Assembly (NCBI RefSeq): GCF_014207445.1
Contig: NZ_JACHEM010000001.1
Location: forward strand, 434,001-498,000
Direction: 5' to 3'
Length of the DNA: 64,000 nucleotides
Source of the DNA: Streptomyces candidus
Lineage (GTDB): Bacteria; Actinomycetota; Actinomycetes; Streptomycetales; Streptomycetaceae
The translations under genes were made by a program, and so were the position numbers. The notes beneath the pieces were generated by a model. The model ran no database searches, was not told where the DNA came from, and saw only the letters and a list, made by a program, of their open reading frames with translations. This document shows positions 1 through 64,000 of the stretch, one piece after another. Within the stretch, counting starts at the first letter, position 1. Each line of letters opens with the position of its first letter.

Positions 1-584
1 CCGGGCGGGGCGTCGGTGGCGTGCAGGTGGAGAGTGCGGCCCTCGCCGAGGAGCCCCGCCGGACCCGGCCCCCCCTCGAAGGTCTGCGGCAGTGTGCTGA
101 GCCACATCCACTCGTCGATCGCGTCGGCCGCGATCTCGGGGTCCACCTCGAAGGGGACCTTCGCGGCCAGCGCGGCGTCCGCGCGGTGCACCACGGTCTC
201 GTGGGTCATCCGGCGCGCCCAGAACTCGACGGGGTTGCCGGGGGCCCACGCCCACACCTGTGCGTTGGGCCCGGCCTCGCGCAGCGCACCGGCGCACAGT
301 TCGGCGCCCTCGGCGAACCAGGCGTCCAGGGCGGCCGGGTCGTTCGAGTCGGGGCCGTCGCCGTCCGTCACGTCGTCCGGCGGGAACATCCGCGCGGAGC
401 GGGTCCGCACGGTGTCGTACGCCCAGCGGTGCGCGCCGCCGGTGTGCAGGACGAGCTGGTGAAGGGTCCAGTCGGGGCAGGAGGGGACCCGGGCGGTCAG
501 GTCGGCGCCCGATACCACCGCCCGCATGAGGGCGGTCTCCTCGATGATCCGGTCGCAGTGCCGTGCGAAGCCGAGCAGAGTCAT
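1..584 (-). CDS. Mycothiol-dependent maleylpyruvate isomerase family protein (3' end cut by window)
   Basis: The minus-strand reading frame opens with ATG and runs off the window start, so the C-terminus is missing. The visible ~194 residues show the DinB-like helical-bundle pattern of the maleylpyruvate isomerase N-terminal family: an early helix, PSCPDWTLHQLVLHTGGAHRWA near residues 34-54, and RRMTHETVVHRADA further on, where the conserved His residues bind a divalent metal in this family. Members are mycothiol-dependent isomerases or, more often, uncharacterised paralogues; the substrate cannot be read from sequence. The downstream neighbour on the same strand is a lipoprotein with no obvious link. 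The family call is firm, the exact reaction is not. Confidence 0.8.
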   Translation of the reverse strand, partial: MTLLGFARHCDRIIEETALMRAVVSGADLTARVPSCPDWTLHQLVLHTGGAHRWAYDTVRTRSARMFPPDDVTDGDGPDSNDPAALDAWFAEGAELCAGALREAGPNAQVWAWAPGNPVEFWARRMTHETVVHRADAALAAKVPFEVDPEIAADAIDEWMWLSTLPQTFEGGPGPAGLLGEGRTLHLHATDAPP

Positions 585-622
585 GGCCGCACCCTAAGCG
601 GGCCGTCGTGCCCGTGACCAGC

Positions 623-1312
623 TCAATTCTCCGACGGGGCGCTTCCGTTGGGCCGGGCCTCGTGCTGCCGGGACGGCTGCTGCGCCGGCACCCGGGCGAA
701 GAGGTCCGCGGGTGCGCCCCCCTTCGCCATCTCGCCCGCCGACGGCACCTTCTCCGTGACCTCCGCGCCGGCGTCCTTGCCCGCGTCCTTGACGCCGCCG
801 ATGACGTTCTCGAACATGCCGATGTCGGCGACGCCCGCCGTGCCCGCGGCCAGTTTGGTGCCGAGGCCCTTCAGCGACTCGATGCCTTCGGACAGCGGGG
901 CGACCGCCTTGGAGAGCAGCGGGTCGCCCTTGGCGTTGTCGCGCGCCGCCTTCAGCCTGTTGTAGGTGAAGCCCCCGGCGAGGCCCGCCTTGACGAGGGC
1001 GAACTTCCGCCCGTCCGCGCCCTTCTGGAACTTGCCCGCCCGGTAGGGCTTCACGATCCACTGGTAGGCGGCACCGGCGGCCAGCGACGCGTTGGCGACG
1101 AAGCGGGTCTTGGCGAGCCGCTGCGTCTCGACCTCACCGGTGGGCGACGGCGTGCCGGCGGACGTCGGGGTGGTGACGGACGTCGGGGTGGTGGTCGCGT
1201 TCGCCGCCCGGCCCGTGTCCTTGTCGTTGCACGCCACGAGGGGCACCAGCAGCGCGCACGTCAGTGGCACCGCGACGAGCGCGCGGCGGGCGGGGGTGGG
1301 GGTACGGGGCAC
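623..1312 (-). CDS. Putative lipoprotein, Ala/Lys-rich, unknown function
   Basis: I chose the GTG at 1312 because GGGAGG stands 6 bases upstream and because this start gives a normal signal sequence: Arg-Arg, a hydrophobic core and the lipobox LVAC followed by Asn-Asp. Longer starts up to 1435 would put a proline-rich stretch before the signal peptide. The mature part begins with a Thr/Pro-rich linker (about 40 residues) followed by a helical Ala/Gly/Lys-rich domain (residues ~70-200) and a polar tail. I do not recognise a named domain. It should be anchored to the outer face of the membrane. It is divergent from the small membrane protein at 1465, and a perfect 16-bp palindrome lies between them. 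Confidence 0.72.
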   Translation of the reverse strand: MPRTPTPARRALVAVPLTCALLVPLVACNDKDTGRAANATTTPTSVTTPTSAGTPSPTGEVETQRLAKTRFVANASLAAGAAYQWIVKPYRAGKFQKGADGRKFALVKAGLAGGFTYNRLKAARDNAKGDPLLSKAVAPLSEGIESLKGLGTKLAAGTAGVADIGMFENVIGGVKDAGKDAGAEVTEKVPSAGEMAKGGAPADLFARVPAQQPSRQHEARPNGSAPSEN

Positions 1313-1440
1313 AGCGGGCCTCCCGGGGCCTGGCGACGGCGGCGGCGACGTCCGCGGCGTGCGTGACGCGGGCGGCGACGGCGTTTCCGGCAGCGTCACC
1401 CGCTGCCCCCGCCGCCACCACCAGGACAGGGCCATCCGGG

Positions 1441-1456
1441 TTTGACGCCCGTCAAA
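1441..1456. promoter_or_regulatory. Perfect 7-2-7 palindrome between divergent genes
   Basis: TTTGACG-CC-CGTCAAA is a perfect 16-bp inverted repeat lying in the divergent gap between the lipoprotein (start 1312) and the small membrane protein (start 1465). Its position suits an operator. The cognate regulator is unknown. Confidence 0.4.
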
Positions 1457-1464
1457 TCGGCAAC

Positions 1465-1764
1465 ATGTTCGGCATGTCCACACGAACCCGCACCGGAAAT
1501 CCCGCGGCCACCCTGATCGCCGTCGTCGCAGACATCGCCGCCCTGATCCTGGGCCTGTGGATCCTCTTCTACCTGTTCGACGCCAACCAGGGCAACGCCC
1601 TGGTCGACTTCGTCAAGGAAGCCGCCCGTTTCCTGGCCGGCTGGTCCCACGACCTGTTCACCTTCGACAAGCAGTGGGTGAACGTGGTCTGCGGCTACGG
1701 GCTGCCCGCCGTGGTCTACCTGATCGTGGGGCACGCCATCGCCGGCGCCGTCCGCCGCCGCTGA
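1465..1764 (+). CDS. Small two-helix membrane protein
   Basis: A 99-residue protein with two hydrophobic helices, residues ~15-35 (LIAVVADIAALILGLWILF) and ~75-92 (GLPAVVYLIVGHAIAGA), joined by a charged loop containing FVKEAARFLAGWSHDLF. The start may be ATG 1465 or ATG 1474; neither has a convincing ribosome site, so translation could be leaderless or weak. It resembles conserved hypothetical membrane proteins of streptomycetes; no function can be given. It is divergent from a lipoprotein gene and convergent with the glycosyltransferase operon. Confidence 0.7.
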   Translation: MFGMSTRTRTGNPAATLIAVVADIAALILGLWILFYLFDANQGNALVDFVKEAARFLAGWSHDLFTFDKQWVNVVCGYGLPAVVYLIVGHAIAGAVRRR

Positions 1765-1785
1765 CGGGGCCCCGCAGGGGAAGCG

Positions 1786-2883
1786 TCAGCAGCAGTCCGG
1801 GTCCAGGCCCAGCGGCAGCCGTTCGCCGCTGAAGACCGCGCAGGTGGCCTCCTCGCCGCCGAGCGCGGCCACCGCCAGGAGCAGCGAGCCGGCCGTCCAG
1901 GTGGTGAGTTCGCGCGGCCAGACCGCCTCGTCGTCGAAGACGTAGCCCGTCCAGTACATGCCGCTGCCGTCGTCGGCGCGCAGGTGCTGGACGGACTGAA
2001 GGATCTCCAATGCCCGGTCGGACTCCCCCGTCATCCACAGCGCCAGGGCGAGTTCACAGCTCTCGCCGCCGGTCACCCAGGGGTTGGGCAGCACGCAGCG
2101 CACGCCGAGGCCGGGCACCACGAAGGCGTCCCAGTGCGCCTCGATGCGCTCCTTCGCCTCGGCTCCGGTGACCGCGCCGGCGAGGACGGGGTAGTACCAG
2201 TCCATCGAGTAGCGGGACTTGTCCAGGAAGCGCTCGGGATGCCGCTGGATGGCGTGCCGCAGGGCGCCGACCGCCAGCTCCCAGTCGGGCTGCGGCTCCT
2301 CGCGCCGCTCGGCGATGGCCAGGGCGCAGCGAAGCGCCTGGTGGATGGACGAACTTCCGGTCAGCAGGGCGTCGTTGACGGGCGTGCCGTCCTTTTCGCG
2401 CTTCCAGCCGATCTGCCCGCCCGGCTGCTGGAGTGCGAGTACGAACTCCACGGCCGCGTACACGGCGGGCCACATCCGGTCGATGAACGCGTCGTCGCCG
2501 GTGGCGAGGTAGTGGTGCCAGACGCCGACCGCGATGTACGCGCAGAAGTTGCTCTCGCGCGCGAGGTCGGTGGGGCGGGTGTGGTCGCCGTCGTCGTAGG
2601 CCGCGTACCAGGAGCCGTCCGGGTTCTGGTGCCTGACCAGCCACTCGTACGCGCGGGCCGCCGCCTCGTGCTCACCGGCGGCGTCCAGCGCCATGGCGGC
2701 CTCGGTGTGATCCCACGGGTCCAGGTGGTGGCCGCGGAACCATGGGATCGCGCCGTCCTCGCGCTGCCCGGCGAGGATGCCCGCGACGGTCTCGGCCGCC
2801 TGACCCTCCGTCAGGACACCGGGGAGGACGAGGTGTTCGAGGTAGCCGGGGCCGGGCCCCGGGCCTGCGCCGAGGCTCGTCAC
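1786..2883 (-). CDS. Prenyltransferase/squalene-cyclase-repeat-like alpha/alpha-barrel protein
   Basis: A 365-residue soluble protein whose repeated helix pairs carry DGAIPWFRGHHLDPWDHTEA, a DGSWYAAYDDGDHT segment and later TTWTAGSLLLA. This pattern fits the (alpha/alpha)6 toroid shared by squalene cyclases, prenyltransferases and GH15-type glucoamylases. The GTG start overlaps the stop of the methyltransferase by 4 bp, so it is translationally coupled as the last gene of a GT4-methyltransferase-barrel operon. Acidic and aromatic residues in the repeats and the operon context favour action on a sugar or glycolipid rather than terpene cyclisation. No catalytic assignment is safe. Similar three-gene sets are found in other Streptomyces genomes. 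Confidence 0.75.
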   Translation of the reverse strand: MTSLGAGPGPGPGYLEHLVLPGVLTEGQAAETVAGILAGQREDGAIPWFRGHHLDPWDHTEAAMALDAAGEHEAAARAYEWLVRHQNPDGSWYAAYDDGDHTRPTDLARESNFCAYIAVGVWHHYLATGDDAFIDRMWPAVYAAVEFVLALQQPGGQIGWKREKDGTPVNDALLTGSSSIHQALRCALAIAERREEPQPDWELAVGALRHAIQRHPERFLDKSRYSMDWYYPVLAGAVTGAEAKERIEAHWDAFVVPGLGVRCVLPNPWVTGGESCELALALWMTGESDRALEILQSVQHLRADDGSGMYWTGYVFDDEAVWPRELTTWTAGSLLLAVAALGGEEATCAVFSGERLPLGLDPDCC

Positions 2884-3668
2884 TTGGTCTCCGTCGCAGT
2901 CGCGCCGGTGGCGGCGGAGTCCGCGGCGACGGGTGGGCCGGCGGCCTCGGCGGGCAGGTGCGGCTTGGTGGCGTACGCGACGAAGCTCTTGCCGACGACC
3001 GGGTTCAGCGCCTGCTCGGCGAGCCGGGTGAGCAGCGGCTTCTTCATGATGTCCCAGACGAGGAGCTTGTGGTACGCCTTCACCGGCAGCGCCTTGTCGT
3101 TGTCGACGCCGAACGCGCACTTGAGCCACCAGTACGGGGAGTGCAGGGCGTGCGCGTGGTGCGTGCCGTACGGCTTCAGGCCCGCCTCGCGCATCCTGGC
3201 GAGCAGCTCGTCCGCCTTGTAGATGCGGATGTGGCCGCCCTCGACCTCGTGGTACGCGTCGGACAGCGCCCAGCACACCTTTTCGGGGCCGTAGCGGGGC
3301 ACGGTCACCGCGATCCGGCCGCCGGGCCTGAGGACGCGCACCATCTCGGCGAGCACGCCCTTGTCGTCGGGGATGTGCTCCATGACCTCGGAGATGATCA
3401 CGACGTCGAACGACGCGTCCGGGAAGGGCAGGTTGAGCGCGTCGCCCTCCATGGCCGTCGCGGTGGCCCCCTCGGGCGCCTCACCGGCCTCCTTCATCGC
3501 CGCGAACCACTTGGCGACCTCGCGGATCTCCTCGGCGTTTTGGTCGAGGGCCACCACCTGGGCGCCGCGCCGGAAGCACTCGAAGGCGTGCCGTCCTGCG
3601 CCGCAGCCCAGGTCGAGGACGCGGTCGCCCGGGGCGAGCGGGAAGCGGGAGAAGTCCACGGTCAGCAC
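2880..3668 (-). CDS. Class I SAM-dependent methyltransferase
   Basis: 262 residues with the Rossmann methyltransferase signature VLDLGCGAGRHAFE (motif I, residues ~20-33), ALDQN at the end of strand 2, DVVIISEVMEHIPD (motif II/III region) and LRPGGRIAVTVPR. It belongs to the methyltransferase-11/UbiE-like group and should transfer a methyl group from S-adenosylmethionine to a small acceptor. It starts with GTG at 3668, lies 69 bp after the glycosyltransferase stop, and overlaps the following barrel protein by 4 bp. The acceptor may be the glycan or lipid made by the neighbouring glycosyltransferase; this is inference from context. Confidence 0.9.
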   Translation of the reverse strand: MLTVDFSRFPLAPGDRVLDLGCGAGRHAFECFRRGAQVVALDQNAEEIREVAKWFAAMKEAGEAPEGATATAMEGDALNLPFPDASFDVVIISEVMEHIPDDKGVLAEMVRVLRPGGRIAVTVPRYGPEKVCWALSDAYHEVEGGHIRIYKADELLARMREAGLKPYGTHHAHALHSPYWWLKCAFGVDNDKALPVKAYHKLLVWDIMKKPLLTRLAEQALNPVVGKSFVAYATKPHLPAEAAGPPVAADSAATGATATETK

Positions 3669-3737
3669 GGGGGCTCAGCTTTCATCCGGCGGTGGGGGTC
3701 GAACAGGTGGTTCGGTGGCTCAAGCGCGGCTGGGCGG

Positions 3738-5069
3738 CTAGGACTTGAGAGCCGCGGCCTTCGGTTCGGCCTGCGTGGCGAGGGCCTCGCGGTAGCGCTC
3801 GGCGGTGCCGATCGCGGCCTGCTGCCAGGTGAACTTCCCCAGCACGCGGGCCCGCCCGGCCGCTCCCAGCCGTCTGCGCAGGTCGCGGTCGCCCAGGAGG
3901 CGCGCGAGCTGCCCGGCGAGGGCGTCGGCGTCGCCCGGCGGTACGGCCAGGCAGGTCTCCCCGTCCGGTCCCGCGACCTCGGGGATGGCTCCGCCGGTGG
4001 TGGCGACGAGCGGTGTGCCGGTGGCCATGGCCTCGGCGGCGGGCAGCGAGAAGCCCTCGTACAGCGACGGCACGCAGGCGACCTCCGCGCCGCGTACGAG
4101 GTCCACGAGTTCGGCGTCGGTGATGCCCTTGACGAACTCGACGGCGTGCGCGAGCCCGTACCGCTCGATGGCGTGTGCGACGGGCCCGTCCTCGGCGCGC
4201 TTGCCGACGACCACGAGGTGCGCGTCGGGCCGCTCGGAGCGCAGTTTGGCGAGCGCTTCGACGAGGTGGACCAGGCCCTTCAGCGGCACGTCGGCGCTGG
4301 AAGTGGTGACGATGCGGCCCGGGACCTCGGGCACGGAGGCGTCGGGCGACCACAGACCGGTGTCCGCGCCGATGTGCACGACGTGCACCCGGTCGGCCCG
4401 CACCCCCAGGTGCTCCACGATCTCCGCCTGCGACGACCCGGACACGGTCAGCACCGACGGCAGACGACGGGCGACGCGCCTCTGCATGCGGGTGAAGCCG
4501 TACCAGCGGCGCACGGAGACCCTCCGCAGCCGGGTCGCGGCGGCGTCGAGGTCGAGTTGCCGGTCGACGGTGATCGGGTGGTGGATGGTCGTCACCAGCG
4601 GTGCGCCGAGATCGCCGAGGAGGCCGTAGCCGAGCGTCTGGTTGTCGTGCACGACGTCGAACTCGCCGCGCCTGGCGGCCAGATGGCGCTTGGCCCGCAG
4701 CGAGAAGGTGAGCGGCTCGGGGAAGCCGCCGGTGCGCATGGTCGCGAACTCGACGGCGTCGATCCAGTCGCGGTACTCGGCGAGCCGCGGCGTGCGAAAG
4801 GGGTCGGGGCTGCGGTACAGGTCGAGGCTCGGCAGCTCGGTGAGCGGGACGCCCTCGTCGAGCACCGGGTACGGCTGGGCCCCCAGCACCTCCACGCGGT
4901 GCCCGAGCCGGGCCAGCTCCCGGGAGAGGTGACGGACGTAGACGCCCTGGCCGCCGCAGAACGGGTTCCCCTTGTACGTCAGGAGCGCGATGCGCAACGG
5001 ACGGTCGCCGGCGCTCGCGGCGGCGGCGTCCCCCGCGCGGGGGCCCGCCTGTACGGCCTCAGCGGTCAC
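3738..5069 (-). CDS. GT4-family glycosyltransferase
   Basis: 443 residues with the GT-B fold. The N-terminal domain begins LRIALLTYKGNPFCGGQGVYVR, the nucleotide-sugar donor domain carries TVSGSSQAEIVEHLGV, then SADVPLKGLVHLVEAL and the E(x7)E element ACVPSLYEGFSLPAAEAMA typical of retaining GT4 enzymes. It starts with GTG at 5069. It is the first gene of the minus-strand operon with a methyltransferase and an alpha/alpha-barrel protein, which suggests synthesis or decoration of a cell-envelope glycoconjugate in the cytoplasm. Its promoter shares the 5070-5327 region with a KstR-like regulator, and a KstR-type operator sits 55 bp upstream of its start, so it may be co-regulated. Confidence 0.93.
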   Translation of the reverse strand: MTAEAVQAGPRAGDAAAASAGDRPLRIALLTYKGNPFCGGQGVYVRHLSRELARLGHRVEVLGAQPYPVLDEGVPLTELPSLDLYRSPDPFRTPRLAEYRDWIDAVEFATMRTGGFPEPLTFSLRAKRHLAARRGEFDVVHDNQTLGYGLLGDLGAPLVTTIHHPITVDRQLDLDAAATRLRRVSVRRWYGFTRMQRRVARRLPSVLTVSGSSQAEIVEHLGVRADRVHVVHIGADTGLWSPDASVPEVPGRIVTTSSADVPLKGLVHLVEALAKLRSERPDAHLVVVGKRAEDGPVAHAIERYGLAHAVEFVKGITDAELVDLVRGAEVACVPSLYEGFSLPAAEAMATGTPLVATTGGAIPEVAGPDGETCLAVPPGDADALAGQLARLLGDRDLRRRLGAAGRARVLGKFTWQQAAIGTAERYREALATQAEPKAAALKS

Positions 5070-5123
5070 TCTCGGCCCCCTTCTTGACGCACTTCCGCCG
5101 GAGCGTAGCCGCTGGCGCTAATC

Positions 5124-5137
5124 TAGAACAAGTTACA
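5124..5137. promoter_or_regulatory. KstR-type operator (TNNAACNNGTTNNA)
   Basis: TAGAACAAGTTACA matches the published KstR consensus TNNAACNNGTTNNA at every fixed position. It lies between the divergent glycosyltransferase and the kstR-like gene, consistent with autoregulation and perhaps control of the GT4 operon. Confidence 0.65.
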
Positions 5138-5327
5138 GAGTTGATCGAACGCAGAGCCTTGAATCTACCGGCAGTAAGCGGCGGCGTAAGGTCCGGATCA
5201 GGTGATTCGCGCCACGGCGGCACGGACCGCCCCGATCCGGCACGGCCGCTTCGACCGACTGCCGGACGGACACGGCACGGGCACGGCCCGGCAGGGACAC
5301 GGCACGGACACGGGGGCACGGGGTCAG

Positions 5328-5963
5328 ATGAAAGCGGAAGCCGGAACGGTCGGTGGCGGCGGAACCGCCACCCCTCCCCTGACGGAGCGTCAGGAAGCGC
5401 GTCGGCGCCGCATCCTGCACGCCAGCGCACAGCTCGCGAGCCGGGGCGGTTTCGACGCGGTGCAGATGCGGGAGGTCGCCGAGGAGGCGGGGGTCGCCCT
5501 GGGCACCCTGTACCGCTACTTCCCGTCCAAGGTGCACCTGCTGGTCGCCACCATGCAGGACCAGCTCAGCCACCTCCACACCACCCTGCGCAAGCGCCCC
5601 CCGGCCGCCACGGGCTCCGCCGAGCGCGTCGCGGAAACCCTCATGCGCGCCTTCCGCGCCCTCCAGCGCGAACCCCACCTCGCCGACGCCATGGTCCGCG
5701 CCCTCACCTTCGCCGACCGCTCCGTCAGCCCCGAGGTGGACACGGTCTCCCGGCAGACCACGGCGATCATCCTGGACGCGATGGGCCTGAACGCCCCCGA
5801 CGACCGGCCGACCCCCGAGCAGCTCTCCGCCGTGCGGGTGATCGAGCACACGTGGCACTCGGCGCTGATCACGTGGCTGTCGGGGCGGGCATCGATCGCC
5901 CAGGTCAAGATCGACATCGAGACGGTGTGCAGGCTGATCGACCTGACGTCGACGGAGGAGTGA
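5328..5963 (+). CDS. kstR: TetR-family regulator, KstR-like
   Basis: 211 residues from ATG 5328. The N-terminal helix-turn-helix reads RRRILHASAQLASRGG, FDAVQMREVAEEAGVALGT and LYRYFPSKVHLLVA, which closely resembles KstR of mycobacteria and rhodococci, as do the HLADAMVRALTFAD region and the C-terminal WLSGRASIAQV. KstR represses sterol side-chain and ring degradation genes and is released by 3-oxo-cholest-4-en-26-oyl-CoA; whether this Streptomyces homologue senses the same ligand is unknown. A GTG at 5202 would add ~42 low-complexity residues encoded by degenerate GGCACGG/GACACGG repeats and is unlikely. A consensus KstR site lies 190 bp upstream, and two more lie near the aldehyde dehydrogenase remnant at 8.1-8.6 kb. 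Confidence 0.82.
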   Translation: MKAEAGTVGGGGTATPPLTERQEARRRRILHASAQLASRGGFDAVQMREVAEEAGVALGTLYRYFPSKVHLLVATMQDQLSHLHTTLRKRPPAATGSAERVAETLMRAFRALQREPHLADAMVRALTFADRSVSPEVDTVSRQTTAIILDAMGLNAPDDRPTPEQLSAVRVIEHTWHSALITWLSGRASIAQVKIDIETVCRLIDLTSTEE

Positions 5964-6061
5964 GGAAGTCCGGTTCATCGGACGTCCCACCTCCGCCGGA
6001 ACGCAGTCACCCGGCCCCCCCTGGTCCAGACGAACCGGCGACATGCCGACGCGCCCTCCGC

Positions 6062-6397
6062 TCACAGGGGCACATGGGGATCGCCTTCACCCTCGCCGCC
6101 CGTACTGGCATCGAGCCGTCGCCCCCTGCTCTCGGCCACTCGCAGCACGTCCGACAGACACTCGGCCAGGCGTGTGGCCGTGAACCGCAGTGCGTCAGGC
6201 GGTACGGACGTGCCGCCCATCAATTCGCGCGCATGACCCAACACCTCGCTCCCGGTGTCGAGTTGCAGCGCCTCCATCCGGTCCGCGAGCCGGGCGAGGT
6301 AGCCGGCGCCGTCGGTACTGAGGTAACAGGGATGCCCGTCGGGGGTGACCCAGGGAAGCAGACGGAGGGCGTACCGCGAGGAATCGGGACGATCCAT
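6062..6397 (-). CDS. Small conserved hypothetical protein next to GntR regulator
   Basis: 111 residues, soluble and mixed helical, with GHPCYLSTDGAGYLARLADR and later TATRLAECLSDVLRVAES. The ATG at 6397 is preceded by GGAAGGA, which decides the start. I recognise no named domain. It is divergently arranged with the GntR/UTRA regulator at 6541; the shared 143-bp gap holds two TCTAGA elements, so the regulator probably controls this gene. Such small proteins beside GntR regulators recur in streptomycetes. Confidence 0.68.
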   Translation of the reverse strand: MDRPDSSRYALRLLPWVTPDGHPCYLSTDGAGYLARLADRMEALQLDTGSEVLGHARELMGGTSVPPDALRFTATRLAECLSDVLRVAESRGRRLDASTGGEGEGDPHVPL

Positions 6398-6421
6398 GGG
6401 GGGTCCTTCCAAGCCAAGTTC

Positions 6422-6457
6422 TCTAGACAGGTAAAGTGCACACCTTCCGCTCTAGAG
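6422..6457. promoter_or_regulatory. Paired TCTAGA elements in divergent promoter
   Basis: TCTAGA occurs at 6422-6427 and again inside the palindrome CTCTAGAG at 6450-6457, 29 bp apart, in the gap between the small minus-strand gene and the GntR regulator. They look like GntR operator half-sites, but this is inferred from position only. Confidence 0.4.
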
Positions 6458-6540
6458 ATGTCAATCGAACACAGCAGTCTTATGGGGCCCCTGCGTACGC
6501 GGGGATCTAGGGTGTCCCGCAAAGGATTGGGAGGAGTGCT

Positions 6541-7305
6541 TTGGGATCGGGGCACGGCGCAGCCGGAAAGCTCAAGTACCAGCGGATCGCGGAGGAACTG
6601 CGCTCCGCCATCGAGGCAGGCGAGTACGAGCCCGGGGACCGCTTGCCGGGCGAGAACGACCTGATGACGCTGCACGGCGTAGCCAGAATGACCGTGCGCC
6701 AGGCCCTGTCGGTACTGCGCAGCGAGGGCATCGTCGAGGCACGCAAAGGCGCAGGCGTCTTCGTGCGCGCCTTCCGGCCGCTGCGGCGGCGAGGCATCCA
6801 ACGGCTGGCTTCGGAACGCTGGGCCGCAGGCCGGTCAGTGTGGTCGGCGGACGTGGACGATCGCCGGGAACTGGTGGTCGACGGCGTGCAGGTCACCCAG
6901 GAGGAGGCCCATGAGCGCATCGCCACGGTGCTCGGCGTCGAACCGGGCGCTCCGGTCTGGGCACGCCGCCGCCGCTACCTCCTCGACGGCAAACCCGTGA
7001 TGAGCGCGGCCTCGCACTTCCCGGCCGGTCTGGTGGCGGGTACAGCGGTCCTGCTGCCCGACCCCGGCCCCGGCGGGGTGTACGCCCGGCTCGCCGAGGC
7101 CGGACACGCACCCGCGCACTTCCGCGAGGAGCTCCGCACCCGGATGCCGTCGGCAGGGGAGGCAGACGAACTCCGGCTCCCGAGCGGCACCCCCGTGATC
7201 CTCATCACCCGTACCGCGTTCACCGCCGACGGCACCGTGGTCGAGGTCAACGACATGGTGCTGGACGCGGCCTCGTACATCCTGGAGTACGAGTTCGACG
7301 CGTAG
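6541..7305 (+). CDS. GntR-family regulator with UTRA domain (HutC subfamily)
   Basis: 254 residues. The N-terminal winged helix shows IAEELRSAIEAGEYEPGDRL, PGENDLMTLHGVARMTVRQA and SVLRSEGIVEARKGAGVFV, the standard GntR pattern. From about residue 85 a UTRA ligand-binding domain follows (VLGVEPGAPVWARRRRYL, ending FTADGTVVEVNDMVLDAASY). It starts with TTG at 6541, backed by GGGAGGAG a few bases upstream. UTRA domains bind small molecules such as sugars or amino acids; the ligand here is unknown. It is divergent from a small hypothetical gene and convergent with the toxin-antitoxin-like pair. Confidence 0.88.
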   Translation: MGSGHGAAGKLKYQRIAEELRSAIEAGEYEPGDRLPGENDLMTLHGVARMTVRQALSVLRSEGIVEARKGAGVFVRAFRPLRRRGIQRLASERWAAGRSVWSADVDDRRELVVDGVQVTQEEAHERIATVLGVEPGAPVWARRRRYLLDGKPVMSAASHFPAGLVAGTAVLLPDPGPGGVYARLAEAGHAPAHFREELRTRMPSAGEADELRLPSGTPVILITRTAFTADGTVVEVNDMVLDAASYILEYEFDA

Positions 7306-7323
7306 GGCAGGCCGGGCGGGCAG

Positions 7324-7603
7324 TCAGCCGAGCCGGTTGATCCGGATCACGTACACCCGCTTGCGGTGCTCGGTGCTCGACCTTCTGGCACCAGAGGAGC
7401 AGCCGGTCCGTGCCGATCGTGCGCAGCTTCATCGGGTTCTGCTCGTCGTAGTCGTGGCCGGCTTCCATGCGCAGCGAGGCCAGGTCGAGGAGGCCCTGCA
7501 CGATCCGGTCGACCTCGGCGCGTCCGGCGGCGGGCAGGCCTGCGGCCACGTTCTCGTCGAGGAATTCCGAGCACCAGACGTCTTCGTCCGGCTCGCCGCT
7601 CAC
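7324..7603 (-). pseudogene. RelE/ParE-like toxin, frameshifted by a 7-bp duplication
   Basis: From GTG 7603 the frame encodes about 75 residues (SEFLDENVAAGLP, MKLRTIGTDRLLLWCQKVEH). A perfect tandem 7-mer at 7366-7379 then shifts the frame. Skipping one copy restores a natural end, HRKRVYVIRINRLG, and a stop at 7324-7326. Without correction the frame runs on to 7247, into the 3' end of the GntR gene. The size, the Arg-Lys-Arg-Val-Tyr-Val-Ile-Arg-Ile ending and the overlap with an upstream small gene resemble RelE/ParE superfamily toxins, but this family call is inference. The start overlaps the DUF6247 stop by 4 bp, as in a coupled two-gene operon. Confidence 0.6.
7366..7379. repeat. Tandem 7-bp direct repeat GTGCTCG x2
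   Basis: Two adjacent identical 7-mers inside the toxin-like gene. Removing one copy restores the reading frame, so this is most likely a slippage duplication or a reversible switch. Confidence 0.8.
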
Positions 7604-7956
7604 CAGGAGACGTCCTGCTCGGCGAGGTGAAGGATGCGGGCGATCTCCAGCCGAGCCGCGTTCGCTGCCTCGTCACCCGACGCCGGGTCCGTGCTGATGC
7701 GTTCGGCTTCGCGCAGCGCGGCAGCACGCCCGGGGTGCCGTTCAACGGCGACGAAGGTGGCCCACTTGAGCAGGAAGTTCCGCATCCAGCCGATGGAACC
7801 GGTCTGTACCGCCTGGTCGAAGGCCTCGCCCAGCTCCCGGTCGAACTGGGTGAGGTTCAGCGGCCTTGGGTGACGTACCGCCTCGCGCAGCGCTTCCCGG
7901 GTCGCGGCGGGCATGGGGATCAGCGGGCCATCGGTTCCGACGGGCTGCGTGGACAT
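7600..7956 (-). CDS. DUF6247 family protein (possible antitoxin partner)
   Basis: 118 residues from ATG 7956, beginning MSTQPVGTDGPLIPMPAATR, followed by a mostly helical body (LTQFDRELGEAFDQAVQTGS, WMRNFLLKWATFVAVERHPG) and ending HLAEQDVSW. The pattern matches the DUF6247 family of actinomycetes as I remember it. It overlaps the frameshifted toxin-like gene by 4 bp, in the order expected for an antitoxin followed by a toxin. A perfect 14-bp inverted repeat begins 31 bp upstream of the start and could be its operator. Longer starts up to 8175 have no support. Confidence 0.7.
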   Translation of the reverse strand: MSTQPVGTDGPLIPMPAATREALREAVRHPRPLNLTQFDRELGEAFDQAVQTGSIGWMRNFLLKWATFVAVERHPGRAAALREAERISTDPASGDEAANAARLEIARILHLAEQDVSW

Positions 7957-7986
7957 ACCTGGGCTCCTGGGCGTCACTGGGGAGGA

Positions 7987-8024
7987 TCGTTCACGCGCGA
8001 AACGTGACGCTCGCGCGTGAACGA
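7987..8024. promoter_or_regulatory. Perfect 14-bp inverted repeat upstream of DUF6247 gene
   Basis: Arms at 7987-8000 and 8011-8024 are exactly complementary, with a 10-base loop. No T-tract follows on either strand, so an operator for the downstream DUF6247/toxin pair is more likely than an intrinsic terminator, though the hairpin could also end transcripts from the aldehyde dehydrogenase remnant. Confidence 0.55.
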
Positions 8025-8102
8025 CAGGCCTTGAGGGCAGGCGGGAACTCGGAGTGGCAACGCTCGGGTCCACTCGTAGCGCCGCGTATCTGATCGCAAT
8101 CG

Positions 8103-8606
8103 TCAGCGCGTTCCCACTTGGATCATCCTGTGCTCCAGGAACTCGCCGTAGCCCTCGGGACCGAACTCGCGGCACAGTCCGGAGTTCTCGTAGCCACCGG
8201 ACGGGCCCATCATGTCCATGCTGAAGGTGTGGACAGAGTACGTGCCGGTGCCTGCCTGGCGGACGAGATCGACGCCGCGTTCCGTGTCCGCCGTCCAGAC
8301 GCTGCCGCTCAGGCCGTACTCGGAGGTGATGACGCGGGCGAGTTCCTCGTGCCGGGCGGCGATGGCGTCCTTGATGCGGGTGACGACGGCGATCCGCTCG
8401 TCCAGCGAGGTCCGGGGCCGGGGCCCGTCGTCGAAGGCGCGGCGGGCGGCGGCCACCGCACGGTCGACGTCCGCCTCGTTCGCGTGCGGGACCCGGCCGA
8501 TGACCTGCTCGGTGTGCGGGGAGACGACCTCGTTGGACGCGGTCCCCAGAGGATCGGACAAGGTGCCGCCCACGTACAGCTGTCGGTGCTCCACAAGCTC
8601 GGTCAT
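8103..8606 (-). pseudogene. Aldehyde dehydrogenase with core deleted in frame
   Basis: The 167-residue frame joins the first ~96 residues of an aldehyde dehydrogenase (VEHRQLYVGGTLSDPLGTAS, VSPHTEQVIGRVPHANEADV, DERIAVVTRIKDAIAARHEE) directly to the last ~70 (YGLSGSVWTADTERGVDL, FGPEGYGEFLEHRM). Normal enzymes have about 480-500 residues, so roughly 310 codons are missing, including the NAD-binding fold and the catalytic Glu and Cys. The C-terminal part has also drifted: the usual PFGGYKNSGLGRE reads PSGGYENSGLCRE. It cannot be an active dehydrogenase. The ATG at 8606 is 73 bp downstream of a KstR-like site, suggesting the intact ancestor belonged to a KstR regulon. Confidence 0.85.
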
Positions 8607-8678
8607 GGCTGTCGCCTCTCGCAAGTCCGTTTGCGCGCCCGCGAGCTGACTTGGCGTCAGCCGGTACGCACCCCGGAC

Positions 8679-8692
8679 TGATACCAGTTCTA
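8679..8692. promoter_or_regulatory. KstR-type operator upstream of aldehyde dehydrogenase remnant
   Basis: TGATACCAGTTCTA matches TNNAACNNGTTNNA with one substitution (TAC for AAC). The 18-mer around it (8677-8694) matches that at 9598-9615 in 15 of 18 positions. It overlaps the stop codon of the membrane protein and precedes the dehydrogenase remnant. Confidence 0.55.
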
Positions 8693-9484
8693 GTGGGTAC
8701 GGGGAAGGGCCCCGGCTCGGTCGCGGAGGAGGAACGGGGCTAGGGCGAGGAGGAGACAGAGACCGCCGAGGGAGAGGAAGTCGAGGTTCACGGCCATCAG
8801 CACCGCACCGAGGACCATCGCACCGACCGTGAGCACTCGGGTGCGTGCGGGGGCGGCGGCCAGGCCGGTCAGGGCGATCAGACCGAGGAAGAACAGCGGG
8901 GGAACGATGCCGTAGACGACGGGCTCGACCCCGGGCACCGACTTGACCTGCTGGAAGATCTCGACCATGGCGGGCCTGTCGTTGGCCATGAGCCCGGCGA
9001 CCAGGTCGATCGCGGCCTGCGCCGCGGTGGCGAGCAGGCCCAGGAGCCCGACGACGAGGGCGACGACGGCCGGGACGCGCCTCCTGGCGGGAGCGGCCCG
9101 GTACAGGTGCAGCATCACCGGGACGAAGAGCAGCACGCCGGCCAGCATGGCGAGATGACCGGCGGTCCAGCCCGCGCTCGGCACTCCGCGCTCACTGAGG
9201 AGCCGGATGGCGCCGTACGCGACGAGTGCGAGGGGGCCCGCGACGAGAGCGGTACGGGTGAGGCGACTGGGGACGGCGGGGAGAGCGGGCGGGAGCGGCG
9301 GGGCGGGGGCCGGGGGCGAGGCCCGGGGGAGGGAGGCCGTGCGCGTCGCGTACGCGTCCGTCGCGTTGCCCGTGCTGGCCCTTTCGCGCCTCGTACGGAC
9401 CTTGCCCGTGCCGGCCGGCGCATTCTCCGTGCGGGCGTTGTCCGTCTCGGCCGTCTCGTTCCTCGTGCTCTGCGGGTATGTCAT
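8690..9484 (-). CDS. Multi-pass membrane protein, unknown function
   Basis: 264 residues from ATG 9484 (AAGGTCGGG upstream). The first ~90 residues are polar (Thr/Arg/Asn-rich, then Pro-rich) and cytoplasmic. About six hydrophobic helices follow, including TALVAGPLALVAYGAIRLL, LAMLAGVLLFVPVMLHLYR, VVALVVGLLGLLATAAQAA, VVYGIVPPLFFLGLIALTGL, LTVGAMVLGAVLMAVNLDF and LCLLLALAPFLL. No transporter or enzyme motif is evident. Starts further upstream (to 9550) are possible. A consensus KstR-type site lies 116 bp upstream, between this gene and the small plus-strand gene, so it may belong to the same regulon as the aldehyde dehydrogenase remnant that follows it. Confidence 0.72.
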   Translation of the reverse strand: MTYPQSTRNETAETDNARTENAPAGTGKVRTRRERASTGNATDAYATRTASLPRASPPAPAPPLPPALPAVPSRLTRTALVAGPLALVAYGAIRLLSERGVPSAGWTAGHLAMLAGVLLFVPVMLHLYRAAPARRRVPAVVALVVGLLGLLATAAQAAIDLVAGLMANDRPAMVEIFQQVKSVPGVEPVVYGIVPPLFFLGLIALTGLAAAPARTRVLTVGAMVLGAVLMAVNLDFLSLGGLCLLLALAPFLLRDRAGALPRTH

Positions 9485-9599
9485 GTCCCGACCTTGTCCG
9501 TGCACCGGCATCCGGCCCATCGGGGAAAGCCACGGCCCGCCCCCCACCACGCCCCTGAGTTTCCTCGGGGTCGGAGGACTGCTCGTCCCCGACGTCCAC

Positions 9600-9613
9600 T
9601 GGAACCCGTTCTA
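9600..9613. promoter_or_regulatory. KstR-type operator (TNNAACNNGTTNNA)
   Basis: TGGAACCCGTTCTA matches the KstR consensus at all fixed positions and is part of an 18-bp near-palindrome, ACT...AGT (9598-9615). It lies between the divergent membrane protein (start 9484) and the small gene at 9667. Confidence 0.65.
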
Positions 9614-9666
9614 GTTATAGTGGCCGGAAGGCAAGTCCCGTACCAAGACGCACAGTTGGGGGAGCC

Positions 9667-9867
9667 ATGACACAGCCGTCCGGTACGGGTCCCGCCCCGG
9701 GCGGCTCGCCCGGGGTGATCGACCACGGCGGCGTCCGGAGCATCGACCCGTACGCCTCGCGGAACGTCGCCGTCTCCGGGGCGGAGACTCATCTGCGCCG
9801 CCTGGTGAGGCTCGGCCACGCGGAGGCGGTGCCGGGCGGCGACCCCGTCACGTACATCGCCGTGTGA
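9667..9867 (+). CDS. Small hypothetical protein (66 aa)
   Basis: Starts at ATG 9667 with GGGGGAG upstream and ends at 9867. The sequence is polar (VIDHGGVRSIDPYASRNVAV then ETHLRRLVRLGHAEAVPGGD) and ends TYIAV. I recognise no domain. The good ribosome site, and the KstR-type operator 54 bp upstream, favour a real gene, though it could be the remnant of a longer one. It precedes the ECF transporter operon by 93 bp but is probably separate. Confidence 0.5.
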   Translation: MTQPSGTGPAPGGSPGVIDHGGVRSIDPYASRNVAVSGAETHLRRLVRLGHAEAVPGGDPVTYIAV

Positions 9868-9960
9868 GCGGCGACGGCGTGCCCGGTGGCACGCATCGGG
9901 GCCGGTGGGCGGCCCGGCGGCGGGCGGGCCCGCCCCGGTACCGGTCGGTAGAATGCGGGC

Positions 9961-11226
9961 ATGATCACCCTCCGTCGCAGCGCCGCAGCGCTCGCCGTCA
10001 CCGTCGCGCTCGGCGCGGTGGCCGCCCCGGGCGCCTCCGCCGCACCGAGTCCCACGCCCGTCGCGATCCCGTCCGGGCTGTACGGGAAGGGCGACCCCTC
10101 GTTCGACGGAGTCTTCCGGCAGTCGCTGGCGCTGCTCGCGCAGGACCAGGTCGGGGTCGAGCCCGCCGCGAAGGCCGTGGACTGGCTGACGGGGCAGCAG
10201 TGCGACAACGGCGCCTTCCCCGCCTTCCGGCCCGACCCGGGCACTCCGTGCGACGCCAAGACGCAGCTCGACACCAACATGACGGCCGCCGCCGTGCAGG
10301 CGCTGAAGGCGCTGGGCGGGCAGGACGCCGCCGTGACGAAGGCCGTCGGCTGGCTGAAGTCCGTACAGAACGCGGACGGCGGATGGCCGTCCTGGCCGGG
10401 GTCTCCGAGCGACGCCAACTCCACGTCGATCGTGATCGGCGCCCTGCAGGCGGCCGGTGAGAAGCCCGCGGACGTGAAGGGCAAGGACGGGAAGTCGCCG
10501 CTCCAGGCGCTGCTGGGGTTCCAGGCCGACTGCGACGGCAAGCCCGAGAACCAGGGTGCCTTCGGCTTCCAGCCCGACAAGGACGGAAAGCTCGCGCCGA
10601 ACGCGGACGCGACCGCCGCCGTGGTGACCGCCGCCGCCGGGCGCGGCGGATTCGTCATCGACGTGCCCAGGGGGAAGGACCGGCCCATCGAGGCCGCGCC
10701 GGGCTGCAAGGAGGGCATCGCCGACCCGCGGACCGCCGCGTCGGCCGGCTCCGCCTACCTCGCCCGGACGATGGACGAGAACGGCGGCTTCCTCAAGGCG
10801 CCCCCGATGCCCGGCTCCGACGCCACCGACAAGCCCGACGTCGGCAACACCGCCGACGCCGTGGTCGCCCTCGCCGCCGACGGGCACAAGGACGCCGCCC
10901 GGAAGTCCGCCGACTGGCTGACCAAGAACTCCGCCCCGTGGGCGAAGGCGAGCGGTCCCGCCGCGTACGCGCAGCTGATCTTCGCCGCGCACGCCACCGG
11001 CATGGACCCCTCCTCCTTCGGCGGCACGGACCTCGTCAAGGAGCTGAACGCGACGGGGCCCGCCCCTGAGAAGGCCGCCGACGGCGCGGAGAAGAAGGAC
11101 GACGCGGAGAAGAAGACGGACGGCGGTTCGTCCACGGCCTGGTGGGTCATCGGTGCGGCGTTCGTGGCCAGCGTGGGCGCGGGCCTCCTGATCAGCATGC
11201 GCAACAAGAAGAACAAGCAGCTGTGA
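9961..11226 (+). CDS. Cell-surface prenyltransferase/squalene-oxidase-repeat protein of ECF operon
   Basis: 421 residues. A signal peptide (LRRSAAALAVTVALGAVAA, cleavage near ASA-AP) is followed by alpha/alpha-barrel repeats: AVDWLTGQQCDNGAFPAF, AVGWLKSVQNADGGWPSWPG and SAYLARTMDENGGFL, each with the Gln-x-x-x-Gly-x-Phe/Trp pattern. A Lys/Glu-rich linker (~370-390) leads to a C-terminal helix (WWVIGAAFVASVGAGLLIS) and a basic tail, so the protein sits outside the cell, anchored by its C-terminus. It overlaps the next gene by 4 bp in a five-gene ECF transporter operon. The fold is also that of transcobalamin/intrinsic factor, so a substrate-capturing role is plausible; this is inference. Confidence 0.88.
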   Translation: MITLRRSAAALAVTVALGAVAAPGASAAPSPTPVAIPSGLYGKGDPSFDGVFRQSLALLAQDQVGVEPAAKAVDWLTGQQCDNGAFPAFRPDPGTPCDAKTQLDTNMTAAAVQALKALGGQDAAVTKAVGWLKSVQNADGGWPSWPGSPSDANSTSIVIGALQAAGEKPADVKGKDGKSPLQALLGFQADCDGKPENQGAFGFQPDKDGKLAPNADATAAVVTAAAGRGGFVIDVPRGKDRPIEAAPGCKEGIADPRTAASAGSAYLARTMDENGGFLKAPPMPGSDATDKPDVGNTADAVVALAADGHKDAARKSADWLTKNSAPWAKASGPAAYAQLIFAAHATGMDPSSFGGTDLVKELNATGPAPEKAADGAEKKDDAEKKTDGGSSTAWWVIGAAFVASVGAGLLISMRNKKNKQL

Positions 11227-11936
11227 CAGCGACCCGCCGGGCGGGCTCCGCGGCGCTGCCGGCGACGGTGGCGGGCGTGCTGCTCTGCCTCCTCGGTCCG
11301 GCCGCCCCGGCGGCGCACGCGGACGGCGGCTACCGGTACTGGTCGTTCTGGGAGCGTGACGCGGCGGGCCGGACGTGGACGTACGCCACCCAGGGCGCGG
11401 CGACCACGACCCCGGCCGACGGAGCCGTCCAGGGGTTCCGGTTCGCGGTGAGCCAGAACTCGCAGGACGCTGCCAAGCCCCGCGGGAACGCCGACTTCGA
11501 GACCGTGTGCGCGAAGACGCCGGCGAAGGACAAGGCCAAGCGCGTCGCCCTCCTACTCGACTTCGGCACGCCCCAGGACGCTCCGGAGGGCGACACTCCG
11601 CCCCCGGCCCGTTCCGTGTGTGCGCAGGCCGGAGCGGATGCCACGACCGCGGAGTTGCTGGCGCGGGTCGCCCGGCCACTGCGGTACGACAGCTCGGCGC
11701 TGCTGTGCGCCATCGCCGGATACCCGAGGACGGGGTGCGCGGACCAGGTGTCGGGGAGCGGGGACTCCGCCGGTGTCTCGCCGGGCGCGACGGCCCCGAC
11801 GGCCGCCGCCACTCCTTCCGTTTCCGCGTCCGACCAGGAGGGCGGGGGGCCGTCCGCCGGGGTGCTCGTCGGTCTCGCCGCCGTGCTCGCCCTGGGTGCG
11901 GCCGCCGTGTGGCAGTCGCGCCGCCGCCGGGGATGA
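11223..11936 (+). CDS. SCO2322 family protein
   Basis: 237 residues from GTG 11223, overlapping the previous stop by 4 bp. A signal peptide (VAGVLLCLLGPAAPAAHA) is followed by the extracellular domain beginning GGYRYWSFWERDAAGRTWTY, characteristic of the SCO2322 family, with several Cys residues (VCAKTP, VCAQAG, LLCAIAGYPRTGCA). A Ser/Thr/Pro linker and a final transmembrane helix (LVGLAAVLALGAAAVW) with an Arg-rich tail anchor it in the membrane. It lies between the alpha/alpha-barrel surface protein and the ECF T component, so both secreted proteins probably assist the transporter, for example by binding its substrate. The biochemical role is unknown. Confidence 0.88.
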   Translation: MTATRRAGSAALPATVAGVLLCLLGPAAPAAHADGGYRYWSFWERDAAGRTWTYATQGAATTTPADGAVQGFRFAVSQNSQDAAKPRGNADFETVCAKTPAKDKAKRVALLLDFGTPQDAPEGDTPPPARSVCAQAGADATTAELLARVARPLRYDSSALLCAIAGYPRTGCADQVSGSGDSAGVSPGATAPTAAATPSVSASDQEGGGPSAGVLVGLAAVLALGAAAVWQSRRRRG

Positions 11937-13090
11937 GCGGACGCGGCCCGAAACTTCCGGGTGCCTTCATGCTGCGCGCCCCCGCCGCCGGGCGCAGCAA
12001 CGCGCTGCACGCCGGGGCGTGGTGGCTGTGGGCGCTGGGGCTGGCCACCGCCGCGTCGCGGACCACCAACCCGCTGCTGCTCGGGCTGCTGGTGGGGGTG
12101 GCGGGCTATGTGGTCGCCGCCCGCCGCACCGACGCCCCGTGGGCACGGTCGTACGGGGCGTTCGTCAAGCTCGGCCTGATGGTGCTGGTGATCCGGCTGG
12201 TGTTCTCGGTCTTCCTGGGTTCGCCCATCCCGGGGCAGCACGTGCTGTTCACCCTGCCCGAGGTGCCGCTTCCGGACTGGGCGAAGGGGGTGCGCCTCGG
12301 CGGCAGGGTGACCGCCGAGCAGCTGGTCTTCGCCCTGTACGACGGGCTGAAGCTGGCCACCCTGCTGATCTGTGTGGGCGCGGCCAACGCGCTCGCCAAC
12401 CCGGCCCGCCTCCTGAAGTCGCTGCCCGGCGCCCTGTACGAGGCGGGGGTGGCGGTTGTCGTGGCGATGACCTTCGCGCCGAACATGGTGTCCGACGTCG
12501 TACGGCTGCGCACCGCGCGGCGGTTGCGCGGGCGGCCGACCGGCGGGGTGCGGGCGCTGCTCCAGATCGGGCTGCCGGTCCTGGAAGGCGCGCTGGAGCG
12601 GTCGGTGGCGCTGGCCGCGTCGATGGACGCGCGCGGGTACGGGCGGACCGCCCGCGTCCCGCCCGCCGTACGGCACGTGACGACCGCCCTGACCCTGGGC
12701 GGTCTGCTGGGCGTCTGCGCCGGCACGTACGGTCTGCTCGCGGCCGAGGGCGCCGGGTACGGGCTGTGGGTGCTGCTGATCGGGCTGGCCGCCGCGATGG
12801 GCGGGCTGCGGCTCGGCGGGCTGCGCAGTGTGCGCACCCGCTACCGCCCGGACCGGTGGGGCGCGCGGGCCTGGCTGGTCGCCGGGTCCGGGGCGGCCGT
12901 GGCGGGGCTGATGATCTGGGCGGCTTCCCGGGACCCGGCCGCTCTGCATCCGGGGGTGCTGCCGCTGGTGGTGCCGGAGTTCCCGGTGTGGCCCGCGTTG
13001 TCCGTGCTGATCGGGCTGCTGCCTGCGTTCGTCGCCCCCGTACCCGCCCCGCCCTCCGCTCCTCCCAGCTCCTCCCCCCAGGGAACGTGA
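11933..13090 (+). CDS. cbiQ: ECF transporter transmembrane T component (CbiQ family)
   Basis: 385 residues, ATGA overlap with the upstream stop. Multiple hydrophobic helices begin at WWLWALGLATAAS and LLLGLLVGVAGYVVAA. The conserved coupling-helix motif appears as SMDARGYGRTAR (Ala-Arg-Gly core), and MTFAPNMVSDVVRLRTAR is also typical of CbiQ/EcfT proteins that couple ATP hydrolysis to the substrate-binding S component. The C-terminal half adds extra membrane helices. It is followed 1 bp later by the ATPase and then the S component, completing an ECF importer in the cytoplasmic membrane. The symbol denotes the family; cobalt is not established as substrate. Confidence 0.9.
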   Translation: MSGRGPKLPGAFMLRAPAAGRSNALHAGAWWLWALGLATAASRTTNPLLLGLLVGVAGYVVAARRTDAPWARSYGAFVKLGLMVLVIRLVFSVFLGSPIPGQHVLFTLPEVPLPDWAKGVRLGGRVTAEQLVFALYDGLKLATLLICVGAANALANPARLLKSLPGALYEAGVAVVVAMTFAPNMVSDVVRLRTARRLRGRPTGGVRALLQIGLPVLEGALERSVALAASMDARGYGRTARVPPAVRHVTTALTLGGLLGVCAGTYGLLAAEGAGYGLWVLLIGLAAAMGGLRLGGLRSVRTRYRPDRWGARAWLVAGSGAAVAGLMIWAASRDPAALHPGVLPLVVPEFPVWPALSVLIGLLPAFVAPVPAPPSAPPSSSPQGT

Positions 13091-13091
13091 A

Positions 13092-14708
13092 GTGATCCGG
13101 TTCGAGAACGTGTCCGTCCGGTACGAGGGCGCCGGTGCGCCGGCCCTCCAGGACGTCGACCTGACCGTCCCCGAAGGCGAGCTGGTGCTGCTCGTCGGCC
13201 CCTCCGGCGTGGGCAAGTCCACGCTCCTGGGGACGGTGTCCGGGCTCGTCCCGCACTTCACCGGGGGCGTGCTGAGCGGCCGGGTCAGCGTCGACGGCCG
13301 CGACACCCGCACCCACAAGCCGCGCGAGCTGGCGGACGTGGTCGGCACCGTCGGCCAGGACCCGCTGTCCCACTTCGTCACCGACACCGTCGAGGACGAG
13401 CTGGCGTACGGCATGGAGTCGCTGGGCGTGGCCCCCGACGTGATGCGGCGGCGCGTCGAGGAGACCCTCGATCTGCTGGGCCTCGCCGATCTCCGCGACC
13501 GCCCGATCGCCACCCTGTCGGGCGGCCAGCAGCAGCGCGTCGCCATCGGGTCCGTGCTCACCCCGCATCCCAGGGTCCTCGTCCTGGACGAACCGACGTC
13601 CGCCCTGGACCCGGCCGCCGCCGAGGAGGTCCTGGCGGTGCTGCAACGGCTGGTGCACGACCTGGGCACGACCGTGCTGATGGCCGAACACCGTCTGGAG
13701 CGGGTCGTGCAGTACGCCGACCAGGTCCTCCTCCTGCCCGGCCCCGGCCTCGCCCCGGTCCTGGGCGAACCCGCCGAGGTGATGGCCCTCTCGCCCGTGC
13801 ATCCGCCCGTGGTGGGCCTCGGCCGGCTGGCCGGGTGGTCGCCGCTGCCCCTGTCGGTACGGGACGCCCGCCGCCGGGCGTCCGCGCTGCGGGCCGAGCT
13901 GGCCGGCCGTACCCCCGCGGCCGTCGCCCCGCCGCCCGCCGCGCCCGCCGTCGCCGAGACGGACGCGCTGTCGCTGCGCCGGGGCAGGATCGAAGCCCTG
14001 CGCCGGGTGTCCCTGACCGTGCGCCCCGGCGAGACCGTGGCCCTGATGGGCCGCAACGGGGCGGGGAAGTCCACCCTGCTGAACGCCCTCGTCGGCCTGC
14101 ACGCCCCCTCCTCGGGGCGGGTCCTGGTCGGCGGGAAGGCTCCCTCCAGGACGCCGCCGCGCGAGATGGTGCGCCGCGTGGGTCTCATCCCGCAGGAGCC
14201 GCGCGACCTGCTGTACGCGGACACCGTCGCCGCCGAGTGCGCGGCGGCCGACCACGACGCGGGCGCCGCACCGGGGACCTGCCGTGCCCTGGTGAGCGCC
14301 CTGCTCCCGGACGTGCCGGACGAGACGCACCCCCGCGACCTGTCCGAGGGGCAGCGCCTGGCGCTCGCGCTCGCCCTCGTACTGACCGGCCGGCCCCCTC
14401 TGCTGCTGCTCGACGAGCCGACGCGCGGCCTGGACTACGCGGCGAAGTCCCGCCTGATCGGCATCCTGCGTGATCTCGCGGCCGACGGAACCGCCCTCGT
14501 CCTGGCCACCCACGACGTGGAGCTGGCCGCCGAGCTGGCGCACCGGGTGGTGATCCTCGCGGACGGCGAGGTCGTCGCGGACGGCCCGACCGCCGACGTG
14601 GTCGTCTCCTCGCCGTCCTTCGCGCCGCAGGTCTCGAAGGTGCTCGCCCCGCAGCAGTGGCTGACCGTGGCCCAGGTGCGGAAAGCGCTGGAGGACGTAC
14701 GCCCGTGA
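13092..14708 (+). CDS. ECF transporter ATPase with two ABC domains
   Basis: 538 residues containing two fused ATP-binding cassettes. Domain 1: Walker A GPSGVGKST, signature LSGGQQQR, Walker B VLVLDEP, then the switch His in LMAEHR. Domain 2 (from ~residue 300): Walker A GRNGAGKST, a degenerate signature LSEGQRL, Walker B LLLLDEP followed by TRGLD, and LATHDVEL. The fused arrangement replaces the EcfA/EcfA' pair of group II transporters. It starts with GTG at 13092, one base after the T-component stop, and overlaps the S component by 4 bp. It powers the importer from the cytoplasmic face. The second signature has Glu in place of the second Gly, which may make the two sites unequal. Confidence 0.94.
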   Translation: MIRFENVSVRYEGAGAPALQDVDLTVPEGELVLLVGPSGVGKSTLLGTVSGLVPHFTGGVLSGRVSVDGRDTRTHKPRELADVVGTVGQDPLSHFVTDTVEDELAYGMESLGVAPDVMRRRVEETLDLLGLADLRDRPIATLSGGQQQRVAIGSVLTPHPRVLVLDEPTSALDPAAAEEVLAVLQRLVHDLGTTVLMAEHRLERVVQYADQVLLLPGPGLAPVLGEPAEVMALSPVHPPVVGLGRLAGWSPLPLSVRDARRRASALRAELAGRTPAAVAPPPAAPAVAETDALSLRRGRIEALRRVSLTVRPGETVALMGRNGAGKSTLLNALVGLHAPSSGRVLVGGKAPSRTPPREMVRRVGLIPQEPRDLLYADTVAAECAAADHDAGAAPGTCRALVSALLPDVPDETHPRDLSEGQRLALALALVLTGRPPLLLLDEPTRGLDYAAKSRLIGILRDLAADGTALVLATHDVELAAELAHRVVILADGEVVADGPTADVVVSSPSFAPQVSKVLAPQQWLTVAQVRKALEDVRP

Positions 14709-15628
14709 ACCAGGACCGGCCCCTTCCCGCCCCCGCCCCGGCGCCGCCCCGGCGCTCCCCCGCGCGCGCTCCCCGGGCGCCTCGTGCGCCGCGCCCCGTC
14801 CGGCTCGGGCCGCGGTCCGTCGCCGCGCTCGCCCTGGTGAGTGCCGTCGGGGTGATGGCCTTCGGGTGGCCGCTGCTCGCCGACTCCGCCGCCGGGCTCG
14901 CCCACTCCCGGGACGCGCCGTGGCTGTTCGCCGCCCTGCTGCCGCTGCTCGTCGCGGTGGTGGTGGCGACGATCGCCGACGCGGGGCTCGACGCGAAGGC
15001 CGTCGCGATGCTGGGGGTGCTCGCCGCGGTCGGCGCGGCGCTGCGGCCACTCGGGGCGGGGACGGCCGGCCTGGAGCCGATGTTCTTCCTGATGGTGCTG
15101 AGCGGGCGGGTGCTGGGGCCCGGCTTCGGCTTCGTCCTGGGATCGGTCACGATCTTCGCCTCCGCTCTGCTCACCGGCGGGGTCGGGCCGTGGATGCCGT
15201 TCCAGATGCTGGCCATGGGCTGGTTCACGATGGGCGCGGGACTGCTGCCGGGCTGGCAGCGGCTGCGCGGCCGGGCCGAGCTGGTGCTGCTGGCTGTGTA
15301 CGGGGCCGCTGCGTCGTTCTTCTACGGCACGGTCATGAACCTCCAGGGCTGGACGTACCTCGCCGGGCTCTCCACGGGTGTGTCCTTCGTTCCGGGCGAC
15401 CCGGTGCACGAGAACCTGGTGCGCTTCCTCGCGTACTGCCTGGCCACCTCGGTCGGCTGGGACCTGGGCCGCGCCGTGCTGACCGTCGTGCTGACCCTGA
15501 CCGTCGGCCCCGCCCTGCTGAAGGCGCTGCGCCGGGCAACCCGCCGGGCGGCGTTCGCGGCGCCGGTCGCCTTCGAGGACGTGCGGGCGGACGCGCCGGA
15601 CGCCCCCGGGGCTCCCCAGGAGCGGTAG
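14705..15628 (+). CDS. ECF transporter S component
   Basis: 307 residues from GTG 14705 (4-bp overlap with the ATPase). A long Pro/Arg-rich cytoplasmic leader (~35 residues) precedes six predicted helices, among them VAALALVSAVGVMAFGWPL, LFAALLPLLVAVVVATIAD, KAVAMLGVLAAVGAALRPLG, FVLGSVTIFASALLTGGVGP and WDLGRAVLTVVLTLTVGPAL. ALRPLGAGTAG...FFLMVLSGRVLGPGFGFVLG resembles the membrane core of substrate-binding S subunits. It should define the vitamin or metal specificity of the importer. No cobalamin riboswitch was seen upstream of the operon, so the substrate remains open. Confidence 0.87.
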   Translation: MNQDRPLPAPAPAPPRRSPARAPRAPRAPRPVRLGPRSVAALALVSAVGVMAFGWPLLADSAAGLAHSRDAPWLFAALLPLLVAVVVATIADAGLDAKAVAMLGVLAAVGAALRPLGAGTAGLEPMFFLMVLSGRVLGPGFGFVLGSVTIFASALLTGGVGPWMPFQMLAMGWFTMGAGLLPGWQRLRGRAELVLLAVYGAAASFFYGTVMNLQGWTYLAGLSTGVSFVPGDPVHENLVRFLAYCLATSVGWDLGRAVLTVVLTLTVGPALLKALRRATRRAAFAAPVAFEDVRADAPDAPGAPQER

Positions 15629-15988
15629 CCGCAGGCCCCGCGGGCAGTCACCGGGCGGTTCCGTTCCGTACCGGGCGGGGTCCCGTGGCGGTGAGTCGGG
15701 TCATAGGACCTTGGTCCTCCACTAAGCAGGGCCGTAGCCGTGGGCGCTCGTCACCCGCCCCCTCCGCACCCGTTCCGGCCTGCGCATTCCCCGCACGCCC
15801 GAAGCGGTCCTTTATGCCCGATTCGCTGTCTCCACTAGTACGAGGGGTGTTTGCGGGGGGCGCGGCCGGGCTGCTCCACTGAGTGAGTCGCAAGGCGCCG
15901 GACGGCTTCCGCTTTCCGCCGTGGCGCTTCTCCCCGGCTTCTCCGGGTCCGATGCGGCAGTCACTGTCTCCGACGTTGGGTTTCCTTC
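15629..15988. other. 360-bp gap between ECF operon and lytic transglycosylase
   Basis: No credible gene. It holds a candidate palindrome at 15705-15718 and probably the promoter and leader of the transglycosylase. I looked for the conserved cores of the ydaO (c-di-AMP) riboswitch often found before actinomycete cell-wall hydrolases and did not find a convincing match. Confidence 0.5.
15705..15718. promoter_or_regulatory. AGGACC-TT-GGTCCT palindrome (weak DosR-like)
   Basis: A perfect 6-2-6 inverted repeat resembling the GGGACTWWAGTCCC core of DosR/DevR sites, but with poor flanks. It lies 270 bp upstream of the lytic transglycosylase start. Confidence 0.3.
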
Positions 15989-16390
15989 GTGTCCTTCGCT
16001 GTCCTGAACCGCTTCTCCGCTCGTCAGAAGTCCGCCGTGGTCGGCGCCACCGCCCTGCTGGGCGCGGCGGGCGCGGTCCTCGGTACGTCCACCCCCGCGG
16101 CAGCCGCCTCGGCGCAGGACACGGCCAAGCGGATGATGCCCGCGGCCCAGTACCAGTGCTTCAGCAAGATCGTGTCGCACGAGTCCGGCTGGAACCACCG
16201 CGCCACCAACGCCTCCTCCGGCGCGTACGGCCTGGTCCAGGCGCTCCCCGCGTCGAAGATGGCCTCGGCCGGCTCGGACTGGAAGGAAAACCCGGCGACC
16301 CAGATCGAGTGGGGACTGGACTACATGAACTCGCGCTACGGCAGCCCGTGCGGTGCGTGGGACTTCTGGCAGACCCACCGCTGGTACTGA
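15989..16390 (+). CDS. Secreted lytic transglycosylase domain protein
   Basis: 133 residues from GTG 15989. A signal peptide (KSAVVGATALLGAAGAVLG, cleavage near AAAAS) precedes a compact transglycosylase-like domain: CFSKIVSHESGWNHRATN contains the catalytic-type Glu after the helix start, then SSGAYGLVQALPASKMASAG and a C-terminal IEWGLDYMNSRYGSPCGAW, all typical of small SLT-like hydrolases of actinomycetes. Two Cys residues could form a disulphide. It should cleave peptidoglycan glycan strands outside the cell. The ribosome site is weak and the leader long, so post-transcriptional or promoter-level control is possible. It is monocistronic. Confidence 0.88.
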   Translation: MSFAVLNRFSARQKSAVVGATALLGAAGAVLGTSTPAAAASAQDTAKRMMPAAQYQCFSKIVSHESGWNHRATNASSGAYGLVQALPASKMASAGSDWKENPATQIEWGLDYMNSRYGSPCGAWDFWQTHRWY

Positions 16391-16488
16391 GCCCCGCCAC
16401 CGGCGCCGGGCCCCGCCGTCGCGCGGTGAGCCGTGCCGCGGGGTCCCTCGCACGGTTCCCCGGGGGCCCCTCGCGCAGCCCCCGGGAC

Positions 16489-16782
16489 TCAGCGCACGCG
16501 GTGGTAGCTGCTGCCGTCCTTCGTACGCGCCAGGAAGCCGCCCTCGACGAGATGGCGGCGCAGCGCCGAGCAGTCCTCGTGCACGGTCCTGATCGTGTCG
16601 TTGACCTCGCGCTCGGTGTAGGGGCGGCCCTCCGTGAAGAGTGTCCGCGTCAGGTGCGCGAGCAGCTCCTCCCGCCGTCCCGGCTTGCGCGGCACGGAGG
16701 TGAGCCGTCCGTCCCTGAAGAACGCCTCTACGCCCCGACCCGCCACGACCTGCTCCGCCCTGCTCTGTCCCGCTGCGAACAC
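16489..16782 (-). CDS. DUF2087 domain protein (possible transcriptional regulator)
   Basis: 97 residues from GTG 16782, chosen because AGAGG lies just upstream; an ATG at 16824 would add 14 residues. Residues ~20-97 form a DUF2087 domain: VEAFFRDGRLTSVPRKPGRR, LLAHLTRTLFTEGRPYTERE, VNDTIRTVHEDCSALRRHLV and FLARTKDGSSYHRV. The last part resembles a winged-helix, and DUF2087 is often fused to ArsR- or HTH-type regulators. Here the domain stands nearly alone. It is divergent from the ABM monooxygenase gene (start 16931), which may be its target; that link is inferred from position. Confidence 0.8.
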   Translation of the reverse strand: MFAAGQSRAEQVVAGRGVEAFFRDGRLTSVPRKPGRREELLAHLTRTLFTEGRPYTEREVNDTIRTVHEDCSALRRHLVEGGFLARTKDGSSYHRVR

Positions 16783-16930
16783 GAGCCTCTGTTCTAGCCG
16801 CCGGACACCCCGGCCGCCAACCATTAACGGCACCCCGGGCACAGCGGCCCCGGCCCCGCACCGCCCCTGCCCTGTCGTGCCCGGAGCCCGCCGGGGAGGG
16901 CTGCCGGGCCCGTACGGCAGGATGGAACGC

Positions 16931-17266
16931 ATGAGCATCGTGAAGATCAACGCCCTGACCGTGCCGGACGAGCAGCGGGAGGTCCTGGAGAAGCGGTTCG
17001 CTTCCCGGGCCGGGGCCGTGGAGAGTTCCGACGGATTCGAGTGGTTCGAGCTGCTGCGCCCCGTCGAGGGCACCGACCAGTACCTCGTCTACACGCGATG
17101 GAGGGACGAGGCCTCCTTCCAGGCGTGGATGGAGGGCCCGATGAAGGCCGCCCACCAGCAGGGTGCGGGCAGCACAGAAGGCGGCGGGCGTCCCGCACCC
17201 GCCGCCTCCGGCTCCACCGTGTGGTCGTTCGAGGTGGTCCAGCAGGCCGCCCCGAAGACGGCCTGA
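16931..17266 (+). CDS. Antibiotic-biosynthesis monooxygenase (ABM) family protein
   Basis: 111 residues beginning MSIVKINALTVPDEQREVLE, then the ABM ferredoxin-like core FASRAGAVESSDGFEWFELL, VEGTDQYLVYTRWRDEASFQ and AWMEGPMKAAHQQ. The family includes small cofactor-free oxygenases and haem-degrading IsdG/MhuD-type enzymes; this group is close to the actinomycete proteins often annotated as haem-degrading monooxygenases. The Gly/Ser/Pro-rich insertion near residues 80-92 (GAGSTEGGGRPAPAA) is longer than I expect. ATG 16922 would add three residues. It is divergent from the DUF2087 gene. Confidence 0.85.
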   Translation: MSIVKINALTVPDEQREVLEKRFASRAGAVESSDGFEWFELLRPVEGTDQYLVYTRWRDEASFQAWMEGPMKAAHQQGAGSTEGGGRPAPAASGSTVWSFEVVQQAAPKTA

Positions 17267-17272
17267 GCACTC

Positions 17273-17938
17273 CTACATCTGCAGCAGGCGCTCCGTCACC
17301 TCGCGGTACTTGCGCAGGGCGACCCGCAGGTCCTCCGTCTCCGCCTCCCGGTCCTTGGACTCCCAGGCGCCGCGGAGCGAACGGCGGTGCTCGGCAAGGG
17401 TTTCCGCGATGTGGCGGGTGGCCTCCTCCAGTACGTGGTCGGCCTCCTCGACCGCGCGCCGGGGCTCGTCGACGAACTGATTGACGGCCTGCTGCAGGCG
17501 CAGGCCCAGCTTGTCGCGCTCGCCGTGCGGCAGGAGCTGGGCGCCGCCGCCCGGCCCGGCGGTACCGGAGCCCGCGTCCCGGCCGCTGGCCCGGCCGCCG
17601 ACCGGGACGGTGCCGGTGTCCGAGCCCCGGCCGACGCCGTGTTCGGCGTCGAGGCTGCGGGCTGCCGCGGGATCGCGCGGGTCCGGGCCGCTGCCGTCCA
17701 GGTCGCGTCCGGAGTTCCCGGCATGCCCGCCCGACGGCCTGCGCAGTGGGCCCACCTCGTCGGAGGCGCCCGCGCCGCTCACCCCGTATTCCTGTGCGCT
17801 GCGCCTCTGCTCGGCCTGTACGGGGTCGTGCAGGGCGTCCGGGTCCGCCTGGGCGCCGCGTTCGGAGGGCGCGGCGGCGCGTGAGGCGCCCGCGTCCCCG
17901 AGACGGCCGTCGTTGCTTTCGTGACCTTCGCGTGCCAT
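17273..17938 (-). CDS. Hydrophilic protein with C-terminal coiled-coil helix bundle
   Basis: 221 residues from ATG 17938 (GGAG just upstream). The first ~135 residues are low-complexity and rich in Gly, Ala, Arg and Asp. The C-terminal ~85 residues are helical: LLPHGERDKLGLRLQQAVNQ, FVDEPRRAVEEADHVLEEAT, RHIAETLAEHRRSLRGAWES and REAETEDLRVALRKYREVTE. The DKLxxRLQQAVxxFVDEPRxAVEEAD segment resembles the corresponding segment of the upstream protein (AQWAGVQEQFVDSPQKAVAD), so the two are related. They are adjacent with a 1-bp gap and presumably co-expressed. The function is unknown. Confidence 0.8.
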   Translation of the reverse strand: MAREGHESNDGRLGDAGASRAAAPSERGAQADPDALHDPVQAEQRRSAQEYGVSGAGASDEVGPLRRPSGGHAGNSGRDLDGSGPDPRDPAAARSLDAEHGVGRGSDTGTVPVGGRASGRDAGSGTAGPGGGAQLLPHGERDKLGLRLQQAVNQFVDEPRRAVEEADHVLEEATRHIAETLAEHRRSLRGAWESKDREAETEDLRVALRKYREVTERLLQM

Positions 17939-17939
17939 G

Positions 17940-18602
17940 TCAGACTCCACTCCCCTTGGCGTGCCGCCCCATCAGGCGCGGCCGGTTCGAGCCGTGCTTC
18001 TCCCCGTGCTGTCCGTCCGCGTGCCGCTCGCCGTCGTGGGCGTGCTTTCCGTGGCCCGTTCCGTGCCCGGCGCCGTGCTCGGTGACCAGTTCCTCGAAGA
18101 GCGCGCGGGCCTCGACGACGGCCTCCCGCATCTCCTCGGTGCCGCCCTCGCCGCGCGCCGCGCGCCGGACCCTGCGGAAGCCCTCGACGTGACCGGCGTG
18201 GTGCACGGACAGCGCGTCCAGCTGCTCGCCCTCGCTCTCCGGGTAGCCCCGGTCGACGGCGACGCGGGACAGCAGCCGGTCGGCGTCCGCGACCGCCTTC
18301 TGCGGCGAGTCGACGAACTGCTCCTGCACGCCCGCCCATTGGGCGACGTACGTCTCGTGGCGCTCCCGCGGCAGCTCGCGCGGCCGGAAGTCGCCGTGCC
18401 GCTTCACCCGTTCCGCCAGCTCGTGCTCGGCGGCCTTGGTGTCGCCGCCGTGCCGTTCCAGTACCCGTTCGTATTCGGGGCCGAACCGCCGCTTCAGGCT
18501 CGTGCCGCCCACGCGGCCCCGTCCGGGACCGAGGAAGACGACGGCCGCTGCGACGGCGATCACGACCACCACGATCAACACAATGATCAGGACTGTGGAC
18601 AT
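17940..18602 (-). CDS. Membrane-anchored coiled-coil protein
   Basis: 220 residues from ATG 18602. An N-terminal transmembrane helix (STVLIIVLIVVVVIAVAAAV) is followed by a charged helical domain: FGPEYERVLERHGGDTKAAE, ERVKRHGDFRPRELPRERHE, then VQEQFVDSPQKAVADADRLL and EMREAVVEARALFEELVTEH. The C-terminus is His/Gly-rich (GAGHGTGHGKHAHDGERHAD), which could bind metal. It lies 1 bp upstream of the related soluble protein and forms a two-gene operon with it. Similar pairs occur in Streptomyces genomes, where I know of no established function. Confidence 0.82.
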   Translation of the reverse strand: MSTVLIIVLIVVVVIAVAAAVVFLGPGRGRVGGTSLKRRFGPEYERVLERHGGDTKAAEHELAERVKRHGDFRPRELPRERHETYVAQWAGVQEQFVDSPQKAVADADRLLSRVAVDRGYPESEGEQLDALSVHHAGHVEGFRRVRRAARGEGGTEEMREAVVEARALFEELVTEHGAGHGTGHGKHAHDGERHADGQHGEKHGSNRPRLMGRHAKGSGV

Positions 18603-18730
18603 GTTCTGCCTTTCCGGTACTTGGTCCGGTGCGCGAGGCCCGGTACGTCATGCCCGACAAGGGCCTCTCGCCCCTCGGGTAGCCCGTAAAGAGATGGCCA
18701 AACGGTCCCCGCACCCTGTACAGAGGCGAC

Positions 18731-19234
18731 ATGACCTGGATCATCGCCGCCGAACGGCCCGACACCCCCGACGCGACCACCCTGCGCCGCGACTACTACG
18801 GCGAGGTCGCCGGCCGCTACTGGCACCGCCCGGCCACCGAACGGGAGATCGACGAGGGGCTGACCGACGACGGCACCGGCCTGCTCGTTCCGCCGACCGG
18901 CGCGTTCTTCGTCGGGCGGTACGAGGGCAAGCCGTCCGGCTGCGCGGGACTGGTCCTGTTGAACGGCGAACTCGCCGAGCTGACAAGGGTGTTCGTGCGC
19001 CCGGAGGCACGCGGCACGGGTGGCGGCGGGCTGCTGCTGGCGGCGGTCGAGGCGGCGGCACGGGCGTACGGCGTTCGGCGTATCCAACTCGACACCCGCA
19101 ACGACCTGGTGGAGGCGCGGGGCCTGTACGTCAAGCACGGCTACCGCGAGGCCCCCGCGCACAACGCGAAGCAGTACGCCGAGCACTGGTACGTCAAGGA
19201 TCTCGGCCCTGTCGGAGCTCCCGTCGGAAGCTGA
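18731..19234 (+). CDS. GNAT-family N-acetyltransferase
   Basis: 167 residues with ATG 18731 preceded by AGAGG. The acetyl-CoA binding motif is visible as VFVRPEARGTGGGGLLLAAV (residues ~88-107; canonical Arg-x-x-Gly-x-Gly/Ala with an additional Gly), then IQLDTRNDLVEARGLYVKHG, the usual C-terminal GNAT helix and strand. It transfers an acetyl group to an amine on an unknown substrate. It is monocistronic and divergent from the coiled-coil operon across a 128-bp gap. Confidence 0.9.
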   Translation: MTWIIAAERPDTPDATTLRRDYYGEVAGRYWHRPATEREIDEGLTDDGTGLLVPPTGAFFVGRYEGKPSGCAGLVLLNGELAELTRVFVRPEARGTGGGGLLLAAVEAAARAYGVRRIQLDTRNDLVEARGLYVKHGYREAPAHNAKQYAEHWYVKDLGPVGAPVGS

Positions 19235-19315
19235 CGCCCCGCTTCCTCCCCCTGCCCGTCGGGCCTCCTCCACCGGGTCTGCATAATCGCTGGCAGTTTC
19301 GAGGGAGGGGACGCC

Positions 19316-20521
19316 ATGGAAAACGGACACTCATGTCCGGCATGCGGTACCGAGCGAGCGGCACCGGACGGAGACAGACCGGGCCCCGGCGGCCCCGTAT
19401 GCGAGTGCGCCCGCCGCGCCGCAGACGCACACCACGCCGGGCGTACGGCGGACCTGGCCGACGCGGAGGACTTCAATCCCCTCCGCATCCGCCCCTACGT
19501 CAACCTGGCCCACCCGGAGGAGGAGCCGCCACCGCGGGACGCCGCGGGCCCGGGAGCCCCGCCGGGCGACGCCGGGCGCGGCGCCCCGCACGGCCGGGCG
19601 GCCCCGCACGACTCCGCGGCCCGCGCCCCGGCAGCCGAGGCGTCCGAGGCCGCGCACACGATGCCGTTGCACGCCGTTCCCGCGGGTACGGGCCCGTACT
19701 CCCCGGGACACGAAGCGGGCACGAACCCCGCCGGGGAGCCGAGCGCCCCCCTCGACGAAGCAGGCACCGGCGCGGGCCGCGGTCCGTACGCCCCGGGTCC
19801 CGGCCCGTACGCCCCGCAGACCTCCGGCGCCTCGGACGGTTCCGGCACGTACACCCGCGCCGCCGGCCCCGGCACGGACACCTCCGGCGGCGGATCCGGC
19901 ACCCGCTCCCGGCGCGGCACCCGTACCGTCCTCCTCATCGCCGCGGCGGCCGTGGTCGTCACGGCCGGGGCCGCCTTCGCCGCAGGGGTCTTCGACAGCG
20001 GCCCGGACGGCACCCGGGCCCTTCCCGCGGCCTCATCCAGTTCCGCTGCGACGCCGGTCGCCGAGGCCGCCGCCGTGCCGTCCCCGACGGGGACCGTCTC
20101 CCCCTCCGCGACCGCGACCGTCGCCCCGACGCGCAGCGCCCTGCCGACGCCGACCAGGGCGTCCCGTACCGCGACTCCGACACCGACACCGACAGTGCCG
20201 CTGTCCGCGCCCCCCACGAAGCCCCCGTCGCGTGCCCCCAGCACTCCGCCGCCTGCCGCGTCGCCACCTGCGAAGCCCCCGGAGGACGCGGCGGCACCCG
20301 CTTCCCTGGCGAGGGGCGCCCGGGGTCCCGAGGTGCGGGAACTCCAGGACCGGCTCTCCCAGCTGTGGCTCTACTTCGGCCCGGTGAACGGCCGCTACGA
20401 CTCGGACGTGGAGGACGCGGTGGCGGACTTCCAGCGCTACCAGAACGTCGACGGCGACCGCGAGGGCGTCTACGGCCCCGCCACCCGCAACGCCCTGGAG
20501 GCCAGGACCGAGGAGCCGTAG
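19316..20521 (+). CDS. Peptidoglycan-binding-domain protein with N-terminal zinc-ribbon-like motif
   Basis: 401 residues from ATG 19316 (GAGGGAGGGG upstream). The N-terminus has CPACGTE and CECARRA, a possible zinc ribbon, in the cytoplasm. A long Pro/Gly/Ala-rich region follows, then one transmembrane helix (VLLIAAAAVVVTAGAAFAAG, ~210-230), a Ser/Thr/Pro-rich extracellular linker (~240-325), and a C-terminal peptidoglycan-binding domain of the PG_binding_1 type: GPEVRELQDRLSQLWLYFGP, YDSDVEDAVADFQRYQNVDG and YGPATRNALEA. It could link an intracellular sensor or partner to the wall. A terminator-like hairpin follows the gene at 20578. Confidence 0.88.
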   Translation: MENGHSCPACGTERAAPDGDRPGPGGPVCECARRAADAHHAGRTADLADAEDFNPLRIRPYVNLAHPEEEPPPRDAAGPGAPPGDAGRGAPHGRAAPHDSAARAPAAEASEAAHTMPLHAVPAGTGPYSPGHEAGTNPAGEPSAPLDEAGTGAGRGPYAPGPGPYAPQTSGASDGSGTYTRAAGPGTDTSGGGSGTRSRRGTRTVLLIAAAAVVVTAGAAFAAGVFDSGPDGTRALPAASSSSAATPVAEAAAVPSPTGTVSPSATATVAPTRSALPTPTRASRTATPTPTPTVPLSAPPTKPPSRAPSTPPPAASPPAKPPEDAAAPASLARGARGPEVRELQDRLSQLWLYFGPVNGRYDSDVEDAVADFQRYQNVDGDREGVYGPATRNALEARTEEP

Positions 20522-20577
20522 CGGTGCTTTCCGGGGGCCGGGGTGGCGCGAGTCCGCCATCTTTTGTATCGTGCAAG

Positions 20578-20635
20578 AACAAAGTGGTTCCGTCCGCGTA
20601 CCCTGACCGGTGGACGGAACCGCTTGTTTTCTTTT
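20578..20635 (+). terminator. Intrinsic terminator or attenuator hairpin with T-tract
   Basis: Arms 20578-20595 and 20612-20628 pair with one bulge and are followed by TTTTCTTTT. It lies after the peptidoglycan-binding gene and before the HAD gene; it probably ends the former, but could attenuate the latter. Confidence 0.65.
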
Positions 20636-20701
20636 CCGCGCCGAGCGCCCGCGCCCCGCGCGGGCACCGCGCGCCCGCCCCGAGCGCTCTGGAGTCCGTA
20701 C

Positions 20702-21376
20702 ATGACGGCCACCCCCGCCCAGCCCACCGTTCTGCCCTTCAAGGCACTCCTCCTGGACATGGACGGCACGCTCGTCAACTCCGACGCGGTGGTCGAGCGC
20801 TGCTGGCGCGAGTGGGCGCTCGACCACGGCCTGGACCCGGACGAGGCGCTCAAGGTCGTCCACGGCCGGCAGGGTTACGCGACGATGGCGGTTCTCCTCC
20901 CGGACCGCCCGATGGAGCAGAACCACGCCGACAACAAGGTCATGCTGGCCAAGGAGACCGCCGACACCGAAGGCGTCGTCCCGGTCCCCGGCGCGCCCGA
21001 GTTCATGGCGGCCCTGGACCGGCTGCCGCACGCCCTGGTCACCTCGGCCGACGAGAAGCTGGCACAGGCCCGGATGAGCGCCGCCGCGCTGCCGATGCCC
21101 CGTACCCGGGTCACCGCGGAGCTGGTCTCCGCGAGCAAGCCGGACCCGGAGGGCTTCCTCAAGGGCGCGGCCGAGCTGGGCTTCGGCGCGTCGGACTGCA
21201 TCGTCCTCGAGGACTCGGGGGCGGGCATCGCGGCGGGCCGGGCGGCGGGCATGCGGGTGCTGGGCGTCGGCCCGCGCGCGGGTGCCCACGACCCGACGGT
21301 GCTCGTGCGGGACCTGACGCAGGTCCGCGTCGTGACCGCGGAGGACGGCACGACGGCCCTGCACGTCACGGCCTGA
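20702..21376 (+). CDS. HAD-family phosphatase (sugar-phosphatase-like)
   Basis: 224 residues from ATG 20702 (GGAG 7 bases upstream). The HAD motifs are complete: motif I LLLDMDGTLVNSD (nucleophile and acid-base Asp), motif II ALVTSADEKLA, motif III Lys in VSASKPDPEGF, and motif IV VLEDSGAGIAAGRAAGM. The C1 helical cap and KPDPEGFLKGAAELG pattern place it with beta-phosphoglucomutase-like and sugar phosphatase enzymes of the HAD subfamily IA. It dephosphorylates a small cytosolic metabolite; the substrate cannot be specified. It is convergent with the TMEM165 gene across a strong bidirectional terminator. Confidence 0.93.
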   Translation: MTATPAQPTVLPFKALLLDMDGTLVNSDAVVERCWREWALDHGLDPDEALKVVHGRQGYATMAVLLPDRPMEQNHADNKVMLAKETADTEGVVPVPGAPEFMAALDRLPHALVTSADEKLAQARMSAAALPMPRTRVTAELVSASKPDPEGFLKGAAELGFGASDCIVLEDSGAGIAAGRAAGMRVLGVGPRAGAHDPTVLVRDLTQVRVVTAEDGTTALHVTA

Positions 21377-21401
21377 GGCACGGCTCTCGCCAGGCGCCTG
21401 G

Positions 21402-21461
21402 CGTACGCACGAAGGGGGCGGCCCGCGGTTCTCACCGCGGGCCGCCCCCTTCGTGCGTACG
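21402..21461. terminator. Bidirectional terminator, 28-bp perfect stem
   Basis: Arms 21402-21429 and 21434-21461 are perfectly complementary with a TCTC loop, between two convergent genes (HAD and TMEM165). One of the strongest hairpins in the window. Confidence 0.9.
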
Positions 21462-21476
21462 GGACGCCGCCCGGCG

Positions 21477-22058
21477 TCAGCCGGAGATCGCCTCGTACAG
21501 GCTGAAGGCCGCCAGTGCCAGCATCAGGCAGGCGGCCACCTTGGTGATCAGCCGCAGCGGCACCCGCTTCATCAGCGCCTGTCCGCCCACGATGCCGAGC
21601 CCCGCCACCGCCCACAGCGCGAGGACCGCGCCGATGCCGACGGAGACCGGGTTCTCGTAGCGGGCGGCCAGCGTGGCCGTCATGATCTGCGTGAGGTCAC
21701 CGAACTCGGCGACCAGGATGAGCATGAACCCCGCTCCGGAGACCTTCCAGAAGGACTGGTCCTGCGGCGGCTTGATCTCTTCCTCGCCGTCGTCCTTCTT
21801 GAACAGGAGCACCATGGCTCCCGCCAGGAACAGCAGGCCCACCACGGTCTGCACGATCCACTGGGGCAGCAGGGTCAGGACGCTGCCCGCCGCGATGGCG
21901 ATGCAGACGTGCACGAGGAAGGCGGCGGCGACGCCCGCGAAGACGTAGCTCGCGCGGTAGCGGGTGCCGAGCATCAGCCCGGCGAGGGCGGTCTTGTCGG
22001 GGAGTTCGGCCAGGAACACGGTCCCGAAGGTGATGGCCATGACGGTGAAGCTGAACAC
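21477..22058 (-). CDS. TMEM165/GDT1 family cation (Mn2+/Ca2+) transporter
   Basis: 193 residues from GTG 22058 (GAGGAAG upstream). The two family signatures are present: FLAELPDKTALAGLML near the N-terminus and VAEFGDLTQIMTATLAARYE in the second half, variants of Glu-x-Gly-Asp-(Lys/Arg)-(Ser/Thr). Six hydrophobic helices are visible, with a charged central loop (FKKDDGEEEIKPPQDQSF). Family members (yeast Gdt1, bacterial MneA, human TMEM165) export Mn2+ or Ca2+ in exchange for protons. The first motif has Pro in place of Gly, as seen in other actinomycetes. No yybP-ykoY-type riboswitch was recognised in its leader. Confidence 0.93.
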   Translation of the reverse strand: MFSFTVMAITFGTVFLAELPDKTALAGLMLGTRYRASYVFAGVAAAFLVHVCIAIAAGSVLTLLPQWIVQTVVGLLFLAGAMVLLFKKDDGEEEIKPPQDQSFWKVSGAGFMLILVAEFGDLTQIMTATLAARYENPVSVGIGAVLALWAVAGLGIVGGQALMKRVPLRLITKVAACLMLALAAFSLYEAISG

Positions 22059-22343
22059 GGGCGGTGGCTTCCTCAATCGGTCGGGCTGTCCGCACCGAGA
22101 GACCTGCCTGTTTCCGGGGTCGCTTCGGCACGGCAGCGTCGTCGAATACAACAAACACTGCGGCCGAAGGTCTCGCTGGCCGACGCGCTGACACGGTGGT
22201 GTCGGCGCGGGCCTCCGGGCGCCGGCCGAGCAAGCTCAGCAGTATGTCGACGGTCCGGCGAAGAGCTACTCCCCTTCTGCGCGCTCCAGGGTACGGGACG
22301 TCCCGGCCGGTGCGGCCATCGCGCCCCGCCGGGCGTCTGCGGC

Positions 22344-22648
22344 TCAGTCCCGGTGCACCCGCCCCCGCGCCACCGGCTCCAGCACCGCCGCCACGGCCAC
22401 TGCCTGTACGGCGAGCAGCGCCACCAGCACGAACAGCTGGACCGCCCCCCCTGCACCGGTGACGCGCCGCCCAGCAGCATCCCCACGAACGCCCCCGGCA
22501 GCGTGACCGGGCCCACCGTCCGGGTGCCGTCCCCGGACAGCCGGGCGCAGGCGACGACGGTGACCGCGAGGGCGAGCAGCACGGCGAGCACGGCGGTCAG
22601 GGTGGTGTTGCCGGACAGCAGGCCGGCAGCTGCGGCGGCGGCGGTCAC
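22344..22648 (-). pseudogene. UPF0014/FetB-type ABC permease fragment, frameshifted
   Basis: Only the C-terminal part of a UPF0014 (FetB-like metal exporter permease) protein remains. TRTVGPVTLPGAFVGMLLGG is the conserved core. In a run of seven G on the coding strand (near 22447-22453) the frame is lost; adding one G restores AVQLFVLVALLAVQAVAVAA and the end LEPVARGRVHRD at 22344. On the N-terminal side an in-frame stop lies three codons before the first possible GTG, and about 130 residues are missing compared with a ~250-residue family member. The partner ATPase is not adjacent. This is a decayed gene; a sequencing error could explain the homopolymer step but not the missing N-terminus. 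Confidence 0.75.
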
Positions 22649-22898
22649 CGCCCCACTTCAGGCAGCCCGGCCTCCTGTCTCCTGTCTCCGCTCCCCCGCC
22701 TCGTGTCCCAACTCCCGCTCGTGCGCGCCTCGTGGCGATTCGGCGGGATCCCGTGAACACCTTGATATGACGTGCCCATGACGTCACGCTGTTACCTGGC
22801 GCACGCCTCCCGGAAACCCGGCGCCGCCACGATGGCTTTGCCGCGCGGAAGTTGACGGAATGCGCGGAGCAACTTCCCCCCACACAACGGGAGTTCCT

Positions 22899-23567
22899 AT
22901 GTCACGCCCCACCGCCGCCCGCACCGCGCATTTCTACGCGCGTCGCGCCGCCGTCGCCGCCGGAGCGACCGCCCTCGCCGCCGCAGGCCTGCTCGCCACC
23001 TCACCGAGCGCGGTGGCCGCGCCGCCCCCGCCCGTCGACGCGGGCACCGCGCGCACCTACCTCGCCGCCCTGACCGTGCAGGCGGAAGGCACCTCGGACG
23101 GGTACAGCCGGGACAAGTTCCCGCACTGGAGCACCCAGTCGGGCGCCTGCAACACCCGCGAGTTCGTCCTGAAGCGGGACGGCAGGAACGTCGAGCAGGA
23201 CACCAGCTGCGCGGCCGTGAGAGGCAGTTGGTACTCCGAGTACGACGGCGCCACCTGGACGGCGGCCTCCGACGTGGACATCGACCACATGGTGCCGCTC
23301 GCCGAGGCATGGCGTTCGGGCGCGAGGAACTGGACGACCGCCGACCGCCAGGCCTTCGCCAACGACCTGAACCGCCCGCAGCTCATCGCCGTCACCGACA
23401 ACGTGAACCAGGCGAAGGGCGACAAGGACCCGGCCGAGTGGCTGCCGCCGCGGACCGCGTACACCTGCACATACGTCCGGATGTGGGTGCACGTGAAGCA
23501 CCACTGGAAGCTGTCCGTCGACCAGGCGGAGAAGACCGCCCTGCAGGGCGCTCTGCGGAACTGCTGA
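22899..23567 (+). CDS. Secreted HNH endonuclease (DUF1524/GmrSD-type)
   Basis: 222 residues from ATG 22899 (GGAG upstream). An N-terminal signal peptide (RRAAVAAGATALAAAGLLAT, cleavage near AVAAP) is followed by a nuclease domain with WTAASDVDIDHMVPLAEAWR, the Asp-His-x-Val-Pro-Leu catalytic motif of this HNH group, then WTTADRQAFANDLNRPQLIA and NQAKGDKDPAEW, where the conserved Asn and Lys lie. Four Cys residues could form disulphides (ACNTRE, SCAAVR, TCTY, final NC). It should degrade extracellular DNA, perhaps for nutrient recycling. It is monocistronic. Confidence 0.9.
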   Translation: MSRPTAARTAHFYARRAAVAAGATALAAAGLLATSPSAVAAPPPPVDAGTARTYLAALTVQAEGTSDGYSRDKFPHWSTQSGACNTREFVLKRDGRNVEQDTSCAAVRGSWYSEYDGATWTAASDVDIDHMVPLAEAWRSGARNWTTADRQAFANDLNRPQLIAVTDNVNQAKGDKDPAEWLPPRTAYTCTYVRMWVHVKHHWKLSVDQAEKTALQGALRNC

Positions 23568-23748
23568 GCCGCGCGGCCCCACGGAGCGGCCCGCCGGGAG
23601 CCCGGCACCCCGTGCGGCCCGTGCGGCCCCAGGCGGTCCCCGGTATCGAAGTCAGTGCGAAGTCGACGCCCGGAACTCCCCCGCTCACCTCCGTCGTTCC
23701 GTACCCTACGGGGCCGTGGCCCCGCACGGGGACGACGGAGGAGGGCAC

Positions 23749-25425
23749 ATGACCGGGCTGCGGCTGGGACCAGTACTGCGGTACGTCGACTGGGAGAACG
23801 GTGACACGGCGACCGTCTGGGTGGAGACGGACCGCCCCTGCACCGCGGAGGTCGTCTGCGAGGGCGGCGGCGGAGGCACCGCGGAAACGTTCCAGGTGGC
23901 CGGGCACCACTACGCGCTGATCGTGGTCACCGGGCTGCGACCGGGCACCTCGACGCCGTACGAGGTGCGCCTCGGCGACAGCAGGGTGTGGCCGCTGCCG
24001 GATTCCGGCTTCCCGCCGAGCACCATCGACACGCCGCTCCCCGGCGCGGACTCGGCGGTGCTCACTTTCGGTTCGTGCCGGTGGGCGGCGCCCGCCGAGG
24101 ACTCGAAGGACCCGGCGGGCCCGGACGCGCTGGACACGCTCTCGGCGCGCATCGCCCGCGACCCCGGCGGCGAGCGGCCGGACGCCCTGCTCCTGCTGGG
24201 CGACCAGGTGTACGCGGACGAGATCTCCAAGGCCACCCGGCGCTGGCTGGCCGCCCGGCGCGACCTGCGCGAGCCGCCGGGCGTGGAGGTCGCGGACTAC
24301 GAGGAGTACACCCGCCTTTACTACGAGTCCTGGCTCGACCCGGGGGTCCGCTGGCTGCTGTCCACCGTTCCCACCTGCATGATCTTCGACGATCACGACG
24401 TCATCGACGACTGGAACACCAGCGCCGCGTGGGTCGCCGACATGCGGGCCACCCCGTGGTGGCGCGAGCGCATCCTCAGCGGCCTGATGTCGTACTGGGT
24501 CTACCAGCACCTGGGCAACCTCTCCCCGGAGGACCTGGCCGCGGACGAGCTGTACGCGCGGGTACGCGCCACCGCGGACGGGACGGAGATCCTGCGCGAG
24601 TTCGCGGACCGCGCCGACCAGGACCCCGTTTCCGTGCGCTGGAGCTACCGGCGCGACTTCGGTTCCGTACGGCTGCTCATGGTGGACACCCGGGCCGCCC
24701 GCGTACTGGAGGAGGGGGCGCGGGCGATGCTCGACGAGGACGAGGCGCGCTGGCTCGCCGAGCAGGTACTGGACGACTCCCGGCGCTGCGACCACCTCCT
24801 GATCGGCACCTCGCTGCCGTGGCTGCTGCCGCCGCTGATCCACGACGCGGAGGCCTGGAACGCGGCGCTCGCGACGGGACTGCGGGGTCCGCGCTGGGCC
24901 AGGTTCGCCGAGGACCTGCGCAGGCGCTCGGACCTTGAGCACTGGGCGGCCTTCCCCGAGTCGTTCGCGCGGATGGCCCGGCTGATCGCGGAGGCGGGCA
25001 GCGGCCCGAACGCCCCGGCGACGGTGTGCGTGCTGTCGGGCGACGTCCATCACGCGTACGTGGCCGAGCCCACCGAGTGGCCGGCCGACGCGACACCGAC
25101 CACCGCGAGGGTCCTTCAGCTGACCTGCTCACCGGTGCACAACGGCATCCCGTCCTCGATCAAGCTGGGATTCCGCTTCGGCTGGAGCGCGACCGGCAGG
25201 CGGCTGGGGCGGCGACTGGCCCGGCACGGCCGGCTGGGGGAACCGCTGCTGCGGTGGCGGCGCACCGGCGGACCGTGGTTCGGGAACCAGCTGATGACCC
25301 TGACGATGCGCGGGCGCGCGTCACGGCTGCGGCTGGACCAGGCGCAGCGGCTGCGCGGCGGACAGCAGGGGGGAGGCACGGCCCGTCTCTCCACCATCAT
25401 GACCACGGACCTGACACAGGAATGA
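23749..25425 (+). CDS. PhoD-like metallophosphatase
   Basis: 558 residues from ATG 23749 (GGAGGAGGG upstream). A short N-terminal beta domain (VLRYVDWENGDTATVWVETD) precedes the PhoD-like metallophosphatase core: LTFGSCRWAAPA, DALLLLGDQVYADEIS (metal-binding Gly-Asp-Gln), CMIFDDHDVIDDWNTS (Asp-Asp-His-Asp), VRLLMVDTRAAR, LIGTSLPWLLPP and LSGDVHHAY. The C-terminal basic region (residues ~470-540) is unusual. Unlike classical secreted PhoD, there is no twin-arginine or other signal peptide, so it should act in the cytoplasm or at the membrane on phosphodiester or phosphomonoester substrates. Confidence 0.9.
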   Translation: MTGLRLGPVLRYVDWENGDTATVWVETDRPCTAEVVCEGGGGGTAETFQVAGHHYALIVVTGLRPGTSTPYEVRLGDSRVWPLPDSGFPPSTIDTPLPGADSAVLTFGSCRWAAPAEDSKDPAGPDALDTLSARIARDPGGERPDALLLLGDQVYADEISKATRRWLAARRDLREPPGVEVADYEEYTRLYYESWLDPGVRWLLSTVPTCMIFDDHDVIDDWNTSAAWVADMRATPWWRERILSGLMSYWVYQHLGNLSPEDLAADELYARVRATADGTEILREFADRADQDPVSVRWSYRRDFGSVRLLMVDTRAARVLEEGARAMLDEDEARWLAEQVLDDSRRCDHLLIGTSLPWLLPPLIHDAEAWNAALATGLRGPRWARFAEDLRRRSDLEHWAAFPESFARMARLIAEAGSGPNAPATVCVLSGDVHHAYVAEPTEWPADATPTTARVLQLTCSPVHNGIPSSIKLGFRFGWSATGRRLGRRLARHGRLGEPLLRWRRTGGPWFGNQLMTLTMRGRASRLRLDQAQRLRGGQQGGGTARLSTIMTTDLTQE

Positions 25426-25496
25426 CACAAAGGGGCCAACTACCGTAAAGCAGGCGCCACTTGGGAGTGAATTTCAGCCATGACCAGAAAGTTGAA

Positions 25497-25525
25497 CTTG
25501 CAAGCACACTGAGGCTACCTAACCT
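25497..25525. promoter_or_regulatory. Candidate regulatory motifs upstream of doxX
   Basis: A perfect octamer palindrome CTTGCAAG (25497-25504) is followed by AGGCTACCTAACCT (25512-25525), which resembles half of a DtxR/DmdR iron box with one base missing. Both are 76-104 bp upstream of the doxX start. Confidence 0.3.
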
Positions 25526-25600
25526 CCTGGCAACGCAGGTCTCTTCGAGCTGCGTACCCACCAGGCCCTCCCCAGGCCTCCACCGAGGAGTCCCCCACCC

Positions 25601-26113
25601 ATGACTGCCCCCTCCGCGCCCGCTTCCCCCTCCGGTCCCCCTCCGTCGTCCGGCCTGCCCGCACGGCTGACGGAGGCCGGGCCGTACGCGCTGGCCCTCT
25701 TCCGCTTCGTCACCGGCCTGCTCTTCGCCTGCCACGGCGCCGCCTCGCTCTTCGGGGTGCTGGGCGGTGCGGGCGGCACCGGCGGCACGGTGCCCGCCGG
25801 ATCCTGGCCGGGATGGTACGCAGCGGTGATCCAGCTGGTCGGCGGCACGCTGGTGGCCCTCGGCCTGTTCACCAGGACGGCGGCGCTGATCTCCTCCGGC
25901 TCCATGGCGTACGCGTACTTCGTGATGCACCAGCCGGAGGCGCTGTGGCCGCTGGAGAACGGCGGCGAGGCGTCCGCGATGTTCTGCTGGTCGTTCCTGC
26001 TGCTGGTCTTCACCGGACCCGGCGCGGTCGCGGTGGACCGCCTCCTGGCGTCCGGCCGCGCACGTCCTGCCGCACACCGGGACGAGCAGCGCACCCCGGC
26101 GGCGGCCGCCTGA
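25601..26113 (+). CDS. DoxX family membrane protein
   Basis: 170 residues with four membrane helices: YALALFRFVTGLLFACHGAA, WYAAVIQLVGGTLVALGLF, TAALISSGSMAYAYFVMHQP and AMFCWSFLLLVFTGPGAVAV. This arrangement, with RFVTGLLFACHG in helix 1, is typical of DoxX/SURF4-type proteins. In mycobacteria a DoxX-like protein forms a membrane oxidoreductase complex with SodA and SseA that counters oxidative stress; here no such partner is adjacent. The ATG at 25601 is preceded by GAGGAG. Candidate regulatory motifs lie about 80-100 bp upstream. Confidence 0.9.
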   Translation: MTAPSAPASPSGPPPSSGLPARLTEAGPYALALFRFVTGLLFACHGAASLFGVLGGAGGTGGTVPAGSWPGWYAAVIQLVGGTLVALGLFTRTAALISSGSMAYAYFVMHQPEALWPLENGGEASAMFCWSFLLLVFTGPGAVAVDRLLASGRARPAAHRDEQRTPAAAA

Positions 26114-26531
26114 CCCGCACGGCTGCGCCCCATGCCGCGCAGGCAGGCGTGCGGACCGATCCCGCTCGACGGTCCGCACGCCCCTTCCGCGTCACCCGGG
26201 GCGAGGCCCTGCACCGTCACGACGACGGTCGTCCCCGCACTCCGCTTCCCGGCCTTCCCCGCGCGACCTGTGCCCCCGCACCGTCGCGTGTCCCGCCCGC
26301 GGACCCGCACTCCGCGCGCCCCGTACCGCCGTCGCATCCGACGCGGCAGTCGGGTGAGCGCGCACCAGCCGGGTGGAGGCCGTCACACCTCACGACGTGA
26401 TCTCCCCGACATCAGCCGCCCCGGAAGCATCCGGACGCCGCGCCAGGCGTAGGCTGGACCGCTGTTAAGCCGCCCCTGCCGCTCCCCTCGCGACGTCGCG
26501 GCGTTGATCCAGACCCACCGGGGAGTTCGCA
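26114..26531. other. 418-bp gap without a gene
   Basis: Open frames here are short, lack ribosome sites and show no recognisable protein. The 3' part should carry the promoter of the DedA gene. A palindrome CGCGACGTCGCG lies near 26488-26499. Otherwise I see nothing specific. Confidence 0.5.
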
Positions 26532-27200
26532 GTGCTGGAGAGCCTTGGGGCGCTGACCGCAGGCCCGTGGATGTACGCGGTCGTCGGCGTCTCGATCGTT
26601 CTGGACGTGTTCCTGCCGATCCTGCCGAGCGGCGTGCTGGTGATCACCGCGTCCACCGCCGCGGCGGCGGGCGCGACCAACGCGGCCGTCCCGGACTCCT
26701 TCGCGCAGGACCTCCCCGACCTGCTCCTGCTCGCCCTGTGCGCGGCGACCGCCTCCCTGCTCGGTGACGTGGCGGCCTACCGGCTGGCCTGGCGCGGCGG
26801 AGCACGCCTGGACCGGGCCATCGCGCGCTCCCGGCGGCTGACCAGCGCCCAGGAACGACTCGGCACCGCGCTCAGCAGGGGCGGCGGCATCCTGGTCGTC
26901 ATCGCCCGCTTCGCTCCGGCCGGCCGCTCGGTGGTCTCGCTGGGCGCGGGCGCGGCGCATCGCCGGGCGAAGGAATTCGTCCCGTGGTCGGCGCTGGCGG
27001 GCGTCGCCTGGGCGGTCTACAGCGTGGGGCTCGGCTACTTCGGCGGCCAGTGGCTGGGATCGAGCTGGCTGAGCACCGGCCTGTCCGTGCTGGCCCTGTT
27101 CGTCGCGGGAGCCGTCGCGGCCTACGTGGTCCGCCGGCCCCGCACCTCCAGCCCCGCCAGCAACCTCGCCGACGCCTCGGCCACCTCCCTCACGGCCTGA
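26532..27200 (+). CDS. DedA family (VTT-domain) membrane protein
   Basis: 222 residues from GTG 26532. The VTT/DedA features are present: DVFLPILPSGVLVITASTAA near the N-terminus (re-entrant helix region), ARFAPAGRSVVSLGAGAAHR corresponding to the conserved Arg-Phe/Arg-x-x-Pro-x-Gly-Arg element, and VPWSALAGVAWAVYSVGLGY. DedA proteins are lipid scramblases or flippases needed for envelope homeostasis. The 3' end overlaps the convergent DUF2277 gene by 79 bp. A second DedA protein is encoded at 31359. Confidence 0.9.
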   Translation: MLESLGALTAGPWMYAVVGVSIVLDVFLPILPSGVLVITASTAAAAGATNAAVPDSFAQDLPDLLLLALCAATASLLGDVAAYRLAWRGGARLDRAIARSRRLTSAQERLGTALSRGGGILVVIARFAPAGRSVVSLGAGAAHRRAKEFVPWSALAGVAWAVYSVGLGYFGGQWLGSSWLSTGLSVLALFVAGAVAAYVVRRPRTSSPASNLADASATSLTA

Positions 27201-27343
27201 TCGAACACTTCCTGGTTGTGCGCGGCGGGCGCACGGAAGCCGGAGATCTTCCGTACGTACTGGAGCGCTGCGGCGGCGATCTCCTCCTCCGTGGCCTTTC
27301 CGGGAATGGCGGGCGGTCTGAGCGTCTTGATGCTGCGGCACAT
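27122..27343 (-). CDS. DUF2277 family protein
   Basis: 73 residues beginning MCRSIKTLRPPAIPGKATEE, then IAAAALQYVRKISGFRAPAA, NQEVFDQAVREVAEASARLL and a basic tail. This matches DUF2277, a short actinobacterial/proteobacterial family of unknown function that regularly starts Met-Cys-Arg-(Asn/Ser)-Ile. The ATG at 27343 was chosen for this reason; upstream extension lacks similarity. It overlaps the end of the DedA gene on the opposite strand and lies downstream of tRNA-Val. Confidence 0.9.
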   Translation of the reverse strand: MCRSIKTLRPPAIPGKATEEEIAAAALQYVRKISGFRAPAAHNQEVFDQAVREVAEASARLLAGLEVRGRRTT

Positions 27344-27446
27344 ACGGACAACGGTAGCCAGCCCCACTGACAACGGCCCCCCGCGCGGCCCGAACCCCAT
27401 TCCGCGAGGGTCCCCGCCCGCACCGCCCGCCCTCACCACCCACGCC

Positions 27447-27488
27447 GAAGGCCCTGGCCGAACGATTACTCGCTCGGCCAGGGCCTTC
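27447..27488 (-). terminator. Terminator hairpin after tRNA-Val
   Basis: 15-bp perfect arms 27447-27461 and 27474-27488 with a 12-base loop, 14 bp beyond the tRNA 3' end on the minus strand. No T-tract. Confidence 0.75.
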
Positions 27489-27502
27489 AACAGTTCTTCC
27501 GG

Positions 27503-27574
27503 TGGGCGCGGACGGTTTCGAACCGCCGACATCCGCCTTGTAAGGGCGGCGCTCTACCCCTGAGCTACGCGCCC
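27503..27574 (-). tRNA. tRNA-Val (anticodon UAC)
   Basis: On the minus strand the acceptor stem GGGCGCG (27568-27574) pairs with CGCGCCC (27504-27510), with A as discriminator. The D-arm reads TAGCTCAGGGGTAGAGC, the anticodon loop CTTACAA between paired CCGCC and GGCGG gives anticodon UAC (valine), and the T-loop GGTTCGAAACC is standard. The 3' CCA is not fully encoded (ACC followed by G). About 72 nt. A hairpin terminator follows. Confidence 0.93.
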
Positions 27575-27823
27575 GGGCATGAGGCAACAGCGTACATGGC
27601 CAGGCGGGCTGCTTCGCAATCGATCCGGCAGCGGTCCGGGAGAGGGCGGGGGGAGCCCGGGTGCCACGTCGGGGCCGGTCAGGCTGCCGGTCAGGGCTCG
27701 CGACGGCGTGTCCCGGGGGGTTACCCCCACCCCCGATGCGGTGGGCCGCCGGATCGTACGCGCACCGCCCAGATTCCTATCGTGGAGGCACACAGACCGC
27801 ACACCACAGGGGGAACGATCACC

Positions 27824-28585
27824 ATGGCCGTCAAGAAGACCCGCGCCTTCCTCGCCGCCGGCGGCGCCGTCGTCCTCGCTCTCGTCGCCACCGGCTGCGG
27901 CAGCGCGGACGCCTCCGAGGCCCCGGTGGACAGGAAGTCGTTCCCGCTGAGCGGCAAGACCCTGACCGTCGTCACGGACGACTCCCGCCTGGAACTGGTA
28001 CCCGCCGACGTCAAGGACGTAGAGGTCGAACGGCAGGTCGACGGGTGGGTGTTCCTGGGCAGCGGACCCGACCCGGTCTGGGAGATGAAGGGCGACAAGC
28101 TCACCCTGACGGTGAACTGCGACGGCCTCTCGCAGGACTGCACCGCCCGGCACAGCCTGAAGGTGCCGCGCGGCGTCGCGGTGACCGTGGACGACGACAA
28201 CGGCAACGTGCACGCCGGCGGTTTCGACACCGACATGCGGATCAGGTCCGACAACGGTGCCGTGATCGTGAAGGACATGAGCGGCAACCTGCATCTGGAG
28301 AGCGACAACGGCAAGATCGAGGGCGAGGGGCTCTCCGCGAAGTCGGTGACGGCCAAGTCCGACAACGGGCGGATCACACTGGGTTTCACCGCCGTCCCGG
28401 ACCTGGTGGAGGGCGTCAGCGACAACGGGGCCATCCGCCTCACCCTGCCGAAGTCGCCGTACAAGGTCGACGCGTCGAGCAGCAACGGCGCCGTACGGGT
28501 GGACGTCCCGAAGGCCGACAGCAGCACCCACGTGGTCAAGGCCCGCAGCGACAACGGCGAAGTCACCGTGCAAAGCGCGAACTAA
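27824..28585 (+). CDS. DUF4097 family beta-helix lipoprotein
   Basis: 253 residues from ATG 27824 (AGGGGGAACG upstream). The signal sequence ends in the lipobox LVATGC, so the protein is lipid-anchored on the outer face. The mature part contains repeated Ser-Asp-Asn-Gly units (RIRSDNGAVIVKDM, HLESDNGKIEGEG, AKSDNGRITLGF, VSDNGAIRLTL, ARSDNGEVTVQS), the right-handed beta-helix signature of DUF4097/DUF4098 proteins. Their role is unclear; they are often found beside envelope-stress regulators. No such gene is adjacent here. It is followed after 80 bp by a coiled-coil membrane protein. Confidence 0.9.
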   Translation: MAVKKTRAFLAAGGAVVLALVATGCGSADASEAPVDRKSFPLSGKTLTVVTDDSRLELVPADVKDVEVERQVDGWVFLGSGPDPVWEMKGDKLTLTVNCDGLSQDCTARHSLKVPRGVAVTVDDDNGNVHAGGFDTDMRIRSDNGAVIVKDMSGNLHLESDNGKIEGEGLSAKSVTAKSDNGRITLGFTAVPDLVEGVSDNGAIRLTLPKSPYKVDASSSNGAVRVDVPKADSSTHVVKARSDNGEVTVQSAN

Positions 28586-28665
28586 CCGGCCCGTGTGTTC
28601 GTCATTACCTGGTGGGAGAATGAATCAGCCGGGTCAGGCAGGCGGACACAGCACGGGAGAGGGAT

Positions 28666-30129
28666 GTGACGGCGATCCACGCGCAGCCGCACACGCAGCG
28701 AGTACGCCGTCGGGCCGAGCGTCGCCCCGAGCCGGAATCCCGTCCGGGATACCGGGAGCCGGGCTCCCGCCGGGCTGCACGTGCCCTTCGCGGCGGAGGG
28801 GCCCTCCGCGACGCACTGACGCTCGCGCTGCTGCCCCTCCCGCTCCTCGCGCTCGCCGTCGCCGCCACGCCCCTCGCCTTCACGGGCGGAGGCACCCGGC
28901 GGTGGTTCGGCGGGCGCAACGAGAGCGCGCGGGCCGACGCGCAGGCGGCGAAGGACGCGGCGGCGGCCGCCTTCTACGAGCTGGACACGGCACAGCGCGA
29001 CCTGCGGATCTCCATCGAGACGATCTCCGCGGTCGACAGCTCCCCCGGCGCGCAGCGCACGGCACAGCAGTTCGCCGCCCTCGGCAGGCGCATCGACGAG
29101 GCCAGCCACACCTACATCACCGCCGTCGACGCCCACGACCTGGAGCGCGACGACCTGGACGCGGGCGACGCGTCGCACGCCAGGACCGAGCTGGGCAAGG
29201 CCAAGGACGAACTGGTACGGGTCAAGGGCGAGCTCGACCGGTTCCAGCAGGGCCTCGGGCCGCTGCTCGACAAGGCGGAGACGCAGCTCGCACGGCTCGC
29301 CCCGGCGGTGGAGCGGGCCCGGCAGGGTCTGCTCGCCGCGAGCAACGCCCTGGACGCCGTACGGGCGGCGGGCCTGCGCGCGGACGACCTCGCCGCCAGG
29401 CTCGCGGCGCTCGCCCCCGAGCTGACCAAACTGAACCAGGGCGCCGGCCAGCACGGTGTGCCGGAAACCCTGGCGCGCGCCGAGCACGTGCAGCGGGACG
29501 CGGAGGCGGTACGGGCGGAAGCGGTACGGCTGCCCGAACGGGCGGCGGAGATCGACAAGCGCCTGGTGTCGCTCCGTACCCGGGCGCAGGCGCTGACCAC
29601 CCGCGCAGGCAAGGTCGATCCGGTGCTGAGCGAACTGCGCCGGCGGTTCACCGCGGCCTGCTGGCAGGACCTCCAGCAGGTACCCGACCAGGCCACGGAA
29701 AACGTGCGCCTGGCGGAGGAACGCCTCAAGGAAGCCGCACAGGCCCGCGCCGAACAGCGCTGGCCGGACGCCACGTCGCTCCTCAGTACCGTCCGTGCCC
29801 TCCTCAACGGCACCGACGAGGCCGTCTCCGCGGCGGGCGACCGTCTCCAGCGCCTCAACGCGGTCGCCAGGGACCCCCAGCAGGAGATACAGCGCACCCG
29901 CTTCGCGATCCGCGACGCCCAGCGCCTCGCGATGGCGGGACGCAACACCCCCGACCCCCGGCACGCGCGGCCGCTGGACGACGCGGTGGCCCGCCTGGAG
30001 CACGCCACCGCCGCCCTGGAGGGACGCCACCCCGACTACTGGCACTTCCTCACCGAAACGGAGGCGGTGCGCCGCACGGTGGCCCGTGTCGTGTCGGAGA
30101 TCCGCGAGGAGCGGGGCGCGGGAGCCTGA
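28666..30129 (+). CDS. Long coiled-coil protein with one transmembrane helix
   Basis: 487 residues from GTG 28666. An Arg-rich cytoplasmic leader is followed by one membrane helix (TLALLPLPLLALAVAATPLA, residues ~52-72). The remaining ~400 residues are almost wholly helical and rich in Ala, Arg, Glu and Leu with heptad patterns (RTELGKAKDELVRVKGELDR, QLARLAPAVERARQGLLAAS, AEAVRLPERAAEIDKRLVSL), implying a long coiled-coil or spectrin-like rod. No enzymatic motif is evident. Comparable streptomycete proteins are annotated only as hypothetical; a structural role at the membrane is plausible. Confidence 0.83.
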   Translation: MTAIHAQPHTQRVRRRAERRPEPESRPGYREPGSRRAARALRGGGALRDALTLALLPLPLLALAVAATPLAFTGGGTRRWFGGRNESARADAQAAKDAAAAAFYELDTAQRDLRISIETISAVDSSPGAQRTAQQFAALGRRIDEASHTYITAVDAHDLERDDLDAGDASHARTELGKAKDELVRVKGELDRFQQGLGPLLDKAETQLARLAPAVERARQGLLAASNALDAVRAAGLRADDLAARLAALAPELTKLNQGAGQHGVPETLARAEHVQRDAEAVRAEAVRLPERAAEIDKRLVSLRTRAQALTTRAGKVDPVLSELRRRFTAACWQDLQQVPDQATENVRLAEERLKEAAQARAEQRWPDATSLLSTVRALLNGTDEAVSAAGDRLQRLNAVARDPQQEIQRTRFAIRDAQRLAMAGRNTPDPRHARPLDDAVARLEHATAALEGRHPDYWHFLTETEAVRRTVARVVSEIREERGAGA

Positions 30130-30187
30130 ACGGCCGTCCCGGCGGGCATCCGCTGCCCTGGCCTGTCCGCTGCCTTAGCCTGTCCTC

Positions 30188-30406
30188 ATGCCCCGATACG
30201 AGTACCGCTGCCGCTCCTGCGGCACCACCTTCGAAGTGTCCCGTCCCATGGCCGAGTCGTCCGCCCCGGCCGCCTGCCCGGAGGGGCACGACGACACGGT
30301 CAAGCTGCTGTCCGCGGTGGCCGTGGGCGGCACCGCCGCCTCCTCGGGCCCGGCGCCCTCGGCCGGCGGGGGCGGCGGTTGCTGCGGTGGCGGCGGCTGC
30401 GGCTGA
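30188..30406 (+). CDS. FmdB-family zinc-ribbon protein
   Basis: 72 residues beginning MPRYEYRCRSCGTTFEVSRP, with a second Cys at AACPEGHDD, the CxxC...C pattern of FmdB/CxxC_CXXC_SSSS zinc ribbons. The C-terminus is Gly-rich and ends CCGGGGCG, adding further Cys residues. Family members are small putative regulatory proteins first noted beside formamidase genes; the function is unresolved. In this copy the second metal-binding knuckle is Cys-x-x-x-His-like (CPEGH) rather than Cys-x-x-Cys. Confidence 0.88.
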   Translation: MPRYEYRCRSCGTTFEVSRPMAESSAPAACPEGHDDTVKLLSAVAVGGTAASSGPAPSAGGGGGCCGGGGCG

Positions 30407-30473
30407 ACCCCCGCCTCCCGTCCGGCCCGCGGAGCCGGTTTCACCGTGCGGGCGAGAGCGTGACGTCGCTCGT

Positions 30474-31133
30474 TCACCGTTTGCGCGAGAGCGTGATGCC
30501 GTCCGACACCGGCAGCATCACGCTCTCCATCCGCCTGTCGGCCGCCACGTGCGCGTTGAACTCCTTGATGGCCGCCCCGCCCCCGGTCGCGTCCGGGTCG
30601 ACGACCGCACCGCCGTACAGCACGTTGTCGCTGACGATCAATCCGCCCTGCCGCAGCCTGGGCACCAACTCCTCCCAGTAAGCGATGTAGTTGACCTTGT
30701 CGGCGTCGAGGTAGGCGAGGTCGATGTGCGGCTCGTCCGGCATCGCCCGCAGGGTGTCCCGCGCGGGCGCGATCCGCAGTTCGATCCGGTCCGCGACCCC
30801 TGCCCGGGCCCAGGCCTCGCGGCCGTACGCCGTCCACTCCTCCGACACGTCGCAGGCGATCAGCCTGCCGTCCCGCGGCAGTGCCTGTGCCATCGACAGG
30901 GCCGAGAAGCCGGTGAAGGTCCCGACCTCGACGATGTGGCGCGCACCGGTCAGCCGCACCAGGAAGGCCAGCAACGGCCCCTGTTCCTCGGCGGACTGCA
31001 TCATGGCGGAGTCCGGGAACCGCTCCCAGGTCGTCCTGATCAGCTCCCGCTGCACCGCGTCCAACGGCGGGTTGTGCGCGAGGACGTAGGCGTACAGCTC
31101 GTCGGTGATCTTCGTGGTGTTGCCCTTGCTCAT
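30474..31133 (-). CDS. SAM-dependent O-methyltransferase (methyltransferase-3 family)
   Basis: 219 residues from ATG 31133. It shows the catechol/caffeoyl-CoA O-methyltransferase pattern: IVEVGTFTGFSALSMAQALP (motif I), LIACDVSEEWTAYGREAWAR (acidic residue binding the ribose of SAM), IDLAYLDADKVNYIAYWEEL (metal-binding Asp residues), and GGLIVSDNVLYGG (Asp-Asn metal ligands). It probably methylates a catechol-like or other hydroxylated aromatic metabolite in a Mg2+-dependent manner. It is monocistronic and divergent from the DedA gene at 31359; a block of tandem repeats sits in the gap. Confidence 0.92.
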   Translation of the reverse strand: MSKGNTTKITDELYAYVLAHNPPLDAVQRELIRTTWERFPDSAMMQSAEEQGPLLAFLVRLTGARHIVEVGTFTGFSALSMAQALPRDGRLIACDVSEEWTAYGREAWARAGVADRIELRIAPARDTLRAMPDEPHIDLAYLDADKVNYIAYWEELVPRLRQGGLIVSDNVLYGGAVVDPDATGGGAAIKEFNAHVAADRRMESVMLPVSDGITLSRKR

Positions 31134-31252
31134 GCGCTGCTCCCCAGATACCCGAGTACGGCCAGCATCCGGCGACCTTATCCATGGCTCTCGCCCGGAC
31201 CGGGCTTGTTGCAGACCGTGTTGGCGTGTCGCTCGTACGGGGAGCGGACGAC

Positions 31253-31299
31253 AACCCCCGCAACCCCCGCAACCCCCGCGGCGCACCGCGGCGCACCGC
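31253..31299. repeat. Short tandem repeats: AACCCCCGC x3 then GGCGCACCGC x2
   Basis: Three perfect 9-mers (31253-31279) are directly followed by two perfect 10-mers (31280-31299) in the divergent gap between the O-methyltransferase and DedA genes. Such arrays are prone to slippage and could alter promoter spacing. Confidence 0.8.
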
Positions 31300-31358
31300 G
31301 CCCGTTCCGGCGGTCTTCTTCAGTGTGCGTTCAGGGACGGGCCTCTAGCGTGGAACGC

Positions 31359-32021
31359 ATGATCGAAACCAGCGCGGGCAGCGCACCTCAGTGGATCAAC
31401 AGCCTCATGGACACCATGGGTGCTCCGGGCGCCGGTCTCGCCATCGCCCTGGAGAACCTCTTCCCGCCGCTGCCGAGCGAAGTGATCCTGCCGCTGGCGG
31501 GCTTCTCGGCGGGGGCGGGGCAAATGAGCCTGTGGGCCGCCCTGTTGTGGACGACGGCGGGTTCGGTGATCGGTGCGCTCGCGCTGTACGGAGTGGGCGC
31601 CCTGCTCGGGCGTGACAGGACGGTGGCGATAGCGGAGAAGATCCCGCTGGTGAAGGTCTCCGACATCGAACGGACCGAGGCGTGGTTCGCCAGGCACGGG
31701 ACGAAGGCGGTGCTCTTCGGCCGGATGATTCCGCTCTTCCGCAGCTTCATCTCCGTGCCGGCCGGCATCGAGCGGATGCCGCTGCCGGTGTTCCTGGGGC
31801 TCACCACGCTGGGCAGCGCGGTGTGGAACACCATGTTCGTGATGGCCGGATATCTGCTGGGGGACAACTGGGCGCAGGTGTCGGGTTATGTCTCCGTGTA
31901 TTCGAAGGTGGTGCTGGCCGTGGCGGTGCTCGCCGTGGCGGCCCTCGTGGCGGCTCGCGTCGTCAAGAACAAGAGGAAGCGCCGGCAGTCGTGTCCCGCG
32001 TCCGGGCGGACGCGCGGATGA
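31359..32021 (+). CDS. DedA family (VTT-domain) membrane protein
   Basis: 220 residues from ATG 31359. The features of DedA are clear: ALENLFPPLPSEVILPLAGF (N-terminal amphipathic/re-entrant segment with Glu and Pro), GALALYGVGALLGRDRTVAI, the conserved GRMIPLFRSFISVPAGIERM (Arg and Pro essential in E. coli YqjA/DedA), and TTLGSAVWNTMFVMAGYLLG. It likely helps scramble membrane phospholipids or sustain the proton motive force. Compared with the DedA protein at 26532, it retains the classical FRSFISVPAG core. It is convergent with, and overlaps by 59 bp, the HAD gene of the Ter island. Confidence 0.92.
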   Translation: MIETSAGSAPQWINSLMDTMGAPGAGLAIALENLFPPLPSEVILPLAGFSAGAGQMSLWAALLWTTAGSVIGALALYGVGALLGRDRTVAIAEKIPLVKVSDIERTEAWFARHGTKAVLFGRMIPLFRSFISVPAGIERMPLPVFLGLTTLGSAVWNTMFVMAGYLLGDNWAQVSGYVSVYSKVVLAVAVLAVAALVAARVVKNKRKRRQSCPASGRTRG

Positions 32022-32955
32022 ACTGCCGCAGGATCTCCTCTCCCGCCGCGATCCCGTTCTCGGCGAGGGCGGTGACCTGTGGGGCACTCCAGCCGGAGTC
32101 GGCGAGTTCGCCGTGGCCGGGGCGCCAGCCCCGGTCGGCGGCGAGCAGGAGGTCCGCGTCGAGGAGGGAGTCACCGGCGGCGAGAGTGAGTGCGGCACCG
32201 GTGCGGCGGGCGACCTCGCGGACGGCGGCGCTCTTGGTGAGCGGGTCGGGCACGACGTAGATCTTGCGGCCCTGGAGGGAGACGTTCCAGCCGCGTGGCG
32301 CGGCCCAGGCGGCGAGTTCCTTGACCCAGCCGTCCGGGAGCAGGGCGCGCTCGACGACGAGGTAGGCGAAGAGGTCCTCGGCGACCCTGTCCTTCAGCAG
32401 CCAGGCGGGGTCGGCACTGCGGGCGAGGTGGGCGCGGATCTCGGCGAGCGGGGCACACTCGTCGGCGAGCCGGCGGGCCACCTGTCGCTGCCAGTCCGGG
32501 TCGGAGACCCCGTCGACGAGGAGGTGCCCGCCGTTGGCGCAGATCGCGAACTCCGGTGCCGGACCGGGCAGGTGGATGCGGTGGTACTGCTCGCGGGTGC
32601 GGGTCGTGGTGGGGACGAAGAGGGTGTCCGGGCTTCCCGACGCGAGCCGGACGAGCAGCTCGGCGGCGGTCTCGGTGACGTACGAGAGCGGCTTCGAGTC
32701 GTACACCTCTACGCACAGCAGGCGGGGGGCCTCGGCGTCGGGCATGCGCAGGCCGAGCGCGGCGGAGGAGTAGATCAGGGTGCGGTCGAGGTCGCTGGCG
32801 ACGAGGACGGGGGCGGGGGCAGGCACCGGGGCTGTCCTGGGGTCGGGGGCGGGCCGCGGAGCGGTCCCGGGGGCGGCAGTGGCGGGGGGCGTGCGGTCGT
32901 GGAGCGCGGCCCGCGGGCCGGCCGGCTCGGCGAAGGGGCGTGCGGGGCTGCTCAC
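31963..32955 (-). CDS. HAD-superfamily hydrolase of the Ter stress island
   Basis: 330 residues from GTG 32955, overlapping the phosphoribosyltransferase stop by 4 bp. After a Pro/Ala-rich leader of ~50 residues, motif I reads VLVASDLDRTLIYSS (nucleophile Asp and +2 Asp). A C2-type cap region follows (HRIHLPGPAPEFAICANGGH) and the late motif LAAGDSLLDADLLLAADRGW supplies the Mg2+-binding Asp pair. It resembles the Cof/SPP-type HAD proteins encoded in ter gene clusters. Published genomic-context analysis of Ter systems proposed that the aldolase, phosphoribosyltransferase and HAD proteins make and trim a nucleoside-like metabolite; that would make this the phosphatase step. Confidence 0.88.
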   Translation of the reverse strand: MSSPARPFAEPAGPRAALHDRTPPATAAPGTAPRPAPDPRTAPVPAPAPVLVASDLDRTLIYSSAALGLRMPDAEAPRLLCVEVYDSKPLSYVTETAAELLVRLASGSPDTLFVPTTTRTREQYHRIHLPGPAPEFAICANGGHLLVDGVSDPDWQRQVARRLADECAPLAEIRAHLARSADPAWLLKDRVAEDLFAYLVVERALLPDGWVKELAAWAAPRGWNVSLQGRKIYVVPDPLTKSAAVREVARRTGAALTLAAGDSLLDADLLLAADRGWRPGHGELADSGWSAPQVTALAENGIAAGEEILRQFIRASARTRDTTAGASSCS

Positions 32956-35639
32956 TTGGTGCCGACCGTCTTGCCGTCGGCACCGGTGGCGCCCCTGGTG
33001 AAGCGGGGATGGATCAGGCCGACGCAGGTGTACGGCAGGTGGTCGACCTCCTCGACGGGGACGCCGCGCTGCTCGGCGAGGAGCCGTACGTGGCGCAGGT
33101 CGGCGTCGGCGCCGCGGCGGGCGAGGATCTTCCAGGGGACGCGGCGCAGCAGGACGCGGGTGGTCTCGCCCACCCCGGGCTTGACGAGGTTGACGTCGTG
33201 GATGCCGTACTCCTCGCTGATGCGTTCCACGGCGGCCCAGCCGTCCCAGGTGGGGGTGCGGTCCAGTCCCTGGAGTGCCTTGGCCTCGGTGTCGACGGCG
33301 TCGGCCACCTCCTCGAAGCGGGCGGCGACCGAGTCGAGGAAGAGGGCGGAGACGTCGTTGCCGACGAGGTCGCGGTAGAACTTTCCGCCGTGGAAGTCGT
33401 GCGGGCCCACCAGGTCGGCGCGCAGCACGGTGCGCGAGATCAGGCCGGAGACGGTGGAGTTGAGGCAGGCGGAGGGGATGAGGAAGTCCTCCTGGGTGCC
33501 GTAGGTGCGCACACACGACCCCGGGTCGGCGAGGACGGCGATCTCCGGGTCGAAGCCGTGGCGCGCGTCGACGCCTTCGGCCCGGTGGAACGCGGCGACG
33601 GCGTCGGCGAGTTCGCGGGTGATGGCGCCCTTGCCGGTCCAGCCGTCGACGAAGACGACGTCGGCCGGGTCGTGGTGGGCCGCCAGCCAGCGCAGCGCGT
33701 TCGCGTCGATGCCGCGGCCCCGGACGATGGACACCGCGTAGTGCGGCAGGTCGAGGCCGTGGCGGTACTGCGCCCAGCGGCGCATCAGGACGCCGACGGG
33801 GGTGCCCGCGCGGGCGAGGGAGACCAGGACCGGGCGGGGGGACCGCTCGGCGAGGACGGTTTCGGTGACGACGCCGACCGCCTGCGCGATCCGTGCCGCC
33901 GACTCGTCCAGTGCCGTGCGGAACAGCTCCTGGTACTCGGGCGTCGGCTGGTACTCGACCGGCAGCGACTCCGCGTAGTGGGCGCCGCCGGCCTGGATCG
34001 CCTCCTCGCGCTCCTCCGTGGGTGCTTCCAGGGTCACGTCCGAGAGGTCCTGGAGCAGCCAGCCGACGTCATCGGGTGCGTAGGAGGAGAAGCCGGGGCC
34101 CCGGAGCGGCTCGGGGAGCGGCGCGGGGAGGTGTTCGGGCACGGAGGGCTCCAGGGCCGACGAGGAAGGCGGGGAGGAAGAGGAGGGCTGGAGGGAGGAA
34201 GGGGAAGGTGCGGGGGCGTAGGAGGGCAGGACGGCGAGCAGGACGCGGCCGGTGTGCGCGGCGAGGCGGGCCAGCAGGCCGTCGGGGGCGTGCAGCGAGG
34301 GCGTGTCGGCCACGGAGTCGACGACGACGAGCACGGCGTCGAAGCCCGCACCGGACGTGCCGCCGGCGACGTTGTAGGCGTACCGCTCGCCGGGCCCGTC
34401 GGCGGGGTCGTCGTGGGCGGGGAAGACGAGCCGGGTACGGATCGCGTAGCCCGGGTCGTCGACGGCGAGTACCGGCGAACGGGTCGTGGTGGAGTACCGG
34501 ACGTGTGCCCCGGTGCGGTTCTCCAGCTCCTGGGCGAGGCGCAGCGGCGCGTACATCAACTCCTCGAAGCCGAGGACCAGTACGCGCGCGTCCTCGGGCA
34601 GCTCCCCCAGCGCGGCGGCGGCCCGGCCGGCCATGGCGGGCAGGGCGTCCTCCAGCGCGGTCCGGTGCGCCGGGGTGAAACCGTGCCGACCGCCGTCGGG
34701 AATCGCGGCGGGCCAGCCCAGTTCCACCCGTACGACCTCGGCGGCCCCGGCGCCCCCGGTCCCGGCACCGGCCCCGTCCTCGGCGTCCTTGACCCCGGCT
34801 CCGGAAAGCCCTGTCACGGCACCGGCCCCGGCGGCCGAAGTGGCGCGCCGCTGTCGCGTCTCCTCCTGCTCGACCAGCTGCCGGCCCGTCTCCAGGACGT
34901 TCTGTGGCAGTCGCACCGTGCCGGAGGCCCTGGCGAGGAGGTCGACGCGGGCGCCGATCGCGTCGGCGAAGGCGGCGAGCCGGGCGTGGTCCTGCGGGGA
35001 GCGCATGTCGACGAGGGCGACGACGACGTACCGTTCGCGCGGATTGCGGGCGTGCAGGTCGCGGATGGTGTTCAGGACGGTGTTCCCCGTGGAGAACTCG
35101 TCGTCGACGAGGACCAGCGGCCCGTCCGAGGCCAGGAGCGCGGGGTCCTCGGGCAGCAGCAGGTGCGAGGTGGCGTGCGAGTGGGACTCCTCGAATCCGC
35201 CCGCGGCCGGGACGTCCTCGACCGGCCGCCGGGTGGAGTGGAGGTAGGGCGCCGCCGCGAGGCCGTCGGCCACGCAGTGACCGAGGCCCGTCGCCGTCTC
35301 GGCGTACCCGAGGACGACCGCACGGGCGGCGTCCCGGTCACCCAGCAGCTCGCGCACCCGCCGCCCGAGTTCGAACCCGGCCCCGTACACCAGGGAGGGC
35401 CGCTGGGGGACGTGCTTGCCGAGCACGTTCGACACGAGGAGGTGCGCCCGCTTGGGGTTGCGCCGCAGCGCCAGCCCCAGCAGGTCGGTCAGGGACTCGC
35501 CGCCGGCCAGGACACCGCCCGTGCCGCCGCCCGCGGCGTCACCCTCCACCAGTTCCACACCCAGTCGTTCCGCGACCCAGCTACCGGACCACACCACGTC
35601 GTTGTTCTCTCTTCTCTGTTTCATCGGCCGGTCCGTCAT
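32952..35639 (-). CDS. Phosphoribosyltransferase-TRSP-StiP fusion protein of the Ter island
   Basis: 895 residues. The N-terminal ~270 residues form a phosphoribosyltransferase (PRTase_2 type) with the PRPP-binding loop VLVDDEFSTGNTVLNTIR at about residues 176-192, preceded by GYAETATGLGHCVADGL. A middle TRSP-type domain (VLVLGFEELMYAPLRLAQEL) follows. After a Ser/Pro linker (~470-505), the C-terminal ~380 residues match the StiP/PRTase_1 family: LVSLARAGTPVGVLMRRWAQ, VVFVDGWTGKGAITRELADA and LIPSACLNSTVSGLISRTVL. Although called cysteine protease StiP in databases, this domain looks like a second phosphoribosyltransferase. ATG 35624 is an alternative start. It lies between the CitE-like aldolase (22-bp gap) and the HAD gene. 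Confidence 0.88.
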   Translation of the reverse strand: MTDRPMKQRRENNDVVWSGSWVAERLGVELVEGDAAGGGTGGVLAGGESLTDLLGLALRRNPKRAHLLVSNVLGKHVPQRPSLVYGAGFELGRRVRELLGDRDAARAVVLGYAETATGLGHCVADGLAAAPYLHSTRRPVEDVPAAGGFEESHSHATSHLLLPEDPALLASDGPLVLVDDEFSTGNTVLNTIRDLHARNPRERYVVVALVDMRSPQDHARLAAFADAIGARVDLLARASGTVRLPQNVLETGRQLVEQEETRQRRATSAAGAGAVTGLSGAGVKDAEDGAGAGTGGAGAAEVVRVELGWPAAIPDGGRHGFTPAHRTALEDALPAMAGRAAAALGELPEDARVLVLGFEELMYAPLRLAQELENRTGAHVRYSTTTRSPVLAVDDPGYAIRTRLVFPAHDDPADGPGERYAYNVAGGTSGAGFDAVLVVVDSVADTPSLHAPDGLLARLAAHTGRVLLAVLPSYAPAPSPSSLQPSSSSPPSSSALEPSVPEHLPAPLPEPLRGPGFSSYAPDDVGWLLQDLSDVTLEAPTEEREEAIQAGGAHYAESLPVEYQPTPEYQELFRTALDESAARIAQAVGVVTETVLAERSPRPVLVSLARAGTPVGVLMRRWAQYRHGLDLPHYAVSIVRGRGIDANALRWLAAHHDPADVVFVDGWTGKGAITRELADAVAAFHRAEGVDARHGFDPEIAVLADPGSCVRTYGTQEDFLIPSACLNSTVSGLISRTVLRADLVGPHDFHGGKFYRDLVGNDVSALFLDSVAARFEEVADAVDTEAKALQGLDRTPTWDGWAAVERISEEYGIHDVNLVKPGVGETTRVLLRRVPWKILARRGADADLRHVRLLAEQRGVPVEEVDHLPYTCVGLIHPRFTRGATGADGKTVGTK

Positions 35640-35661
35640 CGCGTCCGGGCGGGGTACCGCG

Positions 35662-36834
35662 TCAGTCCGCGAGCCGCGAGAGACCCGCGGTCAGGAGTTC
35701 CACGAAGCCGGTGTCCTCGCGCGCCACTCCGAACGTCTCGGCGCGCAGCAGGGTGCGCTCCGCCCACGTCCGGTGCGGCTTCACCTCGTTCATCTTGTTG
35801 GTGTACGCCGAGCGCAGCACCCCGCCCCCGCCCCGGTCCGGCCGCAGGATGTCCCGGGCGTCGCTGTACTCCTCGTGGCTCACCACGGACAGCGCGTGCA
35901 CGGGCAGGACGTGCGAGGGGTGGATGCAGGTCTTGCCGAGCAGTCCGTTGGCCCGGTCGAGGGCGATCTCGCGCAGCAGCCCGTCCATGTCGTGCGCGAT
36001 GAGCGCGGTGCGCAGTTCCTCGGCCTGCCCCTCCATGAAGGGGCTGCGGCGCAGCTGCGGTTTGAACATGCGCACCTGGGCGCGGAAGTACTCCCACACC
36101 GGCCCGGTGATGGTGAAGCCGGTGCCGTCGGAACGGCCGAGCACGTTCACCACGTCGCCAATGACCGAGGCGACGATCTGGACGTCGTACGCCGTCATGT
36201 CGGGCGCCCGGCGCAGTCCGTACGCGGAGCAGAAGTCGGTGACGCCCAGGCGCAGCGCGAGCACCCGGTCGCGGTACTTGTCGACGGTACGGGCGATGCC
36301 GCGCAGGGTCTCCGCCCGGGTTTCCAAGTGCAGGAGTTCCGGGGACTCCAGGACGGGCATCGCGAAGAGCCGTCTGCCGCCCGCCGCCTCGGCCGCCGTC
36401 AGCGCCTCCAGGAACGCGACGCCACGCTCCTCGGTGAACTTCGGAAGTACGAATCCGGACAACAGCCGGGCGGCGTCGCCGAGCCTGTGCACGAGGTCCG
36501 GCATCTGTTCCGGTTCACGTACCCGGACGAACAGCAGCGGGGTCTCGCGGCCGCACGCCGCCAGCTCGGTGAGCTGGCGCACCAGATTCTCCTCGGCGCC
36601 CTCGACCTCCGTGTCGTCGATCGAATCCTCCAGGCAGAGCACCATGGAGACCACGCCGCGCCCGGCCTGCTTGAGTACGTCGGCGGCGAGCGAGGGCCGG
36701 GTCGCCGGGCTGTACAGCGTGGCGCCGAGTGCCACCGCGAGCGTGCGCGCCGGGGAGTCCGCGTCAAAGACGAGCGGCTCCACATGGAAAAGGTCCTTCC
36801 GCACCGAGGCAGGAATATGCCCGAAATGACGCAT
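35662..36834 (-). CDS. HpcH/HpaI aldolase/citrate-lyase-like protein of the Ter island
   Basis: 390 residues from ATG 36834. It is a CitE-like TIM-barrel protein: MVLCLEDSIDDTEVEGAEEN supplies the acidic metal-site residues, FVRVREPEQMPDLVHRL and GFVLPKFTEERGVAFLEAL the core strands, then ALRLGVTDFCSAYGLRRAPD and GKTCIHPSHVLPVHALS, where the last motif is typical of CitE/HpcH enzymes. It may perform an aldol or acyl-lyase step on a sugar- or acid-derived precursor. It is first of a three-gene operon with the phosphoribosyltransferase fusion and the HAD protein, and divergent from a TerD gene; an 11/12-match inverted repeat lies in that gap. Confidence 0.88.
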   Translation of the reverse strand: MRHFGHIPASVRKDLFHVEPLVFDADSPARTLAVALGATLYSPATRPSLAADVLKQAGRGVVSMVLCLEDSIDDTEVEGAEENLVRQLTELAACGRETPLLFVRVREPEQMPDLVHRLGDAARLLSGFVLPKFTEERGVAFLEALTAAEAAGGRRLFAMPVLESPELLHLETRAETLRGIARTVDKYRDRVLALRLGVTDFCSAYGLRRAPDMTAYDVQIVASVIGDVVNVLGRSDGTGFTITGPVWEYFRAQVRMFKPQLRRSPFMEGQAEELRTALIAHDMDGLLREIALDRANGLLGKTCIHPSHVLPVHALSVVSHEEYSDARDILRPDRGGGGVLRSAYTNKMNEVKPHRTWAERTLLRAETFGVAREDTGFVELLTAGLSRLAD

Positions 36835-36865
36835 GTGAGTACCCCTGTGCTGGCGCGTGGACTGT

Positions 36866-36904
36866 GGACATGTGGCCGGTAATAGTACGTAGGGCCACGT
36901 GTCC
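36866..36904. promoter_or_regulatory. Inverted repeat between divergent aldolase and TerD genes
   Basis: GGACATGTGGCC (36866-36877) and GGCCACGTGTCC (36893-36904) are complementary at 11 of 12 positions with a 15-bp spacer. The site lies 31 bp upstream of the aldolase start, where an operator for a dedicated regulator would be expected. Confidence 0.55.
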
Positions 36905-37025
36905 GTAGTTCCCCTGTCGCATGAACTCCAGGTAACCCGCGGCGTCCGGCCCCGGTCCTACCCATGCCCCCGACGGTACGGGACACGCCCCCCCACGTTG
37001 TCCCCGCACGCCTCGGGGGGGCAGG

Positions 37026-37907
37026 ATGACCGGCATGACGCACGCGATGCTGAAGGGCGCGAACGTACCCCTCGACGCTACGGCCGTACGGGCCGTGCTC
37101 CGGTGGACCCCCGGCCCCGGCATCCCCGACGTGGACGCCTCCGCCCTGCTGGTCGGGCCGGACGGGCGGGTGCGCGCCGACGAGGACTTCGTCTTCTACA
37201 ACCACGTCCGCCACCCCTCCGGCCTGGTGCGCAAGCTGTCCAAGAAGCGGATCCCCGAGGGCAACACCGACACCGTCGTGGCCGATCTGTCCTCGCTGGC
37301 GCTCGACGCCTCCGTCGACCGGGTGGTGGTGGCGGCCTCGCTCGACGTGGAGTCCTTCGAGGGCGCCACCTTCGAGCACGTACGGGACCTGCGGATCCTG
37401 CTGTACGACGCGACCGTCGCCGGAGCGGAGCCGCTCGCCGTGTTCGACGTGAAGCCGGAGACGGGCGAGGAGACGGCCGTGATCTGCGGCGAGGTCTACC
37501 GGCGCGGTGAGGGCTGGAAGTTCCGTGCGGTGGGGCAGGGGTATCCGACCGGACTGATCGGCCTGGCCACCCAGTTCGGCGTCTCGGTGGACGAGAGCGA
37601 GGCGGCGGAGGGCGCCGGCCCCGCCCGTACCGGGCCCGCCGAGGGGGCGGCCACCCAGGCTGCCCCGGGTCCCACCGCGGAGCCCGGTACCCAGGCGGCG
37701 CCCCCGGCCTCCTCCCCCGCCCAGCCGGCCTACGGTTATCCGCACCCGGCGCCGCCCCGGCCGCAGTCCCCGCCCGCCTACGGCTACCCGCAGTCCGCGT
37801 CCACCCAGCCGGCGTACGGCTACCCGCAGCCCGCCGCCGCGGCGGCCCACGCCCCGGACCCGAACTTCCGGCTGCCCCCGATGGGCCCCCAGTTCATCCG
37901 CGGCTGA
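37026..37907 (+). CDS. TerD-domain protein with Tyr-Gly-Tyr-Pro-rich tail
   Basis: 293 residues (ATG 37026; ATG 37035 is an equally possible start). Residues ~5-195 form a TerD domain: MLKGANVPLDATAVRAVLRW, VDASALLVGPDGRVRADEDF, FYNHVRHPSGLV and [20 protein letters not shown]. Compared with the paired TerD proteins at 40-41 kb, parts of the calcium-binding acidic loop are changed (GDGDD/GEGDD is replaced by EGNTDT). The last ~95 residues are a disordered Ala/Pro-rich tail with repeated AYGYP units (37729-37840), suitable for protein or membrane association. It is divergent from the aldolase operon and is probably a peripheral Ca2+-sensing component. Confidence 0.9.
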   Translation: MTGMTHAMLKGANVPLDATAVRAVLRWTPGPGIPDVDASALLVGPDGRVRADEDFVFYNHVRHPSGLVRKLSKKRIPEGNTDTVVADLSSLALDASVDRVVVAASLDVESFEGATFEHVRDLRILLYDATVAGAEPLAVFDVKPETGEETAVICGEVYRRGEGWKFRAVGQGYPTGLIGLATQFGVSVDESEAAEGAGPARTGPAEGAATQAAPGPTAEPGTQAAPPASSPAQPAYGYPHPAPPRPQSPPAYGYPQSASTQPAYGYPQPAAAAAHAPDPNFRLPPMGPQFIRG

Positions 37908-38006
37908 CCCGGCTCCCGTCGCCGCGCGGGCCCCGGGCGCCGGTCGGCCCGCCCGTGGGCGGGGTTGCGTGCCGCTCGGACGGCCCGCCCCCGGGCCGAG
38001 GGCGGG

Positions 38007-38768
38007 TCAGGCCTTCGTCTTGTAGCCGCGGCCCCACTGCAGACCCCAGCCGTACAGTCGGTCGAGTTCGGCCTGGAACCCGTAGACGAACTTGACCTCG
38101 CGCCGCACGGTCAGCCCGTCCTTGGTGTTCTCGATGGTGAAGACGGCGCAGGAGCGGGCCTGCGGGGCACGTTCGTCGAGGGCGATCTCGATGCGCGGCC
38201 CGTTGCTGGGGTAGAGCGTGACGACGGCCTGCGTCCGGTCGAAGGCCGGGGTCTGGTCGTAGATGTACACGAAGACCAGGAGCCGCTTGATCTGTTCGCG
38301 GTGGTCGAGGTTGATGAAGACGGTCTCGCCGGAGGGGGCGCCGAACCGGTCGTCGCCGCTGAGCTTGACGTACGGCGGGTCGTTCATGTCGCCGAAGAAG
38401 CCGCCGAGGGGCTGTACGACGCCCTTGGTGCCGTCCCGCAGCTCGTAGAGGCAGCCGAGGTCCAGGTCGACGTTGACGACGCCCTGGGTGTGTGCCTGGA
38501 CGGTCTCGGGCTGGAAGAACTTGAAGGGGCGGCCCAGCAGGCTGCCGGAGTGCTTCTGCCGGCCGCCTATGTCGGAGGTGCGCATCCGCCAGGAGAGGTT
38601 GACCCGCAGGCTGCCGGTGTCGGCGCCCTGCTTGCTGAGCGAGACCACCGGATGTCGCTTGGTCAGCTCGATGGAGTTGGTCGCGGCGCTGCCCGAGTCG
38701 AACTGCGCGGACCTGCTCGGCTGCAAGCCGCCCAGCACACCCTGCCTGAGCCTGTCCCAGAAGGTCAT
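38007..38768 (-). CDS. TerA/TerD-like tellurium resistance family protein
   Basis: 253 residues from ATG 38768 (GGGTGGGTCGG upstream; a GTG 15 bp earlier is possible). After LRQGVLGGLQPSRSAQFDSG the body contains strands of a TerD-like beta-sandwich: IELTKRHPVVSLSKQGADTG, LRVNLSWRMRTSD, VVNVDLDLGCLYELRDGTKG, LLVFVYIYDQTPAFDRTQAV and CAVFTIENTKDGLTVRREVK, ending WGLQWGRGYKTKA. The DLDLGCLYEL and DGTKG motifs are those of TerA-type proteins. It is co-directional with the DUF475 and terD genes but separated from them by a hairpin terminator. Confidence 0.82.
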   Translation of the reverse strand: MTFWDRLRQGVLGGLQPSRSAQFDSGSAATNSIELTKRHPVVSLSKQGADTGSLRVNLSWRMRTSDIGGRQKHSGSLLGRPFKFFQPETVQAHTQGVVNVDLDLGCLYELRDGTKGVVQPLGGFFGDMNDPPYVKLSGDDRFGAPSGETVFINLDHREQIKRLLVFVYIYDQTPAFDRTQAVVTLYPSNGPRIEIALDERAPQARSCAVFTIENTKDGLTVRREVKFVYGFQAELDRLYGWGLQWGRGYKTKA

Positions 38769-38813
38769 CCGACCCACCCCCACCCCTGTGTCCCCATGCC
38801 CCTCGACACCCCG

Positions 38814-38858
38814 ACGGGGCGGTCGCGGCGGGCCGTTGGGCCCGTGCGACCGCCCCGT
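38814..38858 (-). terminator. Terminator hairpin downstream of DUF475 gene
   Basis: 13-bp perfect arms (38814-38826 and 38846-38858) 29 bp after the DUF475 stop on the minus strand. Confidence 0.75.
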
Positions 38859-38886
38859 GGAGAAGCGTTCCTCAAACTGCCGCGTG

Positions 38887-40035
38887 TCACACCCCGGAGG
38901 AGACTTCGTCCCGCTTCCCCGGACTGGATCCGCCCGCGCCTTCCTCGGCCGCGATCCGCTTGTTGCGGCGGACCGAGGTCAGGAAGGACGCGGCGATCAG
39001 GAGGATACCGACGGAACCGGTGATGATCTCGTGGATCTCGTGCTGGATGGTGATGAGCAGGATCGCCGCCAGGGCGCCGATCGCGTAGTGCGCACCGTGC
39101 TCCAGGTAGACGTAGTCGTCGAGGGTGCCCTCGCGGACCAGGTAGATCGTCAGCGAACGCACGTACATGGCGCCGATACCGAGGCCGAGCGCCATCCAGA
39201 AGATGTGGTTCGTGATGGCGAAGGCGCCGATGACTCCGTCGAACGAGAACGAGGCGTCGAGGACTTCGAGGTACAGGAAGAGGAAGAACGCCGCCTTGCC
39301 GGCCAGACCGACCGCGGAGACCGGCTTGCCCTGCTTCTTGGCCTTCTCCTCCAGCTCGTGCTCGCGCTCCTCGTCCTCCTCCAGCTTGTTCTCGAAGTGG
39401 CCGGAGAGGCCGCCGACGATCAGGTACGTGATCAGACCGGCCACTCCCGCGAGCAGCACGGTGGACGTCTTGTCCGCGTGCCCGGTGCTGGTGTGTGCCT
39501 GGGTGGCGAACGTGAGGGAGGCGCCGAGCAGCACGATGAGCGCGACGCACACCGACAGCATGTCGACCTTGCCGAGCTTGGCGAGGGGACGCTCCAGCCA
39601 GGCGAGCCACTTGATGTCACGGTCCTCGAAGATGAAGTCGAGGAAGATCATCAGGAGGAACATGCCACCGAAGGCGGCGATCGACGCGTGCGCGTCGGTC
39701 ACCAGGGCCTCGTACCTCTCCGGCTGGTCCATGGCCAGCTCGACGGCTTCGATCGGTCCGACCGAGGCGCTGATCGCCACGATGACGACGGGGAACACCA
39801 GCCGCATGCCGAAGACGGCGATCAGGATGCCGATCGTCAGGAAGATCTTCTGCCAGAAGGCATTCATCTTCTTGAGGATTCCGGCGTTGACAACCGCATT
39901 GTCGAAGGACAGAGAGATTTCGAGGATGGACAGGATCAACACGATCCCGAACGCCTCCCACCCCCACTGCCAGGCGGCGAAGGCAAGGCCGAGCGCAGTG
40001 ACTGCGAACGACCAGCCGAAGGTTTTCAGGACCAC
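38887..40035 (-). CDS. DUF475 (TerC-like) integral membrane protein
   Basis: 382 residues from GTG 40035, beginning MVLKTFGWSFAVTALGLAFA. About ten helices are visible. The TerC-superfamily signature occurs twice: ILSILEISLSFDNAVVNAGI in the first half and LYLEVLDASFSFDGVIGAFA in the second, each with Glu and Ser-Phe-Asp-(Asn/Gly) that probably bind a metal ion in the membrane. Between them is a charged cytoplasmic loop (NKLEEDEEREHELEEKAKKQ). TerC/DUF475 proteins are implicated in metal-ion export and in loading secreted metalloproteins with Mn2+. It lies 28 bp downstream of a terD gene and is probably co-transcribed with it. Confidence 0.93.
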   Translation of the reverse strand: MVLKTFGWSFAVTALGLAFAAWQWGWEAFGIVLILSILEISLSFDNAVVNAGILKKMNAFWQKIFLTIGILIAVFGMRLVFPVVIVAISASVGPIEAVELAMDQPERYEALVTDAHASIAAFGGMFLLMIFLDFIFEDRDIKWLAWLERPLAKLGKVDMLSVCVALIVLLGASLTFATQAHTSTGHADKTSTVLLAGVAGLITYLIVGGLSGHFENKLEEDEEREHELEEKAKKQGKPVSAVGLAGKAAFFLFLYLEVLDASFSFDGVIGAFAITNHIFWMALGLGIGAMYVRSLTIYLVREGTLDDYVYLEHGAHYAIGALAAILLITIQHEIHEIITGSVGILLIAASFLTSVRRNKRIAAEEGAGGSSPGKRDEVSSGV

Positions 40036-40063
40036 TGACTACCCCATCGTCTTGTAGCGGGCT

Positions 40064-40639
40064 TTACGAAACGTTGACCCCGAAGTCTAGAGCGATGCCT
40101 CGGAGGCCCGACGCATACCCCTGCCCCACAGCACGGAACTTCCATTCGCCGCCGTACCGGTAGACCTCGCCGAAGATCATCGCGGTCTCGCTGGAGGCGT
40201 CCTCACTGAGGTCGTAGCGGGCCAGCTCGTTGCCGTCCGCCTGGTTCACCACACGGATGAAGGCATTGCTGACCTGGCCGAACGTCTGCCCACGATTGTC
40301 CGCGTCATGAATCGAGACCGGAAAAATGATCTTGTCGACGGTCATCGGGACCTTGGAGAGATCGATGAGCAGCGACTCGTCGTCACCGTCGCCCTCGCCG
40401 GTCAGGTTGTCGCCCGTGTGCTCGACGGAGCCCTCCGGACTGGTGAGGTTGTTGTAGAAGATGAAGTACTCGTCGCCGAGCACCCGGCCGTCCTTGCACA
40501 GCAGTGCGCTGGCGTCCAGGTCGAAATCGGCCCCGGTGGTGGAACGTGCGTCCCAGCCGAGTCCGACGAGGATCCGGGTCAGGTTCGGAGCGGCCTTGGA
40601 GAGGGAGACATTGCCTCCCTTGGCGAGCGTGACGCCCAT
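40064..40639 (-). CDS. terD: TerD family calcium-binding stress protein (copy 2)
   Basis: 191 residues from ATG 40639. It shows the full TerD pattern: [60 protein letters not shown], the Ca2+-binding loop [18 protein letters not shown], then [20 protein letters not shown] and [20 protein letters not shown]. It is highly similar to the protein at 40751, so the two are tandem duplicates, separated by a perfect 15-bp hairpin. TerD binds Ca2+ and is linked to tellurite resistance, colicin/phage tolerance and, in Streptomyces, calcium homeostasis and development. Confidence 0.95.
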
Positions 40640-40678
40640 GTTCTTTCTTCCTCCCCGCGGTGAAGCTGTGGATAGGCG

Positions 40679-40712
40679 CGTCCGGCGCCGCACGAACGTG
40701 CGGCGCCGGACG
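40679..40712 (-). terminator. Hairpin between tandem terD genes
   Basis: 15-bp perfect arms (40679-40693 and 40698-40712) with a GAAC loop. It probably ends or attenuates the transcript of the upstream terD, giving unequal expression of the pair. Confidence 0.8.
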
Positions 40713-40750
40713 GGTGGTGCGTGACTGGCTCGCAGGCGTGCCGCCCCGGC

Positions 40751-41326
40751 TCAGACGTTGACGCCGAAGTCCTGGGCGATGCCGCGCAGGCCCGAGGCGT
40801 AGCCCTGGCCGATGGCGCGGAACTTCCACTCCGCACCGTTGCGGTAGAGCTCGCCGAAGACCATGGCGGTCTCGGTCGAGGCGTCCTCGCTGAGGTCGTA
40901 GCGGGCCAGCTCGTTGCCGTCCGCCTGGTTCACGACGCGGATGTACGCGTTGCGGACCTGGCCGAAGCTCTGCTGGCGGGACTCGGCCTCGTAGATCGAG
41001 ACCGGGAAGACGATCTTGGCGACATCGGCGGGTACGCCCGCCAGGTTCACCTTGATGACCTCGTCGTCTCCCTCGCCCTCACCGGTGAGGTTGTCACCGG
41101 TGTGCTCGACGGAGCCGTCGGGGCTCTTGAGGTTGTTGAAGAAGACGAAGTTCGAGTCGTTGGCGACCTTGCCGGCGTCGTTGGTGAGCAGCGCGCTGGC
41201 GTCGAGGTCGAAGTCGCCGCCGGTGGTGGTGCGCGCGTCCCAGCCCAGACCGACGATGACGGCCGTCAGGTTCGGCGCGGCCTTGGACAGCGAGACGTTT
41301 CCGCCCTTGCTGAGGCTGACTCCCAC
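40751..41326 (-). CDS. terD: TerD family calcium-binding stress protein (copy 1)
   Basis: 191 residues from ATG 41326. [60 protein letters not shown], the acidic loop [18 protein letters not shown] and [20 protein letters not shown] are all conserved. It is probably the counterpart of S. coelicolor SCO2368, for which a role in calcium homeostasis and in calcium control of a DosR-like regulon has been reported (from memory). A DosR-like palindrome lies 103 bp upstream of the start. The gene is first of the group terD, terD, DUF475 on the minus strand. Confidence 0.95.
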
Positions 41327-41428
41327 GAGTCCTCCAATGGTGTCGAGGGGCTCAGGGAGGCCCTGCCCCGTACTGCAGCTGGTATCGGATCAACGTGTCG
41401 ATCCTAGTGACCGGTTCCCTGATCCGGC

Positions 41429-41442
41429 AGGACTTAGGTCCC
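41429..41442. promoter_or_regulatory. DosR/DevR-like box upstream of terD
   Basis: On the minus strand GGGACCTAAGTCCT matches the DosR core GGGACTWWAGTCCC at 12 of 14 positions, and 15 of 20 with flanks. It is flanked by two direct copies of GGAACCGGT (minus strand), at 41450-41458 and 41411-41419. Confidence 0.5.
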
Positions 41443-41486
41443 GACTTACCGGTTCCGGGCGCAGCGGCGTGCGGACCGCCGCCGGG

Positions 41487-41969
41487 TCAGAGCGCGGCGA
41501 GGGCCCTGACGTACGCGTCGGGGTCACGGGCGTCGGGCAGGGCGTTGACGACCGCCCAGCGGACGACGCCGTCCTTGTCGATGACGAAGGTGCCGCGCAC
41601 CGCGCAGCCCTTGTCGGAGTCGAAGACGCCGTAGGCCCGTGCGACGTTGCCGTGCGGCCAGAAGTCGGACAGCAGCGGGTACTCCAGGTCCTCCTGCTCG
41701 GCGAAGACGCGCAGGGTGTGCATGGAGTCGCAGGAGACGGCGAGGAGCTGGACGTCCTCGTTGACGAAGGTCTGCGAGGCCTCGCGCAGGGCCCGCAGCT
41801 CGTCGGTGCAGACCCCGGTGAAGGCGAAGGGGTAGAAGACCAGCACCACGTGCCGCTCGCCCCGCAGGTCGGACAGGCGCACGGTGCGGCCGTGGTTGTC
41901 CTTGAGCGCGAAGTCCGGGGCGACGGAGCCCACCTCGGCAGCCGTGCCCGTTTCCGCCTCGATCGTCAT
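41487..41969 (-). CDS. AhpE-type peroxiredoxin
   Basis: 160 residues from ATG 41969. The thioredoxin-fold core contains LVFYPFAFTGVCTDELRALR, in which Cys54 is the peroxidatic cysteine within the usual Thr-x-x-Cys motif, followed by LLAVSCDSMHTLRVFAEQED, YPLLSDFWPHGNVARAYGVF and RGTFVIDKDGVVRWAVVNAL. This is the pattern of mycobacterial AhpE and related BCP-like enzymes, which reduce hydroperoxides in the cytosol. It lies downstream of DUF3052 and is separated from it by an intrinsic terminator, and upstream of the terD pair on the same strand. Confidence 0.93.
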   Translation of the reverse strand: MTIEAETGTAAEVGSVAPDFALKDNHGRTVRLSDLRGERHVVLVFYPFAFTGVCTDELRALREASQTFVNEDVQLLAVSCDSMHTLRVFAEQEDLEYPLLSDFWPHGNVARAYGVFDSDKGCAVRGTFVIDKDGVVRWAVVNALPDARDPDAYVRALAAL

Positions 41970-42019
41970 GCGTGCCGCCGCTTCCTCGCCGTGGGGACCG
42001 TTCGCAACGAGCCTACGCA

Positions 42020-42055
42020 AAGGGCCCCCGCCGGTCTGCGCCGGAGGGGGCCCTT
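42020..42055 (-). terminator. Intrinsic terminator after DUF3052 gene
   Basis: 15-bp arms (42020-42034, 42041-42055) with one mismatch, followed on the minus strand by TTT. Confidence 0.8.
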
Positions 42056-42084
42056 CGTAGCTGCTCATGAGGTCGTTCCGGCTG

Positions 42085-42525
42085 CTAGCGCTTGCCGGAC
42101 TTCGCCGCCTTCGGGGTGACCAGGCGGCTGCCCGTCCAGTCCTTGCCCGCGTTGATGCTCTTGGTCTGCGAGAGACCGGCGGTCTGTGCGGCTTCGTTGA
42201 TGTCGCTCGGTTCGACATAGCCGTCACGGCCGGTCTTGGGGGTCATCAGCCAGACGGTGCCACCGTCGTCGACGAGCTGCGTGGCATCCACCAACGCGTC
42301 CGTCAGGTCGCCGTCCTCGTCCCTGAACCACAGGACGACGGCGTCAGCCACGTCGTCGTAGTCCTCGTCGACGAGTTCGCCGCCGATGATCTCCTCGATG
42401 GCGTCGCGGAGCTCCTGATCGACATCGTCGTCGAAGCCGATCTCCTGGACCACCTGCTCGGGCTGGAAACCCAGCCTCGCGGCAGGGTTGGTCCGCTCCT
42501 CCGCGTGGTCCGCGGTCGCGCTCAC
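42085..42525 (-). CDS. DUF3052 family protein
   Basis: 146 residues from GTG 42525 (AGGAGG upstream). It matches DUF3052: PAARLGFQPEQVVQEIGFDD, DVDQELRDAIEEIIGGELVD, DVADAVVLWFRDEDGDLTDA, TVWLMTPKTGRDGYVEPSDI and AQTAGLSQTKSINAGKDWTG. The protein is very acidic in its first half and basic at its end. The family is conserved across actinobacteria, commonly next to the aceE gene as here, and its function is unknown; a role linked to fatty acid or pyruvate metabolism is suggested only by synteny. Confidence 0.93.
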   Translation of the reverse strand: MSATADHAEERTNPAARLGFQPEQVVQEIGFDDDVDQELRDAIEEIIGGELVDEDYDDVADAVVLWFRDEDGDLTDALVDATQLVDDGGTVWLMTPKTGRDGYVEPSDINEAAQTAGLSQTKSINAGKDWTGSRLVTPKAAKSGKR

Positions 42526-43031
42526 GGATTGCCTCCTGATCTTTTTTCGGGAAGTGCTTTTTCAGCGATGTGCCTGAGCCGCGCGCGTGCGCGGCATTGG
42601 CCGTAGTCCACACGGGCGGGACCGATCGCGCAAGTACCCGGCCGCCCGGACCGCCGAAACGGTGACGGATGGGGCACCCGCACCGCAACTCCTGACGGGC
42701 CCCCAGGCGGGCACAGTGATTCATCCCACACCATTACGTACGTTTCCTGATGTTTTGTGGCTTCAGTGCGCCAATCGGAGGCCAACGGTCTTACGAAACA
42801 CATGAACGGGTTGGGCGTAAGGTTGCGATTTGGCCGATGCCACCTGCACGGGCACCGGCCGGGGGTCGGCCCGCCCTGTGGTTACCCCACGGTAGAGATG
42901 ACGTTTACGTCCCCTGGGTACACGATGGACAGCGGCGCGACACCCAGACAGTGACAGCTCAGTGACCCCCACTGGCGCCTCCTCACTGGCACCCGCATGT
43001 GTGGTCATTTCCCTACGAGTGAAGGAACAGC
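42526..43031. other. 506-bp divergent regulatory region between DUF3052 and aceE
   Basis: No gene. T-rich tracts (CTTTTTTCGGG, GCTTTTTCAGC) lie just upstream of the DUF3052 start. The aceE side contains AT-richer blocks near 42725-42835 that are likely promoters. Both genes should be transcribed outward from here. I found no riboswitch-like or clear operator sequence. Confidence 0.5.
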
Positions 43032-45764
43032 GTGGCTTCCGGATCCGATCGCAACCCGATCATCATTGGCGGCCTGCCGAGCCAGGTCCCGGATTTCGAT
43101 CCCGAGGAGACCCAGGAATGGCTCGACTCGCTTGATGCGGCCGTCGACGAGCGGGGCCGCGAACGCGCCCGCTACCTGATGCTCCGACTGATCGAGCGCG
43201 CCCGCGAGAAGCGCGTGGCCGTGCCCGAGATGCGCAGCACGGACTACGTCAACACGATCGCGACCAAGGACGAGCCGTTCTTCCCGGGCGACGAGGAGAT
43301 CGAGCGCAAGGTCCTCAACGCGACCCGCTGGAACGCAGCCGTGATGGTCTCCCGGGCCCAGCGTCCCGGCATCGGCGTCGGCGGCCACATCGCCACCTTC
43401 GCCTCCTCCGCCTCGCTGTACGACGTGGGCTTCAACCACTTCTTCCGCGGCAAGGACGACGGCGACGGCGGCGACCAGATCTTCTTCCAGGGGCACGCCT
43501 CGCCGGGCATCTACGCCCGCGCGTTCCTGCTGGACCGGCTGACCGAGGCGCAGCTCGACGCGTTCCGCCAGGAGAAGTCGAAGTTCCCCGACGGTCTGTC
43601 CTCGTACCCGCACCCGCGGCTGATGCCGGACTTCTGGGAGTTCCCGACCGTCTCGATGGGACTGGGCCCCCTCGGCGCCATCTACCAGGCCCGGATGAAC
43701 CGGTACATGGAGGCGCGCGGCATCGCCGACACCTCCAAGTCGCACGTGTGGGCGTACCTGGGCGACGGCGAGATGGACGAGCCCGAGTCGCTCGGCCAGC
43801 TGTCCATCGCCGCGCGCGAGGGTCTGGACAACCTGACCTTCGTCGTCAACTGCAACCTGCAGCGCCTCGACGGCCCGGTACGCGGCAACGGCAAGGTCAT
43901 CCAGGAGCTGGAGTCGCAGTTCCGCGGCGCCGGCTGGAACGTCATCAAGCTGGTCTGGGACCGCTCCTGGGACCCGCTGCTCGCACAGGACCGCACCGGC
44001 ATCCTGGTCAACAAGCTCAACACGACCCCGGACGGCCAGTTCCAGACGTACGCCACCGAGACCGGCGCGTACATCCGCGAGCACTTCTTCGGTGGGGACC
44101 AGCGGCTGCGCGACATGGTCAAGGACATGTCGGACGAGCAGATCCTGCACCTGGGACGCGGCGGCCACGACCACAAGAAGGTGTACGCGGCGTACGCGGC
44201 GGCCAAGGCGCACAAGGGCCAGCCGACCGTGATCCTCGCGCAGACGGTCAAGGGCTGGACGCTGGGGCCGAACTTCGAGGGCCGCAACGCCACGCACCAG
44301 ATGAAGAAGCTGACCGCGGACGACCTCAAGCGCTTCCGCGACCGGCTGCACATCCCGATCGCCGACAAGGAGCTGGAGAGCGGCGCGCCGCCGTACTACC
44401 ACCCGGGCCGCGACTCGGAAGAGATCCAGTACATGCACGACCGCCGCAAGAGCCTGGGCGGTTACGTACCGAGCCGGGTGGTGCGCGCCAAGCCTCTGCC
44501 GCTGCCCGGGGAGAAGACGTACGCGGCCGCGAAGAAGGGTTCCGGCACGCAGTCGATCGCCACGACCATGGCGTTCGTGCGCGTCCTCAAGGACCTCATG
44601 CGGGACAAGGAGATCGGCAAGCGTTTCGTGCTGATCGCGCCCGACGAGTACCGCACCTTCGGCATGGACGCGTTCTTCCCGAGCGCGAAGATCTACAACC
44701 CGCTCGGCCAGCAGTACGAGTCCGTGGACCGCGAACTGCTGCTCGCCTACAAGGAGTCGCCGACCGGACAGATGCTGCACGACGGCATCTCCGAAGCGGG
44801 CTGCACGGCCTCGCTGATCGCCGCGGGTTCGGCGTACGCGACGCACGGCGAGCCGCTGATCCCGGTGTACGTCTTCTACTCGATGTTCGGTTTCCAGCGC
44901 ACCGGTGACCAGTTCTGGCAGATGGCCGACCAGCTCTCGCGCGGTTTCGTACTGGGTGCGACCGCCGGCCGTACGACGCTGACCGGTGAGGGCCTCCAGC
45001 ACGCGGACGGCCACTCGCAGCTGCTCGCGTCCACCAACCCGGGCTGCGTGTCCTACGACCCGGCCTTCGGGTACGAGATCGCGCACATCGTCCAGGACGG
45101 CCTGAAGCGGATGTACGGCGAGAACGCCGAGGACATCTTCTACTACCTGACCGTCTACAACGAGCCGATCCAGCACCCGGCCGAGCCCGAGAACGTGGAC
45201 GCCGAGGGCATCCTCAAGGGCATCTACCGGTACAGCACCGGCGAGAAGGGCGAGATCCCGGCGCAGCTCATGGCGTCCGGTGTCGCGGTGCCGTGGGCGG
45301 TCGAGGCGCAGCAGATCCTCGCCGACGAGTGGAACGTCAGGGCCGACATCTGGTCCGCGACGTCGTGGAACGAGCTGCGTCGCGACGCCGTGGAGTGCGA
45401 GGAGCACAACCTCCTGCACCCCGAGGAGGAGATCCGCGTGCCGTACGTGACGCGGAAGCTCGACGGCGCCGAGGGGCCGTTCGTGGCGGTCTCCGACTGG
45501 ATGCGCGCGGTTCCGGACCAGATCTCGCGCTGGGTGCCGGGTGCGTACACCTCGCTCGGTGCGGACGGCTTCGGTTTCGCCGACACGCGTGGCGCGGCCC
45601 GTCGCTTTTTCCACATCGACGCCCAGTCGATCGTGCTGGCGACGCTCTCCGAGCTGGCCAAGCAGGGGAAGATCGACCGTTCCGCGTTGAAGCAGGCGGT
45701 GGACCGCTACCGGCTGCTCGACGTGACGGCGGCCGACCCGGGTGCGGCCGGCGGCGACGCGTAA
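43032..45764 (+). CDS. aceE: Pyruvate dehydrogenase E1 component, homodimeric type
   Basis: 910 residues from GTG 43032. It is full length for AceE (about 890-920). The thiamine diphosphate motif reads [20 protein letters not shown] to [11 protein letters not shown]. Other family hallmarks are [70 protein letters not shown] and [20 protein letters not shown]. It decarboxylates pyruvate and transfers the acetyl group to the lipoyl domain of E2, feeding the citric acid cycle. In actinobacteria E1p works in a mixed PDH/ODH complex with a separately encoded E2. It is monocistronic, followed by a GC-rich terminator. Confidence 0.98.
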
Positions 45765-45780
45765 CCGCATGACGTGGTGA

Positions 45781-45821
45781 GCGGGGGCGGGGGGGCCCCC
45801 GGGGGCCCCCCCCGCCCCCGC
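45781..45821 (+). terminator. Terminator hairpin after aceE
   Basis: G-rich 15-bp arm 45781-45795 pairs with C-rich arm 45807-45821; the loop itself contains CCCCCGGGGG. Followed by GCGTTCTCT. Confidence 0.75.
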
Positions 45822-45842
45822 GCGTTCTCTACGATGCCGGGC

Positions 45843-46622
45843 ATGAAGCAGCAAACCGCTCAAGTCAGGTGGGAGCGGCGTACCCAGAACCCGCTGCTGG
45901 CCCTCGCCGTCGTCTTCGCCGTCGCGTACGCCGTGCCGATCGTGGCGCCGGACGCCCCCGCCGGGGTGCACCGGGCCTGCTCGGCGACGGAGTGGGTGGT
46001 GTGGGCGGTCTTCGCCGCGGACTACCTCGTACGGCTCGTGCTGGCCCCCGCGAAGTGGCTCTTCGTCCGCAGCCATCCGCTGGACCTGCTGGCCGTGCTG
46101 CTGCCGCTGGTCCGGCCGCTGCGGCTGCTGCGGCTGGTGTCGACACTGCTGCTGGCGGGGCACCGGGCGCGGATGGCCTCGCAGATCGGTCTGACAGCCC
46201 ATGTGGGCGGCGCGGTGGTCGGGCTGCTTATGTTCGGTTCGCTGGCGGTCCTGGAGGTCGAGCGGGACGCGCCGGAGGGGAACATCAAGACTCTGGGTGA
46301 CGCGGTCTGGTGGTCCTTCACCACGATGACCACGGTCGGGTACGGGGACCACTCCCCCACCACCGGTCTGGGGCGGGTCCTCGCGGTCGGGCTGATGCTG
46401 TCGGGGATCGCCCTGCTCGGCGTGGTGACCGCGAACATCGCCGCCTGGTTCATTTCCCGGTTCGAGCGGGACGACGCCCACGAGCGCCGTCAGACGGCGC
46501 TCCTCGAAGCGCTGACCCGGGAGGTCGGCGAGCTGCGGGCGGAGGTCGGACGGCTGCACGCCGGGGAACCGGCGGTTCCCCGGCAGGCTTCCGGATCCGG
46601 TGTCAGCTCTCCCACACCTTGA
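45843..46622 (+). CDS. Voltage-gated-type potassium channel
   Basis: 259 residues from ATG 45843 (ATG 45834 adds MPG). Six membrane segments fit a Kv-like channel: S1 (LLALAVVFAVAYAVPIV), S2-S3, a basic S4-like segment (PLVRPLRLLRLVSTLLLAGH, with Arg every third residue), S5 (VGGAVVGLLMFGSLAVLE), the pore helix and selectivity filter TTMTTVGYGDHSP, and S6 (VGLMLSGIALLGVVTANIAA). A C-terminal coiled-coil (HERRQTALLEALTREVGELR) probably supports tetramer assembly. It conducts K+ across the cytoplasmic membrane. Its end overlaps the I36-family gene by 20 bp on the opposite strand. Confidence 0.93.
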   Translation: MKQQTAQVRWERRTQNPLLALAVVFAVAYAVPIVAPDAPAGVHRACSATEWVVWAVFAADYLVRLVLAPAKWLFVRSHPLDLLAVLLPLVRPLRLLRLVSTLLLAGHRARMASQIGLTAHVGGAVVGLLMFGSLAVLEVERDAPEGNIKTLGDAVWWSFTTMTTVGYGDHSPTTGLGRVLAVGLMLSGIALLGVVTANIAAWFISRFERDDAHERRQTALLEALTREVGELRAEVGRLHAGEPAVPRQASGSGVSSPTP

Positions 46623-47019
46623 ACGCCCGCACCTTGTACGGGGACCGGGGCACCCAGCTGCCACTGCCCGGATAGGTGTCGAACTCGCCGGTCTCCGCGC
46701 ACTGGGCCGACTGGTAAGTGGTGACGGGGCGGCCGGTGCGGTTGGCGAGGGCCTGGGCGTCGGCGCCGGGCGGCAGCGGCACACAGGACTCGATCTCCGT
46801 GCCGGCCAGCTCGTGGGCGTACCGCTTGCCCTTGAAGTCGGGCTTGTGCCAGAGGCAGAACTCTCCGACGGCGCAGGCCCCGAGCTGGACGCCGGCGGGA
46901 GCGGGAGCCGCGGCGCCGGTCGCCGCCGGTTCTGCGGCCGTGGCGGGTTCGGCGGTCTGGGGCAGCAGCGCGGTGACCGCCAGGGTGGCGGCGAGCGCGG
47001 TCGTACGGATCGTGTTCAT
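46603..47019 (-). CDS. Secreted peptidase inhibitor family I36 protein
   Basis: 138 residues from ATG 47019 (GGGGGG upstream). A signal peptide (TALAATLAVTALLPQTAEPA, cleavage near TAA-EP) precedes the mature domain: CAVGEFCLWHKPDFKGKRYA, the crystallin-like beta-sandwich start of I36 inhibitors (typified by SMPI from Streptomyces), then CVPLPPG, QSAQCAETGEFDTYPGSGSW and YKVRAFKVWES. Four Cys residues (ACAVGEFC, SCVP, QCAE) suggest two disulphides. It would inhibit metalloproteases outside the cell or play a related structural role. Confidence 0.87.
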   Translation of the reverse strand: MNTIRTTALAATLAVTALLPQTAEPATAAEPAATGAAAPAPAGVQLGACAVGEFCLWHKPDFKGKRYAHELAGTEIESCVPLPPGADAQALANRTGRPVTTYQSAQCAETGEFDTYPGSGSWVPRSPYKVRAFKVWES

Positions 47020-47114
47020 GAGGTCCCCCCGAAAGCGCGTGGTTCGAATGCGCCCACGGTGACCTGCGGAAACGGGGGCGCGGAAGGGGCCCCGCCACGG
47101 ATCACCCGGATAGG

Positions 47115-47151
47115 CGACAGCCCCGCCGGAACCGCTCCGGCGGGGCTGTCG
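47115..47151 (-). terminator. Terminator hairpin after MFS exporter gene
   Basis: 16-bp perfect arms (47115-47130 and 47136-47151) with an ACCGC loop, 52 bp beyond the MFS stop on the minus strand. Confidence 0.85.
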
Positions 47152-47202
47152 GGGCGCGGAGTTGACGCCTCCGCAAGGGTGCGCACGGCGCAGTGCCGTA
47201 CC

Positions 47203-48813
47203 TCAGATGTGGACGCCGCCGCCGGCCGCGTCGGCGTTCGCGCCGCGCTTGGTGAAGAGGGCGACGAGGGCGGCGACCACGGCGACGCCTCCGGCGACGG
47301 TGAAGGCGAAGCCCATGCCCGACACGAACGTGTCATGGATGACGCCGGAGATCGCCTTGAAGCCTTCGGGCGTCATGCCCGGTGCCTTGGCCAGTTCCTG
47401 GGGGACCATGCCGAACTCGGCGGCCTGTTCCAGCTGTGGCGACGGCGGGGCCGGAATGCCGGCGTCCTTCCAGTTGCCCGCGAACTCGGCGTTGACGCGC
47501 GAGGACATCACCGCGCCGAGCACGGCCGTTCCCAGCGCGCCGCCGACCTGCATGCCCGCCTGCTGGAGGCCGCCGGCCACGCCGGACAGCTCCAGCGGCG
47601 CGTTGCCGACGATGACCTCGGTCGCGCCGACCATGACCGGCGCCAGGCCGAGTCCGAGCAGCCCGAACCACAGGGACATGGTCAGGGTGCCGGTGCCCGC
47701 GTCCAGCTGGGACATCCCGAACATGGCGGTGGCGGTGCACACCATGCCGCCGACCAGCGGTACCCGCGGCCCGAACTTGGTGATCATCAGGCCCGCGAGA
47801 GGCGATGAGATGATCATCATGCCGGTCAGCGGCAGCAGGTGCAGTCCGCTGTCGACCGGGCTGAGGCCGTGCACGCCCTGGAGGTAGAACGTCACGAAGA
47901 ACAGGCCGCCCATGAACGCGAACGCCATCAGCACCATGAGCACCACTCCGGCGGACAGCGGCACGGAGCGGAACATGGCCAGCGGGAGCAGCGGCTCCTT
48001 CGCCTTGGTCTCCCAGAACGCGAACAGGAGGAAGAGGACGACGGAACCGCCGACGCACAGCCAGGTGTTCACACCGCCCCAGCCCCAGGACTCGCCCGCC
48101 TTGATGAGTCCGTAGACGAGTGCGCCCATCGCGCCCGAGAGCAGCAGGATGCCGGGGATGTCGAAGGAGCGCGGGGCGTTCTCGGCACGGTGGTCGCGCA
48201 GGACGACCAGGCCGAAGACCAGGGCGATGATGCCGACGGGCACGTTGATGAAGAAGACGGACTGCCAGGAGACGTGCTCGACGAGCAGGCCGCCGACGAT
48301 CGGTCCGCCCGCGGTGGAGGCGCCGATGACCATGCCCCAGATGCCGATCGCCATGTTGAGCTTCTCGGCGGAGAACGTGGCGCGCAGCAGGCCGAGCGCG
48401 GCCGGCATGAGCAGTGCGCCGAACAGCCCTTGGAGCACGCGGAAGGCGATGACCAGGCCGATCTCCTGGGAGAAGCCGATCGCGGCGGAGGACACGGCGA
48501 AGCCCGCGATGCCTATCAGGAAGGTCTGCCGGTGGCCGAAGCGGTCGCCGAGCTTGCCCGCGGTGATGAGCGCGACGGCGAGCGCGAGCAGATAGCCGTT
48601 GGTGATCCACTGGACGTCGGCGAGGGTCGCCTGGAGGTCGTGCTGGATGGCGGGGTTGGCGATGGCGACGATCGTGCCGTCGAGGGCGACCATCATCACG
48701 CCGATCGCCACGGCGAAGAGCGTCAGCCACGGGTGGCCGCGAAGCCCCCCGGCCTTCTGCGGTACGGGGTCCGGGCCCGGCGGCACCTTGTCGAGCGTGG
48801 TCTGTGCAGTCAT
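47203..48813 (-). CDS. DHA2-family (14-TMS) MFS drug exporter
   Basis: 536 residues from ATG 48813. It has the features of DHA2 proton/drug antiporters: motif D1 MMVALDGTIVAIANPAIQHD, QWITNGYLLALAVALITAGK, motif A GKLGDRFGHRQTFLIG, motif C-like GASTAGGPIVGGLLVEHVSW and QSVFFINVPVGIIALVFG. Fourteen hydrophobic segments can be counted. It is divergent from the TetR regulator at 48952, and a 19-bp palindrome lies 12 bp upstream of this start. The pair is a classic repressor-controlled multidrug or antibiotic export module; the substrate is unknown. Confidence 0.95.
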   Translation of the reverse strand: MTAQTTLDKVPPGPDPVPQKAGGLRGHPWLTLFAVAIGVMMVALDGTIVAIANPAIQHDLQATLADVQWITNGYLLALAVALITAGKLGDRFGHRQTFLIGIAGFAVSSAAIGFSQEIGLVIAFRVLQGLFGALLMPAALGLLRATFSAEKLNMAIGIWGMVIGASTAGGPIVGGLLVEHVSWQSVFFINVPVGIIALVFGLVVLRDHRAENAPRSFDIPGILLLSGAMGALVYGLIKAGESWGWGGVNTWLCVGGSVVLFLLFAFWETKAKEPLLPLAMFRSVPLSAGVVLMVLMAFAFMGGLFFVTFYLQGVHGLSPVDSGLHLLPLTGMMIISSPLAGLMITKFGPRVPLVGGMVCTATAMFGMSQLDAGTGTLTMSLWFGLLGLGLAPVMVGATEVIVGNAPLELSGVAGGLQQAGMQVGGALGTAVLGAVMSSRVNAEFAGNWKDAGIPAPPSPQLEQAAEFGMVPQELAKAPGMTPEGFKAISGVIHDTFVSGMGFAFTVAGGVAVVAALVALFTKRGANADAAGGGVHI

Positions 48814-48824
48814 GTTTCCAGATT

Positions 48825-48843
48825 AGTGTCAGTGGCTGACACT
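48825..48843. promoter_or_regulatory. TetR-type operator between MFS and TetR genes
   Basis: AGTGTCAG-TGG-CTGACACT is a perfect 8-3-8 palindrome 12 bp upstream of the exporter start. Occupancy would block its promoter; it is probably the site of the divergent TetR protein. Confidence 0.75.
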
Positions 48844-48951
48844 TGACGAACCAATTCACAAGCCGGTAACTGTCACGTGGCTCACAGGTAGGCTGAGCGG
48901 GAAAAACCCCTGGCCGGACCAGGGAAACTCAGAGGAACAGGGCCCAGACGA

Positions 48952-49695
48952 ATGGCGGACCAGCGGGATGCGGCGGACCCCGGAAAGCCCCGGGTGCGCG
49001 GCCTGCGCGAGCGCAAGAAGCAGCGCACCCGCAACGCGCTGCTGCGGGTCGCGCTCGAACTGTTCACGACGCAGGGCTACGAGCGGACGACCGTCGACGA
49101 GATCGCGGACGCCGTCGACGTCTCGCAGCGCACCTTCTTCCGCTACTTCTCCTCCAAGGAGGAGGTCGCCTTCACCGTGGTGTCGATGGCGGAGGCCCGT
49201 TTCCTGGACGCGGTGCGCGCCCGGCCCGCCGACGAGGGCCCGCTGACCGCTCTGCGCAACGCCGTCATCCTGGCCTGGGACTCGGTGGGCGAGGCGATCG
49301 AGGCCGTGGTGCCGATGGAACTGCACATGCGGACGTACCGGATGATCGAGTCCACCCCGGCACTGCTCGCGGTCCACCTGCGCCGCTCCACGGAGGTGGA
49401 GGACGCGCTGGCGGCCGTCGTCGCGGAACGCGAGGGGCTCGACGTCGACGAGGACCCGCGGCCGCGGATCGCGGTCGCGGCGTTCGGCGGGGTGATGCGG
49501 CTCACCGGCCGGATGTGGGGTCAGCGCGAGGACGCGAGCCTGCCCGCCATCCGCGAGCTGACCGTCCACTGCCTGGACCAACTGGGCCCCGCGCTGGCCG
49601 GGAACTGGCGGCGCCCCGACGGGGATCACGGCGGGACGACAGGGAGCGGCAGTGGTGTGCCGGATCGGGGGCAGAGTCCCCCACACCTGCCCTGA
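48952..49695 (+). CDS. TetR-family regulator of the adjacent exporter
   Basis: 247 residues from ATG 48952. The N-terminal HTH reads QRTRNALLRVALELFTTQGY, ERTTVDEIADAVDVSQRTFF and RYFSSKEEVAFTV, as in TetR repressors with the Arg-Thr-Phe-Phe-Arg-Tyr-Phe element, followed by a helical ligand domain (VVPMELHMRTYRMIESTPAL, AVAAFGGMMR-like AVAAFGGVMRLTG). The C-terminal ~35 residues are polar and Gly/Ser-rich. It is divergent from the DHA2 exporter and should repress it until a ligand binds. It is itself separated by 139 bp from the exporter start. Confidence 0.92.
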   Translation: MADQRDAADPGKPRVRGLRERKKQRTRNALLRVALELFTTQGYERTTVDEIADAVDVSQRTFFRYFSSKEEVAFTVVSMAEARFLDAVRARPADEGPLTALRNAVILAWDSVGEAIEAVVPMELHMRTYRMIESTPALLAVHLRRSTEVEDALAAVVAEREGLDVDEDPRPRIAVAAFGGVMRLTGRMWGQREDASLPAIRELTVHCLDQLGPALAGNWRRPDGDHGGTTGSGSGVPDRGQSPPHLP

Positions 49696-49716
49696 CCTTC
49701 GCACCTTTATCCAAAC

Positions 49717-49730
49717 GTGATCCGCGTCAC
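49717..49730. promoter_or_regulatory. Candidate Crp site GTGATCCGCGTCAC
   Basis: Matches GTG(N6)GNCAC, the motif reported for Streptomyces Crp, at all fixed positions. It lies 44 bp upstream of the DUF1023-type hydrolase start. Confidence 0.45.
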
Positions 49731-49773
49731 GGAATATGCACGGGCCGCGACAGGTCGTTTAAGTTGGCCCGCA

Positions 49774-51009
49774 GTGAATTCCTTCGACTCCTCCCCCTCC
49801 TTGACCGCGTGGCGGACGCTGCTCGCCCTGGCCGTGGTGTTCGTGATGCTCGCGACCACCGGCTGGACCGCCGTCCGTGAGGGGCACGACGCCGACGTCT
49901 CCCTCAAGGAGGCGTTCGCGGCCTGGCAGCACGACCGCTTCGACGGCCGCCGGCTCCCCGACCCGCAGGGCCCGCCGCAGCGGGTGGCCCGGTTCTTCGA
50001 CGCGCTGTCCGCACCGCAGCGAAACCGCCTCGTGGAGGCGTATCCGCTGGTCGTCGGCAACCTCAACGGCGCCCCCGTGGGCTTGCGTTTCGCGGCGAAC
50101 CGGCTGGCGCTGACCCAGTCGAAGGCGACCGAACTGCGCCGGATGGCGAACCCGAAGGTCTCCAGGGCCGGACGCCAGGACGCCGACCGGCGCATGCACC
50201 GGTTCGCCGCGCTGCTGCGCCCGCACCGTCAGGTGCTGGCCTTCGACCCGGCCGGCGGCGGCCGGGTCGCGGAGGTCTTCGGCGACCTGGACCGGGCGTC
50301 GCGGATCTCGGTCGTCGTGCCCGGCGTCGACACCAACGTCGTCAACTTCGAGCGGTCCTACCTGCGTTACTCCTCCCCGGTGGGGATGGCCAAGTCGCTG
50401 TACGCCGCAGAACGCGCGGCGGCCCCCGGCAAGCCGGTCGCCGTCATCGCGTGGGCCGACTACACGGCGCCCACCGGCCTCGGCATGGACGCGATGGCGG
50501 GGGCCGCGGCACAGGCGGGCGCACGGCGGCTGACCGCCCTGGCCCACGCGCTGCCGGGCTCCGAACAGGGCTCCGACGTGCCGGTGGCGTTGTTCTGCCA
50601 CAGCTACGGGTCGGTGGTGTGCGGGGTCGCGGCACGGCGGTTGCCGGAGCGGGTCACCGACATCGCCGTTTCGGGCAGCCCGGGGATGCGGGCGGACTCC
50701 GCGGCGGAACTGGGCACGACGGCACGGGTGTGGGCGATGCGCGACGCGGACGACTGGATCCAGGACGTGCCGTACCTGGAGGTCGGCGGGCTCGGGCACG
50801 GCACGGACCCGGTGTCGGCGGAGTTCGGGGCCCGGGTGCTGTCGGCGGCGGACGCGGTCGGCCACACCGGCTACTTCGTGCCGGGCACGGAGAGCATCGG
50901 CAACTTCGCGCGGATCGGCGTCGGCGCGTACGACGGGCTGAGCTGCGCGGGCGGCGGGAACTCCTGCCGCGACGGAATCGGCGAACAGGGCGGGGACGGG
51001 GATGTGTGA
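49774..51009 (+). CDS. DUF1023-type alpha/beta hydrolase, membrane-anchored (paralogue 1)
   Basis: 411 residues from GTG 49774. An N-terminal hydrophobic segment (AWRTLLALAVVFVMLATTGW) acts as a signal anchor. The globular part has EAYPLVVGNLNGAPVGLRFA, VLAFDPAGGGRVAEVFGDLD and VVVPGVDTNV, and the nucleophile elbow VALFCHSYGSVVCGVAAR with Ser at about residue 277, where Cys replaces the usual first Gly of Gly-x-Ser-x-Gly. VSGSPGMRADSAAELGTTAR and VGHTGYFVPGTESI provide Asp and His regions. It likely hydrolyses an ester outside the membrane; the substrate is unknown. A clear paralogue is encoded at 54588. The ATG/GTG region has a Crp-like site 44 bp upstream. Confidence 0.87.
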   Translation: MNSFDSSPSLTAWRTLLALAVVFVMLATTGWTAVREGHDADVSLKEAFAAWQHDRFDGRRLPDPQGPPQRVARFFDALSAPQRNRLVEAYPLVVGNLNGAPVGLRFAANRLALTQSKATELRRMANPKVSRAGRQDADRRMHRFAALLRPHRQVLAFDPAGGGRVAEVFGDLDRASRISVVVPGVDTNVVNFERSYLRYSSPVGMAKSLYAAERAAAPGKPVAVIAWADYTAPTGLGMDAMAGAAAQAGARRLTALAHALPGSEQGSDVPVALFCHSYGSVVCGVAARRLPERVTDIAVSGSPGMRADSAAELGTTARVWAMRDADDWIQDVPYLEVGGLGHGTDPVSAEFGARVLSAADAVGHTGYFVPGTESIGNFARIGVGAYDGLSCAGGGNSCRDGIGEQGGDGDV

Positions 51010-51093
51010 GGTGTCCGAGGCGCGAAGCGAGCGGCAAATCGGGGTGGCCGCCGAGGGGCGACGTCCGGGCGGACGCCGCATACGATGAGCCGC

Positions 51094-52020
51094 ATGGGTG
51101 ATGTGCTGGCCGGTATTCATGCCACCTGGGAGTTCGACGGCGACTCCGTGCTCATCCGCTTCGAACGGGGGATACGTACGCCGAAACTTCTGTCCGCGCT
51201 CGGCGAGCGGCGCATCCCGCACGAGGCGCTGGCCGACGTGACGCTGACTCAGGGCAAGCGCGGCACGGTGGTGCTGCACGCGGTACCGAGACCGGGCGCC
51301 GATCCGCTGATGGACGCGGCGGCCGGACAGCTCAAGGAGGGCTGCGACCCCTACCGGCTGGTGCTTCCGGCGGAACGCGAGGTGATCGCCGAGTACTACG
51401 CGGACGAGCTGCGGGAGCGGGTACGGGCCGCCGCCGCACGCGTCGGCGACGCGGGGCCCGCGGACCGGTTCCTGGTGGCGGCACCCGAGGGGCCGCTCCA
51501 GTTCAAGGCGTACGACGGCAAGGCCGGCTTCGACGGTGCGCAGGTGACCTTCCGGTGGTTCTGGACCGGTGCGTCGTCGGCGAAGTGGAAGGTCGGTGAC
51601 CAGAGCTTTCCCGTCGCGTCGCTGAGCGGGGTCGAGTGGCGCTCGCCCGACGTCTTCAACGGGCACCTGCGCATGCTGTTGCGGGACGACGCGGACGGCA
51701 GGAGCGTCGGCCCGGCCGACCAGGACCCGGCCGCGGTGGTGTTCGGGCTGGGCTACGGGCCGGTGCACGAGTCGCTGCCGTTCGCGGCGGCGGTGCTGGC
51801 CGCGGTGCGCAGCACGGTGCCGGCGGGCGTCTCCGAGCGGGGCCTGGCGCCCTCGGTCCCGGCGGGTGCGCCCCTCCGGATGGGCGCGCTCGGCGCGGGA
51901 CGGCGGGACCCGGCGGACATCGCGGAGCGGATCAGGCACCTCGGGGAGCTGCACGAGGCGGGGCTGGTGACCGACGAGGAGTTCGGCGCGAAGAAGGCGG
52001 AGCTGCTGTCGGAGTTGTAG
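51094..52020 (+). CDS. DUF4429 domain protein with C-terminal SHOCT motif
   Basis: 308 residues (ATG 51094; ATG 51085 adds three residues). Two DUF4429 repeats are visible: VLAGIHATWEFDGDSVLIRF to GADPLMDAAAGQLKEGCDPY, and GPLQFKAYDGKAGFDGAQVT to WKVGDQSFPVASLSGVEWRS. The last ~40 residues (IRHLGELHEAGLVTDEEFGA) are a SHOCT oligomerisation motif ending KKAELLSEL. The family is common in streptomycetes; its repeats resemble PH-like domains that may bind membranes. No function is known. It lies between a hydrolase and a two-component pair, all on the same strand but with intergenic gaps. Confidence 0.88.
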   Translation: MGDVLAGIHATWEFDGDSVLIRFERGIRTPKLLSALGERRIPHEALADVTLTQGKRGTVVLHAVPRPGADPLMDAAAGQLKEGCDPYRLVLPAEREVIAEYYADELRERVRAAAARVGDAGPADRFLVAAPEGPLQFKAYDGKAGFDGAQVTFRWFWTGASSAKWKVGDQSFPVASLSGVEWRSPDVFNGHLRMLLRDDADGRSVGPADQDPAAVVFGLGYGPVHESLPFAAAVLAAVRSTVPAGVSERGLAPSVPAGAPLRMGALGAGRRDPADIAERIRHLGELHEAGLVTDEEFGAKKAELLSEL

Positions 52021-52117
52021 CCGGGGCCTGCGGGGGCCTGGTACCGGGGTATGAGGGCAGGGACCAGACCACGGTATGACGTGGGGAAACGGTTGTGCTG
52101 CCTACGCTGGGGACGCC

Positions 52118-53701
52118 ATGAGAGAACCGATTCCGTCACCCCCTCGACGTCCCCCGCCGCCCGCCACCCCGCCGAGGCCGACGGACCCGCCCCCCGCCGC
52201 CGGCCCTCCCGTGGAAGGGCTGATCCGCGCGGGCAGGCGCAATCTGCGCGAGCTCCGCCACGCCCTCACCCACCCCTCGCACCCGCCCACCCCCCTGCTG
52301 GCGGACGCGCCCAGGCGCTGGCAGCGGCTGCTGCCGTACGCCGTGGTCCTCGCCGTCACCGCCGCGCTCCTCCCGGTCTCGCTCACCGTGCTGACCCAGG
52401 ACTACGACGTGCCGGGCGGCGTCGCGTCGGCGCTGGCGGCGTTGCAGGTGCTGCCGCTGCTGATGATGGCGCACCGGCCGTTGCAGGCGTGGTGGCTCGT
52501 CTTCCCGTCCGGTGTGGCCGGCAGCCTCTTCCTGCTCCGTGCACCGGTCGAGGCGGGGGACGCGATCTGGCCGTGGCCCGCGCCGGCCATCGTCGGCATG
52601 CTCTTCCTGCTGTTCGCCCTCGCCCTGCGGGAACGCAGGAAGGCCCTGATCGGGGTGTGGCTGTGCACGGCGGTCGCGGGCATCACCCTGGGGCAGTTCC
52701 TCCCCGAGGCCAGCGACGGCACGAATGTGCTGACGATCGTGCTGAGCGGGGTGGTCCTGGTCATCGGCGGGGCACTGCGCGAACGCGGAGAGGCGCAGCG
52801 CCGGCTGGTGGAGCAGGAGACCATCAGCGAGGCGGAACGGGCCCGGCGCACCCTGCTGGAGGAACGCACCCGCATCGCACGGGAGTTGCACGACGTGGTC
52901 GCCCACCACATGTCGATGATCACGGTGCAGGCCGACTCCGCCCCGTACCGGATCAGCGGGCTGCCCGCCGAGGCGACGGAGGAATTCGCGTCGATCGCCT
53001 CCAGCGCCCGGGAGTCGCTGACGGAGATGCGCCGGCTGCTCGCGGTGCTGCGCAGCGAGGGCGCCCAGGGGGAGCGCGCGCCGCAGCCGGGCCTGGGCAA
53101 GGTGCAGCAGCTGGTGGAGGCGACGGTACGGGCGGGGGTGCCGGCCGAGCTGTCGATGGCGGCGGAACTGGCCCCCGGGCCGGGCAGGCCGGCGGTGCCG
53201 CAGGCGGTGGACCTGTCCGCGTACCGGATCGTGCAGGAGGCGCTCGCCAATGTTGTCCGGCACGCGCCGGGCGCGGTGACCCGGGTGTCGGTACGGGCGG
53301 AAGAGAAGGACCTGCTGGTGCTGGTCGTCAACGGGCCCGCCCCGGAGCCGGATTCGCCGACCTCGCGGGCGGCACGGGTGGAGGCGAAGGGTGCCGGTGG
53401 GCACGGGCTGGTCGGGATGCGTGAGCGCGTACGGTTGACCGGCGGCACGCTGGACACCGGGCCGCTGCCGGACGGGGGTTTCCGGGTCGCGGCACGGCTG
53501 CCGCTGACGGCGGAGGCGGCCACTCCTCCAGCGCCGGACACACCCGCCGCGCCGGCACGCGAGCACACCGCCGGCACCTCTGGCACCGCTGACGCACCTG
53601 GCGCCTCCGGCACCGCCGACGCACGCAGCACTCCAACTCCCCGCAGGACCGGCCCCGCTCCCCCGCAGCACCCGACAGTGAAGGACTCACCCGACCCATG
53701 A
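52118..53701 (+). CDS. Sensor histidine kinase (HPK7/NarL-type)
   Basis: 527 residues from ATG 52118. After a Pro-rich N-terminus, about five or six membrane helices span residues ~75-225 (VVLAVTAALLPVSLTVLTQ, AIVGMLFLLFALALRERR). The dimerisation and phosphoacceptor domain has RTRIARELHDVVAHHMSMI, with His258 as phosphoacceptor. The HATPase_c domain contains AYRIVQEALANVVRHAPGAV (N box) and GGHGLVGMRERVRLTGGTLD (G box). The Ala/Thr/Pro-rich last ~75 residues (Gly-Thr-Ala-Asp-Ala repeats) are unusual. It overlaps the response regulator by 4 bp and phosphorylates it in response to an unknown membrane signal. Confidence 0.95.
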   Translation: MREPIPSPPRRPPPPATPPRPTDPPPAAGPPVEGLIRAGRRNLRELRHALTHPSHPPTPLLADAPRRWQRLLPYAVVLAVTAALLPVSLTVLTQDYDVPGGVASALAALQVLPLLMMAHRPLQAWWLVFPSGVAGSLFLLRAPVEAGDAIWPWPAPAIVGMLFLLFALALRERRKALIGVWLCTAVAGITLGQFLPEASDGTNVLTIVLSGVVLVIGGALRERGEAQRRLVEQETISEAERARRTLLEERTRIARELHDVVAHHMSMITVQADSAPYRISGLPAEATEEFASIASSARESLTEMRRLLAVLRSEGAQGERAPQPGLGKVQQLVEATVRAGVPAELSMAAELAPGPGRPAVPQAVDLSAYRIVQEALANVVRHAPGAVTRVSVRAEEKDLLVLVVNGPAPEPDSPTSRAARVEAKGAGGHGLVGMRERVRLTGGTLDTGPLPDGGFRVAARLPLTAEAATPPAPDTPAAPAREHTAGTSGTADAPGASGTADARSTPTPRRTGPAPPQHPTVKDSPDP

Positions 53702-54378
53702 CCATCCGCGTGATCATCGTCGACGACCAGGCCATGGTGCGGGCCGGATTCGCCGCTCTGCTCTCGGCGCAGGCCGACATCGACGTGGTGGGCGAGGCGC
53801 CCGACGGCCGGCAGGGTGTGGACGTCAGCCGCAGCACGCATCCCGACGTCGTGCTGATGGACGTACGGATGCCGGAGATGGACGGGCTGGCCGCCGCACG
53901 GGAGCTGCTGAACCCCCCGGCAGGGGTGGTGCACCGGCCGAAGGTGCTGATGCTGACCACCTTCGACGTCGACGACTACGTGTACGAGGCGCTGCGCGCG
54001 GGGGCTTCCGGGTTCCTGCTGAAGGACGCGCCGCCCGCCGATCTGATCGCGGCGGTCCGGGTGGTGGCTGCCGGGGACGCCCTGCTCGCCCCGTCCGTGA
54101 CGCGCCGCCTGATCGCGGACTTCGCGGCGCAGCGTCCCGCCCGACGCCAGAACCCCGCACTGCGCCTGAACGGGCTGACGCCCCGCGAGACGGAGGTGCT
54201 GGAACTGATCGCGCGCGGCCTGTCCAACCAGGAGATCGCCGACCGGCTGATCCTCGCCGAGCAGACCGTGAAGACGCACATCGGGCGGGTACTGGCCAAA
54301 CTGGACCTGCGGGACCGGGCGCAGGCCGTCGTCTTCGCGTACGAATCGGGCCTCGTGGCGCCCGGCGACGCGGGGTGA
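53698..54378 (+). CDS. NarL/LuxR-family response regulator
   Basis: 226 residues, ATGA overlap with the kinase. The receiver domain has VIIVDDQAMVRAGFAALLSA, phosphoacceptor Asp55 in VVLMDVRMPEMDGLAAAREL, the Thr and Lys positions in LMLTTFDVDDYV and GFLLKDAPPADL. The C-terminal LuxR HTH is LTPRETEVLELIARGLSNQE, IADRLILAEQTVKTHIGRVL. A short insertion (LLNPPAGVVHRPKV) lies between strands 3 and 4. Likely targets are adjacent, for example the DUF1023-type hydrolase and acyltransferase downstream, but no repeat in the 54379-54587 gap proves this. Confidence 0.95.
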   Translation: MTIRVIIVDDQAMVRAGFAALLSAQADIDVVGEAPDGRQGVDVSRSTHPDVVLMDVRMPEMDGLAAARELLNPPAGVVHRPKVLMLTTFDVDDYVYEALRAGASGFLLKDAPPADLIAAVRVVAAGDALLAPSVTRRLIADFAAQRPARRQNPALRLNGLTPRETEVLELIARGLSNQEIADRLILAEQTVKTHIGRVLAKLDLRDRAQAVVFAYESGLVAPGDAG

Positions 54379-54587
54379 CGGGGGCGCTCGCCCCACCCCC
54401 TCGGGGGGCCGCCACCAGCTCCCGCAGGGGGGCCGGCCCTACCCTCTGACCTGCGGAAAACCTCCAGTACTGCGGTATTACCCAGGAGTTGGCTCCGTGG
54501 TGTGACGCCCCGGCGCATGCCCTGTTCCTACCTTCCTCCCATCGAGCCCGGCACGGGCGGCGAAGTGGACGAGAGAGGGGATGGGGC

Positions 54588-55613
54588 ATGCGCCGGTTCA
54601 GGAGGACGGTGGCCGCCGTCGCGGTCGCGCTGACCGTGGTCGGGGGCAGCGCGGGGTGGGTCTCCGCCGATTCACAGACGGCCGTGGTGGGACCGCCGCC
54701 CGGGACGGCCGCCTGGCAGCAGGAGGGGCTGATCGACCCGGCCACCAGCACGCCGCACCAAGTGGCTGCCTTCTTCGGCGGGTTGAGCCAGGAGAGACAG
54801 CGGGAGCTCGCCCGTCGGCATCCGTCCGTGGTCGGGAACCTGGACGGCGCGCCGGTCGGGCTGCGGTACGCCGCCAACCGGCGGGCCCTGGCCGCCGACG
54901 GCCGGTTCGGCAGGCTGCTCGCCCCCGGCCGGCAGATCCTCGCCTTCGACCCCCGGGGCCGTGGCCAGGCCGCCGAGGTGTACGGGGACTTGCAGCGCGC
55001 ACCGCACGTGGCGGTCGTCGTCCCCGGGTCGGACATGGACGCGGCGACGTACGACCGGAGCAAGGACCCGTACGGTACGCCGGCGGGGATGGCCAAGAGC
55101 CTGCGCGCGGCGACGAACGACCGTACCGCCGTGGTGGCCTGGACCGGCTACACCACCCCCGTCGGTGTCGGGATCGACGCGGCCTCCGGTTCGCTCGCGG
55201 AGGCGGGCGCCGGACGCCTCGCCCGGTTCGCGGACGGACTGGACGCGGTGGGCGTGAACGACCCGGCGGTGTTCTGCCACAGCTACGGCTCGGTGGTGTG
55301 CGGGCTCGCCGCCCCCCGGCTCGACGCGTCCGACCTCGTGGCGCTCGCCTCACCCGGCATGCACGCCGACAGCGCGGCCCAACTGCGCACCCGGGCCCGG
55401 GTGTGGGCGGCGAAGGACCCCTCGGACTGGATCGGCAACGTGCCGAACGTGCGGGTGCTCGGGCTCGGGCACGGGGCCGACCCGGCGGCCCCGGCGTTCG
55501 GTGCGCGCACCGTCCCGACGGGCGCCGCACACGGACACACGGGGTACTTCGCGCCGGGCACCGAATCGCTGCGGACCTTCGCGGCGATAGCGGAACACCA
55601 CACCTCCTCCTGA
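54588..55613 (+). CDS. DUF1023-type alpha/beta hydrolase, secreted (paralogue 2)
   Basis: 341 residues from ATG 54588. A signal peptide (TVAAVAVALTVVGGSAGWVS) precedes a hydrolase closely resembling the one at 49774: HPSVVGNLDGAPVGLRYAAN, ILAFDPRGRGQAAEVYGDLQ, VAVVVPGSDMDAATYDRSKD, the nucleophile elbow VFCHSYGSVVCGLAAPRLD with Ser at about residue 232, ALASPGMHADSAAQLRTRAR and HGHTGYFAPGTESLRTF. The Cys-His-Ser-Tyr-Gly elbow is shared by both. It should act in the envelope on an ester substrate. The following acyltransferase gene starts 22 bp downstream, so the two are probably co-transcribed and may act on the same envelope molecule. Confidence 0.88.
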   Translation: MRRFRRTVAAVAVALTVVGGSAGWVSADSQTAVVGPPPGTAAWQQEGLIDPATSTPHQVAAFFGGLSQERQRELARRHPSVVGNLDGAPVGLRYAANRRALAADGRFGRLLAPGRQILAFDPRGRGQAAEVYGDLQRAPHVAVVVPGSDMDAATYDRSKDPYGTPAGMAKSLRAATNDRTAVVAWTGYTTPVGVGIDAASGSLAEAGAGRLARFADGLDAVGVNDPAVFCHSYGSVVCGLAAPRLDASDLVALASPGMHADSAAQLRTRARVWAAKDPSDWIGNVPNVRVLGLGHGADPAAPAFGARTVPTGAAHGHTGYFAPGTESLRTFAAIAEHHTSS

Positions 55614-55635
55614 CCTCCTCCCCAAGGACCTCCCG

Positions 55636-56847
55636 ATGAGCCTCTCCGCCCTCGCCGCGAAAATCGACTCCCACACCCCCTCACACCGCGACCGCGCCAT
55701 CGACGGGCTTCGCGCCCTCGCGCTGCTCGCCGTCCCCACCGGCCACTGGCTGCTCGGCGGCTTCACCGTCAGCCCCGACACCGGCTCCCTCCACAACGCC
55801 AGCCCCCTCGCCACGTTCTCCGGCCTCGCCCCCGCCAGCTGGTTCCTCCAGATGCTCGGCATCTTCTTCCTGGTCGGCGGCTACGCGTCCGTCCTCTCGT
55901 ACAACAAGCGCAAGGGCAGCGGCGGCGACTGGCTGAAGGGCCGGCTGGTGCGGCTCGGGCGGCCGGTGCTCGGGGTGACCGCCGTCTGGGCGGTCATGGT
56001 CCCGCTGCTGTACGGGCTCGGCGTGCCCGAAGCGACCCTGCGCACCGGAGCGAAACTGGTCGTGCAGCCACTGTGGTTCGTCGGCGTGTACGCGGCGATC
56101 ACCGCGCTCACCCCGCTGTGCATCCGCGCCGCCCGCCGCGCGGGCGTCTGGTCGGCGCTCCCGCTGATCGCCTCCGTCGCGGTCGTCGACTTTCTCCGGT
56201 ACGGGCCGTACGCGGACTCCGCGCCGTCCTGGCTGAGTGTGCTCAACCTGCTGCCCGGCTGGCTCTTCGCCTACCAACTGGGCGTCGCCTGGGGCGAGAA
56301 GCGGCTGAACCGGCAGGCCGCCTACGTCCTGCTCGCCGGGGGCACCGTCCTGTTCGCCGCGCTCCTGCTCGCGTTCCACTACCCGGCGTCGATGGTCGGC
56401 GTCCCCGGTCAGGACCGCACCAACTCCCACCCGCCGTCGCTGCTCGTCCTCGCGCTGGGCGCGGCCCAGAGCGGTGCGGCGATCCTCCTGCGCGACCGGA
56501 TCGCGAAGCTGCTGCGCCGCCCCGCCCTGTGGGCCCCGGTCGTCGTCGTCAACCTCTCCGCGATGACCATCCTGTGCTGGCACCAGACGGCGATGCTCGC
56601 CGCCGCCGTCCCCGGCTCGTACCTCGGCACGATCCCGGGCCTGACCGAGGCCCCCGTCACGCCGGGCTGGATCGCGGCGCGGCTCGCGTGGCTGCCGGTG
56701 TTCGCGGTGCTGCTGGTGGTGATCGGCAAGTACGCGCGGGTCTTCGAGCACCCCGGGCAGCTGGCCGAGCGCACGACGAAGGCCCGCCGGGCAGTCGCGG
56801 GACTGCTCGCGGCGGGCTTCACGGCCTTCGCCCTGGGGCTGGCGTGA
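55636..56847 (+). CDS. Acyltransferase-3 family integral membrane protein
   Basis: 403 residues from ATG 55636. The N-terminus reads HRDRAIDGLRALALLAVPTG, the Arg-x-x-x-(Ile/Leu)-Asp-Gly-Leu-Arg-Ala start of acyltransferase-3/OafA-like proteins, with GHWLLGGFTVS containing the catalytic-type His. About ten helices follow; conserved segments include LGIFFLVGGYASVLSYNKRK, VQPLWFVGVYAAITALTPLC and MTILCWHQTAMLAAAVPGSY. It transfers acyl groups across or onto envelope molecules such as polysaccharides or lipids. It lies 22 bp behind the secreted hydrolase, which might remove the same type of group. Confidence 0.92.
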   Translation: MSLSALAAKIDSHTPSHRDRAIDGLRALALLAVPTGHWLLGGFTVSPDTGSLHNASPLATFSGLAPASWFLQMLGIFFLVGGYASVLSYNKRKGSGGDWLKGRLVRLGRPVLGVTAVWAVMVPLLYGLGVPEATLRTGAKLVVQPLWFVGVYAAITALTPLCIRAARRAGVWSALPLIASVAVVDFLRYGPYADSAPSWLSVLNLLPGWLFAYQLGVAWGEKRLNRQAAYVLLAGGTVLFAALLLAFHYPASMVGVPGQDRTNSHPPSLLVLALGAAQSGAAILLRDRIAKLLRRPALWAPVVVVNLSAMTILCWHQTAMLAAAVPGSYLGTIPGLTEAPVTPGWIAARLAWLPVFAVLLVVIGKYARVFEHPGQLAERTTKARRAVAGLLAAGFTAFALGLA

Positions 56848-56882
56848 GGACGGGTACGGGCCCGGACTCCGCTCCGGCGGGC

Positions 56883-57905
56883 CTATTCGCGCGCGGCCGA
56901 CGTGAACGTCATGTCGGCGTACCGGGGTCCTGCCACCCGTTCCGCGATCGGCTCCAGGAGCGCCAGCTCGCCCGCGCTCAGCACGAGTTGCGTGGCGGCG
57001 GCGTTCTCCTCGACGCGGGTGCGCCTGCGGGTGCCCGGGATCGGCACCACGCCCACCCCGTGCACCTGCGCCTGCTGCTGCACCCACGCCAGCGCGACCT
57101 GGCCCAGCGTGACGCCCCGGGTCCGGGCGACCTCGCGCACCGGTTCGAGGAGCGCGCCGTTGGCCTCCGCGTTGGCACCGTTGAAGCGGGGCTGGTGGCG
57201 GCGGAAGTCGGTGGCGTCCAGGTCCTTCTCGGCGCTGGCGAACGCGCCGGTGAGGAAGCCGCGCCCGAGCGGCGAGTACGCGACGAGGGTCGCGCCGGTC
57301 TCGGCGACCGCCGGGACGACACCCGCCTCGATGTCCCGGCTGAACAGCGACCACTCCGACTGCACGGCCGCGATCGGGTGCACGGCCTGCGCGGCCCGCA
57401 GTTCACCGCCGGTGACCTCGCTCAGCCCGAGCTGCTTCACCTTGCCCGCGGCGACCAGCTCGGCCATCACCCCCACCGTCTCCTCGACGGGCACGTGCAG
57501 GGCCCGCCGGTGCATGTAGTACAGATCGATGACGTCGACGCCGAGCCGGCGCAGGCTGTCGTCGACGCACCGCCGGATGTAGGCGGGGTCGTTGTTGATG
57601 ATCCGCTTCGTGGTGTCCTCGGGGTCGATGGCCAGGCCGAATTTGGTGGCGATCGTGATCTCGTCCCGGTGCGCGGCGACGAACGGCGCGAGGAACTTCT
57701 CGTTCTCCCCGGCCCCGTAGGCGTCCGCGGTGTCGTACATCGTGACGCCCAGTTCCAGCGCCCGTTCCAGGGTGGCGCGCGCCTCGGCGGCGTCGGTGGG
57801 TCCGTACGCGAAGCTCATGCCCATGCAGCCGAGGCCCTGGACGCCGACCTCGGGGCCGGTGGGACCGCCGAGGCGGGTGGTGGGGATGCGGTGGTCGATG
57901 CTCAT
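56883..57905 (-). CDS. Aldo/keto reductase (AKR13-like)
   Basis: 340 residues from ATG 57905. The catalytic tetrad is visible: Asp and Tyr in VTMYDTADAYGAGENEKFLA, Lys in ITIATKFGLA and His in DLYYMHRRALHVPVEETVG. The NADPH-binding region includes GVVPIPGTRRRTRVEENAAA, and AYSPLGRGFLTG and LGQVALAWVQQQAQ are typical of the aldo/keto reductase group that includes YhdN/AKR11-13 enzymes. It reduces aldehydes or ketones with NADPH. It lies 7 bp downstream of the MerR gene and is co-transcribed with it, so the MerR regulator probably induces it in response to its substrate or related stress. Confidence 0.93.
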   Translation of the reverse strand: MSIDHRIPTTRLGGPTGPEVGVQGLGCMGMSFAYGPTDAAEARATLERALELGVTMYDTADAYGAGENEKFLAPFVAAHRDEITIATKFGLAIDPEDTTKRIINNDPAYIRRCVDDSLRRLGVDVIDLYYMHRRALHVPVEETVGVMAELVAAGKVKQLGLSEVTGGELRAAQAVHPIAAVQSEWSLFSRDIEAGVVPAVAETGATLVAYSPLGRGFLTGAFASAEKDLDATDFRRHQPRFNGANAEANGALLEPVREVARTRGVTLGQVALAWVQQQAQVHGVGVVPIPGTRRRTRVEENAAATQLVLSAGELALLEPIAERVAGPRYADMTFTSAARE

Positions 57906-57912
57906 AAAAGTG

Positions 57913-58383
57913 TCAGAACCTCTCTGACGCCCGGCGGGCGTCCGCGTACAGGTCGATCTTGTAGTCGAGTACGGCAAGGGTGTCGCGCAGTTCCTCGATC
58001 CGGGCGCGTACGTCCCGGCGGGTCGCTTCCAGAAGTTCCTGCCGGGCCTCGAAGGTGTGCTCGCCCTCGCGGACCAGTTCCGCGTACCGCACCATGTCGG
58101 CGACCGGCATTCCGGTCAGCCGCAGCTTTCCGACGAGCGCGAGCCAGTCCAGGTCCCGGTTGCGGAACCGGCGCTGGCCGGTGTGCGAGCGGTCCACGTG
58201 CGGCATCAGGCCGATCCGCTCGTACCAGCGCAGGGTGTGCGCGGAGAGGCCGGTGACCTCGGCCACCTCGCTGATCGTGTAGTGGTCGCGCCCCTCGGGC
58301 AGCGGGTGTCCGCCGCTGAGGGAGCTGGGGCGCGGAGCGGCCTTCGGTCGGTTCGGTACGGGACTGCTGTCGATCACCGTCAT
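57913..58383 (-). CDS. MerR-family regulator of the aldo/keto reductase operon
   Basis: 156 residues from ATG 58383. The winged HTH reads YTISEVAEVTGLSAHTLRWY, ERIGLMPHVDRSHTGQRRFR, with the MerR signature RWYERIGL, followed by DLDWLALVGKLRLTGMPVAD and a long dimerisation helix (RDVRARIEELRDTLAVLDYK). No metal-binding Cys motif is present at the C-terminus, so it belongs to the non-metal group (such as AdhR/YraB-like regulators of aldehyde metabolism). Its own promoter has a 19-bp spacer with a central palindrome; the transcript would be nearly leaderless. Confidence 0.92.
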   Translation of the reverse strand: MTVIDSSPVPNRPKAAPRPSSLSGGHPLPEGRDHYTISEVAEVTGLSAHTLRWYERIGLMPHVDRSHTGQRRFRNRDLDWLALVGKLRLTGMPVADMVRYAELVREGEHTFEARQELLEATRRDVRARIEELRDTLAVLDYKIDLYADARRASERF

Positions 58384-58389
58384 GCCTCC

Positions 58390-58420
58390 ACGCTAGAACC
58401 CTGGAGTGCACTCGAAGCAA
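58390..58420 (-). promoter_or_regulatory. MerR-type promoter with 19-bp spacer and central palindrome
   Basis: On the minus strand TTGCTT (58415-58420) and TAGCGT (58390-58395) are separated by 19 bp, the overlong spacing that MerR proteins correct. The palindrome GAGTGCACTC (58404-58413) lies within the spacer. The -10 element is only 6 bp before the start codon. Confidence 0.7.
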
Positions 58421-58467
58421 GCGGAAACGGGAAGAGTTTTCCTGCGTACGGAACTATCGTGCGCCGC

Positions 58468-58944
58468 ATGAACGACGGAACCATCCGGCGCGCGACCGCT
58501 GCCGACGCCCCGGAAGTGCTGCGCCTCCGCCAGGTGATGATCGACTCGATAGAGAGGGCCGACAGGTCCACCGACTGGCACGCGGCATCCCTGCCGGTCC
58601 TGCGCGAGCAACTCGCGCACCCCGGGCCGTCCTTCGCGGCATTCGTCGCGGACCACCCGGAGCGCCCCGGCCGCCTGCGCTCCCTCGCCTGCGGAACCCT
58701 GGAGTACCGGATCGGCAGCCCGGCCAACCCGGAGGGCTGCTACGGGTACGTGTTCAGCGTCGCCACCGACCCCGACCAACGGCGCCGGGGCCTGGCCAGG
58801 GCCACCATGGAGGCGCTGCTGCACTGGTTCCGTGAGCACGGCGCGACCACGATCGACCTGGGCGCCTCCCCGGAGGCCGAGCCGCTCTACGCCTCGCTGG
58901 GCTTCCGCCGCCGAGACAGCCCCGTCCTCCGCCTCCAGCTATGA
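58468..58944 (+). CDS. GNAT-family N-acetyltransferase
   Basis: 158 residues from ATG 58468. The start MNDGTIRRATAADAPEVLRL is typical of a GNAT N-terminus. The acetyl-CoA loop is VFSVATDPDQRRRGLARATM (Gln/Arg-Arg-Arg-Gly-x-Ala), followed by ALLHWFREHGATTIDLGASP and EAEPLYASLGFRRRDSPVLR, the usual C-terminal elements. The substrate is unknown. It is divergent from the MerR operon (84-bp gap), and its own promoter must overlap the MerR palindrome region, so shared regulation is possible. Confidence 0.9.
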   Translation: MNDGTIRRATAADAPEVLRLRQVMIDSIERADRSTDWHAASLPVLREQLAHPGPSFAAFVADHPERPGRLRSLACGTLEYRIGSPANPEGCYGYVFSVATDPDQRRRGLARATMEALLHWFREHGATTIDLGASPEAEPLYASLGFRRRDSPVLRLQL

Positions 58945-58982
58945 CCCCGCCCCCCTTGAGCGGAAGGACGCCCCATACCCAG

Positions 58983-59038
58983 CCCACTTGGGCGGCGGGA
59001 CGCGACATGCCCACTTCAGCCCGCTTGGGCGGCGGGGC
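58983..59038. repeat. Imperfect direct repeats with (C)TTGGGCGGCGGG core
   Basis: CCCACTTGGGCGGCGGGAC (58983-59001) and CCCGCTTGGGCGGCGGGGC (59020-59038) differ at two or three positions, 37 bp apart, in the G+C-rich 254-bp gap before the serine hydrolase. Each contains a short hairpin (CCC...GGG). Possibly terminators of the GNAT gene; no gene is present in the gap. Confidence 0.45.
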
Positions 59039-59198
59039 CGCCCCCCGGGGGCGGAACGGGCGGGCAAGGGGGCGGCCCCCACCGGACGGTGCACCCCCGC
59101 CCCACGCTCCCCACCCCGCGCCCCGCCGCTCCACCTGCCCACCGGTCACCCCTCCCGCCCCGCGACCGCCACCACCCCCACCACCTAAACTCGCCCCC

Positions 59199-60020
59199 AT
59201 GCAGAGCGTGACGAAGATCGAGTCCTGGCCCGTCCCCACCGCCGCCGCAGCCGTCGTCCGGGCGGACGGCACCGTCCTCGGGTCCCACGGCCCGACCTCC
59301 CAGCGCTTCCCGCTCGCGTCGGTCACCAAGCCGCTCGGCGCGTACGCGGCCCTGATCGCGTACGAGGAGGGCGCCATCGAGCTGGACGAACCCGCAGGCC
59401 CGCCCGGCTCCACCGTCCGCCACCTCCTCGCCCACACCAGCGGGCTGGCCTACGACGAGCCCCGCGTCACCTCCGAGCCCGGCACCCGCCGCCTCTACTC
59501 CAACGCCGGCTTCGACACCCTCGGCGACCACATCGCCAAGGCCTCCGAGATCCCCTTCCCGGACTACCTCCGCCAGGCGGTCCTCGAACCCCTCGGCATG
59601 ACGGCCACCACCATGGACGGCTCCCCCGCCCGCGACGGCGTCTCCACGGTCGACGACCTCGCCCGTTTCGCCGCCGAACTCCAGGCCCCCCGCCTCCTCG
59701 ACCCCCGCACGGTCGCCGAGGCCACCCTGACCGTCCAGTACCCCGGCACCAAGGGCGTCCTCCCCGGCTTCGGCCACCAGAACCCCAACGACTGGGGCCT
59801 CGGATTCGAGATCCGCGACGCCAAGTCCCCCCACTGGACGGGCAGTTCCTCCTCCCCGCGCACCTTCGGCCACTTCGGCCAGTCCGGTACGTTCCTGCTC
59901 GTCGACCCGGACGCCGGTCTCGCGGTCGTCGCCCTCACCGACCGCGCCTTCGGCCCGTGGGCGGCAGAGGCCTGGCCCCCCTTCGTCGATGCGGTGCTCG
60001 CGGAGGGACGTACCCTCTGA
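59199..60020 (+). CDS. Serine hydrolase of the beta-lactamase/class C family
   Basis: 273 residues from ATG 59199. The Ser-x-x-Lys motif is FPLASVTKPLGAYAALIAYE (Ser41, Lys44), the Tyr-x-Asn motif is RRLYSNAGFDTLGDHIA, and the third motif HFGQSGTFLLVDP replaces Lys-Thr-Gly with a His-x-Gly-like element as in esterases and D-aminopeptidases of this family. ALEELDEPAG-type IELDEPAGPPGSTVRHLLAH and TSGLAYDEP are also typical. It lacks a signal peptide, so it is probably cytoplasmic and an esterase or peptidase rather than a beta-lactamase. It is followed 24 bp later by a tiny membrane protein. Confidence 0.9.
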   Translation: MQSVTKIESWPVPTAAAAVVRADGTVLGSHGPTSQRFPLASVTKPLGAYAALIAYEEGAIELDEPAGPPGSTVRHLLAHTSGLAYDEPRVTSEPGTRRLYSNAGFDTLGDHIAKASEIPFPDYLRQAVLEPLGMTATTMDGSPARDGVSTVDDLARFAAELQAPRLLDPRTVAEATLTVQYPGTKGVLPGFGHQNPNDWGLGFEIRDAKSPHWTGSSSSPRTFGHFGQSGTFLLVDPDAGLAVVALTDRAFGPWAAEAWPPFVDAVLAEGRTL

Positions 60021-60044
60021 TCAACTTCTACGTCCGGGGGACGC

Positions 60045-60221
60045 ATGTACCGCGCCATGTTCTGGGTCTGTGTGGCCCTGATCGTCTTTCCACTGGTCAC
60101 GATCCCGTTCCGGCCGCACCTCACCCTCTACCTGGCCCTCCAGGCGGTCGTGTTCGTCTACCCGGCCCTGCACTGCGCCCGCAAGGCCCGCACTACCGAT
60201 CCGCGCCGTCGCCGGTCCTGA
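60045..60221 (+). CDS. Small membrane protein (58 aa)
   Basis: ATG 60045 opens a 58-residue frame with two hydrophobic stretches, YRAMFWVCVALIVFPLVTIP and LTLYLALQAVVFVYPALH, and a basic end (CARKARTTDPRRRRS). CGGGGGAC lies just upstream as a ribosome site. It follows the serine hydrolase by 24 bp and is probably co-transcribed. The basic C-terminus should face the cytoplasm. No named family is recognised. Its end overlaps the convergent ATPase gene by 29 bp. Confidence 0.7.
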   Translation: MYRAMFWVCVALIVFPLVTIPFRPHLTLYLALQAVVFVYPALHCARKARTTDPRRRRS

Positions 60222-60657
60222 GCGTCCGGCACTCGAACCAGACCGTCTTGCCGCCGCCCGGCAGGGGCTCCACACCCCAGTCGTCGGTGACCGCGTCCAC
60301 CAGCAGCAGCCCCCGCCCGCTCTCGGCCAGCGCCTTCACGGTCCGGGACGGGCGGGGCAGCGCGGGGCAGTCGTCGGCGACCTCCACCCGCAGCACCTCG
60401 CCCTCGCACAGCAGAATGCGCATCCGGCAGTGGCGGCCGGGGACGTGCCGTACGACATTGGCGATCAGCTCCGTGAACGCCAGCTCCGCCGCGTCCGCCA
60501 GGTCGAGCAGACCCCAGCCCGCGAGGTACATGCGCAGGATGCGGCGCATGTGGCGCGCGGAGTGCTCCCCGACCGCAAAGCCCGTGCGATAACCGGGTTC
60601 CGAGGTCCGCTCAGCGGTGCCAAGGGGTGCCTGCCGGGCACCAGTTGTGTGATTCAT
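60193..60657 (-). CDS. ATP-binding protein of the anti-sigma (RsbW-like HATPase) type
   Basis: 154 residues from ATG 60657. A GHKL/HATPase fold is evident: LADAAELAFTELIANVVRHV (N box with Glu and Asn), VLRVEVADDCPALPRPS (G1 box Asp) and ESGRGLLLVDAVTDDWGVEP (G2 box Gly-Arg-Gly), with a final strand GGGKTVWFECRTL. Such single-domain proteins in Streptomyces act as serine-kinase anti-sigma factors or partners of DUF397/XRE systems. It is divergent from the XRE regulator (84-bp gap), a very frequent arrangement in this genus, so the products probably function together. Confidence 0.92.
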   Translation of the reverse strand: MNHTTGARQAPLGTAERTSEPGYRTGFAVGEHSARHMRRILRMYLAGWGLLDLADAAELAFTELIANVVRHVPGRHCRMRILLCEGEVLRVEVADDCPALPRPSRTVKALAESGRGLLLVDAVTDDWGVEPLPGGGKTVWFECRTLRTGDGADR

Positions 60658-60741
60658 GCCACCAGCGTGCAAGGAGTTGGTTACGCTCGGCTACGAACCG
60701 AAGCGAACGCCGTACGGCGTTGGAGCCCGGAGGTGCCCGCC

Positions 60742-61590
60742 GTGGCCAACATCCAGTCACTCGACCCCAGCGCGTCCCCCCTCGACTACTACGGCGGCGA
60801 ACTCCGCCGTCACCGGGAGGCCAACGGCCTCAAGCAGGGCCAGCTCGGCGACATCATCTTCTGCACGGGGTCCCTGATCGGCCAGATCGAGACCACGAAG
60901 AAGATCCCGACCCGCGACTTCTCGGAACGGGTCGACGCGGCACTCGGCACGGACGGCGTCTTCTCGCGGCTCGTCGGGTTGGTACTGCGAAGCCAGTTGC
61001 CGACGTGGTTCCAGGCCTACGCCGACATGGAGGCGAAGGCCGCGTACATCTCCACCTACCAGGCGCAGTTGGTGTACGGGCTGTTGCAGACGGAGGAGTA
61101 CGCGCGGGCCGTGCTGGCGACCGGCTCCCCCGAGGCGCTCGACAGCCTGGTCGCCGCCCGTATGGAGCGTCAGCGCATCCTGGAGCGAGGGCGTCCGCCG
61201 CTGATCTGGGCGGTCCTCGACGAAGCGATCCTGCACCGCCCGATCGGTGGCCGTGAGGTCATGCGGAAGCAACTCATCCACTTGTTGAGCTTCAGCCAGC
61301 AACGCTGGACTCGGGTTCAGGTGCTTCCCTTTGAGGCGGGCGAACACTCCAGCTTGGCCGGGTCGTTGAACTGCCTGCGCTTCGAAGACGACCCGGACAT
61401 TGTCTACACGGAGGACGTCATCTCCGGCCATATGACAGCCAATTCAGACACGATCCGCGAAGCCGCTCTCCGATACGCTCACTTGCAGGCCAAAGCCCTC
61501 TCCGTGGAGGACTCGGCGGCACTGATCAGGCGCGTGATGGAGGAACGTTATGCAGACCGGTCCCAACCTGACGAACGCGCAGTGGCGTAA
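60742..61590 (+). CDS. XRE-family regulator with DUF5753 domain
   Basis: 282 residues from GTG 60742 (GGAGG 8 bases upstream). The N-terminal HTH reads YYGGELRRHREANGLKQGQL, GDIIFCTGSLIGQIETTKKI, and the rest is DUF5753: WFQAYADMEAKAAYISTYQA, QLVYGLLQTEEYARAVLATG, ARMERQRILERGRPPLIWAV and LPFEAGEHSSLAGSLNCLRF. It belongs to the WhiJ/BldB-associated class of streptomycete regulators that is usually encoded beside a DUF397 protein and an HATPase, as here. The cognate DUF397 gene starts inside its 3' end (41-bp overlap). Such systems influence development and antibiotic production; the specific role here is unknown. Confidence 0.94.
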   Translation: MANIQSLDPSASPLDYYGGELRRHREANGLKQGQLGDIIFCTGSLIGQIETTKKIPTRDFSERVDAALGTDGVFSRLVGLVLRSQLPTWFQAYADMEAKAAYISTYQAQLVYGLLQTEEYARAVLATGSPEALDSLVAARMERQRILERGRPPLIWAVLDEAILHRPIGGREVMRKQLIHLLSFSQQRWTRVQVLPFEAGEHSSLAGSLNCLRFEDDPDIVYTEDVISGHMTANSDTIREAALRYAHLQAKALSVEDSAALIRRVMEERYADRSQPDERAVA

Positions 61591-61816
61591 GTCCAGTTTC
61601 AGCGGCAACACCGGCGGCGACTGCGTCGAGTGCACCGTGACCGGCGGCGCCACCTGGCACAAGTCCAGCTACAGCGGGACCAGCGGCGGCGAATGCGTCG
61701 AGGTCGCCGCAGGGGACTGCCCCAGCGTCCCCGTCCGCGACAGCAAGAATCCCTCCGGCCCCGTCCTCACCTTCCGCGCCGACGCGTGGCGGGCGTTCGT
61801 GGACGGGCTGCGGTAG
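61550..61816 (+). CDS. DUF397 protein with duplicated N-terminal half
   Basis: 88 residues from ATG 61550 (GGAGGAACG upstream), overlapping the XRE gene by 41 bp. A usual DUF397 protein has ~60-70 residues and one WRKSSxS motif. Here the motif occurs twice: WRKSSFSGNTGGDCVECTVT and then WHKSSYSGTSGGECVEVAAG, followed by VPVRDSKNPSGPVLTFRADA and WRAFVDGLR. The first half therefore looks like an internal duplication. DUF397 proteins are small partners, probably antagonists or toxin-antitoxin-like modulators, of the XRE/DUF5753 regulators. Confidence 0.92.
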   Translation: MQTGPNLTNAQWRKSSFSGNTGGDCVECTVTGGATWHKSSYSGTSGGECVEVAAGDCPSVPVRDSKNPSGPVLTFRADAWRAFVDGLR

Positions 61817-61906
61817 GAACTCCGACAGCGCGGCCGGAACCGTATACCCTCCCTCACGCGACACGCAGAGACGTGATGCGACAAGGCTGAATACGGGGAG
61901 AGTCGG

Positions 61907-63985
61907 ATGCACCAGGGCGCGGCAGCGGGCGGACAGTTCCATCCGCTGGAGGACAACGACCCCCGGTCGGTGGCCGGTTACCGCATTGCGGCGCGGCTCG
62001 GGGCCGGTGGGATGGGGCAGGTGTACCTGTCGTACACGCCCGGCGGCCATCCGATCGCGATCAAAGTGATCCGGCCGGAGCTGGGCGAGGACCCCGGGTT
62101 CCGGCAGCGGTTCCGGCTGGAGGTGCAGGCGGCGCAGCGGGTGCAGGGGCTGTACACCGCGCCCGTCATCGACTTCGACACCGAGGGCGGCCGGCCGTGG
62201 CTGGCGACGGCGTACGTTGCCGGGCACTCGCTCGCGGTGGCGGTGGCCGAGCACGGGAGGCTGCCGGTCGCGGCCGTATTGCGGCTGCTCGCCGGGATGG
62301 CGGAGGCGCTGAAGGTCATCCACGACGCGGGCATCGTGCACCGGGACCTCAAGCCCGCGAACGTCCTGCTCGGGGCGGACGGGCCGAAGGTCATCGACTT
62401 CGGGATCGCGCGGGCGGCGGACGCGACGGCGCTGACCGGAACGGGCGTCACGGTCGGGACGCCCGCGTTCATGTCGCCCGAACAGGCGGCGGGGCGGGAG
62501 CTCGGCCCGCCGTCCGACATCTTCGCGCTGGGCCAGGTCGGCGTGTACGCGGCGGTCGGCAACCAGGCGTACGGGCAGGGCAATTCGCACGCCGTGCTGT
62601 ACCGCATCGTGCACGAGAAGCCGGATCTCACCGGGCTGCCGGAGGAACTGGGCTTTCTGGCGCACTGCCTGGCAAAGGACCCTGCGCAGCGGCCGACGCC
62701 CGCCGAGATCATCGAGTTCTGCCGCGCCGCATCCCCCGAACCGCTGAGCCAGCGCGGGAGTTGGCTGCCGGAGGTCATGGAGGAAGACATCGACCGCAGG
62801 ACCCGGGCATGGGCGGCGATGCGTACGTCCATGTCGGCGACGGCGGAGGGCGCGGCGGGAAGCGGGACGGGCAAGGCGTCGCCCCAGAACATCTCCGGCG
62901 GCCCGGACCTCTCCGGCGGGCGGGACGAGGCCGCTCCGGAGGGCAGTGGCCCGGCGGCTCCGTCCTCGCTCGGTGGCGTCGGCACACCTGGTGGCCCCGG
63001 CGGTTTCGGCACCCCCGGCACTCCCGACGGATCGAGTGCCCCCAGCGGCCCCGCCACCCCCGGCTCACCCGCCGGGCCCGTCCCCTACCCCTTGACCGCC
63101 CCCGGCGACTCCCACGCCCCGACCGCCACCGCCGCCTCTCCCGTCGGCCCCTCCACCCCGCCCCCGCCCGCTGCTCCCGGCATGCCTCCCACCCCGCCCG
63201 GCGGCTCGGCGACGTCTCCGCCGTACCCCGGTTCGTATCCCGGACAGCCCGCGCAGCAGCCCACCACCGCCCCGTACCCAGGGCCCGGCGGCCCCAGCCA
63301 TCCCACGCACCCCGCCCACACCCCCCAGCACAGCCTGCACGCCGCCCCGTATCCCATGCAGCCGCAGGCCAGCTGGGCTCCGCCGCCGCCCAAGAAGAAG
63401 ATGAGCGGCGGCGTCGTCGCGCTCATCGTCATCGCGGCCGTCCTGCTGCCGATCGGCGGCTGTGCGGCGTACCTCGTGAGCCTGACGGACAACCTGACGG
63501 ACGACTCGAAGCGGGACCGGACCAGCTCGTCGGCCGGGAGCACCGGAGGCGCAAGCGGTAAGCCGCGGCCCGACCCGAAGCCCGTCACGTACAAGGGCGT
63601 CAACCTGACGAGGAACTACTACGTCCGGTTCGCCGACTCGCCGCCCAGGCCGATCCACTCGGGCGACGCCGCCTACGAGGCGGACTCGGACTTCTACTAC
63701 TGGAGCAACGAGCGCTACATCGGCAGCCGGAGCAAGAAGATCTCGCTGCTGAACAACTCGCAGAAGGGTTCGCTCCGGACCTGCCGCGACGAGACCCGCT
63801 TCACCGAGCGCCTCACCCTCAGCCAGGTGTCGCCCGGGTCGCAGATCTGCGTGCACACGGACGCGGGCCACATCGCCCTGGTCACCTACCGCGGCAGGTC
63901 GTCGGCGTCCGACCCCAGCGACTACGTCACCCTCGACTTCACGCTGTGGCGCAACGCGGAGGAGCCCGCCGACTCCGGCTACTGA
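61907..63985 (+). CDS. Transmembrane Ser/Thr protein kinase (PknB-like)
   Basis: 692 residues from ATG 61907 to a stop at 63983-63985. The kinase domain (residues ~24-280) has the Gly-rich loop LGAGGMGQVY (31-40), catalytic Lys53 in IAIKVI, HRDLKPAN (145-152, catalytic Asp147), DFGIARA (164-170) and VGTPAFMSPEQAAGRELGPP. A long Pro/Gly/Ser-rich juxtamembrane region (~300-490) follows, then one membrane helix (GGVVALIVIAAVLLPIGG, ~495-515), and an extracellular domain of ~170 residues that lacks PASTA repeats and contains YVRFADSPPRPIHSGDAAYE and two Cys. It signals an external cue by phosphorylating cytosolic targets. It follows the XRE/DUF397 pair by 90 bp. Confidence 0.96.
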   Translation: MHQGAAAGGQFHPLEDNDPRSVAGYRIAARLGAGGMGQVYLSYTPGGHPIAIKVIRPELGEDPGFRQRFRLEVQAAQRVQGLYTAPVIDFDTEGGRPWLATAYVAGHSLAVAVAEHGRLPVAAVLRLLAGMAEALKVIHDAGIVHRDLKPANVLLGADGPKVIDFGIARAADATALTGTGVTVGTPAFMSPEQAAGRELGPPSDIFALGQVGVYAAVGNQAYGQGNSHAVLYRIVHEKPDLTGLPEELGFLAHCLAKDPAQRPTPAEIIEFCRAASPEPLSQRGSWLPEVMEEDIDRRTRAWAAMRTSMSATAEGAAGSGTGKASPQNISGGPDLSGGRDEAAPEGSGPAAPSSLGGVGTPGGPGGFGTPGTPDGSSAPSGPATPGSPAGPVPYPLTAPGDSHAPTATAASPVGPSTPPPPAAPGMPPTPPGGSATSPPYPGSYPGQPAQQPTTAPYPGPGGPSHPTHPAHTPQHSLHAAPYPMQPQASWAPPPPKKKMSGGVVALIVIAAVLLPIGGCAAYLVSLTDNLTDDSKRDRTSSSAGSTGGASGKPRPDPKPVTYKGVNLTRNYYVRFADSPPRPIHSGDAAYEADSDFYYWSNERYIGSRSKKISLLNNSQKGSLRTCRDETRFTERLTLSQVSPGSQICVHTDAGHIALVTYRGRSSASDPSDYVTLDFTLWRNAEEPADSGY

Positions 63986-64000
63986 CCTTCCGCGATCTCC

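Follow-up and report, generated by a model that had tools for sequence, protein, structure and literature searches.

What could the enzymes encoded beside Ter genes in Streptomyces candidus make, and with how many active sites? The preliminary description of this DNA (64,000 nucleotides, hereafter the window) proposed that a CitE-like aldolase, a phosphoribosyltransferase-TRSP-StiP fusion and a HAD hydrolase produce a ribosyl-containing signal or modified nucleoside. Anantharaman, Iyer and Aravind reportedly proposed a ribosyl-containing or nucleoside-like product for the Ter module in 2012. The kind of module and a nucleoside-like product had thus already been predicted, and what is new here is the detail of domains, sites and folds. 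No chemical product of the Ter-module enzymes is named in the literature listings found by search.

Layout of the locus

The features of the locus are listed by window position, with residue numbers of the fusion where a domain is meant.

28666-30129, plus: coiled-coil protein with a probable membrane segment, a relative of HYP36 of Prescottella
31963-32955, minus: HAD-superfamily phosphatase, 330 aa; GTG start inside the stop of the fusion
32952-35639, minus: PRTase_2-TRSP-StiP-PELOTA_1 fusion, 895 aa; Pfam domains in a single frame
33009-33248, minus: PELOTA_1/L7Ae-like domain, aa 798-877 (PF15608, 121.9 bits); overlooked in the preliminary description
33327-34088, minus: StiP domain, aa 518-771 (PF11202, 349.6 bits); loop FVDGWTGKGAI, aa 663-673
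34272-34697, minus: TRSP domain, aa 315-456 (PF12500, 130.8 bits); probable degenerate PRTase repeat
34920-35483, minus: PRTase_2 domain, aa 53-240 (PF15609, 228.4 bits); PRPP loop LVLVDDEFSTGNT, aa 175-187
35662-36834, minus: CitE-like C-C bond lyase, 390 aa (PF15617, 408.7 bits)
36885-36913, minus: element GGGAAC-N17-ACGTAC 5' of the lyase gene, conserved across loci
37026-37907, plus: divergent TerD with a Pro/Ala-rich tail (PF02342, 145.1 bits)
38007-38783, minus: TerA-like protein, 258 aa; weak TerD match (0.019) and own profile
38887-40035, minus: DUF475/TerC-family membrane protein, 382 aa (PF04332, 437.2 bits; PF03741, 68.6 bits)
40064-40639, minus: TerD with ATG at 40639 (PF02342, 276.1 bits)
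40751-41326, minus: TerD, 191 aa (PF02342, 287 bits); place kept in 26/26 loci of the genus

Pfam and chain matches agree with the earlier identification of the three enzymes, the HAD protein being recognized by two trehalose phosphatase chains (1.8e-10) while no Pfam family exceeded the cut-off. The lyase and fusion genes are 22 nt apart and the fusion stop overlaps the HAD start by 4 nt, a spacing that fits the single operon described earlier and suggests that the three genes are cotranscribed. The geometry had been misread, however. The operon does not face the Ter set, as the TerA-like gene, the DUF475 gene and the two TerD genes beyond share its minus strand, and only the TerD gene at 37026-37907 diverges from the lyase gene. 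The protein encoded there is without a 13-residue stretch that is present in the other two TerD proteins when all are aligned. For the TerD gene at 40064-40639 the program-listed frame opens upstream at 40693; the ATG was chosen from the TerD alignment. Those two minus-strand TerD genes and the DUF475 gene of the set named earlier were upheld by Pfam, whereas TerA was not: the TerA-like protein gave no Pfam match at 0.01, and it groups with a "Tellurium resistance" gene in the same place of a Prescottella locus (L036) solely by a profile of our own, which had both genes among its members.

The element upstream of the lyase gene is kept in 23/26 loci of the genus, always with a 17-nt spacer, and arose in none of 200 simple shuffles. 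Genome-wide there are three exact sites, and 52 sites with at most one mismatch versus 14 for a reversed control pattern; the pattern is therefore too loose and unspecific to define a regulon, and that candidate was rejected. No Rfam family matched at gathering scores within window positions 30000-44000, no sigma-70-type promoter was found at the locus, and terminators were no more frequent than chance.

Predicted phosphoribosyltransferase folds within one chain

The PRTase_2 half is, by acid pair, TGxT loop and fold, a predicted type I phosphoribosyltransferase. In all 96 aligned rows the PRPP loop has D or E at position 179 together with D180, E181, T184, G185 and T187, and the ExHSH stretch (E151, H153, S154 and H155) is equally invariant. 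A model of aa 14-470, which spans PRTase_2 and TRSP (pLDDT 87.0), best matched APRT (Z 13.5, 174 residues, rmsd 3.0) and is of APRT/XPRT/UPRT type, nearly all of the best 50 structural matches listed being named PRTases. An N-terminal half unable to bind PRPP had been raised as a possible objection; the loop is intact and the predicted fold is APRT-like.

For the StiP half, the model of aa 505-895 (StiP-PELOTA_1; pLDDT 92.7) had as its top match (VIA) CriT of Bcs3 (8a0c_A; Z 10.9, 203 residues, rmsd 4.5), followed by PyrR (Z 9.9) and then by many HPRT/XPRT chains; among the best 50 listed, chains of PRTase fold scored Z 8.1-10.9. The gap of 1.0 in Z between CriT and PyrR is a near tie. Foldseek alone gave meaningless best rows (TM 0.18), with PRTases further down at E of about 0.004. 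Thirteen residues (S607, R610, G612, H633, S637, D645, D665, G666, W667, G669, K670, G671 and I673) are invariant in 102/102 StiP rows. They include the PRPP-type loop DGW-GKG, where every row has D665 followed by G666 in place of the other acid of the DD pair. StiP is thus predicted to have a PRTase fold with a degenerate acid pair, and the preliminary question of whether both PRPP loops are intact has a divided answer: that of PRTase_2 is, whereas that of StiP has lost one acid.

StiP is annotated as a cysteine protease, a reading that the Pfam family name and the product names in plasmid records favor and that had been named earlier as a possible refutation of the ribosyl pathway. No Cys is invariant, however. 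The best column, C725, is filled in 95/102 rows and fails in all three gammaproteobacterial plasmid rows, in phage ME3 and in three Clostridia, and the predicted fold is that of a PRTase. We consider a protease extremely improbable, and the objection built on it finds no support. A literature search at listing level turned up no apparent experiments on StiP, and one gut-enzyme paper mentions it once.

TRSP lies between the two halves. By hhalign it matched PRTase_2 at 80.1%, and at 83.8% in a second run with all rows. Subsets of rows varied, with 81.7% when actinomycetes were left out, 77.4% and 14.0% for two mixed pairs, and 3.0% for actinomycete rows only. As controls, reversed alignments never exceeded 2.1%, and none of 18 further profiles, some of them from one family, scored above 1.5%. 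In the predicted model the helices and strands of TRSP and PRTase_2 follow the same order. TRSP is probably a degenerate PRTase repeat. StiP matched TRSP at 3.6% and PRTase_2 at only 1.0-1.4%, so that the kinship of PRTase_2 with StiP rests on fold. The two phosphoribosyltransferase-like units recognized earlier are thus borne out as predicted folds, but two is an undercount, TRSP being a probable, degenerate third.

An RNA-binding-type end and the possible reactions

Behind StiP, in 102/102 rows, comes the PELOTA_1 domain. By profile it matches L7Ae chains from E 0.0038, and its structural matches include ribosomal L30e, NHP2, Snu13 and L7Ae (Z 8.2-9.0). By fold and profile the C-terminus of the fusion is a predicted L7Ae/Pelota RNA-binding-type domain, and RNA may be what it binds. 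In L7Ae an Asn-Glu pair belongs to the RNA-contact loop. The NE..K stretch there corresponds in the alignment to E825 and R828, both present in 102/102 rows; the Glu is kept throughout (102/102) and the Asn position holds Gly in 98 rows, Ala in three, Ser in one and Asn in none.

The reading we prefer, which we hold to be about evenly balanced between right and wrong, is that the locus is the form taken in this genus by the known Ter-linked module, combining PRPP-dependent ribosylation, dephosphorylation by the HAD enzyme and an RNA-binding-type end. The fusion would most likely use PRPP twice or in two ways. Judging by its fold and loop, PRTase_2 would attach ribose-5-phosphate to a nitrogen base, or to an acceptor resembling one; StiP, judged by its fold to be a second PRTase-type site, may place or accept ribose-5-phosphate at a different group, which could plausibly be a hydroxyl, the acceptor of CriT. 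The HAD enzyme would then strip the 5-phosphate to leave a ribosylated, nucleoside-like product, the CitE-like lyase may provide or trim an acyl building block, and the L7Ae-like C-terminus could link the StiP site to RNA, which would serve as substrate or regulator. TerD, TerA and DUF475 would be the likely membrane and sensing side, a published idea for Ter systems. As Gly replaces the second acid in the StiP loop, two ribosyl transfers by the fusion are only possible.

This scheme is supported by the PRTase_2 loop and APRT-like fold, by the StiP fold and its invariant residues, by the catalytic DxDxT, K and GDxxxD residues of the HAD enzymes (73/73 in the modules), by analogy with CriT and its partner CrpP, and by the co-occurrence described below. 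It is weakened by the lost StiP acid, by the lack of an acid in the SLARAG loop and of any sequence match to CriT, by the near tie with PyrR, and by the uneven set of partners. HAD genes lie within 9 kb of StiP in 30/60 well-flanked Bacillota-type loci and in 0/2 divergent actinomycete loci, and the operon therefore does not always include the HAD step. In the module lyases, E43, D44, E137 and D174 (numbering of the matched segment) occur in 84/85 and H279 in 85/85. ATPgrasp_Ter is part of the Ter-linked module, though not universal. A profile search found no such gene at the locus, and the two matches above the cut-off elsewhere in the genome (39.2 and 31.8 bits) are partial, lie on other contigs and come from a promiscuous model that also matched 13/14 control genomes. 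In actinomycetes of other genera, none was seen near StiP at 3/3 loci, whether fused or not, nor at 48/60 Bacillota-type loci, and the ATP-grasp enzyme was rejected as a fixed partner.

The attached RNA-binding-type domain also raises the possibility that the acceptor of StiP is RNA: a tRNA or rRNA nucleotide would receive ribose-5-phosphate from StiP-PELOTA, much as initiator tRNA does from Rit1 in yeast, and the HAD enzyme would trim the phosphate. Rit1 is reported to put a PRPP-derived group on A64/G64 of tRNA. The constancy of the domain and of E825 and R828, together with a top fold match that makes O-ribosides, agrees with this, whereas the Gly at the L7Ae Asn position speaks against RNA contact of the L7Ae kind, and PRTase_2, the lyase and, elsewhere, the ATP-grasp enzyme point to a small molecule. 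Moreover, we know of no fold common to StiP and Rit1. We regard an RNA acceptor as rather doubtful.

Alternatively, PRTase_2 might be the sole enzyme and StiP a PyrR-like regulator that senses PRPP or the product, binds RNA and controls expression. PyrR binds RNA by its PRTase body rather than through an L7Ae domain, which counts against this, as do the thirteen invariant residues, which fit catalysis better than sensing, and a lone StiP copy (L145) whose 18.7-kb stretch lacks both PRTase_2 and Ter genes. PyrR is nonetheless among the nearest folds, the DD pair is degenerate, an RNA-binding-type domain is attached, and a citing paper lists "RNA-dependent regulation" for Ter systems. Such a regulator seems to us unlikely. 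A bolder idea, which we offer as a long shot, is that Ter modules constitute bacterial RNA ribosylation: StiP-PELOTA would be a PRPP-dependent O-ribosyltransferase whose L7Ae-like domain directs it to a structured RNA that it marks, PRTase_2-TRSP, as a duplicated PRTase, would make a cognate small ribotide, the HAD enzyme would trim both, and translation would be altered under phage or metal stress.

Distribution and comparison with known systems

The locus had been called a stress island. Of 150 genomes of the genus, 147 carry StiP. From aceE to HAD the genes follow one and the same order in 26/26 loci, all of which also match a peroxiredoxin profile; neither patchy nor variably placed, the locus is not a horizontally moving island, and that candidate was rejected. 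Of the interpretation as a whole, ribosyl chemistry and the PRTase_2 loop stand, whereas the island and the gene geometry do not, and the RNA-binding-type domain had been missed. In a draw of 246 genomes of the phylum, StiP and PRTase_2 exceeded their cut-offs in the same 11 genomes, which argues against chance association, and the only lyases above 400 bits sit in 10 of these 11. Among 72,556 plasmid records, 2567 match all or part of the fusion.

PRTase_2 and StiP share one frame in 23/26 loci of the genus. In one exception (L147) a stop is followed by an ATG within a few bases, which looks like a real split of the fusion; the other two (L146 and L149) have overlapping frames, and these splits could be natural or sequence errors. 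The fusion is lineage-limited, and elsewhere the halves are mostly adjoining genes. In a tree built from 47 StiP rows out of the 102, with bootstrap unsettled and long branches flagged, the fused state takes three changes (two forced by well-supported branches), all within one actinomycete group (17 rows, 99/98).

Published reports link Ter gene sets with tolerance of phages, colicins, metals and stress. As terZ-F of Klebsiella alone is reported to confer tellurite resistance on E. coli MG1655, the enzymes are unnecessary for that trait. Ter sets are widespread on plasmids, and with two predicted active sites, a likely HAD step, an RNA-binding-type C-terminus and a probable TRSP duplication the vague "nucleoside-like metabolite" becomes testable; a core copy in a probably tractable and harmless genus is a good place for assays.

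By its PRTase_2-TRSP, StiP-PELOTA, HAD and lyase parts and its linked TerD/TerC genes, the locus reads as a member of the Ter-linked biosynthetic module. Plasmid and phage modules of the IncHI2 type have the same parts beside TerD/TerC genes, but here PRTase_2 and StiP form one chain, no ATPgrasp_Ter is seen at the locus, and the genes are core and syntenic on a chromosome-sized contig. Phage ME3 has PRTase_2, HAD and StiP in a 22.8-kb stretch with no lyase or ATP-grasp gene. Plasmid p1-WH99 of Prescottella equi shares the order lyase, PRTase_2-TRSP, StiP-PELOTA and HAD along with TerD, DUF475 and TerA-like genes, the halves being 48% and 60% identical; there, however, the halves are two genes, and TerB, VWA and TerD genes are extra. 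HYP36 heads that unfused operon (L036, 7576-8766), whereas here some 1.8 kb separates its relative, on the opposite strand, from the HAD gene. The two proteins are 37% identical over 202 aa, this being the sole match in the 7.4-Mb genome (2.2e-28), and relatives were seen in 13/26 loci of the genus; in 25 of the 26 the stretch past StiP in that direction is shorter than 4 kb.

PRTase_2 resembles APRT, XPRT and UPRT in its fold and DDxxxTGxT-type loop, and differs in the added TRSP repeat and the ExHSH stretch. PELOTA_1 shares the fold and a K-x-G-x-x-E-T-T-R-type stretch with L7Ae, L30e and Pelota, but the Asn of L7Ae is mostly Gly and the domain is fused to a PRTase fold. CriT of H. influenzae b is reported to transfer ribose-5-phosphate from PRPP to a hydroxyl, giving O-ribosides that its HAD partner CrpP dephosphorylates, and the two matching domains of C. 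jejuni Cj1432 are reported to carry out the same transfer and dephosphorylation. Both pair a PRTase fold with a HAD phosphatase, as does the overlapping HAD gene here. A search with the profile of the 102 StiP rows, however, retrieved neither PRTase chains nor CriT up to an E-value of 10. CriT has the acids D680 and E818; compared by sequence only, StiP has one acid in loop 3 (D665), and its SLARAG loop, the counterpart of the D680 loop of CriT, has none. The invariant D645 is a candidate for the second acid. CriT and Cj1432 act on capsule acceptors and no L7Ae domain is described for them in the parts of those reports available, whereas StiP carries an L7Ae-like end.

The Ter gene set and its place in the genus

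The Ter module of the window is real, conserved and non-mobile, and is of an already known kind with a fused variant. The coordinates and most gene calls of the preliminary description hold in the window:

41326 down to 38007, minus strand: TerD, TerD, DUF475 (TerC family) and TerA-like genes, in transcription order
37026-37907, plus strand: diverging TerD
36834-35662, minus strand: CitE-like lyase, first gene of the enzyme operon
35639-32952, minus strand: fusion, second gene of the operon; PRTase_2 (aa 53-240), TRSP (315-456), StiP (518-771) and PELOTA_1 (798-877)
32955-31963, minus strand: HAD, third gene of the operon

The lyase and fusion genes are 22 nt apart, whereas the fusion and HAD genes share 4 nt at stop and start. 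The operon had been described as facing the Ter set; however, the TerD/TerD/DUF475/TerA-like genes and the enzyme operon all lie on the minus strand and the lone TerD is the only gene diverging from the lyase, so that description fails. This TerD lacks a 13-residue stretch of the other two TerDs and has a Pro/Ala-rich tail. A GGGAAC-N17-ACGTAC element (36885-36913, minus strand) lies between it and the lyase, and is present in 23 of the 26 genus loci. From gene order, the TerD pair probably corresponds to S. coelicolor SCO2367/SCO2368; SCO2368 is reportedly linked with calcium, to judge by the title of a study.

Nor is the module an island as had been proposed. StiP scored over the family cut-off in 147 of 150 Streptomyces genomes, the other three being assemblies in 550-1420 contigs. 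Gene order was identical in 26/26 loci (25 fetched from the 147 plus the window): aceE, DUF3052, TerD, TerD, DUF475, TerA-like, TerD (diverging), lyase, PRTase_2, StiP, HAD, as called with purpose-built profiles whose few seeds included genes of the window itself. A peroxiredoxin gene matched in all 26. Of 246 genomes drawn from the phylum, 11 had StiP over the cut-off (a twelfth matched below it), the very same 11 had PRTase_2 over its cut-off, and lyases of >400 bits occurred only in 10 of these 11. aceE (43032-45764, plus strand) adjoins the Ter set in all 26 genus loci, and excerpts of a Klebsiella screen link aceE to tellurite resistance; this may be coincidence.

Domains of the fusion

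The PRTase-TRSP-StiP make-up described for the fusion stands, although PELOTA_1 at the C-terminal end had been overlooked. The PRTase_2 loop reads [DE]-D-E-x-[ST]-T-G-x-T, with D180, E181, T184, G185 and T187 in 96/96 aligned sequences. Its predicted model (pLDDT 87.0, pTM 0.90) has APRT, UPRT and XPRT as nearest solved folds (Z up to 13.5), and its sequence profile finds orotate PRTase at E 0.0007. Moderate support exists for TRSP as a degenerate PRTase repeat: its profile matches that of PRTase_2 with a probability of 80-84% (E ~1e-5), a score that falls to 3.0% on actinomycete rows alone and 14.0% for one of two mixed pairs, and its model repeats the PRTase_2 order H-E-H-E-hairpin-E-H-E at offsets of 242-263 residues.

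The suggested check that both PRPP loops be intact gave a divided answer: the PRTase_2 loop is intact in 96/96 rows, whereas StiP keeps one acid in 102/102. The StiP loop, FVDGWxGKGxI, has D665, G666, W667, G669, K670, G671 and I673 in all 102 rows. With the StiP model (pLDDT 92.7, pTM 0.91), the first Foldseek rows were unrelated and poor (TM 0.18), and HPRT and PyrR appeared at E 0.004-0.008. Upon VIA re-alignment the top match was residues 639-964 of Bcs3, the CriT ribose-5-phosphate transferase region (Z 10.9, 203 residues, rmsd 4.5), followed by PyrR (Z 9.9, 151 residues) and further PRTases. As the best Z for models lacking a clear match is typically 7-8, the predicted fold matches are modest but consistent. 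Protease activity of the StiP half, which the family name suggests, is unsupported, the name alone being no test: no Cys column is invariant, and the best, C725, is Cys in 95/102 rows, absent from all three gammaproteobacterial rows, phage ME3 and three Clostridia.

PELOTA_1 is present in 102/102 StiP rows. Ribosomal L30e, NHP2, Snu13 and L7Ae match the C-terminal domain of the StiP-PELOTA model (VIA, Z 8.2-9.0). The PELOTA_1 stretch K-P-G-x-G-E-T-T-R aligns with K-x-G-x-N-E-T-T-K of L7Ae; its Glu and Arg are each found in 102/102 rows, and the L7Ae Asn position is Gly in 98/102 and Asn in 0/102. Since Rit1, according to an excerpt of the review PMC7694415, carries out a PRPP-derived ribosylation of initiator tRNA, giving Ar(p) and Gr(p) at its position 64, RNA is by analogy at most a possible ribosylation target.

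Fused and split forms and their partners

A single frame encodes PRTase_2 and StiP in 23/26 genus loci and in L142 and L143, two further loci from actinomycetes; the two occupy separate frames in 3/26 genus loci and 81/90 other loci; in 7/90 others PRTase_2 was not found on the stretch, some being cut by a contig end. Most of the non-actinomycete loci were supplied by a single scan, as the best 80 of its 583 confirmed relatives, and are Bacillota-biased because the scan's first query row is a clostridial-type sequence. The split pairs lie ≤300 nt apart in 75/81, the remaining gaps being 530-979 nt, a group that includes three gammaproteobacterial plasmids and phage ME3 (HAD gene in between). 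In L147, one of the three genus splits, a stop is followed a few bases on by a new ATG. Among the primary StiP matches of the 147 genus genomes, 136 have an open frame of >800 aa around them, as expected of a fusion although no proof of one. The fusion is thus a lineage variant that links the amounts of both halves; as these are mostly separate frames outside the genus, two proteins do the work there.

The module core is the PRTase_2/StiP pair, and other partners vary. A count up to 9 kb from StiP, over the 60 Bacillota-type loci whose flanks reach 4 kb or more on each side (21/81 were dropped for short flanks), gave PRTase_2 in 57, lyase in 43, HAD in 30, ATP-grasp in 12 and TerD in 34; counts for other groups include short flanks. 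All five were present in 3/3 gammaproteobacterial plasmid loci. The 22.8-kb stretch of phage ME3 had PRTase_2, HAD and StiP, and lyase and ATP-grasp were not found in it. Neither HAD nor lyase was seen near StiP in two divergent actinomycete loci (L144, L145).

Two ATPgrasp_Ter matches over the cut-off in the window's genome (39.2 and 31.8 bits) were not counted as Ter partners: both are partial and on other contigs, and the model is unspecific, matching in 13/14 control genomes. A coiled-coil gene (28666-30129, plus strand), whose relative heads the lyase operon in the Prescottella plasmid Ter set and two other actinomycete loci, possibly encodes an overlooked partner.

Several loci held further observations. 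L145 (9674-10762, minus strand) is a second, lone StiP-PELOTA gene of genome G267. Its neighbors, judged by eye, are a zinc-type dehydrogenase and frames resembling transposases, and its 18.7-kb stretch showed neither PRTase_2 nor any Ter gene. The Ter set of L037, on a P. aeruginosa plasmid, includes a gene (8698-9837, plus strand) that joins a TerD-like segment to a trypsin-like peptidase and sits between those for ATP-grasp and PRTase_2. A record labeled "bacteriophage" (L041, 5595-14804) holds a clostridial-type Ter set with bacterial-looking neighbors by eye, and the label is doubtful.

Candidate chemistry and known systems

A ribosyl or nucleoside-like product had indeed been proposed already: in 2012, according to excerpts of citing papers (PMC7824862, PMC5512222, PMC8115787, PMC12054061), two Ter-linked PRTases were suggested to make a nucleotide/nucleoside-like signal. 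To become tellurite-resistant, E. coli MG1655 needs no more than terZ-F from Klebsiella (PMC8115787, excerpt), which leaves the enzymes with another role or an additional one. As for the product, no name for it was found in titles and abstract openings of the open-licence literature among the matches listed.

The module lyases have E43, D44, E137 and D174 in 84/85 and H279 in 85/85. Among these acids are those that form the metal site in enzymes of the CitE-like type, and the lyase should accordingly be active. The module HADs have a complete active site (D9, D11, T13, K195, D216 and D220 in 73/73).

According to excerpts of PMC10299916, CriT resembles PRTases and holds ribose by acids in two loops; it carries ribose-5-phosphate from PRPP onto a hydroxyl, and the HAD domain CrpP removes the 5-phosphate. 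TRSP as a PRTase repeat and StiP near CriT, both perhaps unreported, make an old question testable. The StiP-CriT relation is likeness, not membership: a profile search found no sequence relationship, and by sequence StiP shows an acid in one of the two loops. Cj1432 of C. jejuni has the same transferase/HAD pair, the transferred group landing on C5 of a sugar (PMC12096443, excerpt). The Ter module resembles CriT/CrpP and Cj1432 in combining PRTase folds with an intact HAD active site, and by this analogy the best-supported logic would be PRPP-dependent transfer by the PRTase folds of the fusion, then dephosphorylation by the HAD protein.
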